From Sipunculus nudus (lineage: Eukaryota; Annelida; Sipuncula; Golfingiida; Sipunculidae): a stretch of DNA of 64,000 nucleotides. Position 1 is the first letter of the stretch. Each line of letters begins with the position of its first letter. The stretch lies in NCBI GenBank assembly GCA_026874595.1, contig CM049318.1, positions 20,745,456 to 20,809,455 on the forward strand, read 5' to 3'. Positions 1 to 64,000 of this stretch are shown piece after piece. The translations under genes and the position numbers were made by a program. A model generated the notes under the pieces. It made no database searches. It saw only the letters and a program-made list of their open reading frames with translations, and was not told the origin of the DNA.

Positions 1-589
1 CTCAGAAATGACTGGAGCTGGCATCACCAAGTATTGTGCAACTGTTGGTTACATGACTCATATTTGAAATTGCAGATTTTGTGGTGCCACCTACATTGAC
101 CTGTTTTTTATGGGCAAAAACTTCATAATTTTAGCCTCTTTCAGCTTAAAAATGTTTATGATGAAACTGTCAAGTGGAATCATTCAATTTTTCACAAGAA
201 TTATCCTAGGACATGGTTCTTTCAGTTATATAAGAATAGATTGTTTTTGTTGATTTTTGGTTGAGTCGTGAAAAGCTTAAGTTGGTCTTATGGCCATCAT
301 TAAGTCTATTTCAAACTGAGGACTGCAATGGTGTTCTTCTACAAAATTGTTGCTTTAGTTGTAACTTCTGTAAAATTGTACAAAAAATATTCATAGGTGG
401 CCTTTGTTCAAGTTTAATTGAATGATTTTTTGCCGAATAAATGGACCTTAAACAATGAAAGGACTTTATCTTTTATTATTCTAGATATTTTGATAAAAAG
501 TCTTATGAATATGTCAGCTTAAAAAAAAGCAGCATTTTAGCCAAAGTCTTTAAGTATGTGTAAACAGATTTACCAACAGGCCAAGATTG

Positions 590-1245
590 TGTCTGTATCT
601 TTAAATAGGTTGAGAAACTGCCAACTGTTTCAGATTTGGCAACAGGTCAACAGAGTTCATTCATTGCAGTCAGAAATATGTCAAGAGTTCAATCAGAGCA
701 GACAGGCACAAGGCATGTGATATCCTCATGGGTGTCATGTGAACACCTCATGGGCACCATGTGATCACCTCATGAGTATCATGTGATCACCTCATGGATG
801 TCATGCCGCTCAGGGCTGCATGTGGAGCCAATCTGTGAGCTAATGCAATGGTGTGACTACTATTTCAGATTTGGCAACAAGCCAAAGGTCAATCAAAATC
901 TATTAATAGCTTTGACAGACTGCCAACTGTATCAGATTAGGCAACGGGTCAAGAGTTCACTCAGTGCAGCCAGGTAAAGGTCAAGAGTTCTCTCAGTGCA
1001 GTAGCTGCATTCTATTCACTGCTTTGGCAGACTGTCCACTGCATCAAATTTTGTACCAAAGTTCAGCCTGGGTCTATTTATAGCTTTGGAAGACTGCCAA
1101 CTGTGTCAGATTATGCAACAGGTCAAAAGTTCACTCAGTGCAGCCAGGTACAGGTCAAAACTTCACTCATTCTAGCCAGGTGCAGGTCAAGAGTTTACTC
1201 AGTGCAGTAGCTTGAGTCAGCAATTTGTCACAGTTCACTCGGGGG
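590..1245. repeat. Degenerate tandem repeat
   Basis: Phrases such as GACTGCCAACTGT, CAGATTNGGCAAC and GTCAAGAGTTCACTCAGTGCAG recur at irregular steps of roughly 100-150 bp with many substitutions and indels. This is an old, decayed tandem array without coding content. Confidence 0.6.
731..796. repeat. 22-bp minisatellite, three units
   Basis: Three consecutive units of the form NNCATGTGATCACCTCATGG, differing at a few positions. The units contain the palindromic core TGATCA. Confidence 0.7.
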
Positions 1246-3200
1246 CAACTGCCTTTCTCACCTAAGCCTGGTCAGCCCAGTGCATCAGACTCAAGGTAAG
1301 TTTGATGCATTGGCCTGATATTTTGACCTGTCTATGCGTCTTTGATGGCTTTCTTGTTCACAAGACAGGTGTAGCCACCTACAATGACTTTTGCAAAGTG
1401 TATGTGCCTGCTTATTTCTACAGAGGAATTTGATATATCAGCCTGAAATTGGGCATATTTATACAAAATGGATAGCTTTGTCGTATACAAGACTGGTGGT
1501 GCCACCTACAATAATTTTTGTGTTGTGTGCACCCCTGCCAGAATTTCAGCAGTGATATTTGTGTAATTGTTTCTTATTCAAAATGTTTAGTACTTGCATT
1601 GTTCAGATACATGTTAAACGTGTACTTGAAAAGTAATGGTCCAGCATTGAAGCATTATACTTAGTGTATATCCCATTGCACAGATTTGCATTAGGCCTGT
1701 AGGCCTTTTTTTTTCAATATATGGACCAAAAGGTTTTAAATATGTAAAAAACAATTCTGTTATGTGCATCATTGTTATTCCTTCAGTTGTCTCCTAATCT
1801 CATACAGAACTTTAGATGACATTGTTGAATGATGTATCACATGTCAGTTATAAATTATGCCAATGTTATACAAAATCATATATGAAAGAAATATTGTTTT
1901 AATGCTTCATTAAGTATTGGTGTTCTCTATATAAACAGCCCAAATCTGGACCAAGGCTTGTTCACCAGATTTAGCTGTATATTTAATACAGTATTAATTT
2001 TGAGGGTATATTGTTAATTTTGCTCAACTTCTCACAATCATTACCTGTAAACACTTGCCTGCGGTCCAGTTGTCACAGCTGATTTTCTGCCTGGTATAAA
2101 CAAAGGAGATTGGCTTTTCTCACCACAAGAAACATGTGTGAGTTAAAGAACTACATTTTCTTCAGCAAATATTACCCTGAGACATCATACCATGTCAAGG
2201 CCTCAGGGGAACCCATATTTATTGTTTTTGTTTTAACTCGTGGAGATAATAGTTGCAGTACAGTGAAACCTATGTTATGAGACCATCCATGGGACTGGCC
2301 AAAAGTGGTCCTAATTCACAGGTTGTCTTATTAGACAGGTCAGTTAAAACCAATGTGAATGCTTTCAGTTCACTTAAGGGTGGTCTCAATGGAAAGGTAG
2401 TTATTTAAGATGGATGGTTCAACTGTTGGTAAAATTAAGAGAGCATTGCTCAGTTTATTTAAATGGAATCTTACATATATAAAGATTCTTTATCCCTGAG
2501 TCTGTGATATGTCCATCCACACACTGTGAAAGGTGCACTTTTGGGTCTAGAAGCTTGCCAATGGCTTCCAGGAATAATACACGACAGAGGTAGGTCAGTA
2601 TTAATGACATAAAATGTTGGTCCAAAGGTTAGTGGGCAATACCTATACTACATATTGTCTCCATACAAAATGTAATAATCAGTCTATGTTTAGTATTTAC
2701 TATTGTACCCTTTGTATATGTTTATCTTGCAGAGCAAGATATATGTATATTCCTTTAATTATTACACTCCTCAAGCAGGGGTTTATACACTGCAGTAATT
2801 CCAGATCTCCTTCGTTTTAGCCGCTGCTTTGTTAAGCAAGTTTTTGTTGGTTGCACAGGGCCAAGAATCAAACCAACAAGAGTAGGGTGTCACAGATTTA
2901 GAACTTTGAGCTGGATGCACAATCATTAGTGTGATACCATACTCTGATTGGTCTGATTACATTTGTTTTTTTTTCAGTGCGGGTCCTGGTGGTGTAACCC
3001 AGAGAATCTTGTTTTACACAGCAGCAGTTAAAGTGTAATGATTAATGTTTATCTGCATTCAGTAGGCTGGAGGATCACATTATATGAGCATCGCAATGAA
3101 TGGTTGCCACTAAATACAAATTTTGTCAATCATCAAAAGTTACAATTAACAGAATATGATAGTTTTGGTCTCAGGAGTAGAGCCAAAGTTTTCTCAGCAT

Positions 3201-6200
3201 AGCTAGAATTTGTCACATGATTATGTATGAATTGTCAACTTGTAGGTCACAAGTCCAATATATAATATAAAATAGGATAGGGCTCACAATATAGATCAGT
3301 ACTTTTTAGATATTGTAAAAAATTAATGAAATACCTTGATTTGTGAATTGTTATGAAGGCATGGTCTGTTGTATGGTTAATTCTGAATACAGCTAACATT
3401 TAAAGATTTCTATCACTAGAGTTGCTGGTCTGTTATCTGTGATTAACAGGGTTTATATTGGTGGTAGGAATGTGTTGTAAAATCACATTCATTGATTGAA
3501 TGGAAAAAGGTGCTGCAAGGTCAATGTCACAGCCAGGTTGTCCGATGCTCAAAATTTAAAAATATTCTCTGATTTTTTCTCCTTTTTTTATATAAGTAAT
3601 ACACTTTTTCATGTTCATATATAATCATTTTATAATCAATTGTAAAGCACCTTACTAATGGTATTATTTTACCCACTTATCATTTAAATTGGCACCCTAT
3701 AATAGATAAAGATGACTAGATGAGCTGCACATGGTCAAACTTATACCTTTATTTTGATTTTCACATTAGACCTTGATAAATCTATGGAAATAAGGCTTAT
3801 GGTTATTTTTTAACTTTTGATAGGATATGCCAAGTCTCATTAGTAGTTGCAGGTGCATTACCATAGTTATATTACCTTTATGATGTCATAATCATACCTT
3901 TATGGTGTCACCACAATAATCACCATGGTACCTCAAGCCAGAATATGACTATTTGTTTCAATGAAGAGAATATCTCAGCTTCAATCAACATCATTATATT
4001 CACTGTTTAATTATGGAGGCATTAAGGATACACTGAACAACACCCTTGGTTTCTTGATCACCAGCTCAGATAATTACCTCTGCAGGAAAGGAAATCTCAT
4101 TTCAGGTGAATTTCCAAAAATGCTAACCAATGTTTGATACTTTAAATCACGATACAATCTTTATACCAAGGATCTTTTTTGTTTTGGGACCATGTAATAA
4201 CTTAATAAAACCAAATGCCTGATATTAATTTGCTCTCTTCTTTTGCAATGGTATGGAGTTGTGTTAATTCTGTGGCTTACAAAATCATAGCAGTTATGAT
4301 TGTTTTAACCAGTAACAAAATGAATGACATCCAGTAGATTTGACAATTTTACATATGACCAAACATTGGCCTATTTATAAACAGGTGGTACAAATGATGG
4401 GCAGGAATTTTGAAGCAAGTAATAAACTGGATATATACTAGTGTTAGTAATCGGCTGTAAAATCATATTCGAAGACTGAAAGACAGAAAAAGACCAATCA
4501 TCAATTATAAGGCCAAAAAAAATGTAACCCCCTGCATAAATTTTTTAATATTTTAAATTTCATTGTTCAAGAAGATAAAATCAAGCTAGAAATTGTCACA
4601 TGATTATGTATGAATTGTCAACTTGTAGGTCACAAGTCCAATATATAATATAAAATAGGATAGGGCTCACAATATAGATCAGTACTTTTTAGATATTGTA
4701 AAAAATTAATGAAATACCTTGATTTGTGAATTGTTATGAAGGCATGGTCTGTTGTATGGTTAATTCTGAATACAGCTAACATTTAAAGATTTCTATCACT
4801 AGAGTTGCTGGTCTGTTATCTGTGATTAACAGGGTTTATATTGGTGGTAGGAATGTGTTGTAAAATCACATTCATTGATTGAATGGAAAAAGGTGCTGCA
4901 AGGTCAATGTCACAGCCAGGTTGTCCGATGCTCAAAATTTAAAAATATTCTCTGATTTTTTCTCCTTTTTTTATATAAGTAATACACTTTTTCATGTTCA
5001 TATATAATCATTTTATAATCAATTGTAAAGCACCTTACTAATGGTATTATTTTACCCACTTATCATTTAAATTGGCACCCTATAATAGATAAAGATGACT
5101 AGATGAGCTGCACATGGTCAAACTTATACCTTTATTTTGATTTTCACATTAGACCTTGATAAATCTATGGAAATAAGGCTTATGGTTATTTTTTAACTTT
5201 TGATAGGATATGCCAAGTCTCATTAGTAGTTGCAGGTGCATTACCATAGTTATATTACCTTTATGATGTCATAATCATACCTTTATGGTGTCACCACAAT
5301 AATCACCATGGTACCTCAAGCCAGAATATGACTATTTGTTTCAATGAAGAGAATATCTCAGCTTCAATCAACATCATTATATTCACTGTTTAATTATGGA
5401 GGCATTAAGGATACACTGAACAACACCCTTGGTTTCTTGATCACCAGCTCAGATAATTACCTCTGCAGGAAAGGAAATCTCATTTCAGGTGAATTTCCAA
5501 AAATGCTAACCAATGTTTGATACTTTAAATCACGATACAATCTTTATACCAAGGATCTTTTTTGTTTTGGGACCATGTAATAACTTAATAAAACCAAATG
5601 CCTGATATTAATTTGCTCTCTTCTTTTGCAATGGTATGGAGTTGTGTTAATTCTGTGGCTTGCAAAATCATAGCAGTTATGATTGTTTTAACCAGTAACA
5701 AAATGAATGACATCCAGTAGATTTGACAATTTTACATATGACCAAACATTGGCCTATTTATAAACAGGTGGTACAAATGATGGGCAGGAATTTTGAAGCA
5801 AGTAATAAACTGGATATATACTAGTGTTAGTAATCGGCTGTAAAATCATATTCGAAGACTGAAAGACAGAAAAAGACCAATCATCAATTATAAGGCCAAA
5901 AAAAATGTAACCCCCTGCATAAATTTTTTAATATTTTAAATTTCATTGTTCAAGAAGATAAAATCAAGCTAGAATTTGTCACATGATTATGTATGAATTG
6001 TCAACTTGTAGGTCACAAGTCCAATATATAATATAAAATAGGATAGGGCTCACAATATAGATCAGTACTTTTTAGATATTGTAAAAAATTAATGAAATAC
6101 CTTGATTTGTGAATTGTTATGAAGGCATGGTCTGTTGTATGGTTAATTCTGAATACAGCTAACATTTAAAGATTTCTATCACTAGAGTTGCTGGTCTGTT

Positions 6201-7349
6201 ATCTGTGATTAACAGGGTTTATATTGGTGGTAGGAATGTGTTGTAAAATCACATTCATTGATTGAATGGAAAAAGGTGCTGCAAGGTCAATGTCACAGCC
6301 AGGTTGTCCGATGCTCAAAATTTAAAAATATTCTCTGATTTTTTCTCCTTTTTTTATATAAGTAATACACTTTTTCATGTTCATATATAATCATTTTATA
6401 ATCAATTGTAAAGCACCTTACTAATGGTATTATTTTACCCACTTATCATTTAAATTGGCACCCTATAATAGATAAAGATGACTAGATGAGCTGCACATGG
6501 TCAAACTTATACCTTTATTTTGATTTTCACATTAGACCTTGATAAATCTATGGAAATAAGGCTTATGGTTATTTTTTAACTTTTGATAGGATATGCCAAG
6601 TCTCATTAGTAGTTGCAGGTGCATTACCATAGTTATATTACCTTTATGATGTCATAATCATACCTTTATGGTGTCACCACAATAATCACCATGGTACCTC
6701 AAGCCAGAATATGACTATTTGTTTCAATGAAGAGAATATCTCAGCTTCAATCAACATCATTATATTCACTGTTTAATTATGGAGGCATTAAGGATACACT
6801 GAACAACACCCTTGGTTTCTTGATCACCAGCTCAGATAATTACCTCTGCAGGAAAGGAAATCTCATTTCAGGTGAATTTCCAAAAATGCTAACCAATGTT
6901 TGATACTTTAAATCACGATACAATCTTTATACCAAGGATCTTTTTTGTTTTGGGACCATGTAATAACTTAATAAAACCAAATGCCTGATATTAATTTGCT
7001 CTCTTCTTTTGCAATGGTATGGAGTTGTGTTAATTCTGTGGCTTACAAAATCATAGCAGTTATGATTGTTTTAACCAGTAACAAAATGAATGACATCCAG
7101 TAGATTTGACAATTTTACATATGACCAAACATTGGCCTATTTATAAACAGGTGGTACAAATGATGGGCAGGAATTTTGAAGCAAGTAATAAACTGGATAT
7201 ATACTAGTGTTAGTAATCGGCTGTAAAATCATATTCGAAGACTGAAAGACAGAAAAAGACCAATCATCAATTATAAGGCCAAAAAAAATGTAACCCCCTG
7301 CATAAATTTTTTAATATTTTAAATTTCATTGTTCAAGAAAATAAAATCA
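3201..7349. repeat. 1383-bp sequence in three near-identical tandem copies
   Basis: The sequence starting AGCTAGAATTTGTCACATGA at 3201 restarts at 4584 and 5967, giving copies 3201-4583, 4584-5966 and 5967-7349, each exactly 1383 bp. By eye only a few single-base differences separate them, for example GGCTTACAAA versus GGCTTGCAAA near 5660, and a final AAGAAAATAAA in copy 3 versus AAGAAGATAAA. No long ORF, terminal repeats or RNA gene was recognised in the unit. The near-identity means a very recent expansion, or an assembly artefact. It lies downstream of the HSPE1 3' end. Confidence 0.95.
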
Positions 7350-7364
7350 TACAACTTTGGTAAG

Positions 7365-7545
7365 ATTTCCTTTGTTATGTAGTTCTTTTACCTTTTTAGC
7401 AAAAAAAATATGTTATTTTCATGCTTTTCCTTGATCATATGACAATTTTATCAAAACATTCATTACAAAAAAAGGTAAAATTTAGAATAGCATCTGCTCT
7501 TACTGATTTCTGAAAAAAGTGCCTGAGAACCATAACTTTTTTTTT
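7365..7545 (+). repeat. Dispersed repeat, copy 1
   Basis: This stretch, containing GTTATTTTCATGCTTTTCC and AAGTGCCTGAGAACCATA in order, matches the reverse complement of 42735-42872. The shared order of several blocks shows an interspersed repeat family rather than chance. Its class is unclear, though the other copy carries a tRNA-like A-box sequence. Confidence 0.6.
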
Positions 7546-8780
7546 TTGGCCTCGATCATTTTATGCACCGTCTGTATTACTGTGAAATAAGATGATAGCA
7601 AAAAAATTGACGGAGTTAATTCAGTCACACTTACATCATGCTGAAGAGTCAAGGTAAGGCTTGATTGTTGATACATTCATTGCAAAAGTTTAAGTTTAAT
7701 GCTTTTTTGTTCCCAGTTTTTCCTATATTTTTGACAGAGAAAGAATATTTAATTGGGATAACATGACATCTTTTGATTTGCATACATAATCATTTGTGAT
7801 CTTTAATGCAAAAATGCAGTCGATTTTTTATAATGAAAGAAAACGACCTTTTATGGATATGATTAATTAGCACACCAGTAATATATACCACTCTCAACAG
7901 AACACACCAATATGCTGCTTATTTTAATTCCTTACCATTATTAAGTTCATCCACTACATGTCAGCACCAGTGATCAGTACATATATGTCCACTGCATCCA
8001 TTTTAAAAATGATTGGGTGTGAATCTGTAATAAATTTCTTTAGAAAGAAAGTCATAAATACTGAGAATTCTGAAAATGTGGGTGTAAAAAGTTGTGGATT
8101 TGACATGAAACACCATTCTTGGGTTAAAACTTTCATAGAATGTTCTGGGGTAGATTCTAGAGTTAGTTACGGACTTTACTTGTGAAATTAAATCTTTTCA
8201 TTTTTCCTGAACCCTACATAGAACTGAAAATCATTTTCACAAAACCATATGTATTCAGCAAAAATTTTTTTTTCAAATATAAAGGTTATGCCGTTTTCTG
8301 TGTGATTTAATAAGCCTTATCAGTATGCCATTTCCATCCTGGAGAGTAATGTTGGCCCACACAATGTTACTCAAAAAAAAAAAAAAAAAAACTTTTTTAG
8401 CTTTTTCCCTATAAAATCTAAGAAAATGCAGTTAGAAAAAAAATAAACAAAATCCGATAGTTTTTCAGATGACTGATTATTTGCAAAAAAATTGGTGATG
8501 CTAGCTTCTGCCATTTTTGAGATAGCTATGGTTAACATACAGACGACACCGCAACATCGCACAAGCTCACAGGTTCCCTAAAAAAAGTGGGGGGGGGGGG
8601 GGGGGGAGGGGCGTGGTAATTTTCTAGGTTCCATTGTAAGAATGAGACAAATACAGGTTTTAAGAGGCCAACTTGAGCAGATCAGAGTTAAGGTTTGGGT
8701 ATACATTCATAAAACAAAAACCACATTACATTCAAGTGACAGAACCTAAAACAAAAATCAAGAAAAATATAGTTCATGGT
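7546..8780. other. Non-coding, low-complexity stretch
   Basis: AT-rich sequence with an A run near 8377-8397 and an 18-base G run at 8589-8606. Short open frames occur on both strands but show no recognisable product. The homopolymers are places where read errors are likely. Confidence 0.5.
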
Positions 8781-8782
8781 GT

Positions 8783-8792
8783 TTTATTTATT
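8783..8792 (-). terminator. Candidate HSPE1 poly(A) signal
   Basis: Two overlapping TTTATT motifs on the plus strand read AATAAA on the minus strand, about 610 bases beyond the HSPE1 stop codon. This is the first clean canonical signal found downstream of the stop. Use is inferred, not shown. Confidence 0.4.
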
Positions 8793-8929
8793 GACAAATT
8801 ACCAAATGATGAATACAGGATGCTATGCTATGGCAATGATCAAACAATCCCACAAGTCATTCAACTGGACCTACAGCTTTTAATGCAGGTATATAGTTTG
8901 CATGTGACCCACATGTCACTCCTTGAAAT

Positions 8930-9085
8930 TTGCATAAGATCTCATGACACTGAACAGCCAATGAGAAGCGTGCAAAAACTGATGTTACTGATCACATGAC
9001 CCTGAACAGCCAATGCAAAGCATGTGTTATTTGATGTTATAAATCACATGACCCTGAACAGCCAGTAAGAAGCATGTGAAGGTTA
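8930..9085. repeat. About 60-bp tandem repeat, three units
   Basis: Three units share ATCACATGACCCTGAACAGCC followed by AATGNNAAGCATGTG. They would lie in the HSPE1 3' UTR if the poly(A) signal near 8783 is used. Confidence 0.6.
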
Positions 9086-9399
9086 ACATGATATATCCTA
9101 CATATTTTGTTCAATTTCTAAATTTAAATGAAAAAAAAATTAAAAACCAAAAGTGGCAAATTAAATTGATCTGAATGCACAGGTGATGATGACAGATGCA
9201 CACAAAATGCTATTCTAATGAAATATGAACACACTATACATGGTCCACGGGATAACTCTGTCTCCTGGCCTGCCACAGTGGCAGTTAGCGAATGATAATA
9301 TATCACTTGTGTCAGTCCCACTGACTACTTATAATTGTTCAAACGCAGAGCATGTGATGTCCCTCATGAATATTCATTTTGATGATGATGCTAAGAGCC

Positions 9400-12389
9400 T
9401 CAGGATTCAAATTTTCCCAATATGTCTCCATCACGGAAAAGGAAGTAATCCTGAAACAAGATACAAGTTTAAAATAAATTGTAAAGCAAGCTCTTACTTG
9501 TTGAATATCAGCTAATAAGAGAATGAGTTATTTTACATACATACTACATCTATATCAATAAAATAATGCAATATTTAAAAATATTTTAGGAGCATGTATA
9601 GTAACATGTGTTATAACAAAAACTCACCAAGTCTAGATGTTGTGCACACTTTTTTGCTACTGGTGACCCCTGGTGGTGTTAAGGAGAACTACCCAAGCTA
9701 TCCAAAGATGTTTTACAATCATAAATCTCCTTATAATAGGTACTAGTCTAAATAGATCACATAAAGTTCTACTGTAGATTAAAATGAATCACTAAACAAA
9801 TTTCTAAGACAAATTCTGAGATATGCTACACATTATGTAACAAAATTAGTACAACTTCCTGAATGTTTATCAATTACCTGGAAGAAGCTGCAAATTCAGA
9901 CATATAATTTGTAACATTGTAAATTCTAAATGGTGCTACAGCCCTTGGAATTAAAAAAAAAGAGAGAGACAGACATCTCATTGGGACATTAATTTTAAGT
10001 TAGAACTTACTTTGTCCTCCAACTGTACTTTGGTTCCTCCATATTCTGGAAGCAATACAGTGTCTCCTACTACTACTGACAATGGGTTAACATCCCCCTT
10101 CTGGAAAAACAAACAAGGGACCACCATGATCACAAGTACTGGTATGGAATAGCATTTACTGCGATTGATACAAAACTGTTTGAAATAAAATATTATTGTG
10201 TTCCAGGAGAGAATAAAATAAAACAATCTTGCACCTATTATTACTATTACATCAGAAAAGATATGGTTTAGATCTCACATTTGTTTCTCTGCATAAAATT
10301 AAAATTAAAAAAAAAAATTTCGGCATAGAAATTAATGATTAAAGGACTTTATTACATTTATAATGGCAAGGTACTTCAGGTCTCTCATAAGAATTAATGC
10401 AAACGGTAGTTTCCGTAACAAATGCTAGGTCTGGACATATCTAACATGCAGTGGTGCCATCTGCAGTGTAACAGATGTTTTACAATGCACCGGCTTGTCA
10501 CTAATATTCTAATAGCCAGTACTTTAGTAGCAAATGGTATCTAATAGACATATACTCAATGGGTTTCATTACTAAAAAGAACATCCAATATCATATCCAG
10601 CATAGTTCTCATAAACAAATGTGTACATTTCAATACAAAGAACAAAACACAGAGGGAGGAGAGAGTGGGAGTGTGGTATCCCCCACCCCTCTCATGGTGT
10701 AAAAGTGTTTCAGGCTGTTATAGTGTATTGGTGCAATCTGGTGAAAAATTTGACAGTTTTAGGGTATAAAGCAATTATTTTCCAATTTTCCAAATTTGTT
10801 ATGTCAAAAAGGGGATGCACATCCGCCCCAAAATACCTTCATATCAATTCTCCAAGAACAAAATACCAGTTTATCAAGGCCTAACCTCTTATTCCTTTTT
10901 AAGAGGAAAATTATTTATTTAAATAAAAAAAATATAATTTACAGTTCCCCTAGGTAAGAAAAAATTTAAAATTTATTTTTATAAAAATCACACAAACTTG
11001 ACAGTCTGATGGACGTGTGTCACAGTTTTATATTAAACTTTACCTCATTCCTGGCTCCTGGTCCAGTCGCCACCACTGTTGCCTGTAGAACTTTGGCTTG
11101 AGATTTCTCTGGCAGCATGATACCTCCCTTTGTGGTCTTCTCTACAGCAAACCTCTCTACCAGGATACGGTCTGCCAGAGGCAAGAACTTGCGGAATGCT
11201 CGGCCAGCCTGTGAACAAACAAAGAAAGTTTCTGTCAAAGAAACAGTCTGTAAAAGGTGAATATTTCTGGCTCAACTACAACAAGAATAAGGAAGGTCAT
11301 GGAAGGTGGTTTTGGGTCACTTGTGCACATACAGGTCAACAACCTTTTGGCCAGCCTTCTGAATTATTAACTTTAATAACTTATGCTTTTCAAGTTTTGA
11401 CATTTATATCTGCTCTTTTGGAATGACAAAAACACTTGGAACCATATCCATACCAAATTAATTATGAAATATTCCAAATTAACCAAGAATTTAAAACCAA
11501 CTCAGTTTTTGCCATGAATATTTTTTCCCTTGGTTCTTGTGGGTACTTTTGCAGTCACAAGTAGGAAACCACTGATGGATACATTTTAAACAGTTCTCCT
11601 ATTACAAACAGGACTAAGGTGTAAATGTGTAGATCAGAACAGAAATAATCCTTAGAACAATGACAAGAAAATGAAAAATTTAATACTTTCAAACTGAACA
11701 CTATGGCAATTTTGGCAAACCACCTGAAAGGAACATTAATACACTGAGGGTAAATCAAAATGACAATGTCTACACTTTTCTGCAAATCTGCTCATCATTC
11801 ATGATTGTGTAATTTGCCATTGAGTAATTCTTAACAAAAAGTTATGTGTAAAGTATGGTACACCTTAAAACTATACTGAATAATCTACTGGCATCTGTAA
11901 TAGCAAGAAATGTAGAAATAAATGGGCATTACAAATTTAGGTTACTGAAGTATTTAAAATTGTCTATTTGCAGTCTGACCCTCAATCCCCCCCCCCCCCC
12001 CCCATTTCAAGTGTTAATCAAATGGTTTAACAATATTTATAATTTATATACATTATAAATATAATAATACACAGAAGTGAATTTAAGCAACTGATTTGAG
12101 GGCTTGGTCATACCACGGCATAACCCCATTAAATGTGGTATACCAAGTAGATCTGTAGTATTAATAGTTACAACTAGTACTACATCACACCGGCAAGCAA
12201 GCCAGTGGCTCTTCCTAAGAGCACAGACAATCCAGCATGGACCTGGCTTGTCTGATGACAAATTATTTAAAGGCAGACACTGAACTAAAACAGTGTGTAT
12301 AGCACCGCATGATCATGTTAAATTAGAAATCAAAAGTGACTTTTTTATGTCTGTTTACTTCAGAGGTCTACGTTACCAAAACTTACCAT
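9400..12389 (-). CDS. HSPE1: 10 kDa heat shock protein (Hsp10, mitochondrial co-chaperonin)
   Basis: Hsp10 forms the heptameric lid of the Hsp60 folding chamber in the mitochondrial matrix. Four coding exons join on the minus strand: 12387-12389 (the ATG alone), 11044-11208, 10011-10100 and 9400-9450, all with GT-AG introns in phase 0. The spliced frame is 309 bp, or 102 residues, the same length as human Hsp10. The order of conserved blocks is complete: N-terminal AFRKFLPL, the mobile loop with GGIMLP (residues 29-34) that docks on Hsp60, LQATVVA, VLLPEYGGTKV, and the C-terminal YFLFRDGDILGKF. An exon carrying only the start codon is striking but is supported by the donor GTAAGT right after ATG and by the exact length of the product. 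The gene stands head to head with HSPD1. Introns are 1178, 943 and 560 bp. The C-terminus ends FES rather than the vertebrate YVD. Confidence 0.97.
11987..12003. repeat. 17-base C run in HSPE1 intron 1
   Basis: Uninterrupted C homopolymer inside the first intron. No function is suggested. The length is likely variable or unreliable. Confidence 0.9.
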
Positions 12390-12589
12390 CGTTGATTAAA
12401 TATTTCTCTGCGCTCTGACCCAACTGCTCTCACTGACAGCGCACCCTTCAACAGCAGATTCACATGTGCTTCCTTTGACCTTACTGCGCCTGCCCAGAGT
12501 TTCTGGGTTGGGAGAATTGGATAAATGATCAAAGGATATTTGTTATAAATTATTCTTTTGTGGACGAAAAGACCATTTTGGCATTAATA

Positions 12590-12609
12590 GAACATTCTTT
12601 GAAAATTTC
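12590..12609. promoter_or_regulatory. Heat shock element, imperfect four-unit
   Basis: Alternating GAA and TTC blocks occur as GAA-2-TTC-3-GAA-3-TTC. The first pair has the canonical two-base spacer; the next two spacers are one base too long. HSF1 binding is therefore plausible but not certain. The site is about 200 bp upstream of the HSPE1 ATG. Confidence 0.5.
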
Positions 12610-12889
12610 CATACATATAGATAGCAATCACGTGAATCATTGTGATAATTTAAAGCACTCTACATTAAATTAAGGCAAATGCATCATTTGTATTCAGCTA
12701 AAACTGTGCCGGAACATGTATATCTATGTTCAAGGTATTATCTAACAAATGTTTTATTCAATGTGGTTTTAATTTTCAATGTATTAACAACGAACGACTT
12801 ATGCATTCTATATCGATGTTATTTATACTCAACAGATGTATAATTTAAGTATTTTTACATATATTTGTACGACAAGAGTATAACAAAAA

Positions 12890-13068
12890 TTGAATATGCT
12901 CGATCGGGGCCTGTTTAAAGGTCGTCTGTTCGTCTTCCATGCTGTGTGTCCTTCTAGAAAGACCGGCGACCAGAGCAGAAGCGAGTGTCTGCCAAGTTCT
13001 GCAGTTTGCAAAACCAGCTTCAGCAGTGAGCAGCAAGAACACCCTACTCCTTCTTTTCCATTACTAGA
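12890..13068 (+). other. HSPD1: Candidate non-coding first exon of HSPD1
   Basis: The HSPD1 start codon sits 24 bases after a 3' splice site (AG at 21321-21322), so a leader exon must lie upstream. The best donor near HSPE1 is ACTAGA|GTAAGT at 13069 on the plus strand. The exon's 5' limit is not visible; 12890 is only a guess. Human HSPD1 also has a non-coding first exon. A second possible donor (CAG|GTAAAT) is near 13251. Confidence 0.4.
12951..12960. promoter_or_regulatory. Heat shock element core TTCTAGAA
   Basis: A perfect nTTCnnGAAn inverted pair. A third in-register unit is absent, so it is a minimal site. It falls within or next to the proposed HSPD1 leader exon. Confidence 0.35.
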
Positions 13069-16000
13069 GTAAGTTTTCACTGAATCTATGTGATGTTAAG
13101 ATGTATTTTTTGCATATTTTCAGGGGAAATTATGTTTGTTCAATGCACAGCCATCACCGGGACGCACGTGTTGCCGTGAACACCACTTATTTTCGCTCAC
13201 CCGGTGTCATAACGCAATCAGGGTTGTTAATTATCTATCCGTTATCTTACAGGTAAATCATCAAAGTACCTTTCAGACTTTGTTTCAGATTAATTACTTG
13301 AAAATATGTGAAAGAAATCTGCAAACGTTTTTTATAATGCTCTGTTATTTGTGTCTTCACCTTCCATTTGATTTCAAAGATGCATCCACGAGTTCATGTG
13401 CAAGGCCAGGGTCTTACTCCATTTACAGTGATTTGCTGTTCTAAGAATGGAGAAACTTGAAGACAAGGTCCTTAATATTACTGTTTTATACAATGACAAA
13501 TTTATTTGATCCATTAGTTCCACATATTTGTGTAAGGTAATTATAGATTCAATCAAGGTTTTTATTTTTTATATCACAAGCTGATCTGTTGCCAAAGACC
13601 ATTACTGGCATTTGTTATTACATAAGTACACAACACTGTATCAGTTAATAAAAATTTAATTATTATGGCCATGGTTAAAATGGACATTTTGTAGATTTTA
13701 ACTATTTCATAATAACTTTAGGTAATGTTACTGGGAAGTTACTTTCTAATATCACATTAAATTTTATGTGATAATGAAGAGGTGGTAATTGTATTAGCAC
13801 AATAGCAGTAGTGATAGAATAGTTCATGGCTTTTTCTGATATTAAAAATAGTGTCCTTCAAGTGCTGAGTTGTGGCTGAGTGCAATATGTGCAGTAATCC
13901 AGTTAATTGCTGGTGTCTATTGTATTAACATGAGTAGTGTTCAATTAGCCTCTCTGTTGGCCAGCTGGGCACCAGCAGTCAGGGGGTGGTCAGAGGTGCT
14001 AATTACACCAGGTGGTTCATTGCAGTGGAAAACATCACTCAGATCTGTCACATGTGACTGCAATTAAGCCAACCCTGTAGTCTATCTCTGTTTGCTGAAT
14101 AAACATACAGCACACAAGTGATCAGTTAGATGTTAATCAGTGCTACTCAGGTGGGACAGTTGAGGAACAGGTGTCACAACTACAAGATAATCAGGTCTTG
14201 ATGATATTTATATGGAATTTCACCATCTACTTCATTAAGCAATATTATATTTTCTGTGCAACCAATTTGTTAAATTTGTGTAAAAAATTAATCATTACAT
14301 GAGTAATTTAAATATAACACATGCATTAATAGATCTTAGGCCTGTATTTGTGCCAAAAGCAGACTGTGCAGTATATGGAACTGTTCCATTTTCATTGGCA
14401 ATTTATTATTGGGATATTTATTTTTGCACATAAATAAAAGCTTAATTTTTGAACTAATTTCTTATTCAGTTAATCTTCAGTTTTAGTATATTACTTTCGA
14501 ACGCAGCACTCAGCTGGTCATCAATTTGATATCAGTGTAATGTTAATTAAACAAGCTTGATATCAAGACAATAGTAAAAGTTAAATTTTACATCCTTTTT
14601 CTTCTCGATTTCTTGTATGTAGCTACTCTTGTCCAAGTATGAGTACAGTGGATATGTTTGTAAATACCTTATAGCCTGAGATGCTTTTGCAAAGTTGCTA
14701 TGCAGACTTGACAATCTGGGTGATTCAGGTAATAATTGTGAAAAATGCATGGTTATAATTTTCTTAAGTATTAAAAGTAAAAAGATTCCAAAATTCTAAT
14801 TACCATTGAAGGTTAAGTGCAAGTTTGTTTAATTTTCATGAAGCTCAGTAATTTTAAACACTTGAAACTGCAGTTGATAGTTCTGATTAAAATTTTTATT
14901 TCCACTAAACAGCAATGAATTATCTTACTGGAAAACATGTCCTGTTATCTGCCTGTTAAGTGTTATCAATGTTCTTATCATGCTTATCCTCACTGTTTAT
15001 CCAAAGACATTAATTTCAGGTGTTAGCAGGTATCATGAGCATGAGTGGTCATTAAATATACCTATTAGAGGTCCCTTCAATCCATATAATATATTTACTC
15101 ATAATGCTGTTTTACTATGACTTGGGATATTTAAATATAAGCATAACACATAAATGGCAGTATATTAGAGAGGACATATATATCATTTGAGTTTGCTAAA
15201 CTGCTGCTATCAGTTTGCTTCATGATTTCTTCTTTGTGTAAGAAAATTTTTCTTTCTAATAACTTCTGAATAAATTTCCTTATTCCTAAAAGAGGCATTG
15301 AAAATTATTCTGAATGTTATGCAGATGTTATGTAATGTTCATTATTAAAGTTTGATTGTAACTTCATAATTTCAAACTGATGGTAGGTTACAATATATCA
15401 GCCTTGGGTCTGTGGTTACTCAACCTATTTTTCTAGCTGCTTCCTTTTTTTCCAGTCTGAGAGTTGAATTATATTAGATGATTTAAAACTCTGCATTGTT
15501 TCAGTTTGATCAAAGATTGTGGATAACAATTTCAGTATTGCTTCATTGATGCAAATTTATTTGTTATTCACACTTTTGATAGATTAATTCATACCTGTCA
15601 TCATTTGTTCAGTTTGGCTAGACTGATCTTATCAGTTAATTGATGAATATACTTGGCAAAATCAGTAGTTAAGCTGGTATGTTTATATGTTTGATAAGCC
15701 ATATAATCATGAAGAACCAAACTGATAAGTGTCTGATAAAGAGCAAAGAGCAAGAGATAACACCAATAAATTATAATCCTCTTGAATATCAAGAGCTGCT
15801 TGTGAATGGTTTATTGAACTTATTGGTATCTTGTTTTTATCTGGTTGACTTAGCTCCTGTATGGCTTGGTTGTATCTCTTGCCTCATGCATATTTAAATC
15901 ACTTGCACAGTTAATGCCGAAGATGATAAATTTAATATGTGTAATACTTAGTTGCATCAGCTGACCTCATGCATATGTTAATAATGGTACCAAAATATAT

Positions 16001-17658
16001 TTTGAGTTCATGCATATGTAAATGATTATAATACCATGAATAAGTTTTGTTTGATCTTTTAATTACAACATGCTGTTGCTTACTGTGCATTTGAAAATGT
16101 TATATTTCAGGAAATTTGTTTTTACAATTAACTTGCAGTCAGCTTCTGCTCTCATGAATATTCAAATAAAAATGCCCTGAAAGAGTATAATGAACAATGT
16201 TGGGCATGTCTGGGCATACCCTGCACCCTCTGGTCAAAGTCCAGGGACAGGGACAACCTTGTCAGGTGCACCCTGCCCCCATAGCATTATCTTATCTCTT
16301 TCTCAAAAGAGCTGTTACCTGCTCTTGAACATCTCCTGAAGAGGCTTGTGATAGTGGGTTTGATATGTGCTGATATATTCTGATTAGGTGATGGAATGTT
16401 GCATCATGCTTCTCGCATGAAAGCTCAGCTGTGTATCCATGGTTCACTTTGTGATACAAAGTGATAGATGGGAGGGACCACCTTATGTTTGCTTTTGGTT
16501 TGTTTAAATATCCAGAACATTTACACAAAAAAAAATTATTGAGCATTAAAAATTAAGGAAACCTTTTCAAAATTTGACTTGCAACCTGATCTTAAAGGAA
16601 GCCTTAGATCTTTGGTATTTTTGGTTATTCAGAACTTATTTCTGAAACAGAATATGCTCTGCCCAATGAATCCTTTACTCTCTGGAGGGAAAAGACTTTT
16701 TCATATAGTAATTTCAGGTTTAAGGTGTCAATAATTTAGAAAAAAATTATTGGAGAATATTGCAATCAAGGGGTTTAAATAAAAATTTACTTCAAACTTG
16801 AAAAAAAATGACATTAAATTTTTTAAATTTTGGCCTGAATGACACTGAGTATAATTCAAATGTACTGATTCAAAGTTATGTCTAAAATTAACTAATAGCA
16901 AAGTAAATTTCTTGCAGTTGGATGACAGCATAAGCTGTGTAAGCTTGAATATTTTACAGATATAAATATTGAGGGGGGGTTAAAATTATCATTCAGTCTT
17001 TCCAGAAAACAGCTTAGCCTGTGGGGGATGGATCTGTGGGTAATTTTAGAATAAATAATTAAAGCTCTGCCAGTGTGAAGAGAGGAGCTGCCTGTTATCT
17101 AATCACATACACAACAGGGGTCAAGGTATCAATTTTCTATACACAGCCCACACAGTATCCACTGTAGTCACCTGACTGTTAGGTTCTAGGCAGGTTTTTA
17201 ATAAAGTCTGATGCTGACTTCATTGCTGAGATATTAATAATTAATATTATATAGGGATCCTGCTCTCTATATTGTTCTAGTCATGTTTTCTGTGCAGACA
17301 CTACAGAGGACAGTTTATATTGCCCAGGTAATATGAACCTGGTGTCTGATGCAACATTTGTTTGAGGTTGCATGATACCTGCTCAAGGGCATTGTTCAGG
17401 GAGTCATTGTGTATGTAACACTTGTGATAAAACTGTACACATGAACTTATAAATTTCTTTTAAAGGGAACCTGTGTCCTAGTAGTACGATGAATATCATC
17501 AATGACCAGATAGTCCACTAGATGTCACCATTAGTGTCAGCTTCTCAAAGTTTCAATTGTAGTGAATGTATCAAAACCCTGTAGTTTGTATTAGCATTAC
17601 TGATAGCATTTTTTCAGAGAAGATTGATAAATTCATGCATGGTCAATTTTTAATTGTA
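13069..17658 (+). other. HSPD1 intron 1, unique part
   Basis: About 4.6 kb without recognised exons, mobile elements or RNA genes. Several short ORFs were checked and none resembles a protein. It is an ordinary AT-rich intron on present evidence, continuing through the Helitron-like element to the splice site at 21322. Confidence 0.5.
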
Positions 17659-17715
17659 TCCCCAGACAAAGTCGGGGGGATACTATGTTTTCATACCGGT
17701 CCCGCCGCCGCCGCC

Positions 17716-19111
17716 GCATATAAATCTTGTTGGCGCGATAACCCAAAAAATACTTCACGGAACTTTACCAAACTTGGTATATGTATAGATATGGGTGAGA
17801 GGATGACGCCTATTTAAAATGAGGTCATGACCTTACTAGGAGAGTGTCCTTGACCTTGAATAGGTCCAATTTTAGGGAAAATCACACAAATTCTTTAATA
17901 TCTCAAGAAATCTTGCATGGATTTATCCCAAAATCAAGTTGATGGAAGATCATGGATAGGGTTGTCATATTACAGAAACTGGTGGCGCCACCTATTATTC
18001 TTTACTTGTTTTCGTGCCATTAAATACCCCCAAAATTGCCACCTTACAGTACTGTGAGCATTATAAGTCAAAAGCTAATGGACAGATTTCTTTTATATTA
18101 TGCATATACATAGGTATGGGTTATGGGATGATGTTTATTTAAATTGGGGTCATGACCTTTCCTATGATAGTGGCCTTGACCTTGAATATTGCCGTATATG
18201 GTGAAAATCACACACCTCTTATGATATCTCCAGTGTTGATAGCCATATGGATTTCAAACATGACTTATGTATGGCCCACCACTAAAGTAAGAACCCTATA
18301 GGTTCTAGGGTCATGAGGTCAAAGGTCAAGGTCACTGGACTGGCATTTTAAAAGATACTGTGGATGCATTTTAAGCCAAACTTTCATCCTAGATCTTCCA
18401 TCTTGAATATATAGCATATAAATCTAGTTGGCGCGATAACCCAAAAAATACTTCACGGAACTTTACCAAACTTGGTATATGTATAGATATGGGTGAGAGG
18501 ATGACGCCTATTTAAAATGAGGTCATGACCTTACTAGGAGAGTGTCCTTGACCTTGAATAGGTCCAATTTTAGGGAAAATCACACAAATTCTTTAATATC
18601 TCAAGAAATCTTGCATGGATTTATCCCAAAATCAAGTTGATGGAAGATCATGGATAGGGTTGTCATATTACAGAAACTGGTGGCGCCACCTATTATTCTT
18701 TACTTGTTTTCGTGCCATTAAATACCCCCAAAATTGCCACCTTACAGTACTGTGAGCATTATAAGTCAAAAGCTAATGGACAGATTTCTTTTATATTATG
18801 CATATACATAGGTATGGGTTATGGGATGATGTTTATTTAAATTGGGGTCATGACCTTTCCTATGATAGTGGCCTTGACCTTGAATATTGCCGTATATGGT
18901 GAAAATCACACACCTCTTATGATATCTCCAGTGTTGATAGCCATATGGATTTCAAACATGACTTATGTATGGCCCACCACTAAAGTAAGAACCCTATAGG
19001 TTCTAGGGTCATGAGGTCAAAGGTCAAGGTCACTGGACTGGCATTTTAAAAGATACTGTGGATGCATTTTAAGCCAAACTTTCATCCTAGATCTTCCATC
19101 TTGAATATATA
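17716..19111. repeat. 698-bp tandem duplication within the Helitron-like element
   Basis: Sequence from GCATATAAATCT at 17716 restarts at 18414 with identical spacing. Apart from one noted change (AATCTTGTTGG versus AATCTAGTTGG) the copies look identical, so the duplication is recent compared with the diverged 290-bp units beside it. Confidence 0.93.
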
Positions 19112-19119
19112 GCTCACTT

Positions 19120-21070
19120 GCCAATAGTGGATGATCCATATAAATTTTAGGGTCACAAGGTCAAAGGTCAAGGCCTCAAGAGCTATCTGTCCAAAAATTA
19201 GTTTCTGGATGATAATTCCTGCTTTTATTGATGTATGGATTTCAAACTTGACTTATATATGTCCTATTGAAAAAGCAAGACTCCAATTGATTTTGGGGTC
19301 ATGAGGTCAAAGGTCAAGGTCACAGGACACATCTTTAAAAAGATTGTGGATGCATTTTCAGCCAAACATTTCGTCTCAGACCTTTCATCTTGCACATATA
19401 AGTCGTCTGCCAATAGAGGAAGACCCCTATCAGTTTTTTTTTAAGGTCACAAGGTCAAAGGTGAAGGTCACAGGAGCCATCTGTCCAAAAATTAGTTTCT
19501 GGATTATAATTCCTACTTTTATTGATGTATGGATTTCAAACTTGACTTGTATTTGACCCATTGGAAAAATAAGACCTGAATTGTTTTAGGGGTCATGAGG
19601 TCAAAGGTCAAGGTCACAGGAAACCTCTTTAAAAAGATTGTGGATGCATTTTCAGCCAAACAATTCATCTGAGATCTTTCATCATGCACATATAGTTCAC
19701 CTGCCAAGAGTGGAGACCTCTATCAATTTTGAGTTCACAAGGTCAAAGGTGAAGGTCACAGGAGCCATCTGCCCAAAAATTAGTTTCTGGATGATAATTC
19801 CTGCTTTTATTGATATATGGATTTCAAACTTGACTTGTATATGTCCCATTTGAAAAGCAAGACCAAAATTGATTTTGGGGTCATTAGGTCAAAGGTCAAG
19901 TTCACAGGACACATCTTTAAAAAGATGTGGATGCATTTTACAGCCAAACCTTTCATCTCAGATCTTTCATCTTGCACATATAGTTCACCTGCCAAGAGAG
20001 GAAGAACCCTGTCAGTTTTGAGGTCACAATGTCAAAGGTGAAGGTCACAGGAGCCAATTGTCCAAAAATTAGTTTCTGGATGATAATATCTTCTTTTATT
20101 GATGTATGGATTTCAAACTTGACTTGTATTTGATCCATTGGAAAAGCAAGACCCGAATTGATTTTGGGGTCATGAGGTCAAAGGTCAAGGTCACAGGAAA
20201 CCTCTTTAAAAAGATTGTGGATGCATTTTCAGCCAAACAATTCATCTCAGATCTGTCATCTTGCACATAAAGTTCACCTGCCAAGAGTGGAAGACCCCTA
20301 TCAATTTTTGAGGTCACAAGGTCAAGGGTGAAGGTCACAGGAGCCATCTGTCCAAAAATTAGTTTCTGGATGATAATATCTTCTTTTATTGATGTATGGA
20401 TTTCAAACTTGACTTGTATATGTCCCATTGGAAAAGCAAGACCCAAATTGTTTTTGGGGTCATGAGGTCAAAGGTCAAGGTCACAGGACATCTTTAAAAA
20501 GATGTGGATGCATTTTCAGCCAAACATTTCATCTCAGATCTTTCATCTTGCACATATAGTTCACCTGCCAAGAGAGGAAGAACCCTATAAATTTTGAGGT
20601 CACAAGGTCAAAGATGAAGGTCACAGGAGCCATCTGTCCAAAAATTAGTTTCTGGATGATAATTCCTACTTTTATTGATGTATGGATTTCAAACTTGACT
20701 TGTATATGTCCTATTGGAAAAGCAAGACCAAAATTGATTTTGGGGTCAAAGGTCAAGGTCACAGGACACATCTTTAAAAAGATGTGGATGCATTTTCAGC
20801 CAAACATTTCATCTCAGATCTTTCATCTTGCACATATAGTTCTCCTGCCAAGAGAGGAAGAACACTATCCATTTTGATGTCAAAGGTGAAGGTCACAGGA
20901 GCCATCTGTCCAAAAATTAGTTTCTGGATGATAATTCCTGCTTTATTGATGTATAGATTTAAAACCTGACTTGCATATGTCCCATTGGAAAGCAAGCCCG
21001 GAATTGATTTTGGGGTCATGAGGTCAAAGGTCAAGGTCACAGGACACATCTTTAAAAAGATCAAGGTCAC
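19120..21070. repeat. Array of about seven 290-bp units
   Basis: The anchor TTAGTTTCTGGATGATAAT recurs near 19200, 19495, 19783, 20072, 20362, 20648 and 20920. Each unit carries two copies of a GGTCAAAGGT(C/G)AAGGTCAC block. Units differ by substitutions and small indels. Open frames across the array are translations of the repeat, not genes. Confidence 0.92.
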
Positions 21071-21346
21071 AGGACCAACATCTTCAACAAGATTGTTGAT
21101 TGTTAGATGAAAGAAACAATAAATATGCCAAGTGTCAGTATATGCTGCTAAAAATGGGGGTCTATTCTTGAAAGGGGGGGGGGGGCCTATTATGTCTTGG
21201 GATACTCTGGCACCTGCGGTGCCAAGAAATGTCTAGTTAAATATTTTTTTATTATAATATGTAATATTTGATTATTATGATAATAGAAATGAAATATAAA
21301 TTAGTTTAATTTGTAATTTCAGCAGAATCTCACTAACAGAACCAAC

Positions 21347-22280
21347 ATGTACAGACTACCAAGCCTAATCCGGCCTGCCATGGCCCAGAAGTTGCTGTCC
21401 CCCACAGTCAGCTATGCTGCATCACGCTCCTATGCCAAGGACCTTAAGTTTGGTGCTGATGCTCGTACACAGATGTTACAAGGTGTAGACATCTTAGCAG
21501 ATGCTGTTGCCATCACGATGGGACCCAAGGTACCTGATTTACATACTGTGAAACCTGTTTAATAAGACCACATACAAATGTGTAATTATGAAGAAGACAC
21601 TTATAGGATATCACAGAAATTGTTATAAATAGAACAAACATGTTTCTTTTGCAAAAGTTCAAAACTTAGTGTTGCAGAGACAATTGTTTCACCACTGTGG
21701 ATGCGAATTTTTCAATAAATTATGCTTATCTGGGGACATTCCTACATTTACTTTTGCAGTAATAGACTCCAGGGCAGAGCTGTTGTGGAATGATATCACT
21801 ATTATAAAATTTGAAATATTCAAATTTCAGGGAAGAAATGTGATCCTGGAACAAAGCTGGGGCTCCCCAAAAATCACAAAGGATGGTGTCACAGTGGCTA
21901 AGGCAGTGGAGCTTCAAGACAAATTCCAGAATATCGGAGCTAAACTCGTTATGGACGTGGCCAACAACACTAACGAAGAAGCTGGTGATGGTACCACCAC
22001 TGCCACCATCCTGGCACGAAGCATTGCCAAGGAAGGGTTCGACAAAATCAGCAGAGGGGCTAACCCCATCGAAATACGTAAAGGTGAGTCTCAATGTGAC
22101 TAAGCATATGCTAAAGCTATTTGAGGTATATATGAGTTGTATATGTAATGTATGGTTCTTACAGTATCAGGGGGAAAAAAATCATTCTTAATAGAAGTCT
22201 TAAATTCATTTCTATATATAATTGGTATAAGTGAAGGAAGTTTTGAACAGTATGGTGATAAACAAATACTCTGGCAAGTT

Positions 22281-22320
<40 letters not shown>

Positions 22321-25300
22321 AATTATACTTTGAAAGAATATTGAAATGACTATTCTAACAGATTAAATAACTTCTTAAAAGTACTTTACATTTTTGTTTG
22401 AGATCATATTAGTATGGGACTATCCTTGTTGTGCAATGTGAATAAGAGTATTCTAATGATTGATACAAGAATTACCATGTTGTGACATATTTGCACCCCT
22501 ACATTTGTACATATGTTTTCAAAGGTGTGATGATGGCAGTTGAATTTGTGGTAGAACACCTGGCAAAAATGTCCAAACAAGTGACAACACCTGAGGAAAT
22601 TGCACAGGTAATATATACAAATTTTTAAAATTAATACTTCGGTAAAATGACTATAATTTATAAGGAAGTCATGGATGGATAGCTGTAACCTTAAAATTGG
22701 GGTGTGGGAGCTGTAAAATGGATGGTGACTGTTTCAAGATGCACTGAGAATAGTAAGATTAAAAGCCGCATGTAGAAATGTGATAGATAACGTTAAAGGT
22801 GAAATGTGGTAGAGTACAGTGAGGTATGTGACTTTAACTCCCAGTAAGATTCAAGTGAGCTTTCGGAGGAAGAATCCCACTATTAGTTTGTATGAAGTAA
22901 AATACCTGCATGTTACACTTGTATATATTTGTTATGGCTGACACATTGGTTGTATAGTTTAAACTGTATTATATATTCCATGTACCTGCACAGCTGTCAC
23001 CAGGCTGAGACTGTTGTCTCCGTCATCATCAGCAGATGCTACAGCACTGCTTGGTCACTTCCAGCCTGATACTCTGTTCTGTCTGGCTGGCATTCAGCCA
23101 AGCTACAGTCAAGGAATGTACATACTGCATTTTCCTTTCAAGTAATCACTGCTTGCTTTAGTAGGATTGGCTGGGTTTCTCCTTCAGGGTTGTTGGCAGA
23201 GGGCCAAAAACAAAATCAGACCAATATTTGTGGGGTATCCCACACATTCAGAAACTGGTGATACATGCTTTCATAGGGCTTTTGTGACACATTTACTATC
23301 ACAGGTTGCAACCATCTCTGCTAATGGTGACACTTCTATTGGAGAAATCATCTCCAGCGCCATGAAGCGTGTTGGTAAGGATGGCGTCATCACGGTCAAG
23401 GACGGCAAGACCTTGAAGGACGAGCTGGAGGTCATTGAGGGCATGAAGTTTGACAGAGGATATATCTCTCCTTATTTTATCAACACCAGCAAAGGTAAAA
23501 GTGAAAGAGTCTCACAGGATTTTATTATGAGTGGAAAATTTATATAGGTCATTTTACTTTCCAGAAAACCCTTTTTAAATTTCATATCAGTAAATGAGCA
23601 CTAAATAAGTATGAATTAACAGAAACCAAGTTAGGTGAATGGCATCTTACATTTCAGCTTTTTTTTCCCAAGTTGTAGCTTTAGTTTGTTCTATAATTAT
23701 AAGTTGTGGCTGTTACTTGCCTGTTGTTACTTGGTTGTTATGCACAAGAAAGGGGGAAATGAAACTGTGTGTGTTTCCTTTCTGGTTACTGTCTGTGCTA
23801 CAATAAAGCTTGGTCACTTCTAGTCTGGCACTATTACTTGTCAGCCTGGCATTCAACCATGCTACATTACAGGAACCTGTAACATTACATTGTTACCTGT
23901 TCTTGTATAGTTCACTTAGATTCTGACAGATGGTGCTGCAAATGCACCACAGTATTTCAGTATATTTTACTGTCTTTCTTTGGTGCTGTCATTTTTATGC
24001 CCCCACCACAAAGTGGCCGGGGCATATAGTTTTACCCATGTCCGTCATTCCGTCCTTCCGTCATTCCGAAATCAAACAGTTGTACGGACTTTTTTTCGCA
24101 ATGCCTGCAGATATTGGCCTGATTTTTGGTGTGTGGGCAGATATAGACCAGTTACAGATCGAGATCGCGTTTCATCTCGGTTGACCTACTTTTGACCGTT
24201 TTACGGCTCCTAAACTTAGAAAATTTCATGAAAAATAGAAATATTCATGACAGATACACATATACGGACTTTTTTTCGCAATGCCTGCAGATATTTGGCC
24301 AGATTTTTTGTGTGTGAGCAGATATAGACCAGTTACAGATCGAGTTCGCGTTTCGTCCTGGTTGACCTTTTTTTGACCGTTTTACGGCTCCTGAACATAG
24401 AAAATTTCATGAAAAATATGAAATTTCATGACAAATACACATGTACGGACTTTTTTTCGCAGTGCCTGCAGATATTGGCCTGATTTTTGGTGTGTGGACA
24501 GATATAGACCTGTTACAGATCGAGTTCACCTTTCGTCCTGGTTGACCTACTTTTGACCGTTTTACGGCTCCTTAACTTAGAAAATTTCATGAAAAATAGA
24601 AATATTCATGACATACACATGTACAGACTTTTTTTCGCAATGCCTGCAGATATTGGCCTGATTTTAGGTGTGTCAGCAGATATTGACCAGTTACAGATCG
24701 AGTTCGCGTTTGGTCCCGGTTAACCCACTTTTGACTGTTTTACAGCTCCTGAACATAGAAAATTTCATGTAAAATATATATTTTCATGACAAATACACTT
24801 GTACAGACTTTTCTTCACAATACCTGCAGATATTGGCCTGATTTTTGGTGTGTGGGCAGATAATGACCAGTTACAGATCAAGTTCAAGTTTTGTCCCAGT
24901 TGACCTATTTTTGACCGTTTGACAGTGCTCTAACATAGAAAATTTCATAAAAAGGTGCACATGTATGGACTTTTTTTTCGCAGTGCCTGCAGATACAGGC
25001 CTGATTTTGGTGTGTAGGCAGATAATGACCTGTACAGATTGAGTTCTTGTTTTGTCTCAGTTGACCTACTTTTGACCATTTGACTCTTCCTGAACATAGT
25101 AAGTTTCATGAAAAATATAAATTTTCATAACAAATGCATATGTACTGACTTTTTTTCCTCGATCCTGCAGATACCACCCTGATTTTTTTTGTGTGGGCAG
25201 ATTATGACAGTTATGTACAGATCGAGTTTGCGTTTCATCCCGGTTGACCTACTTTTGATTGTTTTACGGCTCCTAAACAGAAAATTTCATGAAAGACAGA

Positions 25301-28300
25301 AATTTTTATGGAAAATGCACATGTATGGACTTTTTTTCACAATGCCTGCATATACTGGCAGGATTTTTGGTGTGTTGCTTGATAATGACCCGTTACAGAT
25401 CAAGTTTGCATTTTGCCCTTGTTGACCTACTTTTGACCATACGACACCTCCTGAACTTAAAAAATTTTCCAAATTTTACAAATGTTTCTAATTTGCCCAA
25501 GGCGGGGGCATTCGTGTCGTTCCAACACATCTAGTATATATGTGATTGAACCTTGTTGATCAGCTTTCTGTTGATAGCCGGTCAGATTACTTACCAGTGC
25601 ATCTTCATCTAAAACTAGCTTTAATGACAACCTTTTATTACCATCTCTGTGTAATAGCTTACTTAACTTTGTCGTAAGTGCCTAAAATTTCCTATATCTG
25701 GTGAATATAAAAAAGTTTTAAAACTATTGTATTTACATAGTTATATAAATTATATATTATATATGGTGTACTTATGTTTTATGTTTATTTCACCTGTATT
25801 TTTACTCAACAGGTGCTAAGGTGGAGTTCCAGGATGCCTACGTTCTGCTGTGCGAGAAGAAAATCTCCAGCATCCAGTCCATCATTCCAGCCCTGGAGCT
25901 TGCAAACAGCCAGCGCAAACCCCTGGTTATCGTAGCCGAGGATGTAGATGGGGAGGCCCTCAGTACACTGGTGCTCAACAGGTACAATGATTTGTCAGTT
26001 TGTATTAAAACGCAACTGTGTGCAAAAAGGAATATTTTAGGTGTTTTCTCTTTTGTTAATTTGGTTAACGAAGTTTTTTTATTACCACACTTTGTCAACA
26101 CCTGTTGGCAATAACTAACACCCAAGTGTTCAGGTCCAGTATTGTTATATCTCAGTAATAAAAGTAATGCACAATATAATCTCTGTCTGCTTGTCAGACC
26201 CCCTTGCATCTTGTTATCACATGACAAGCTCTCTCACCTGAATTTACTCAGAAGATGATCATATTAGCTCATTGCACATGCTCTTTAAAAAGGTAAATTA
26301 TTTTTAAACTACTTACCTATGTATGTGGACACCCATGCATGCAAGAATTGTGTAATGAATTAAAATCGTGAAATCCAGATTCACACTTGTAAAATGTTAC
26401 ATTATTACAGTTGTGTTCTTTATTTAATTTCAGTTTATTGAATAGTATAAATGATTTACAAACTTTAGTTCACCTTTGCTGGCTTTATTAAGTGTTCCAT
26501 TAACAGGAGCAGATAAATATTAAATTTGTTTCTAAATCTTTTATTTTCTTTTATTATTTATTTTTTTACACAGAATCAAGGTTGGCCTTCAGGTGGTGGC
26601 AGTGAAAGCACCAGGGTTTGGTGACAACAGGAAAAACTCACTGCAAGATATGGCTGTAGCAACAGGCGGTCTGGTAAGTATGATAATGTTTGGTATTACT
26701 TAGCCTTGTGGATATGGCATTGGACTTCGGGGATGAAAATTTGGTAAGGTTAATTAAAGATCATTTAACTTGCATGAAAAAAAACTTTTAATGTCATCTC
26801 AAGAGATGCTTGTTTCAGGGCTTACTAGTTTGTATTTGGTAATTTATTTAAAGCAAGTTATAGCTTTGGTTTGTTTGGTAATAATTTGTGGTTGTTACTT
26901 GCATGTTGTTACTTGGTTTGCTATGCACAAGAAAGGAGGAAATGAAACTTTTAAGTTTTCGTAACATTCATTCAAACTACAGCCCACAGTTCCTCCAGTT
27001 CTTCAGTATTTTTTTTGGAACTGTTCCCCAGTGGAGAAAGAAGATGTAGAAATAAAAGTATGATAATGATTTGGTGGGAAAAATCTGCATGATCTTGTTT
27101 TCAATAGAAGTAACTTTATTGCTATAAATGTGATGAATAAGTCTTGAACTTCTTTTTTTAGGTGTTTGGAGATGAAGCCAGCATGAACAACTTGGAAGAT
27201 GTACAGCTGCAGGACCTTGGACAAATTGGAGAGGTTGTCGTCACCAAGGATGACACACTCTTCATGAAGGTGAGAACCTTTAATTTTTTCTACTCTGGAT
27301 TCAGGATAGATATTAGCCTTTAAATTTGGTTGGTCTGTTGGGTGATAAATTATGTAAATTGAACATAAAGTCGGAATGGGAAGAAAATATTTTGTAAATT
27401 ACATTTACATTAAAAGTGTGACCCTATAAGAAAGGTTAATTTTCTGATATCCTTGCTTGATATCCTGATATCCTTGAATAATTATTTTTTTAAACTTTCT
27501 AGGAACATGAGTGAATTGAGTTTCATACAAAAAATTCATTATGGAAGAATTCCCTTTTATTGCTGAGTTATGCTCATGAATGCAGGCTGGTTTTCTTTCA
27601 GATGTTTACATTTCTTAAAAAAAAAACCCAACTGTTTGTTTTATAATTTGCGGCCATGAAATTACTAAGGATCCACAGAATATATCTCTCCCATGCAGTT
27701 AATTCTTGTAAATACCTGTGTTCACCTGGCCATGATGATAAAATCTACTTAGGACACCTTCTGAAGCCTGATGATACTTTTATCTGAGCCAGGTTTCAGT
27801 CAAATTTATATAAAAAATATCATTTTATTTATTTGAAGCACAATTCAGGTATACACTGATAATGCATTTGGTTGTATTGATTCATTTTCATGTAAACCAT
27901 ATGTTGTGTTAGTATCTTGCATATTATTTTCTTCAAAGCAGACCATAAACAATAACAGGATAATCATTTATCTGTTTATTGAGTATGACATGGGGATTCA
28001 TTAAAATACTCTGACATTAATGCTTGTGAAAGATTGGATTTAAAACATGCCACTATACATGGGAAAAAATATTAATTCATTGTGATCTCTGTTTATTTTG
28101 TTTTGTAATCTAATGTGTTATTCTGTACATGTATTGAAAATTAACACTCATTTGCGTATACAGCGATAGCTGTATGATCCAATATAAATAAATACAATTA
28201 TTTTAAGTAAATTAAATGTCTAATAAATTACCCTTTTTGATTCTTAGGGCAAAGGAAACTCCAGCGACATTGAAAAACGTATCCAGCAAATTAAGGATGA

Positions 28301-31275
28301 GATCGAACTGTCCAACTCCGAATACGAGAAAGAAAAGATGGGTGAACGTCTGGCAAAACTGTCCAATGGTGTGGCCGTCTTGCATGTAAGTCATCAGCTT
28401 TTGGCCCCTCTCCATGTATAGGAGTCTTACAGGGATGTCCATCACTCTGATATTTGTATTATATATTGGAAGGATATTCTGTTAAGTGTTCAGGCATGTA
28501 ATCTTAGACCTGTTACTTATCACTAGATCATCATTGATCATTGAATATTCAGGGTGTAAGTAGTTGTTATTCATACTTAAAGCATATTATTTTTAATTTA
28601 TTATTAAAAGTCTGATAGATTTGTTTTAATATAGATAGCCATGTAATGTATTCACATGTTAACTGACTGTGATGAAAAAACATACTTAGGACACCTTCTG
28701 ATGGCCTTGATGTTCAACATTGTCTGAGTCAGCACTTTGTACAAAAGAGTATCATTTTCATAGCAATATAGTAATAGGTGGTATAACAGCAGTAATTTTA
28801 TATCACAATATGTATTAAAAATGTGTATTTTTTAAGATTGGTAAACTTTTTAAAGTAAAAGAAATATAATACTCACAACTGATATAATTATTTTAACAAA
28901 TGGAAAAAGATAAGATGATTAAGAAAAATGTTATAGTTATAAAACATCATAACCCTAGGCATCTACCGAATAGGGGATAGTTTTCTATTTTGTATCATTT
29001 ATCAGAGATAAAATCAGTACCAGAAGGGTCATATTCTGGAATATTTCTCATCTATGAACCTTACTTATTTCCTTTAAAGATTGGAGGATCCAGCGAAGTT
29101 GAGGTTAATGAGAAGAAAGATCGTGTAACAGATGCCCTGAACGCCACTAGGGCAGCAGTAGAGGAGGGAATCGTACCAGGCGGTGGTACCGCTCTGTTGA
29201 GGTGTCTGCCAGCTCTCGAGACCCTCTCACCACAAAACGATGACCAGAAGACAGGTATGTGAAGTGCAATACCGACCAACCCTGTCAGTTACCCTTAATT
29301 AGTCAACTTTCTTGGGAACCTACAACTGTTGCTGTTATTTAAGTGTAGTAAAGTTAACATGTTCAGTGTTTGGCAATCATCTATGAGCAGTAGTAATTTA
29401 TTATCTCCCGGACTGCATTTCTTGTACACAAGACCTTTGCCTTGGGTCCAAGCTGATGTTCCTGAAGGTCATAACCATGCAAATTTATGGATGAAACACT
29501 GACATCATTATGCAAGCCTTTGTCATGTAGACTTGTACATTTCATTTAAATTAAAATCCAGTTGAAAGTACAGTTTTAATTACAAAGGTGTTTCATGACT
29601 TTGCAATTTTATGTTTCTTTTTATATTTCTTAATTAACTTTAAACAGAAAAAGTTGGTTTTTAATCTAAGAGCATTTCAGTGATATTCTTTTGACATCTG
29701 AATGTTCTGATTAAATGTATTACAATGTATAAGGAAAATCAGGATTCTGTTCCATCACATTGGCTAATTTTATTTGCTCTTCAGGAGCCAATTTGATTTT
29801 CAGGAAATGCACAGATTCCGCTTCCTCATTTTAATCATTTGGATGAGAATCCCATGCTTACACTTAATTGCTAACAATTACCTTATTGATCCTAAAACCT
29901 GGCTATGATGATAAATTTACTTAGGACACCTGCTGAAGTCTGTGATGTTCATTAAATATCTGAGCCAGTGCAAAATACTTGACCCCTGGGATAAAAAAAT
30001 TATGATAATTGGGTAACCCATTATGTTCTGTTAAAATGATCAGGACAATTTCAAATGATGAAGCAAAGTCTCCAAAATTGGTAAAAATCTAAGTTGAAAG
30101 AAGGCATGCACATTGAGGAGCATCATGATTAATAGTACAAGGATACTATTAATTAGTACAGTAAAATATGAAAGGGAAAATTTTTCTTTATTATAGTGTA
30201 TTTGTATTGCAGGTATTGAGATTGTCCGCAAATCCCTGAGGATGCCATGTTACCAGATTGCTGCCAATGCTGGTGTTGATGCATCAGAGGTCCTGTCTAC
30301 GGTTCTGGCTTCGCCTGAGGCTGTGGGCTATGATGCCATGAACTCTGAATATGTCGACATGATCAACAAGGGTATCATTGATCCTACGAAGGTAAGGAAA
30401 TTTTGGTTCTATCAAATTTTAAGAAATTATTTTTTTGTGAAGTGCAGTAAGGGGAAAACTTCACAAATTATATGACAGTATCATTATGCAAGGTATGTTA
30501 ACTTTACTAGTAATTTATTAACCACTGGATTACAACTACAAATTACAAATTGACTCATGCTGTGATGATAAAATCTACTTAGGACACCTTCTGAAAGCTG
30601 ATGTTAATATTATCTGAGCATGATTAAAATTGATATTTATATGCCACGTTTGTGTACAGGTAAACAGACAATCTTACAATACATATTTTATGTTGAGAAT
30701 TTCTCCAGTTGGTAACAAATTCATCCAGTCGAGAAGTAAAAAGTGGATTGACAGTTAAGGTTTTCCTTGCAGATTAAAGTAATTATTTATCATACAATTT
30801 CTGTTATTAAGGTTGCTGAATGTATTCTTTTATGAAATATCTATTTCTCCAGAGCCTACAGTGAATGTTTTCATGCAGTTGATGATATTTCAGGGGATCT
30901 GGGTGTAAATTTTTTTCCTCCTTTCAGAATAACAGGGACCAGACAGTAAAGTTTTTGCATTGTTACCTCTTAGGGATGTATCAGTAAAGTTACTTGTGCA
31001 TTTGATGTTTCCTGGTGATCTTACATTAACTGTATAGCACAGGTGATAAAACTCAGGGATCATATTGTAATTATTTTATACAGCTGGTAATTTGACTGTG
31101 AATATATTTCTGCTTGCAGGTTGTCAGGACAGCCCTTATGGATGCCGCTGGTGTTGCTTCACTACTGAGCACGGCGGAATGTGTCGTGGTGGAAAAGCCA
31201 AAGAAGGAAGAACCCATGCCAGGTGGTGGAGGAATGGGGGGCATGGGAGGGATGAACCCCATGATGGGCATGTAA
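21347..31275 (+). CDS. HSPD1: 60 kDa heat shock protein, mitochondrial (Hsp60 chaperonin)
   Basis: Hsp60 is the ATP-driven folding chamber of the mitochondrial matrix. Eleven coding exons: 21347-21529, 21831-22083, 22525-22607, 23305-23494, 25813-25981, 26574-26673, 27162-27269, 28248-28385, 29080-29254, 30213-30391 and 31120-31275. All junctions are GT-AG and phases agree throughout. The total is 1734 bp, 577 residues (human 573). Residues 1-29 are a basic presequence ending RSY, with the mature protein likely starting [11 protein letters not shown]. The ATP-site motif GDGTTTA is at 113-119, the cpn60 signature [12 protein letters not shown] is intact, and the tail is a GGM-rich run. With the leader exon this gives twelve exons, as in human. 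HSPE1 diverges from the same promoter. Introns host six snoRNA candidates and two Helitron-like elements. Confidence 0.98.
22281..22320. repeat. (TA)n microsatellite in HSPD1 intron
   Basis: About 26 uninterrupted bases of alternating T and A inside a longer TA-rich run, in the intron after coding exon 2. Confidence 0.9.
22982..23110 (+). ncRNA. H/ACA-type snoRNA candidate 1
   Basis: A 129-nt hairpin-hinge-hairpin-tail fold is visible. The 5' hairpin closes GTACCTGC (22982) on GCAGATGC (23032-23039) with one mismatch, and its upper stem ends 16 nt before the H box ACAGCA (23041). The 3' hairpin closes GCTTGG on CCAAGC, has a pocket TCACTT/CATTCAG, an upper stem CCAGCC/GGCTGG, and ends 14 nt before ACA (23105), which is followed by three bases. 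The 14-16 nt spacing is the rule for pseudouridine guides. It lies in the HSPD1 intron after coding exon 3. The target was not identified. Confidence 0.65.
23742..23869 (+). ncRNA. H/ACA-type snoRNA candidate 2
   Basis: A 128-nt relative of the candidate at 22982 in the next intron. GCACA (23742) closes on TGTGC directly before the H box ACAATA (23800). The 3' hairpin keeps the pocket TCACTT/CATTCAA while its stems differ: CTAG/CTGG plus CTGGCA/TGTCAG. ACA follows at 23864, 14 nt below the upper stem, then three bases. Conservation of the pocket with changed but still paired stems supports an RNA function. The 5' hairpin has almost no left pocket strand, so only the 3' pocket may guide. Confidence 0.6.
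23996..25534 (+). mobile_element. Helitron-like (pearl/HINE-type) element with 180-bp core units
   Basis: The left end has ATGCCCCCACC and a close hairpin with GGGGCAT; the right end has GGCGGGGGCAT, the inverted match of the left, then a short hairpin GTGT...ACAC and CTAG before a T. Between them about eight units of roughly 180 bp repeat, anchored on ACGGACTTTTTTTCGCA, GCAGATATTGGCCTGAT and GACCGTTTTACGGCTCC. Units decay toward the right. No coding frame for a transposase is present. The 5' end lacks the TC of classic Helitrons. It fills most of the HSPD1 intron after coding exon 4. Confidence 0.8.
26865..26985 (+). repeat. Partial copy of the 23.7-kb snoRNA region
   Basis: About 85 bases (through GCACAAGAAAGGAGGAAATG) match 23689-23770, the 5' half and upstream flank of H/ACA candidate 2, and CATTCAAACTACAG recalls its 3' end. 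The closing TGTGC arm and the lower 3' stem are missing, so it looks like a dead duplicate rather than a working RNA gene. Confidence 0.5.
27724..27794 (+). ncRNA. C/D box snoRNA, SNORD58-like copy 1
   Basis: C box ATGATGA (27732), D' CTGA (27761), C' TGATGA (27769) and D CTGA (27784) are all present, and the ends pair perfectly: ACCTGGC with GCCAGGT. The guide before D', CTACTTAGGACACCTT, is complementary to the conserved 28S rRNA segment GGUGUCCUAAG. From memory, the same guide occurs in vertebrate SNORD58 and, with one change, in yeast snR78. It lies alone in the intron after HSPD1 coding exon 7. Confidence 0.93.
28663..28732 (+). ncRNA. C/D box snoRNA, SNORD58-like copy 2
   Basis: C box GTGATGA (28669), D' CTGA (28698), a weak C' (TGATGT) and D CTGA (28724). 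The terminal stem CTGAC/GTCAG differs from that of copy 1 but still pairs. The guide core ACTTAGGACACCTT is unchanged, while the sequence before the D box is not conserved, so the D' guide is the functional one. It lies in the intron after coding exon 8. Confidence 0.9.
29899..29968 (+). ncRNA. C/D box snoRNA, SNORD58-like copy 3
   Basis: C box ATGATGA (29905), D' CTGA (29933), C' GTGATGT (29942), D CTGA (29960), terminal stem CTGGC/GCCAG. The guide reads TTACTTAGGACACCTG; the final G, in place of T in the other copies, extends the match to 28S rRNA (CAGGUGUCCUAAG) by one pair. It lies in the intron after coding exon 9. Confidence 0.92.
30555..30623 (+). ncRNA. C/D box snoRNA, SNORD58-like copy 4
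   Basis: C box GTGATGA (30562), D' CTGA (30591), C' TGATGT (30599), D CTGA (30614). The terminal stem TCATGC/GCATGA is perfect and unlike those of the other copies. The guide is the same as in copy 1. It lies in the last HSPD1 intron, after coding exon 10. Confidence 0.93.
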
Positions 31276-32150
31276 TTAATCCACCGATACATTCACCATA
31301 ACGACAGCCAGACGGTCAGGGACTCAATAAGACACACTCCATGGAATGGTTAAATTAATGGACTGGGCAGCTAGTGGGTCAGCCCCTGAGCAGGATATAT
31401 ATTTCTTTAAGAAATGTATTGTAACATGGCAGGTGAATTTTCAGCTATTTCCTCTTTTGGATAGCATATGGTATGTAAGGGAAAAAGAGATGTCATTTTC
31501 TCTTAACATCTAGGGGAAATCACAATAAAACCAGGGTTTCATCCACTATTCCAGCCGGTGACAATTTATTTATTTTTATTTGGGTTAAGTGTAAGTTTAA
31601 TGTAATATTTAATGTAATATCCTCAGTAATGACAGCCCCCTGCAGAGGAAGAAGTAGGATTGTGTGGTTGAGCCATTATGCATCAGTTAAAACTTTTGCA
31701 GTATGAGAACATTTAAAAATGTCTGAGGAATGACCTTCAGCGAAGAAGACTAAGTGGAATGATAATTCAGGTCGATGTTATGATAAGTTTCAGTTTTAAG
31801 TGCTTCTGTTTGTGAATTTAGACGTAGGTGATTATAGATTTATAATGATTCACAAGTGTACAGAGTAATACCAAAATGTAGAGGAAAAGGGGTGTTTCAT
31901 GGAGATTCCTGCATGTTTATTCGGGGGTTCAAAGAGAGAAGCAATGCGTCCCAGCCATAACCTTGATAGGTTTGTGTTCACCATTATCATCAATTTTGCA
32001 TCCATTCATTATTAGCGTTTCATGAGGATTCCATAGTATATAGCATCTAGATCAAATGAGTGATTAATTGTTTGTATGATGTGCTTTATATATATATAAT
32101 CACTGTGTCGATGAGCATCGTTTAATAAACTCATCTTCATCTCACTGTGT
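31276..32150 (+). terminator. HSPD1 3' UTR with poly(A) signals
   Basis: After the TAA stop, AATAAA occurs at 31524-31529 and again at 32124-32129. The second is followed by a T-rich, GT-rich stretch (GTGTGTTTTTATTAG) typical of a cleavage region, and lies just before the 118-bp array. Either could be used; the distal one looks better. Confidence 0.6.
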
Positions 32151-32209
32151 GTTTTTATTAGTTCTTATTTACAATAGTGACTTGTTGCTTGTGATCATTA
32201 TTATATAGC

Positions 32210-35200
32210 TGCCTGTTGAGCGGAGACCTGTATGTTTTTGGTGCCCTGTGTCTTTTCTGTATTAGGATGGATTTCAGTTCATAACTAATTACTTTGCTGG
32301 CCAAGATGCCATCATCATTAAATACCTGCCTGTTTGAGAGGAAACTTGTATGTTTCTGGTGCCTTGTGTCTTTTCTGTATTAGGATGGATTTCAGTTCAT
32401 AACTAATTACTTTGATGGCCAAGATGCCATCATCATTAAATACCTGCCTGTTTGAGAGGAAACTTGTATGTTTCTGGTGCCTTGTGTCTTTTCTGTATTA
32501 GGATGGATTTCAGTTCATAACTAATTACTTTGATAGCCAAGATGCCATCATCATTAAATACCTGCCTGTTTGAGAGGAAACTTGTATGTTTCTGGTGCCT
32601 TGTGTCTTTTCTGTATTAGGATGGATTTCAGTTCATAACTAATTACTTTGATGGCCAAGATGCCATCATCATTAAATACCTGCCTGTTTGAGAGGAAACT
32701 TGTATGTTTCTGGTGCCTTGTGTCTTTTCTGTATTAGGATGGATTTCAGTTGATAACTAATTACTTTGATGGCCAAGATGCCATCATCATTAAATACCTG
32801 CCTGTTTGAGAGGAAACTTGTATGTTTCTGGTGCCTTGTGTCTTTTCTGTATTAGGATGGATTTCAGTTCATAACTAATTACTTTGATGGCCAAGATGCC
32901 ATCATCATTAAATACCTGCCTGTTTGAGAGGAAACTTGTATGTTTCTGGTGCCTTGTGTCTTTTCTGTATTAGGATGGATTTCAGTTCATAACTAATTAC
33001 TTTGATGGCCAAGATGCCATCATCATTAAATACCTGCCTGTTTGAGAGGAAACTTGTATGTTTCTGGTGCCTTGTGTCTTTTCTGTATTAGGATGGATTT
33101 CAGTTCATAACTAATTACTTTGATAGCCAAGATGCCATCATCATTAAATACCTGCCTGTTTGAGAGGAAACTTGTATGTTTCTGGTGCCTTGTGTCTTTT
33201 CTGTATTAGGATGGATTTCAGTTCATAACTAATTACTTTGATGGCCAAGATGCCATCATCATTAAATACCTGCCTGTTTGAGAGGAAACTTGTATGTTTC
33301 TGGTGCCTTGTGTCTTTTCTGTATTAGGATGGATTTCAGTTGATAACTAATTACTTTGATGGCCAAGATGCCATCATCATTAAATACCTGCCTGTTTGAG
33401 AGGAAACTTGTATGTTTCTGGTGCCTTGTGTCTTTTCTGTATTAGGATGGATTTCAGTTCATAACTAATTACTTTGATGGCCAAGATGCCATCATCATTA
33501 AATACCTGCCTGTTTGAGAGGAAACTTGTATGTTTCTGGTGCCTTGTGTCTTTTCTGTATTAGGATGGATTTCAGTTCATAACTAATTACTTTGATGGCC
33601 AAGATGCCATCATCCTTAAATACCTGCCTGTTTGAGAGGAAACTTGTATGTTTCTGGTGCCTTGTGTCTTTTCTGTATTAGGATGGATTTCAGTTCATAA
33701 CTAATTACTTTGATAGCCAAGATGCCATCATTATTAAATACCTGCCTGTTTGAGAGGAAACTTGTATGTTTCTGGTGCCTTGTCTTTTCTGTATTAGGAT
33801 GGATTTCAGTTCATAACTAATTACTTTGATGGCCAAGATGCCATCATCATTAAATACCTGCCTGTTTGAGAGGAAACTTGTATGTTTCTGGTGCCTTGTG
33901 TCTTTTCTGTATTAGGATGGATTTCAGTTCATAACTAATTACTTTGATGGCCAAGATGCCATCATCATTAAATACCTGCCAGTTTGAGAAGAAACTTGTA
34001 TGTTTCTGGTGCCTTGTGTCTTTTCTGTATTAGGATGGATTTCAGTTCATAACTATTTACTTTGATAGCCAAGATGCCATCATTATTAAATACCTGCCTG
34101 TTTGAGAGGAAACGTATGTTTCTGGTGCCTTGTCTTTTCTGTATTAGGATGGATTTCAGTTGATAACTAATTACTTTGATTGCCAAGATGCCATCATCAT
34201 TAAATACCTGCCTGTTTGAGAGGAAACTTGTATGTTTCTGGTGCCTTGTGTCTTTTCTGTATTAGGATGGATTTCAGTTCATAACTAATTACTTTGATAG
34301 CCAAGATGCCATCATCATTAAATACCTGCCTGTTTGAGAGGAAACTTGTATGTTTCTGGTGCCTTGTGTCTTTTCTGTATTAGGATGGATTTCAGTTCAT
34401 AACTAATTACTTTGATGGCCAAGATGCCATCATCATTAAATACCTGCCTGTTTGAGAGGAAACTTGTATGTTTCTGGTGCCTTGTGTCTTTTCTGTATTA
34501 GGATGGATTTCAGTTCATAACTAATTACTTTGATGGCCAAGATGCCATCATCATTAAATACCTGCCTGTTTGAGAGGAAACTTGTATGTTTCTGGTGCCT
34601 TGTGTCTTTTCTGTATTAGGATGGATTTCAGTTGATAACTAAATACTTTGATGGCCAAGATGCCATCATCATTAAATACCTGCCTGTTTGAGAGGAAACT
34701 TGTATGTTTCTGGTGCCTTGTGTCTTTTCTGTATAAGGATGGATTTCAGTTCATAACTAATTACTTTGATAGCCAAGATGCCATCATCATTAAATACCTG
34801 CCTGTTTGAGAGGAAACTTGTATGTTTCTGGTGCCTTGTGTCTTTTCTGTATTAGGATGGATTTCAGTTCATAACTAATTACTTTGACGGCCAAGATGCC
34901 ATCATTATTAAATACCTGCCTGTTTGAGAGTAAACTTGTATGTTTCTGGTGCCTTGTGTCTTTTCTGTATTAGGATGGATTTCAGTTCATAACTAATTAC
35001 TTTGATGGCCAAGATGCCATCATCATTAAATACCTGCCTGTTTGAGAGGAAACTTGTATGTTTCTGGTGCCTTGTGTCTTTTCTGTATTAGGATGGATTT
35101 CAGTTCATAACTAATTACTTTGATGGCCAAGATGCCATCATCATTAAATACCTACCTGTTTGAGAGGAAACTTGTATGTTTCTGGTGCCTTGTGTCTTTT

Positions 35201-37400
35201 CTGTATTAGGATGGATTTCAGTTCATAACTAATTACTTTGATGGCCAAGATGCCATCATCATTAAATACCTGCCTGTTTGAGAGGAAACTTGTATGTTTC
35301 TGGTGCCTTGTGTCTTTTCTGTATAAGGATGGATTTCAGTTCATAACTAATTACTTTGATGGCCAAGATGCCATCATCATTAAATACCTGCCTGTTTGAG
35401 AGGAAACTTGTATGTTTCTGGTGCCTCGTGTCTTTTCTGTATTAGGATGGATTTCAGTTCATAACTAATTACTTTGATGGCCAAGATGCCATCATCATTA
35501 AATACCTGCCTGTTTGAGAGGAAACTTGTATGTTTCTGGTGCCTTGTGTCTTTTCTGTATTAGGATGGATTTCAGTTCATAACTAATTACTTTGATGGCC
35601 AAGATGCCATCATCATTAAATACCTGCCAGTTTGAGAGGAAACTTGTATGTTTCTGGTGCCTTGTGTCTTTTCTGTATTAGGATGGATTTCAGTTCATAA
35701 CTAATTACTTTGATGGCCAAGATGCCATCATCATTAAATACCTGCCTGTTTGAGAGGAAACTTGTATGTTTCTGGTGCCTTGTCTTTTCTGTATTAGGAT
35801 GGATTTCAGTTGATAACTAATTACTTTGATGGCCAAGATGCCATCATCATTAAATACCTGCCTGTTTGAGAGGAAACTTGTATGTTTCTGGTGCCTTGTG
35901 TCTTTTCTGTATTAGGATGGATTTCAGTTCATAACTAATTACTTTGATAGCCAAGATGCCATCATCATTAAATACCTGCCTGTTTGAGAGGAAACTTGTG
36001 TGTTTCTGGTGCCTTGTCTTTTCTGTATTAGGATGGATTTCAGTTCATAACTAATTACTTTGATGGCCAAGATGCCATCATCATTAAATACCTGCCTGTT
36101 TGAGAGGAAACTTGTATGTTTCTGGTGCCTTGTGTCTTTTCTGTATTAGGATGGATTTCAGTTCATAACTAATTACTTTGATGGCCAAGATGCCATCATT
36201 ATTAAATACCTGCCTGTTTGAGAGGAAACTTGTATGTTTCTGGTGCCTTGTGTCTTTTCTGTATTAGGATGGATTTAAGTTGATAACTAAATACTTTGAT
36301 GGCCAAGATGCCATCATCATTAAATACCTGCCTGTTTGAGAGGAAACTTGTATGTTTCTGGTGCCTTGTGTCTTTTCTGTATTAGGATGGATTTCAGTTC
36401 ATAACTAATTACTTTGATGGCCAAGATGCCATCATTATTAAACAGCTGCCCGTTTGAGAGGAAACTTGTATGTTTCTGGTGCCTTGTGTCTTTTCTGTAT
36501 TAGGATGGATTTCAGTTCATAACTAATTACTTTGATGGCCAAGATGCCATCATCATTAAATACCTGCCTGTTTGAGAGGAAACTTGTATGTTTCTGGTGC
36601 CTTGTGTCTTTTCTGTATTAGGATGGATTTCAGTTCATAACTAATTACTTTGATAGCCAAGATGCCATCATTATTAAATACCTGCCTGTTGGAGAGGAAA
36701 CTTGTATGTTTCTGGTGCCTTGTGTCTTTTCTGTATTAGGATGGATTTCAGTTCATAACTAATTACTTTGATGGCCAAGATGCCATCATCATTAAATACC
36801 TGCCTGTTTGAGAGGAAACTTGTATGTTTCTGGTGCCTTGTGTCTTTTCTGTATTAGGATGGATTTCAGTTCATAACTAATTACTTTGATGGCCAAGATG
36901 CCATCATCATTAAATACCTGCCTGTTTGAGAGGAAACTTGTATGTTTCTGGTGCCTTGTGTCTTTTCTGTATTAGGATGGATTTCAGTTCATTACTAATT
37001 ACTTTGATGGCCAAGATGCCATCATTATTAAACAGCTGCCCATTTGAGAGGAAACTAGCATGTTTTTGGCTCCCTGTGGGTGTCTGTCTGTAGGAGGAGG
37101 AATATGTTCTTGCTGCCTGTTTGAGAGGAAACTACATGTGATATGTTTTTGGCTCCTTGTGTTTGTGTCTGTATGAGGAATATGTTCTTGCTGCCTGTTT
37201 TAGAGGAAACTAATATGTTTTGGGCTTCCTGTGGATGTCTGTCTATGAGGAGGAATATGTTGCTGTTGCTTGATTGAGAGGAGTCTTGGTATGTTTTTGG
37301 CACCATGCCCATCTTGTATGTACGAGGGAGAATACCAGCTCTTAACTATTTACTTTGATTTCCAAGATCCCATCACCAAAAAAAAACTGACTGTTTGAGA
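32210..37400. repeat. 118-bp satellite-like array, about 40 units
   Basis: The unit, anchored on AATACCTGCCTGTTTGAGAG, recurs with a period of exactly 118 bp from 32331 to 37041, with a few 2-4 bp deletions. Central units are nearly identical. Variant bases (GATAGCC for GATGGCC, AGTTGATAAC for AGTTCATAAC) recur together every five units in the first part, so 590-bp blocks were themselves duplicated. The first unit and the last ones (37041-37400, units shortened to about 75 bp) are degenerate, as expected of array edges. It starts right after the HSPD1 poly(A) region. No coding content. Confidence 0.97.
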
Positions 37401-38580
37401 GAAAAAGTTCTCTGAATATTTTCTTCAACAGCCTTCAAACATGATTCATGATGTTTCTTTACAAAAAAGTGTATGAATATTGGCAACCTTAACAGTTTAG
37501 AATTGTTGATATAGAGTATGATGCTCAGCCTAACAATACATTGATACATAGAAAATTCTTATTCAAAAAGGAAACCCATTATGTCTGTGGTAGATCTCTG
37601 CTGTGCATGTCATAACTGCAAACATATTTCTGTGAAAATTACAAAGGCAATTATAGGGGAAATGCAAAACTGCCCAAATGATTTACTAAATTGGGTGCAG
37701 GGGGACTGGATTCAACTTATTTTATGTGACTGGTGTGTGATAAAGTAACATGTAAAACAATGTCAATGTGACTGCCTCTCAAGTTGCACAGACGTTGCAG
37801 AATAAGGGTACCTGGTCATGGTGTGGTGATGGTAAACCGATTAAACTGAGATAGAATCATTTTTCTTGCACACAACCTCCCCTAAGTTATTGACTGGTGT
37901 ATGCATGGAAAAATGCAAATAAGAGCTTATGAACCTTTCAACTTTATAGTCAAAGCCCCATCCCAAGGAGACAATTTTATCACCATACCTTAACTGAAAG
38001 GTCATCACCCAAATAATAACTTAATCATCACCATATATTATCTAAAATATAGCACCCCCCTCCAACACACCCAACTCTGCAGTTCTGGGCTTCACCTGCA
38101 CATGCCAGGGTTTTCTGAGCAATGTGATCTAGCAGGATAAAAAAAATAATTATAAATTTGGTTTTCAGGTAATTATACATCTTGGTGGCAGACATCAGTA
38201 ATTATATTTAATTTTCACTTAAATTTGTTTAATTAAATTTTATTCTGTGCCCCCATAGACATGTGTCACAGACTTCTGTGCTGGCTCAAATCCTAAGAAT
38301 CAGAAAGGGTTTAATTAGTTACATAATGTGACACCAGGTGGCAGCACCTGCCTTGGTTTGATCTAGAATAACTACCAGTAAGTCTTTCCAGCTTTACCAG
38401 TCTAATGCTAGACATGCATGACTTGGTAAAGGTTTTGTGATATGAATTAGCCTCCTCCCAATGATATAATGACAGTGGGTAGATGGGGCACAGATACTAA
38501 TGGGAACAAATTATGAAAGGCATACTTTGATGTACCATTAGAAAGATAATGAATTTGTACTGCAGTCTAATTAATTCAAA
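37401..38580. other. Intergenic stretch without recognised features
   Basis: Nothing coding was recognised. The only notable item is GACACCAGGTGGCAGCACC near 38331, which resembles a CTCF site. Confidence 0.5.
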
Positions 38581-39622
38581 CTAGATATTTGTTGGCACCG
38601 CAGGTGCCATAGTTTCCCCAAGACAATAAACACCCCCCACCCTTGCCTTGAAGAATAGCACCCCCCCCCTATCTTCAGAAGCATAGACTGACACTTGGCA
38701 AGACACCATGGTTTCGTGCATCTATCAACGTGAGAAACAATGTTTTTCACCAAATATGGGATTATTCAAGGCCACTTTCATTGGAGAGCTTATGATCCAA
38801 ATTTAAATATACCTCATTCCATAACCTCATTCCATAACCCATGTCCATATATATATGCATAATATGAAAGAAATCTGTCCGTTAGTTTTTAACTTACAAT
38901 GCTGACAGCTGGTACTGTCAAGTGGCACTGGTTGGGGTATTAAAAGGCAATAAAGCAAGACAAAAACACTAGGTGGCGCCACCTGTCTTCTACAGAAGAC
39001 AAAGCTATCCAAGATCTTCATTCAATTTAATTTTTAGATCAATCCATGAATCCCTTATTGAGATATTAAAGATTTTGTGTGATTTTCACCAAATATGGAA
39101 ATATTCAAGATTAAGGTCACTCTCATTGAGGAAAGTCATGTCTCCAGTTTAAATATATGTCATCCCATAACCCATATCTATATATATGCATAATATAAAG
39201 GAAATTTATTAAATGAATTAAAATGATCACAGTATTGTCAAGTGGCAATGATGGGGGTATTAAAAGGCGCGAAAGCAAAAAAAGGACAATAGGTTGCACT
39301 ACCTGAGTTTCAGGTACATGACAATGCCATCCAAGATCTTCAGTCAACTTGAATTTATGATCAATCCACAGAGTATTTCTTGAGATATTTAAGAATTTGT
39401 GTGATTATCAGTAATGTTGGACCTATTCAAGATCAAGGTCATTCTCATAGAAAAGGTCATGGCCCTATTTGAGATAGGCTTGTTCCCCTCACCCATATCT
39501 ATGCACATGTCAAGTTTGAAACAGATCTGTGAAATCTTTCTCGAGTTATCTCATCTATAAGAAATCTCGGTGGCAGCAGTGACTGTGCCTGAACCATAGT
39601 ATCCCTGGACTTTGTCTGGGGA
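38581..39622 (-). mobile_element. Helitron-like element, inverted relative of 17659-21236
   Basis: Read on the minus strand it starts TCCCCAGACAAAGTC after an A and ends with the hairpin GGCACC-TGC-GGTGCC, nine bases and CTAG before a T. Termini, hairpins and flanks match the element in HSPD1 intron 1. It has the GGTGGCGCCACC-bearing core units, diverged, but not the 290-bp array. Confidence 0.85.
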
Positions 39623-40929
39623 TACTGTAGGATTTTTCCCACAGATAATAAAAAACACCGCAGAATTTTAGGTTTAAATTACCAAGTTGTGGAAATATCC
39701 GTCCTTTCTATTATACTGCCAGTCATATAGTTACACAAGAGCTAGAAGGGTGGCAGCAGGCTACTGAAATTTTGCCTTATGTCGATTATCCTTTAGCCCC
39801 TTAACATGTCTAAATGACTAAACCTAGTCCTGACCAGATGTGGGCCACTGGCCCACGTCTGCATCATTCAAGTGCAAGCAGAAGAGTGACGAGGCCTGAA
39901 CATTCCCGGCTGTAGGCCATCCTAATTTACAATAGGGGTGGCCTTTTAATTGGCCAGTCCAAATACTGATAGCTGACGGATAGTAGGCCTGATGTCTTAC
40001 AATACCGTAACACAAATGGTCAGCACAGTGATTGACAGTCAGCGACTTTGTAAATTGGCCTGAAAATTCCTGTTGGGACTACAGTATTTGTTGGTTAAAA
40101 AATTTGGCAGATACTTACAATGCCATTTGATTTTACAATATTCTTAATTTGGATGAAAAGTCTTAAAGGACAAGGTAAAACAAAAAGAAAACAAAAACAG
40201 AACCAGCATAAAATTTGCAGAATGTCAGAAATAGTAAGCATCACAAACTTGGAGGGGGCAGTGATAATTAGAATGATTCAAATGAATAAACTGAAAAGTT
40301 CTGATAAACAACAACAGTTTTATTTCCCATAGGTTTACACACTGCAGCGATGTGATACATATAGTTATACATGGTTACAACAGAATACCTTCATGGAGCT
40401 AGTGTTATAAAACACCTTTGGGATATACATAAAAGTCCATGAAAATTTGGTGAGAACTTTAGTGATATGAAGTGCCTTTTGGGTACAATATATTTGTCTG
40501 AACTATTCAGGAAAAATATAAAGTTTATGTTTATGGTAATGTGAAATGTGGTAACATACATACATATTCATATATTTGTGGTCAGAATTGTTGTAAAATC
40601 ATGCGAGATAATTGAAAGAAATAAAATGACTGATGATGGTTTATTAATCAATTATTTCATGAACTGTGTAAACTGTTCTACAGAATGATACCTAAAATAA
40701 TAACCAAGTAAATTCAGTTTAGTTTATACCTCACCCAAAGATATAGGTTAAGGCTGGGTTGTTGACACCTATTCCCTGCAAAAGGTCAGGTTTTAATGCT
40801 TTACTCCTTGTGTCCTGTCTCTTTTAGCTCTGACAGGACTTAAGTCTTTTTTTTTCCTGCATCAAATTTGATCAATTGTGAAAGAAAGTGATAAATCATC
40901 AATATAATCAATCAATTTGCACACCACTA

Positions 40930-40936
<7 letters not shown>

Positions 40937-40966
<30 letters not shown>
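40937..40966. repeat. (TA)n microsatellite
   Basis: About fifteen uninterrupted TA repeats followed by a T run. Confidence 0.9.
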
Positions 40967-40975
<9 letters not shown>

Positions 40976-42384
40976 CAAACTCTGTGTTTTGGTGATGATT
41001 TTATGAAGTGCTTCAGTCCTATAGTTTATGCATTATCCTAACAGCTACACATTATCCTAGTAGAATATAAATGGATGAACATATACATATTAGTCAAAGA
41101 TCCTAGTGATCAGCTGATGGAGATGAATTATCATACAAAATGCCATGAAATATATACATGTGTGAGGTGAACTTCCTATACTGCATGACACCGTATCATA
41201 TGACTTTTTATCCATTCTTAGCAAGGGTCAAAGGTCAGAGTCACCTATACTGATCAAGTTGAAAAGGGTTGGCATCCACACATGTGATTCATGTCTTAAG
41301 GTAAAAATTTAAAACTAAAAAGTGACCTGTTCTGTTTTCAAGGACAAACCGAGTGGTTAAGGTCATATGGTGAATGTTGTTTAAATGCATTATTTTGGTA
41401 TTATGACTTTATAAATGACTCTATTTATTTAGAACATTCAACTGCATCATGCAGTAATTTCTTATTGCTTATATATAGCTTTGTCTAAAACCCCTAAATC
41501 TGCCAATCTGGTCAACAAAATCATAGTTACCTTTTACTATAGTTGTGTATTGCTGTTGATTAAAATCCAATTTTTGTTCTGTATCTTGTTATATACTACC
41601 AATAAAGATAACTCCTGGAAAAGATATGACGTAATACTACTGATGTATAAACTGAGGGACGTTAATAAATACATCATGTGTATATTAGTCAGGGATCCCT
41701 GAGGAATCCTGTCATATGCATGTTCTGACTTTCATCACTGCATGTATGTATGTGCTCAATATGATTATACACTTAATGTCCAGTATTATCGGTATAGTTG
41801 TGATATATACAACAGCATATGCACATATTTTCTGTAAGACTACAATTCTCATCAAATTAAGTACAGAATGGTCCATCTTCTCATATGCCTATATATGTTC
41901 AAAACATCATTACCTCTTAGACATCTTAACAAGTAAGAACCATTAATTAATCCATAAAGTTGCCTGAAGGACCAACAACACAAATTCAGTCATAAATAAT
42001 ATATTATATAAAACATATTTTTTCTACATACCTTGACTATATTTCTTATAATTTATCATGGATATCTCTTAGCTTAATATTGAATACACCTGTGTTTGAT
42101 TAAATATCATTGTCATCTTATAGAACTACTCTCAACCTGGTCTCCTTATAGTTACAATTGATACATTGATAGAACTGCCGTGAGTGAATACCTAATATGA
42201 TAATATATTAGTATAAGTGTTGTAGAAAAATTGATTCGCATGGAGTTTGTGTGATGATATAGGAATACTGGAGTATTTTTATTTAAATTTATACATACTA
42301 GTGAGGATATTTCATCATATTCCATGTACTGTGTATGATGAGGGTTATTTAATTTCTTGACATAGTGTACTGAGGGTAACTTGG

Positions 42385-42515
42385 GTATCCCGCAAAACAG
42401 ATGTAAGTTACTCGAGACAGGGGTGAAATTCTCAAAAGAGGGGTACAGATACCGAAAACAGGTATAGATACCCAAAAGCAGGGGTACAGACACCCAAAAC
42501 AGGGGAACAGGTTGC
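42385..42515. repeat. About 25-bp minisatellite
   Basis: Phrases of the form CAGGGGTACAGATACCCAAAA recur five to six times with changes. The minus-strand open frame over it (42152-42535) is a translation of this repeat. Confidence 0.6.
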
Positions 42516-42619
42516 CATATCGTCCCCAATATCAATCAAATAATATTGCAGCATTCAAAGAATCCATATATATTTTGTAGGTTGTGCGGGATTAAAATGA
42601 TAAAATACTGATATATCCA

Positions 42620-42872
42620 CTGGATAGTTTGCTGGTCTAGTGTTGTCATTTATTTTTCACAACAAAGAGATTCTGGTTCAAATCCTAGATCAGATGGAGG
42701 TCTTTTCATTACCACAAAGTTAGCCCTTAAAAACAATACGGTTCTCAGGCACTTTTTTTTAGGAATTGGTCAGGGCAAGCAAATTTTTTCAATAAAAATG
42801 TCATATAATCAGGGAAAAGCATGAAAATAACAGATTTTTTTTTTTGCTCAACAGGTAAGAGCACTACACAAC
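42620..42872 (+). repeat. SINE-like remnant(s) with tRNA-type promoter boxes
   Basis: GGTTCAAATCC near 42673 matches the RNA polymerase III B box, with an A-box-like TGGTCTAGTGT about 40 bases before it. Farther right, GCTCAACAGGTAAGAGCAC (42847) resembles a tRNA A box. The part 42735-42872 matches 7365-7545 in reverse. The arms do not fold into a tRNA, so these are decayed repeat copies, not tRNA genes. Confidence 0.35.
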
Positions 42873-43402
42873 TCTTATCAAAATTGTATTATCTTCTTGG
42901 AAGATAAAAATCAAAATCAAAATGTTTGATACAGGGGATTGAAATTGATGCGGGCAGTGCCTGAGAAACAAACCTTTTTTTTTTTTGCCTTACAGTGAAG
43001 AGGTAATATTCTTCTTGTGGGCTGGTGTGTATTAACCGAGATAAAAATACATGTATATGAACTGCTTATTATGACAGAGAGCACAAATTATCCCAAATTG
43101 TCAACAAAAGTTACAACACAGAAATCTTGCCAGAAATCCCCTATTCTATACTTTCCCTGCTTATGTTTAGTGTACCGGTATTATACACTTTGGTTCAGAG
43201 CTAAGAATTTAAGACATTTAAAAAATTAAAAAGACATTAAAGGCAAACAATATCTTCTATACAGCTTAGTCTTTGTTTAAAATGCATATAAATATCACAT
43301 AAGCACACAAACACTGCTTAAAAACAGGGTGTATGTAGCTATATACATATAATAAAATAAGCGATAGCACTTCAGAAAAACAATTTCCTAGGTTCGCCTG
43401 GG

Positions 43403-46400
43403 TCAGGAAACATAGTTGAGGACTTTTTTTGTTCGTAGTTGTTTAGGGATTGACTGGGGTCCATGCAGTTGTCGCGCTCTCTTGAGGAAAGATTTAACCA
43501 TTGTCTTAACCACTTCATCAAAGAAAATGTTGGCCAGGTTGGCATGTAAGGCAGAGCGAAATTCAAAGGTCACCTGTAAAATAAAACAAAATTTCTTTAA
43601 CAACAGGAAAGGGTAATTTTCTTAATAAAAATAAAAAAGTGCAAAAACTCAATTAAGTATATGTGTATTTTTGTTTAATTGGAGAAAAATTTGAGAAAAG
43701 TATCCATTCCATGGAGAGATTTCTAAGAGAAAATATTCAATTTACTATTATATTTCAATAAAAAATTTAATCCAAAGATCTACTGCATGATATTTCAAAA
43801 TTTTTCATTCTTTAACAAAACAAGTGACCCAGGGGTCATGACGCTCAGCTGACCAGGAAGACATTGACAAAAGTAATTTTATCATCTGAATGTCAAATTT
43901 GAATGAAATACTTTTTCCAAACTTGACCTTTTGTATAAAATCATCCAATATTCATTGGGGTACTATGGAGCTCTGTAGCAAGGATATGGGTAACAGACAC
44001 CTATTTTCAAGGTTTACAAGATGACTTTTCAGGGGTCTCCCAGCATGTCAAAAAATAAAATTCTAGGTCCAGTTATTATGATTTGTGCCCTGTTAACAAA
44101 TCCAAATGTTTATTCTGGGGGGTATTTCAAAGCCGCATAGGATGAAGGATATGGGTAACAGAGATGTAATTTCAGGTGCACAAGGAGACTTTTCAGGGGC
44201 CTCCCAGCATATCAAGAAAGGAGATTCTAGGTCAAGTCATTATAATTTGTGCTCTGTTAACAGATGACCTAATTTTTATTCTGGGGAGTACTTCGGAGCC
44301 CCAGAGCATGAAGGATATGGGTAACAGGGACCTTAGTTCGGGTTTCCATGTAGACCTTTTATGGGCTTCCCTGGAGGTGAGGACAGAAGATTCTAGGTCC
44401 AGTCATTATGATTTGTGCCCTGTTAATATATGACCAAATCTTTATTCTGGGGGGTACTTCAGAGCCCCATAGCTCACAGAATATGGGTAACAGGGACCTT
44501 ATTTTGGGTTTCCCGAAAAAATACAGGTGGCGCCACCAGAATGCAGAAACTGATGAAACATTTCATGATCAATATTCATGCAAAGAATCATGGTGATCAA
44601 TATAATAATTGTTCAGATACTTGAGCTTTTGTATCAAATTTTCCATTATTCTGGGGGGTACTTCGGAGCCCCATAGCTCAGAGGTTATGGGTAACAGAGA
44701 CCTAATTTCAAGTTTTTAAGGAAACTTTTCATGGGCCTCTCAGCATGTCAAGAGAGAAGATTCTAGGTCCAGTTGTTACGATTTGTTCCATGTTAACAGA
44801 TGACCGCATCTTATGAGGTCTCAAAAATAGAGAAAAAATTCGTAAAAATAAAAAAATACAGGTGGCGCCACCATACTGCAGAAACTGATGACACATTCCA
44901 TGATCAATATCCATGCAAAGGATCATGGTGATCACTGCAATAGTTGTTTAGATACTTGAGCTTTTGTATCAAATTGTCCATTATTCTGAGGGATACTTCA
45001 GATGACTTACAGTCAGCTGAGCTAAAAACACTTAATGGTCAATATCCATGCAAAGAATCATGATGATCTCCGTATTAGTTGTTCAGATACTTCAGCTTTT
45101 GTATCAAATTGTCCATTATTCTGAGGGATACTACAGAGTCCTATAGCTTGAAGGATATGGGTAACAGAGACCTAATTTCAAGTTTCCACAGGCACTCTTC
45201 ATGGGCCTCCTTGCATGACAAGAATGAAGTTTCTAGGTCAAGTTGTTGCAATTTGTACCCTCTTGATAGATAACATAGGTGGCGCCACCAGTCTGCAGGA
45301 ACTGATGGAACATCTCATAATCAATATGTATGCCAAAAATCATGACCATCAGTGATGTAGTTATTGAGATATTGAAGTTTTTGTATGAAATTTTTGACTA
45401 CTCTGGGGGGGTACTTTGGGGCCCCATAGCTCGAAGGATATGGGTAACAGAGACCTAATTTCTGGTTTCCATGGAGACTTTTCATAGGTCTTCTAGTGTG
45501 TTGAGAATGAAGATTCTAGGTCCAGTCGTTACTATTTGTGCCATGCTAACAGATGACAGCATCCTTAAAGGTCTCAAAAATAGAGGAAAAAATCGTAAAA
45601 AATCGAACGATACAGGTGGCCCCACCAGTCTGCAGGAACAGATGACACATCTCATGATCAATAGTTATGCCACAAATCATGACCATCATTCAAGTAGTTA
45701 ATGAGATATTGAAGTTTTTGTATGAAATTTTTTACTTTTCTTGGGGGTACTTTAGGGCTCCATAGCTCGAAGAATATGGGTAACAGAGACCTAATTTTGA
45801 TTTCCATGGAGACTTTTCATAGGTCTCTCAGTGTGTCGAGAAAGAAGATTCTAGGTCCAGTCGTTATGATTTGTGCCACGTTAACAGATGACAGCATTCT
45901 TAAAGGTCTCAAAAATAGAGGAAAAAATCGTAAAAAATCAAACAATAAGGGTGGCGCCACAAGTCTGCAGGAACTGATGGAACATTTCATAATCAATATG
46001 TATGCCAAAAATCATGACCATCAGTGATGTAGTTATTGAGATATTGAAGTTTTTGTATGGAATTTTTGACAACTCTGGGGGGGGGGGGGGGTACTTTGGG
46101 GCCCCAAAGCTCGAAGGATATGGTTAACAGAGACCTAATTTCTGGTTTCCAAGGATATTTTTCATGGACCTCTCAGTGTGTCAAGAATGAAGATTCTAGG
46201 TCCAGTCGTTACGATTTGTGCCATGCTAACAGATGACAGCATCCTTAAAGGTCTCAAAAATAGAGGAAAAAATCGTAAAAAATCGAACAATAAAGGTGGC
46301 ACCACCAGTCTGCAGGAAGTGATGACACATCTCATGATCAATAGTTATGCCACAAATCATGACCATCAGTCAAGTAGTTAATGAGATATTGAAGTTTTTG

Positions 46401-49400
46401 TATAAAATTTTTTACTTTTCTTGGGGGTACTTTGGGGCTCCATAGCTCGAAGAATATGGGTAACAGAGACCTAATTTCTGGTTTCCATGGAGACTTTTCA
46501 TAGGTCTCTCAGTGTGTCAAGAATGAAGATTCTAGGTCCAGTCTTTACGATTTGTGCCTTGTTAACAGATGTTTACATTTTGAAAGGTCTCAAAAATAGA
46601 GAAAAAAATTCGTAAAAAATTGAAAGATACAGGTGGCGCCACCAGTCTGCAGGAAGTGATGGAACATCTCATGATCAATATGTATGACAAAAATCATGAC
46701 CATCAGTCAAGTATTTAATGAGATATTGAAGTTTTTGTTTGAAATTTTTTACTTTTCTGGGGGGTAGTTTGGGGCCCCATAGCTGGAAGGATATGGGTAA
46801 CAGAGACCTAATTTCTGGTTTCCATGGAGACTTTTCATAGGTCTCTCAATGTGTCGAGAATGAAGATTCTAAGTCCAGTCATTACGATTTGTGCCTTGTT
46901 AACAGACGTTCACATTTTTAAAGGTCTCAAAAATAGAGAAACAAATTCGTAAAAAATTGAAAAATACAGGTGGCGCCACCAGTCTTCAGAAACTGATGGA
47001 ACCTCTCATGATCAATATGTAAGCCAAAAATCATGACCATCAGTCAAGTAGTTAATGAGATATTGAAGTTTTTGTATGAAATTTTGGACTTTTAGGGGGG
47101 GTACTTTGGGGCCCCATAGCTCGAAGGATATGGGTAACAGAGACCTAATTTCTGGTTTCCAAGGAGATTTTTCATGGACCTCCTTGATGTCAAGTAAGAA
47201 GATTCCAGTTCTAGCGGTTACGATTTGTGCCGGTTAACGGACAGACAGACGGACAGACAGACAGACGGATGACGGACAAAGAGTGATCGCTATAGCTCAG
47301 ATGACTTTCAGTCAGCTGAGCTAAAAAACCTTATAATAATGAAAATATTAACTTGAAAGAATAGGACTACAGCTAAATTCCATTCAGAAAGTAAAAAATA
47401 AAATCAAACAGTAGTTTTTCATTGCTTTAGTTAAACAAGACCACACAAAAGTTTCACACCATAGTTTTGAAAGGGGCTCAATAAATTACTTTTTATGAAA
47501 TGATTGGTCTATAAAACCTGAGATGACTGCTTTGGGATTTGTTTTTATATAATCTCAGGTAATAAAATGTTGTGGTGCCATCTAGTGGATAAAAAGTAAA
47601 TCACAAAACTCCTGTGGACACCTGAATATTTAGTATCATTAAAACTACCTGTCTTATGATTAATAGGTATATTAAACTATAGGTCTACCTATGTGTAAAG
47701 TACACAGGTGTTACTGGTAAGTTATTAGTAATTTGAAAAAGGTGACTGAAATAATGGTTCATATAAACAAAACAAAAATAAAGTTTAACAGTGAAGGTAT
47801 GTAAATGGGTCAGAAACTTCTTGATAGAGAATAGATTTTAGAAAAGAAATTATAAAGCTCATCAAACAATGCAATATGCAATTTAAACTATCACAGCCGA
47901 TAAAAATTATGACCAGGTACTGATTATAAATATCAGATATATTCAATATGAATAATCACAGTTTTCATGTAAATCCAGCCTATACTATTATGTGCAACTG
48001 AAACTATAAATACAAATGGTGCAACAAAACATGATGTGCAACTACATCTTCTAAACTCTAAGCATCTAAACAGGCTACTACAAACCTTGTTCATAATCAC
48101 AAGATGGAGTCATAGTTCAAAATGTGTGTGTACAAAAAGTGTAAATTGCAGTAGATTCCACTTGAAATAAAGAAGATAGGCCCACTATTAACTTGGCTTG
48201 ATTAAAATATATTGTACCAATACATGCCAAAACAAGTTTGTGTATTAAGTAGAAATTTAAATCTGCTCATAACAATAATTAGTTATAGGGTCCACAGACA
48301 TTTCATTATAATTCTCCAAAATCTAGTGCTTTTGCATATAATTATATCTTTGAAGTAGTGAAATTCATTTATTTCTTTTCAAAGATGATTTGAACACAGT
48401 GTGGCCACTGAGTGTGATTTGAAGGTTTTGGTTTTTACATTAAAAAAAAGTTACGATGAAATACTGCTTTTTAAAAAAGTAAAGCACACAAGTAATCAAT
48501 CACTACTTATGAAACCAATACCATCAATATTGGAGGGAATTCATGTTGCTAAAAAAAAAAAAAAAATTTCTGAGATTACAGTCCAATATTGTGTAACATG
48601 TTAGCTTTCTTATGGTAACTAAATATAACTAAATGCCTAAGATTACAGTACAACATGTTGGCTTATAAATGATAAACCAAATAACTAAATGTCTGAGAAC
48701 AATCAATACTTTTCATGGCCTGTTGGCTCCAGTAATAGGGTTAAGGAAATGGGCCATATGAATAAACAAACATGTTGCTCTTACATATATTCTATAAAAT
48801 TTTATTCTATGTTTAATGAATAAGCATGCCATAATTCAAAACATAAATTCACCATTAAAAGTCCAGAAAGTTTATACTAAAGTGCAGTATAACCAAAGTA
48901 CACATGCTGTTGTGTTACAATAGCAATAATTTTTACAGAAACATGGACATTTAAAAAATACTAGAAAACCAAAGGACATGGTCTAGTGAACAAGACTATA
49001 TATGGGAAAGTCATGCATATTAGTATTTCAGTAATAACAGACAAGGTCTCTGCTGATCAATCTATACAGCTGTACATTTTTTTAAAATAAATACAGATTT
49101 ATTAATATTCATTAATAGGGCACATATACAAGGGGAATAATGTTGGTGGTATTTGGGATTCATGCATATACATGTATTGAATAATTACTGTTAACAGTAA
49201 GTCTGCTCCACTTGGTACATTTGATGACTGTAAACAACCCATGCTTGTCAAGACAAACCAGTTTATGTGATCATGAAGGTTCATAGCCTTACAATACCTT
49301 GTGTGCTGCGATTCTGTGAAGTTAAGGTGTCTTTAATTATGTTTCTTGGTGTCTTTCATTTTTGTTTATTCACATTTCTTAAGCACCTTACTCTCAATGT

Positions 49401-52400
49401 AATTAGTCAAGCTCTGAAAGGTTAACGTTAGTGATGGGCCGATCATCGAGTTTTATCAAAAGTCAGTCGGTTTGCTGCCACTTTCAAGCGCTCGATTACC
49501 AAAGGCAACTATCGATTACATCATAATCATGAATTGTTTTTTTTTTCAGAATGCCTTTATTTTAGAGACGACAATGATTCATTTTTTTTTTACATTATTT
49601 CGCACTTCATATAATGAGTCTGTGTTCCCAAATAACTTCCCTATGTAACTTGCATGACACAGTAGATGCGAGAACGGAGAACTTAATAAATTGTGGTTAA
49701 ATTCTTGATTATTATAATTAATTAAAATGTTGAATAACATAACTTAGTATTAAAAGAAAAATTAAAAAGGCAAGAACTCATATTCTTAAGGGAGAATTTC
49801 TCAGACATGCAGGCTAGGTTAAATGAAGTACAGTTTCACAGATAATTGCATATTTCTTTATATTTTTCTGAACCGATTAATAATCGATCATCTATCGCTT
49901 TGCTTAAACCGATGATCGATTATGAAAAAGGAACCGACTCCCACCACTATAGTCCATTTCATCCCCTCATGTCCACCTGTTTTTTGCTGTGAAAATTTTT
50001 ATTAGGTACATTTCAAGGGAAACAATTATAGTGTAGAGGAGAGGATTACAGAACCTAATTTTCAACTAGGTAACTAAATTCCTACCTTTTACCATATTTG
50101 AGTAACATAATTTTCTGAAAATATGAGAAATCAGTCTACATTTTACAACACATCATACCCACTTATGGCGGTCAAGGTCATTGGTCACATGCAAAAACAG
50201 CCTCAACTGACAGCTGCTGATTGGATGAACTCATGTAAACACTCTAAAAAATACAACCAGCTAAAACAAAGATGGCTACTTATGGTAGGACACACCATAT
50301 CTGCCAGATCATGATAAAGAGACAAAAATGTTGTGAAACATAAACGGGAGAATTATTGTAAAATTCTAAATTGCCATATTAGGTTGTCACTTCCATGTTT
50401 TTTTCTTGAAAATTATTGAAAAATATAAACTTTTAAGTAAATCATCTACAAAAAACAGGTGGACAGCAGGTGGTGAAATGGACTATAGTTAACGTTAAGT
50501 TTATTGTATGTGTTGTCTTTATTGGTATAAACCATCCTACCTGTCTTGTTTTTTTTGTATGGTGATATGTAAATCTCAGTTGGGTTTAAAAGCCCGAGGT
50601 TTTAACTTAATGCATGTGTATGTGATAAAGGTTAGCAAAATTCTCAACTCAGAAACTTACACTGTACGTAGCTGTAGCTTTTGCCCGTACCTGATTTATG
50701 GGTCTTGTCTCTGTGCAGGTAAAATATCTTGTTTGTAGTGTCATTGTGGTTTGTGACTGTATGATATTAGTATCTGATTTATTTTGGCTCTCTAAATTCA
50801 AAGTGGTCTCTCACAAACCTTTACTCATATTCTCTATTGTTTATTTTTGCTTTTGATGTTGCTCTTTTCTTGTTTCTAAAGGGACCAGCAACTTAACCTT
50901 GAACATTTCTTGTATTTCATATTTTATACAGCTTTTGACTATGTGCAGTATTTTACTTGTTTTTCCATTTGTGGCCTATATATTTCAGATGTATTTCTGG
51001 TTTCCTTTGTCTTTCCTGATCAAGAAATGCACAAACAGCACACACATTCACCCACACATACACATTTTTTTAATAAGTATCATTGAACATACCTTGTACA
51101 CAAAATCATTAAAAGATATAATCCTTAGTTGGTGTTATGTAACTTACAGTAAAGTGCAGTGTGCAGGTTTCTGGTTTGCCGGGAATACCCGGACTAAATC
51201 TCCACTCATTCACCAAATGATTAAACAGCATCCCATCTGAGCTCTCAGCCTACAAGCATATACCCAGTACACAACACACGCTTAGACGCTAGCTCACTGA
51301 AAGCCGTGACTGAAGTGCAACATATATACAGAAGGACAAATAAGCAAAGCTGAAACATGCAAAGTACAACAGACGACATTATAAATCACCTGTACCAGAT
51401 GGCCATGTCAGCAAAAGGTCTATCTTCAATTTTGAGTGCACATCTTTGCATTTTTTATACTCCATTCTTAATCCCTGTCAATCTAATTAATCAAAATTTT
51501 CTGAGCTTCACTGTCTCAATAAGGATTGTGAAAACAAGTGGATATGGACAGTGGACCAGAGTACAATTTAAAATTAAGCACTCCCTTTTTTGGGTAACTG
51601 ACATTAACCCATCTTGTACAGATTCAACTTAAATGATTAGTGATTAAGCACAATGGAAAATCAGCTATGGTTCTTCAGTTCTTGCAAAAAGGTACTACCG
51701 GTGACTTTCAGACTTTAACCGTACTTCACAAAAATTTTATCTCTTGCTGTTTTTGCAAACAACAGATCTATGTGCTAAAACCTGTCTGCATTATTTTGGA
51801 AATGCATGTTTTTCTCTGAGAACCATGGAAGAAACCCGCAAACATTTTACAAGAAGAACCTGGAGAACCCTAACTGTCCTATTATGCCTTAATCTGTTCA
51901 TGCTGCAAATGAAAATCTCCTTCACTGAAGGTGAAAAAAACATTAATGTAGCACTGAGCTACAACATTAGTCATGCTGAAATGAAATAAGAACTTATTTA
52001 GATGCAAAGCTTTAAGAAACCTGTTTGCTACCTTAATATTTTACACTTTTAAATATGGATTCCAAATACGAATATTATTCAATGTGAAATGGACGAATAA
52101 AACTAAATACTTCATTATTTAAAATTTAGAAACTTAAGAATCCTATAGGCTGTATTTGACAAAGTTATTATACTTCTTTCTCTGACCAAGTTATATTGCT
52201 TGAATGAACTTCAATTTAGGTTAATTTCAATTATTAATTGCATCAAATATAGTAAACATTTGCAAGTCATACATGATTTATGATAAGAAAGCTTGTAGAA
52301 ACAGTAGAGTAATGGAAATTTTGTAATTTTATTTAATATTAAAAACGGACTGTTCAGCTTAAGTCAGAATTTTATTTAAGGGTTTAGCAGCAGGTTTCAC

Positions 52401-54706
52401 AAAAAGCCATGCAGAAGCAGGAAACAGTGCCACCTATGTCCTTATCTGCACAAAAACTGAACTTTAAAACAGAAGCTGATTGACAGCTGTACACAGCTGA
52501 GGCTAAGCACTGGACTACATTCACTGGATGTTATCCTTTAACTCTTACTCAGTACAGCACACAATGTACTTGTTACAGTGTAGAAATGAACAGTGATAAA
52601 TTTCTGGCTGATCAGTCTGTCAATCATAATTATCTGCCAATCAGATTTCTAAAACTGACATTTATTAGCCAATCAGAATTTAATAAAAGTTTTGTCAGCC
52701 AATCAGATGTTTCTAACTTTTAGCAGATATTGTGAGCCAATCAGATTTAAACCATATGATCTGAAATCTGAATATTAGAATAGGAAGACTATTTCCTAAC
52801 CAATCAGATTATTAAACCAATGATGTTTTGCAGGTGAGATAACTGGGGTATTTTTTCTTAAATATTTTAGTACATATTAATGTAATAATGGAAACATAAA
52901 TGACCAACAATCTGTCTTGCTAGTTTCCTGTATCTGATTGTTATATACTGATTTTCACAATAATCAACAACTTGTTATGACTCAGTTTATCATGTTCTGA
53001 GCTAGTGGTAAATATTGCACACCAGTGCTAAGCCACAGCCGATGTACCATAAACAATCTTACAACACTGTACCATAAACTTCCCAACACTCACTGAGAAA
53101 TCCAGTGTACAAGTGTTTGGGTGATCAGGCAATCCTGGACTGAAACGCCATGTTGTCACCAAATGGTTAAACAACATGCCCTCTGTGCATTCAGACTGTA
53201 AAATAACAGCTAGTTTAGCTTAGATGTCATATAATGTATAACACTGATTCAATATGTACAATTAGGGAATTAATTAATAATTTATAGAATCAAGATATAA
53301 GCCTCAGAACATATGAATTATGACTAAACCTGCACCTCCAACATTAGAAATCAGCAAAGATTTCACAGAGCAGATAACATTCAGTCATTTATTAGTCTCT
53401 TTACATCATCAAAAAGCTATGAATGTTCAGTTACTATGCTCATCCTGCTTTGCATGTATTAACTGAACTGTAAAAGAATTAAAAGAAATAAATATTTTAC
53501 TTGCAATGTGATGGAAATTCAATGTAACAGCACATACTTAATATTATTTCTTTTATATGATATATGATATTATATTGTAATGTATTATATTATGTTATAT
53601 TATTTCAATAAAATAATAAATAATATACAATATTACACAAGAAAAAAATAGGCTCACCTTGACTAAATGTGGTCTTGCGAGAGTGACTGAGGATGTGTAT
53701 CTCTCCACAATTGGTGGGAAACCGACGGTGAGCGCACACTGACAGTGTCCAGGTCGTCGTTTAAATACTGATGACTCTTTACACCATGGCACAAACTCCT
53801 TATAATGTTCCACCTCTGACACTATTGTGTACATTTGGTCCATGCTGTACCTGTAAAAATAGAAGCTATTATTTTCTTTGTTGAGGAGGATATAGTTTCA
53901 GAAAATATTTCAATCATAATACACTGAAACCTTGAAATAACAATCTCCAACAGGACCTCGATAAAGTGGTCTGATCAAAGTCTGATATAAAGGTAAAAAG
54001 AATTGGGACCTTAAAGTGTTGTTTATTTTGAGGTGGTCACAATACTGAGGTGGTCACAATACTGAGGTGGTCACAATACTGAGGTGGTTGTTTGGTGAGG
54101 TTTTATAGTATTTACAAAGTTCTGTCCCTTTTTTTACTAACTTTGGCGCAATACCATGCTAATTAATTTGGATCTTTATAAGATCCCTTAAGATCATGTG
54201 AATTATCTGGTCAAAATCTTGACTTGACGATGTTTGTAATGTCCAGATGTTTTCTAGCGTTTTCTTTTAAGGATAGGTATATGGCCAGTTGAAGGTGTCT
54301 TACCATCTCTTTATTAAGGATTTATTTGCTGTATTTATTAAGCCTTGAAGATTTCAGGTTAAAAGTAAATAGGCATGGAATAATTTAGAAAATATAAAAT
54401 GTCATTAAAACATAAAATAAATCTCTGAGATTCTATCAAGATTTAATCAGTTCGACAACAATGAGGTTCAAACAAGGGGCCATCAGCTGTTCCAGAATTC
54501 AACACTTTAACCATAAGGTCTGTCTAACCATAAATAGAGTTCATTTATATTACCCAAGAACTCTGCGCTCTGAATACTCCTGCCTGCGACCTTTTTGTGT
54601 GAACGGATTCTTGGGAAGTCCTGGTAAGAAGGTACGGTGTGGCACATGGAGACTTGCATTCTGTGTTGGCTGCAGGAAATTTTGTGATGTACTGGCACAG
54701 GCGGTT
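43403..54706 (-). CDS. COQ10: Coenzyme Q-binding protein COQ10 homologue, mitochondrial (5' end missing)
   Basis: COQ10 is a START-domain protein of the inner mitochondrial membrane side that binds ubiquinone and is needed for its function in respiration. Exons on the minus strand: 54554-54706, 53658-53850, then either 53094-53195 or 51148-51249, and the last 43403-43573 with the stop. All have GT-AG borders and matching phases; the part seen codes for 205 residues, against 238-247 in human COQ10A/B. Conserved blocks include [56 protein letters not shown] and the last-exon block FEFRS followed by FFDEVVK. The 54.6-kb exon starts in the basic, Ser/Thr-rich stretch expected of a transit peptide. 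The exon with the start codon was not found; it may lie beyond the retrotransposon. The last intron is 7.6 or 9.5 kb and holds several mobile elements. Confidence 0.95.
43824..47324. mobile_element. Element with 338-bp tandem core and terminal hairpin
   Basis: The left end GTGACCCAGGGGTCATGACG and right end CAGTCAGCTGAGCTAA are shared with 58815-61231, which defines a family. CGCTCAGCTGAC near the left end mirrors GTCAGCTGAGC at the right, and the right end folds as TAGCTCAG...CTGAGCTA. The core has about twelve units anchored on ATATGGGTAACAG: the first at steps of about 165 bp, the last six at about 338 bp. A (GACA)-type microsatellite precedes the right end, as in bivalve HINE elements. 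No transposase frame. It lies in the COQ10 last intron. Exact ends are uncertain by a few bases. Confidence 0.75.
47325..49420 (-). other. COQ10 last intron, unique part
   Basis: About 2.1 kb with no recognised exon or repeat. GTGGTGCCATCTAGTGG near 47571 reads CCACTAGATGGCACCAC on the minus strand, a close match to a CTCF motif. Confidence 0.5.
49429..50487. mobile_element. hAT-like non-autonomous element (split by a MITE)
   Basis: TAGTGATGGGCCGATCATCG at the left and the inverted TAGTGGTGGG...CGATCATCGG at the right form terminal inverted repeats of hAT type. The 8-bp target GTTAACGT is present at 49421-49428 and again at 50488-50495. The element proper is 521 bp (49429-49949); the rest is a MITE inserted at its final TA. 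There is no transposase frame. Confidence 0.88.
49950..50485. mobile_element. TA-targeting MITE, 536 bp
   Basis: Terminal inverted repeats of about 40 bp start TAGTCCATTTCA and include GTCCACCTGTTTTTTG. The insert is flanked by TA on both sides (49948-49949 and 50486-50487), as for Tc1/mariner-type elements. It entered the last two bases of the hAT-like element. Confidence 0.9.
50496..51147 (-). other. COQ10 intron segment without recognised features
   Basis: Lies between the hAT-like element and alternative exon B of COQ10. Only short non-conserved frames were found. Confidence 0.5.
51148..51249 (-). CDS. COQ10: COQ10 alternative exon B
   Basis: 102 bp coding 34 residues with [15 protein letters not shown] and TCTLHFT, flanked by a 3' splice site (CTTGTAG) and donor GTAAGT. 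It has the same length, phase and position in the protein as the exon at 53094-53195, with 22 of 34 residues identical. It departs from the usual family sequence more than exon A does, for example NEW in place of T/I-W before RFSPG. It is open throughout, so it does not look like a dead duplicate. Confidence 0.9.
51250..53093 (-). other. Intron between the two COQ10 alternative exons
   Basis: 1.84 kb without coding signal. It contains the five-fold CCAATCAGA cluster (52630-52810) and CAGTGCCACCTATG near 52427. It is too long for exon exclusion by simple crowding of splice sites. Confidence 0.6.
52630..52810. promoter_or_regulatory. Cluster of five CCAATCAGA motifs
   Basis: CCAATCAGA starts at 52637, 52669, 52699, 52737 and 52800, all in the same orientation. 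CCAATCAG is the optimal NF-Y binding core. The surrounding bases (often AGCCAATCAGATTT) also resemble each other, so the cluster may be a decayed minisatellite. Function is unknown. Confidence 0.4.
53094..53195 (-). CDS. COQ10: COQ10 alternative exon A
   Basis: 102 bp coding 34 residues with [17 protein letters not shown] and TCTLDFS, close to the vertebrate COQ10 sequence. Acceptor TTTTACAG and donor GTGAGT are strong. It joins 53658-53850 upstream and 43573 downstream in phase 0. Including both A and B would keep the frame but repeat a 34-residue piece of the START fold, so only one is expected per mRNA. Confidence 0.95.
53920..54110. mobile_element. Small MITE in COQ10 intron
   Basis: Begins TACACTGAAACCT and ends AGGTTTTATAGTA, an imperfect inverted pair. 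It holds four units of a 17-bp minisatellite (GAGGTGGTCACAATACT) at 54030-54098. Similar start sequences (TACAGTGAAACCT, ACTGTGAAACCTG) at 2257 and 21545 suggest a dispersed family. Confidence 0.5.
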
Positions 54707-55878
54707 CTGTAACATAAAAAACATGACAAATCAGCTGCTGGAATACTTACTTATACATGTTCCTAAAATTAGGTCCGCAGCATATATGTATCTGTAGATT
54801 TTAAATGTTGGAGTCATTCTGCCCATAAAAATTAAAAAACTCCCATGGTAACCAATTAAAGAAGCATTCTTTAGTTGCATAAAATAAGCTGTATCAATTA
54901 CTTGCATTTTTTTTCATCATATTTAGTTCATATCCTCTAGCAAACCTTGTATGGGAAATATTAGTCATGACAGTTCAACCTGAGTGCTATTTTCATAACT
55001 GGAGGGGCAACAGGATAAGTGGTTTTGGTATAATAAGTCATAATTTTCATCTGCTATTTTGTCATTTTCAGGAGCATTTGTATGAGCCATGACGTAGCAG
55101 ATCCTGAGGTGCTGCTATGTTTGGAAACAACAGATTACTTGTGTCCAACACACAGACATACCACACCCGTGCATTGTTTGGCCAGTTGAGCACCTGAGGC
55201 CCAAAGAGGTTGGGTGAAGGGATTATTTCTTAGATCTAAAGTGTTTTGTGACAGCTTCGCATGTTAGTAAATCTTTACCCAATTAGATTTATCTTCTTTA
55301 AGTGTGTCTGCCTTTTGGTGCCTGCTTGCATCCATTCACGATAATTATATGATATTGTATGTTAATTAATTATAATACTGGTACTTTTTTGTCCTGTAAA
55401 CACTTCATTACTTTCACACCTGAGCTCAGTAAACAAAGTTTTCCATACATTTAAAAAAAAAGAATGAATAAAGTATAAATGACAGTAAACATTTTAAATT
55501 AACATATTTTCTAGAGTTAAATAAATGTACATAATAATGTTTATCCAATGTTCAACTGTTGTATTTTTTTGTGTGACTTACTGGTTGATGGGGCAAGTTC
55601 TAATAACCTCTAGATTACATGATTAGCACCAGTAACACAAGCACTTACTGCTCTTATCAGAAAATTAACTAGTCTTTATCTACAGTAAACATGATTTACA
55701 GAATATTAGCATATACAGACCTTTTAAAAGTTTGTCAGTGTAAATGCACTATATTTAACTTATCACAATTAAGTCATAACTGCTAATGAGTTCTTCATAA
55801 CTTGAAAACACCATTTATGCTCATGATTATGGGAAACACAAAAGAGCTTATCTGTCATGAATTTTGATTAATCTAAAA
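54707..55878. other. Upstream of COQ10 exon 2, no feature recognised
   Basis: No exon with a start codon and a phase-2 donor that would fit the COQ10 exon at 54554-54706 was found here on the minus strand. The sequence is AT-rich and otherwise plain. Confidence 0.5.
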
Positions 55879-56097
55879 TGGTATTACAGGTAATACCATT
55901 GAAGTAATACTTGGCCATTGATAATCAAGTCACTGATGTAGATTGAGCTTCTTTATTACCATGATGCTGTTACACATGTAGCCATAAGGATTGCTTGTAC
56001 TGAACTACTTTATCTTACTGTATTACTACACATGCTATATACAGACTGTATAAATGCGATACATGATATAGTGCTTTATGTGTATCATATCACTACA
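55879..56097 (-). repeat. 3' LTR of the Gypsy element
   Basis: On the minus strand the LTR starts TGTAGTGATATG immediately after the purine tract GGGGGGA. A poly(A) signal AATAAA (55952-55957) lies inside. The right-hand end is placed at the 20-base palindrome TGGTATTAC-AG-GTAATACCA (55879-55898), but no second LTR is available to confirm it. Confidence 0.55.
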
Positions 56098-56104
56098 TCC
56101 CCCC
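56098..56104 (-). other. Polypurine tract of the Gypsy element
   Basis: GGGGGGA on the minus strand directly before the TG of the LTR, the expected site for plus-strand priming. Confidence 0.6.
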
Positions 56105-56319
56105 TACCGAAAATTGAGCATAACAAATAGTTGGTGTGATCAATTTAAACTTATCATAATATACAGGAAGATATAGTGAATCAGGACATGTATGCAAAAT
56201 TAATCTTTTATACTGGTTTCACAGACTGAATAGGAATTACATTTCAATCATCTAAAAAGTGATATTGTCTTTGTATATGCTAGATATATAAGTGAAAATA
56301 TTTGTAGCATAGATATATA

Positions 56320-58089
56320 CCGTAAAAAACCGCATATACGTCGAGAAATTTGTTCCCAAAAAATTAATTCAAGAAAGGGGAGTCGACTTATGTGCGGGTC
56401 TAAGCCTGAGAGGCAAAATTTTGCACGAACTTAGTCAAACTGCCGGCCTGAATGTCTTAACTGATCGACAACTAGATATCCTTTTCCGGTGAAGTCAGGT
56501 ACACAAGTCCCCTTTCTGTCCAAAAATACAGTCTAATAAGGTTTTCGAATATTTTTTCTCAAATTTTGACCATTTACGCAGTTCTTTCATTTGATAATGC
56601 AGTATATTAAAATGTTTGCAATTTACATGGTTGATGACGACCAGGAAATGACCCGCGTATAGCTATAATGAGCTTCATTCACGGCGATTAAGTACGAGTG
56701 CAAGAGGCACGGGTATTGCGTAATCAGTTGGGATTTTATCCAGGGCATCGGCCCCTGTGTATTTGACAGCCAATATGTTACAGTATTTCCCCACAAAAAC
56801 ATTTGGTGCTTGCGTAAGTTTGCAAACATGTAAACGGTAAAAGCCTGTGGGCCGTGGTATCTGAACTACAGACAGGTGACAGATGGCTGATTACAGCACC
56901 GATTAGCGCTCACTCGGTAGGGGGATGGCTGCCTGTCCCAAGAAGCCCAAAACTAGGTCACGCTGTTCACCTGTGTACTTACAAGCGGGGGAAATTATCA
57001 CTCCGTTCGGAAGTTCCTACTTAAAAATCACCCCAAATCGTTGTGAATGACTGCGGCACTGAGCAAAGCTCGGGGAAAAAAATAGACCGAAGTTCAACCT
57101 GACATCGATATCGCTATGAACAAACGAACACAAAACCTGCAAGACTTAGTCAAAATTAGTACTCCACAGAATGTCAAAATATATGATTCATTCACGAAAA
57201 CTTTCATCAAAAAGATAGGAAAACGGAGTTTGATCAAAGAACGACTGACGTGTTGTCCACATGTTGCCCTGGCTTCCGTGCTCTCACTCTGCGGTTCGCT
57301 ATGCTGGATACCTACGCTGCATATATGCAGTTATATCGCATGTAATTGTTCATTAGTGCGTCCGTCTGTGGAGGCAAGGAAGACCGGAGTTAATTAAAAC
57401 TTGAATAAAACTGTCGTTTACGGCCTTGTGTTTTCTCAGAATGTATAATAAAAATCATAAAATTCCTGCCCTTGATCCACGGATATGACCAAGCTGAGGA
57501 CAGCTTACACTGTCACGCGGCCTTATCAGGCGACTCGCTTGGTCGCGCGTTCTTTTCAATTTAGATTATATAAAATGTAGAGATGTCCGCGACAATCCTG
57601 TTTTAATAACACGCTTAAATAATCATGTTTTTATTGATATCTGACACAAACAATCATTAGAAGTTTAAAATACATGAGCAATGACGGAAGGTGTGAGAAA
57701 TCCTTGGCTGTTCTATTATCGCGCACCTGCCGATTCTGGGTGTCAGACGATCTTCATTTCTGCAAAATACCTAAAGTATCGACCTGTTATATTTATTATT
57801 CTTAGAGTCTTTATGATGCCCAAAAACTTTTAAATAGATTGCACAACAAAATAAATGACATTTTTACAGTTTAAAAAATATTGGAGTGGTATGAATGTCA
57901 AAAACGAGTGGCCAGCCATACAATTTACCTTTCCCCAGTGGCCTGTCACAATACTTTCGATGGTCATGTATGCTGCTTTAGACCGGTTTTAACCTCCAGA
58001 ATGGCTTGAAAAAATTTTTACCTGATATTTACCCTGAAAATTCATACTCGACTTATATGTGAGATCGACTTATATGCGAGTTTTTACGG
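56320..58089. mobile_element. TA-flanked DNA transposon, non-autonomous, 1770 bp
   Basis: Ends CCGTAAAAAACCGCATATAC and its inverted match (CCGTAAAAACTCGCATATAA) form terminal repeats, extended by GTCGA. TA flanks both sides (56318-56319, 58090-58091), fitting the Tc1/mariner/pogo group. Two modest open frames (56623-56829 minus, 57116-57397 plus) do not resemble a transposase. It is inserted in the non-coding tail of the Gypsy element. It is more GC-rich than its surroundings. Confidence 0.83.
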
Positions 58090-58212
58090 TATCATATTAT
58101 ATTGTTGAAACTAGAAAACATAAACATGAGCAGTCACTGGGGTTAGACTACCCTTGGCTCAATGGGGATTATTCTGCCCCTTTCTATATGCTCTAATACT
58201 ATACAGAGTCTA

Positions 58213-58814
58213 TTAATATTGATATTGTTGTGGTTTTCTCACAACACGTCCATATCGGGTACGCACTTGCGCGTCTTCCACTTGGGGTGTGTCACGTTTC
58301 TGCACAGGTTTGTCATGTTCATCACCACTAATGATAGTATCTTTATCAGAAAATCTGACAGTCTTTGGTGTTGAATTAACTGTCATGTCGCGTAGTTGAC
58401 TTCGATTTCTGCGTACTCTGTTTCCATTAGGTGATTCAACTATGTAGCTTCTTGGTTCTTCACAGAGTTGAACAACTGTTCCAGGGCACCATGTTTTGTC
58501 TATTTTGTTGAGTATTCTAACTTTTTGTCCTACTTTAAGTTCGGGTAATTCCATTTTCCTGCTTGAGTTGTCATGGTGAAATTTGTCCATTTGGTTTCTT
58601 TCCTCTAGTCTGTTTCTGTGTTCCTGTTTCCCAGGGGTGGTACGAGTTGGTAACATTGTAATAAACGGTCGTTGGAATATCAGTTCTCCGGGTGATGGTA
58701 AATTCTGGTCAACTGGTGTGGCTCTTAGATTGAGTAAAGCGAGTTGTACATCTCCCCCACTCTTTAACACCTTTGTGATGGCTGATTTTACCGAACGAAC
58801 ATGTCTTTCAACAA
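58213..58814 (-). pseudogene. Gypsy integrase C-terminal part
   Basis: About 200 codons following the catalytic core: the helix region ERHVRSVKSAITKVLKSG, then a small barrel-type C-terminal domain containing VRILNKIDKTWCPGTVV and ending at a stop at 58213. It is cut off from the rest of pol at 58815 by the inserted element. The catalytic Glu of the DDE triad is the E of ERHVR at the very start of this piece. Confidence 0.9.
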
Positions 58815-61231
58815 GTGACCCATGGGTCATGACGCTCAGCTGCCAAGCATGACCTGTGACATCATGGACTGAGATTCACAACTTCCAGTCAAATTTTGAG
58901 GAACCAATTTGCCAATTTGTTGAAAATTTTCTATGACAACAGAAATATATATCACCTATGTCTGGTTAAAACACAGTGAATTGATGGTCTGAGGAAAATG
59001 CATGATTGTTAAGCTATCAGGAACTATTCCAACAGCTTGCTTGAAACCTGTCAGTCTCAAAGGAACACCACAAAGGGAAAATATAAGATCAAAATATATA
59101 GCAAAAATTAAGGAAATACATGCAAGAATTATTGAGAAACAGGTGCTTCTGTATGAATTTTTATTCAATACAAGCCAACTGTACTGCACTTTTATAAATG
59201 ATGGTAATATTTATTCAGAAATATTTGACCCAATCCTTTACAAGATTACATAAATATACATCCAACTGCATTCACTTTAACTGTTCTTGAGATAATATGG
59301 TCAAAAGGAATTAAAAGATGGTTGCCTGGTGGCCATATTGGACTTCTGACAAGTCTGAAATCAGACAACAAACATTCTCTAAATCGGACCAAACATTAAA
59401 GAAAAATTACTGAAACTGCACTGAAGAAAGAATTTCTAAGGTGACTAACTGGCAGACATTATGGATTTCTGACAAGTATGACATTTGATATCCCACATTC
59501 TCCAATAAGAGACCAAACTTGGGCAAATTATCCAGTAATGAATGCCCAAAATAATTCAAAAGGCATGTCCAGGCCCTCATATCAGATTTATAGATATGCA
59601 ATTGTAAAAAGTGTAAGTCCAATATTTTTTATTATCACTCTGCTTTTCAATGGGGTCAGCAGGGTAGGTAAACTGCCAAACCTGAAAGAAAAGAAATGCA
59701 GAAAGCATGACTAATAGTCTTGAAATAAAACAAAAAGCCATCCTAAATCAAGGTACACATCCACATATTATGAGAACAATCACTTGCTTTTATATGTGGT
59801 GATATATATTAAAATATTCAGATATCTAGGAAACTAAGTTTATTGCTAGGATTCCATAAAATAAACTGCAAAATGTTCCCATCATCTTGTAAATCAGTAG
59901 CTAAACCTTAATACTATACTCTCATAGTCTTAATGCCTGGCTGAAGCATTCTGACAACAGTGTTTTTGTTATGAAGTAACGAGGTACTTATCACTGAGCC
60001 TTATCACTTAATAGGCTGATACAAAAGGGAGTCATATGTCACCAGTGTCACTCACAATTACAGCCACACAGGGAGATGTACCAGCTGGAGTGGGATGGTT
60101 ATATATACAAGAAAAATAGAGATGGTCTATAAAATAAGTAACTGTGAACATCCCTGACCTATGACCTTGGCCTTTTGCCCATATATCAACTGGATTCTTT
60201 CTAAATGATGGGTAACTACTAACCACTTAAATCTGGTGTAATCACTTGGCAACCAATGAGTGAATAACTTTGACCTGCAACCTTTAACCTGCTGACCAGC
60301 TGACCCCAAAATCAATAAGTTATTTATTCAAGCAAAAAGACCCATAAATATGAAGTTTGAGTCAAACTGAGTGATGCATAGATGTGGCATATGTGAAAGA
60401 CTGAAGGTTTGGGTTGAACAGTTACACTTGAAATATGCTCACAAGCATTTAGAACAATTAAATATTGTGACCTTGACCTTTGACTTTTTGACCTCAACAT
60501 CAATAGGCTTCTTCCCTTATTGGTAGGTAAGCCATATATGACAGATGGAAGGTACAGATTGAAAAGTTTGCCTGAAAATGACTCGACGCAAGAAGTGGGT
60601 GCTGTGAACTTGACCTTTGACCTCAAAATCAACAGGTCTTTTCCCCTGTTGGCAGAGAAGCGATATCAGTGCTGGAAGGTTTGGAATGAAAAGTCTAGCT
60701 TGAAATGTGTCCACAACCTTTTCAAAGAAGTGGATCCTGTGACCCTGACCTTTGACCTCAAAATCTATAGGATTCTTCTCCAACTTAGTAGGTGAGCTAT
60801 AAGTGAAAAATCAAAGAATTGGGATGAAAGGGTTGGCTTAAAATGCATCCACAGGCTTTTCAAAGAAGAGGCTCCTGTGACCTTGACCTTTGACCTTTTG
60901 ACCTAAAAAAAATTATGGTTCTTCCCCTGTTGGTAGGTGAGCTGTATGTGAAAGATGGAAGGTTTGGGATGAAAATTTTGTCTCAAAGAGTTATTTCTGG
61001 GGGGTGCAAACACACCCCATAACTTCGAGAATATAGGTTGCAGTGACCTAATTTCAGGTTTGCAAGGAGATCTTTTTATAACCTCTAAGACTGCATAGGG
61101 TTCATGGCCCTAGCCCCTACGGTTACGATTTGTGCCCTGCTAACTGACGGCCGGCTGGCCGGCCGGCCGGCCGGACGACGGACAAAGACCCATCGCTATA
61201 GCCCAGCATGACTGAAAGTCAGCTGAGCTAA
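58815..61231. mobile_element. Second member of the GTGACCC family, inserted in Gypsy integrase
   Basis: Shares its left end (GTGACCCATGGGTCATGACG) and right end (GTCAGCTGAGCTAA) with 43824-47324. The inside differs: a unique-looking left half and, from about 60160, four to five units of roughly 130 bp carrying GTGACCTTGACCTTTGACCT. A (GGCC)n run at 61147-61172 takes the place of the (GACA)n run. The host frames on the two sides belong together, so this is an insertion and not a deletion. Exact ends and target duplication are ambiguous by a few bases. Confidence 0.82.
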
Positions 61232-63767
61232 TAAAACCATTGCTGCGTGGATAATGTGGGGAGCTCGTGACATGTTTTATATCCCATTTATCCACAAACT
61301 CTATAAATGCTTGTCCAGTGTACTGTGCACCATTGTCAGTCATGACTTCATCTGGACGCCCAAACATTGCACAGTAGGTCTTAATTTTGTTAGTGATAGC
61401 CTGGCTTGATGTTGTTCTCATCTCATCAACTAGCGGATACTTGCTGTACCTGTCCACAGTCACAAGATATTGACGTCCTTGGATTTCACACAGGTCAGAT
61501 GCAATAGCTTGCCATGGCCTTGATGGTACTTGATGAGGTATTAACGGTTCTTTTTTATTAGCGTCCTGGTGTTCTTGGCATATTGGGCAGGATTTACACA
61601 TTTATTCTATGTCCTTGTTGATGTTAACCCAGTAAACCGTTTCTCGCGCTAACCTACGTGTCTTTTCAACACCTTGGTGACTTTGATGACACTGTTCTAG
61701 TATGTAAGGTTGCATAGTCTTGGGAATAAGAACTTGTCGTCCTTTGAATAGAACACCTGCTTCCACGGCTAATTCGTCTCTAAATGACCAATAGGGTCTC
61801 AGGTCATTAGGTAGGTCTTTGATACTTTCAGGCCAGCCTGTCTGTATGATATATTTCAGTCTGTTTAGTATGGGGTCTTTGATGGTGTCTTCTCTCAATA
61901 TGGTTTGCTTTCCTTTTGAGAAGTTAATCAGAGCAGTAGTAACATATATAGGGTCCTCTGACTCAAGATCTATACCATCTACTCTGATATCCAGGTCTAC
62001 CTTCGTGTTGTTACTTTGGTTAGGTAGTCGGCTCAGTGTATCTGCCAGTACCATTTTCTCACCTGGATGGTACACCATACTGTAATTGTACCCCTGTATC
62101 TTCAACAGCATGCGTTGCAGTCGGGGAGGAGCAGAATGGAGTGGTTTGGCACATATTGTAACAAGAGGTTTGTGATCTGTTACAACAGCGAAAGATCTTC
62201 CGTAGAGATAGGTATGGTATCGTTGTATACCATGTACCACAGCCAACATTTCACGTTCTATGTTGCTGTACTTCGACTGGCATTCTGTCAAGGATTTTGA
62301 ACCAAAGGCAATTGGTCTACCTTCCTGGATCAAGGCAGCTCCTAACCCCTTCTGTGAAGCATCAACCTCAAGTTGGACAGGTGATGTTGGGTCATAATAT
62401 TTCAGACACGCCTTTTCTGAGACCGTCTGCTTCAGTTCGTCAAAGCATTTCTTGTATGCCGCATCCCAGGTCCATGGTACATCCTTTTTAAGGAGGTTTC
62501 GGAGAGTATGTGCCTTGTCTGCATAATGTGGTATGTATTGACTCAGATAGGTCATCAGACCTAGAAACCGAGATAGATCTTCCCGATTTTGAGGAGTTGG
62601 CATCTTGCGTATATCTGAGACTTTGGCAGGGTCTGGTTTGATACCTTCACTGGTATATACATTTCCGAAGAAAGAAATGCTCGATTGCTTGATTATGCAC
62701 TTGTCACTGTTAAAAACAAGTCCATTTTCCACTGCTCGGTCCATCAGTTGTATCAGATTAGCATCATGTTCGGCTTCTGTCTCACCGTATACACACACAT
62801 CGTCTGCGATGCTCACGACACCTTTGAGGTTTTCCAGAATCTGGTCCATTCTGGACTGAAATATGTCTTGTGACACACTGAGGCCAAATGGTAGTCTACA
62901 CCAACAATAACGACCAAATGGTGTGCGAAACGTGGTGAGAAGCTGTGAGTCTTTGCTGAGATGGATTGACCAATATCCAGCTTTGGCGTCTAATTTGCTG
63001 AATACTTTGGCTCTAGCAAATTCTGGATTAAGCTATTCCACTGTTGGAATTTTGTGGGGACATCTCTTAAGACTTGAGTTCAGTTTCTGTGGATCTATGC
63101 AGATTCTCAAGGAGCCATCTTTTTTGGTACTGAAAGCTAAGCTTGAACACCAGTCAGTGTGTTCGTCTACTCTTCTGATGACACCTTGGCTCACCATTTT
63201 GTCTAGCTCTAGTTTCAGTTTATCCTTGATGTGCAGACTGCATTTCCGTGGTGGGTCTATAAATGGCTCTGCATCAGGTTTCAGGAGCAGTTTTGCATCT
63301 CCAGGAAAATTGCCAATTTGATCAAACTGTTGTGGGTATGCTTTCATCAGGTCGTTTATGCTTGATATATTTCCAGGTTTTGGATGGGCTGGTTGTTTAC
63401 TGGTGTTTGATATTGCATTAGAGCTCAGTTTAGCACCTGTCTGGCTCATAGTCTGGCTTGATTCGTCCAGCCCATTAACATTGATGGTAACTAGTCCTAG
63501 GAGCTCACTGGTAGGAAGTCCGACGACAGCTGGACCTGGAACATCTACGATGTAGAATCGAGTCTTCATCCAATCAGAATTGCCATACCGACACGGCATG
63601 TCTAACTTACCAAGACATGTTATCTCTTGTCCATTGTAGGCTGTCAGCTTAACATTGCAAGGCATAAGGAATTTGTTATCCTGTATGGAGTCGCCGTACA
63701 TTTGACGGAATGTCCTCAGTGGTAATGTGTTGCCAGAGGCGCCTGTGTCTATTTTCAGCTGTAGCAT
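61232..63767 (-). pseudogene. Gypsy pol: protease, RT, RNase H, integrase (broken)
   Basis: One minus-strand frame runs from 63767 with stops at 63033-63035 (TAG, at the start of the RT palm) and 61602-61604 (TAA, in the integrase zinc finger). Protease has DTGA near the start. RT has the catalytic ADD in SIADDVCVYG. RNase H has LEVDAS and TDHKPL. The integrase has the H-H-C-C finger (HQSHQG, CKSCPIC) and two catalytic Asp residues (VTVDRYS, TDNGAQYTG), and breaks after HYPRSNG where the 58815-61231 element enters. The sequence type resembles the K02A2.6-like Gypsy proteins common in molluscs. Confidence 0.93.
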
Positions 63768-64000
63768 ATATATTTTCCTTGAGGAAATCCTGGTGGTTTG
63801 ATACTCAGGTTTGAGAATGCCTCATCGCGAGGAGTTTCATCACATACACTATCTATATATTTTGTACTGATAGTTATTGAACAAAATGTCTGATGGTATG
63901 TCTCACCATCAGAGTCTTGATACTCTTCGACTGAGTGAAATTGGTGGTTTCTCTGGTTTGTTCTGCCAGCTGGTCTGCTTCCACCAGAATGATCTCGTGG
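63768..64000 (-). pseudogene. Gypsy gag-pol linker, shifted frame
   Basis: The minus strand is open from the window edge in the neighbouring frame, with the acidic stretch DETPRDEAFSNLS that usually precedes the protease in this group. It meets the protease frame only after a one-base shift in the run AAATATATATG near 63770. The protease frame itself has a TGA upstream at about 63810. Confidence 0.6.

Follow-up and report, generated by a model that had tools for sequence, protein, structure and literature searches.

The HSP60 locus and its intronic units

Do the last introns of the HSP60 gene of Sipunculus nudus encode small nucleolar RNAs, and, if so, which rRNA nucleotide would these RNAs serve? 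The question is raised by four similar short units in a 64,000-nucleotide stretch of contig CM049318.1, referred to below as the window. The host gene codes for an HSPD1-type chaperonin, and its coding region (21347..31275, plus strand) consists of 11 exons, supported by spliced translation and by matches in Pfam and PDB. Spliced at GT...AG, the exons form a single 1734-nt frame of 577 amino acids plus the stop codon, without an inner stop. The product matched Pfam Cpn60_TCP1 with 242.5 bits, and the best PDB matches were 60-kDa chaperonin / mitochondrial HSP60, with E-values of 1.6e-268 and 3.5e-268.

The four units are all on the plus strand. With introns numbered by counting the 10 HSP60 introns between coding exons, the first unit (27724..27794) lies in intron 7 (27270-28247) and has a 7-bp terminal stem, ACCTGGC/GCCAGGT. 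The second (28663..28732) lies in intron 8 (28386-29079) and has a 5-bp stem, CTGAC/GTCAG, and the third (29899..29968) occupies intron 9 (29255-30212), with a 5-bp stem, CTGGC/GCCAG. The fourth (30555..30623) was found in intron 10 (30392-31119), with a 6-bp stem, TCATGC/GCATGA. The spliced gene model thus bears out the unit coordinates and the arrangement of a single copy per intron in the last four, both of which were given in the original prediction. The units are 69-71 nt long, and 244-496 nt separate them from the 3' splice site. In vertebrates, the distance from an intronic snoRNA to the 3' splice site is usually 70-80 nt. The 5-7-bp terminal stems may compensate for the long distance in the HSP60 introns.

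Other features of the locus were also recorded. Peptide motifs resembling Cpn10/HSPE1 (GGIMLPE, VLLPEYGGT) are encoded at about 10058-11127 of the window on the minus strand, opposite to HSP60; going by the peptide motifs only, the head-to-head HSPE1-HSPD1 locus seems to have been kept. A 118-bp tandem array (32194-37069; 41.4 copies, 97% matches) is located immediately 3' of HSP60. Other tandem arrays occupy positions 24081-25467 (180-bp unit, within HSP60 intron 4), 18944-21061 (289 bp), and 45277-47238 (337 bp).

Box, guide, and stem features

Box C/D snoRNAs are stable RNAs bound by fibrillarin, NOP56, NOP58, and 15.5K. All of their testable features (boxes, stem, and guide) were present in the HSP60 units. 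Boxes C, D', C', and D occur in the right order in all four, box D is CTGA and box C' is TGATG throughout, and the guide CTTAGGACACCT is invariant. The combination of box C TGATGA, the guide, and D' CTGA had four matches in the 64-kb window versus none in 100 shuffles. When both strands of the ten HSP60 introns were scanned without the guide, requiring boxes C and D, a CTGA between them, and a terminal stem no shorter than 5 bp, exactly the four units were returned, while 0.02 were expected per strand from mononucleotide shuffles.

The terminal stems differ in sequence and nevertheless pair: all 23 scored cells were paired, with two-sided changes at 4 of the 7 pairs, and this score was equalled by 3 of 500 shuffles. 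When the stem partners were slid as a control, 20%-32% of cells were paired at offsets from -3 to +2, and 9% at +3. Inclusion of a further copy from the PSMA6 gene, described below, increased the counts to 29 of 29 paired cells and two-sided changes at 5 of 7 pairs. This covariation provides strong support for a functional stem, short of proof, as the sequences are few and related. The box, guide, and stem counts uphold the initial description of four C/D units with a shared guide and differing, pairing stems.

The units are related to each other, with pairwise alignment scores of 35-47 (the shuffle maximum was 14) and identities of 73%-82%. The intron flanks have diverged: in 11 of the 12 flank comparisons, the score did not rise above the best of 40 shuffles, and the sole exception was the 5' side of introns 8 and 9 (27 vs 25). 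The stretch between C' and D differs in length and sequence among the units; therefore, each unit carries one guide rather than two.

The bare pattern TTAGGACACCTNCTGA had 5 matches genome-wide versus 7 for the reversed control. Since this word is not rare, the case rests on the clustering, boxes, and stems rather than on the guide word alone. The fifth match, on contig C6, had no box C nearby and did not match a model built from the four HSP60 units, and was regarded as a chance occurrence.

Predicted target in 28S rRNA

The guides of the HSP60 units pair with a fragment derived from 28S in the S. nudus genome over 12, 12, 14, and 12 Watson-Crick bp, the 14-bp pairing to the 28S-like target being that of the intron 9 unit. 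The fifth base before D' faces the same U of AGGUGUCC in all four units and in the PSMA6 copy. The fragment (L026, contig C8) was recognized by the eukaryotic LSU model with an E-value of 9.4e-7 and 34.9 bits, less than the 50-bit cut-off; the consensus of this model has an identical GUGUCCUAAGG and reads CgCaGgUGUCCUAAGG at the corresponding place. The 28S piece around GGTAACGCAGGTGTCCTAAGG extends over about positions 1405-1530 of L026 on the minus strand (contig C8 near 29539958) and is bordered by short words that recur, as though a dispersed element had picked it up.

An exact 22-mer search for genomic 28S had no matches in the assembly. A 28S 14-mer was found at five places, one of which is the reverse strand of the intron 9 unit itself; all of the other four were read, and one of them, L026, is a 28S fragment. 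Rfam at the gathering level assigned no family to three of these four places. No 5.8S was found in the assembly, and the 28S word did not occur in viral contigs. True rDNA was thus not found by the 28S 22-mer, 14-mer, and 5.8S searches and may be missing from the assembly. Another locus, L035, matched the four-unit model partially (15.1 bits, E-value 0.014, model positions 24-66) where it contains the guide word, without a stem; this match was attributed to chance.

In a table of PMC3511168, one row contains both human RF00151, at Um4197, and plant RF00353, at Um2641. In PMC11542601, Um4227 shares a table row with plant Um2651, and in our own reading Um4227 is Um4197 in newer numbering. The U predicted from guide pairing is very probably human Um4197, the SNORD58 site. 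The guide pairing, the D'+5 rule, and the site listing in PMC3511168 agree with the SNORD58-type 28S target proposed at the outset. The proposed equivalence to yeast snR78 has to be corrected: PMC3511168 and PMC8817022 place snR78 together with U52 and Um3904, U52 stands beside snR78 in a listing in PMC2780460, and the SNORD58 row of the table in PMC3511168 carries no yeast guide.

Family assignment

The SNORD58 model (RF00151) scored 28.6 bits for the unit of intron 7 (E-value 0.0047), 28.0 for that of intron 8 (0.0069), 24.7 for that of intron 9 (0.06), and 33.4 for that of intron 10 (0.00021), all under the gathering score of 42 bits. This model had been suggested as a check in the original prediction; although its scores all remained below the cut-off, its E-value was lower than that of any other Rfam family for every one of the units. 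At the gathering level, Rfam had no match in the entire 64-kb window. For the units of introns 7 and 9, other C/D families outscored SNORD58 in bits (e.g., SNORD79 with 31.1 and SNORD20 with 27.7), although with worse E-values. RF00353 and RF02283 also matched the units with the guide aligned, at 27.1 and 27.5 bits, below their cut-offs of 45 and 50. Because no unit reaches the Rfam SNORD58 cut-off, we use the name "SNORD58-type" rather than treat them as formal members of the family. The HSP60 units are predicted to act like SNORD58 and probably descend from the same snoRNA.

Other copies and host genes in the genome

A fifth SNORD58-type C/D snoRNA was found on contig C3 at 13426943-13427017 (L006:1499-1573), in an intron of PSMA6, with an RF00151 score of 40 bits, also below 42. 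It has the same guide, a D' box CAGA, and the stem CATGAC/GTCATG. The model built from the four HSP60 units matched it with 31.9 bits (E-value 1.3e-6), and its identity to these units is 58%-65%. The copy sits between exons, which when joined encode 171 amino acids matching proteasome subunit alpha type-6 (E-value 6.2e-98). In the RF00151 genome search, 64 of 1,147,708 candidates were scored, and the PSMA6 copy alone was listed; since the four HSP60 units were missed, this search is no census, and further diverged copies may exist in the genome.

A looser pattern of box C plus guide had 29 matches genome-wide versus 13 for the reversed control. Five of the 29 are complete C/D units, four in HSP60 and one in PSMA6. 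Another 14 were read and scanned with the four-unit model; 11 had no match and 3 reached at best 12.1 bits (E-value 0.1). In the other 10, on contigs C61-C89, box C and the guide are 2 nt apart.

RPL17 is the host of vertebrate SNORD58, as stated in the original prediction and confirmed in PMC8178906. Its S. nudus counterpart was placed on contig C8. In the surrounding 15.9 kb, where the first exon was not located, AGGACACC was absent on the gene strand and occurred once, in an unrelated context, on the other strand, and the four-unit model had no match. HSP60, with four copies, and PSMA6, with at least one, are the hosts found in this genome; the RPL17 introns covered contain none. The host switch proposed originally has no direction in these data: HSP60 is not the sole host, no copy was found around RPL17, and a single genome does not tell which host is older.

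Bacterial ribosomal protein L22 was encountered at 11 places on contigs C61, C62, C66, C72, C73, C74, C75, C89, C99, and C132. The L22 that was compared shared no more than 38% identity with the three relatives found for it in GTDB. Contigs of bacteria, perhaps symbionts, appear to be part of the assembly.

Proposed function and alternative explanations

We propose that the units are paralogous box C/D snoRNAs of SNORD58 type, encoded in four introns of one gene and guiding 28S methylation, with a probability of about 0.92; expression, processing, and methylation are predicted from the sequence. Splicing, debranching, and trimming of each HSP60 intron would release a snoRNA as a snoRNP, with the 5-7-bp terminal stem joining boxes C and D for the snoRNP proteins. 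The D' guide would pair with 28S rRNA at AGGUGUCCUAAG and direct 2'-O-methylation to the U paired with the fifth base of the guide counted back from D', which corresponds to human Um4197. The four copies presumably arose by duplication among the introns of one host.

The units could instead be unexpressed remnants, or a dispersed repeat that happens to resemble a C/D snoRNA, as might be suspected in a repeat-rich region where Rfam has no match at the gathering level. However, 5 of the 29 matches to box C and guide are complete units, the 14 others that were read had no model match or a low-scoring one, and in all five units the boxes are intact and the stems covary, which makes this origin highly improbable. 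The guide might also serve an RNA other than 28S, or mainly the adjacent G (human Gm4198) in a pair of marks. Um4197 and Gm4198 are indeed neighbors in the human 28S data of PMC10657414 and PMC4463414, while the D'+5 rule selects the U in all four HSP60 units and in the PSMA6 copy; we consider such a target very unlikely.

Another view would give the units a role in their own host: by folding with the intron or delaying splicing, they would tune HSP60 output, and rRNA methylation would be secondary. The case of SNORD2 in EIF4A2 described in PMC10324135 is a precedent, and four copies in one gene leave scope for such an effect. However, the copies have the 28S guide, the boxes, and the stem in common, whereas their flanking introns are not conserved, and we regard regulation of the host as the least probable of these explanations. 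The interpretation as methylation guides is preferred over all of them.

A heat-inducible host was originally suggested to tie rRNA methylation to stress. This was not supported by the number of heat-shock-element-like sites, 21 versus 22.8 expected, which is at chance level in a count over the whole window rather than over a defined promoter. A broader version would place the guide dose in two protein-quality-control genes (four copies in HSP60 and one in PSMA6), so that methylation of the U and ribosome make-up would rise with proteotoxic or mitochondrial stress; we consider this very doubtful. If HSP60 output did set the guide level, ribosome modification would be tied to proteostasis.

Comparison with known systems

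In the open-licence literature, judged by titles and the beginnings of abstracts, no paper was found to describe snoRNAs within the introns of HSP60. HSP60 and PSMA6 join the hosts of a snoRNA type common to plants and animals, in agreement with the view, expressed in PMC3511168, that snoRNAs move among broadly expressed host genes. The locus also provides five good-looking snoRNAs that score under the Rfam cut-off.

The closest relative is SNORD58 (RF00151; human SNORD58A/B/C in RPL17), which has the same guide and predicted target U as the HSP60 units and likewise occurs as several copies within the introns of one host (PMC8178906). The differences are the hosts, here HSP60 and PSMA6, the D' box of the HSP60 units (CTGA), and the bit scores below the cut-off. 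Location in RPL17 is a trait of vertebrate SNORD58 that is not defining elsewhere, and it is not seen here. Plant snoR31/Z110/Z27 (RF00353; AtsnoR10, Um2641) aligns at the guide, and its site is listed as equivalent to Um4197 in PMC3511168, although it belongs to another lineage. The guide of Tetrahymena TtnuCD6 (RF02283), also from another lineage, aligned as well, with a match below the cut-off. Yeast snR78 / SNORD52 is a C/D guide too, and its target is likewise a U in the large rRNA; however, its site, yeast Um2421/human Um3904, differs from that predicted for the HSP60 units and is served by U52.

The presence of several copies in one gene has direct precedents in the three U14 copies in Hsc70 (PMC7277114) and the SNORD58 copies in RPL17 (PMC8178906). 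U14/SNORD14 in the Hsc70 introns is likewise a C/D snoRNA multiplied within a chaperone gene, although the snoRNA, its target, and the chaperone are different. In most human C/D families (59.5%), all expressed members reside in a single host (PMC8178906). Since other genes for chaperones and ribosomal proteins have long been known to show this layout, the HSP60 arrangement is mostly ordinary: the snoRNAs are real-looking, well preserved, and biologically unexceptional, and their new hosts are a modest addition to the known ones.
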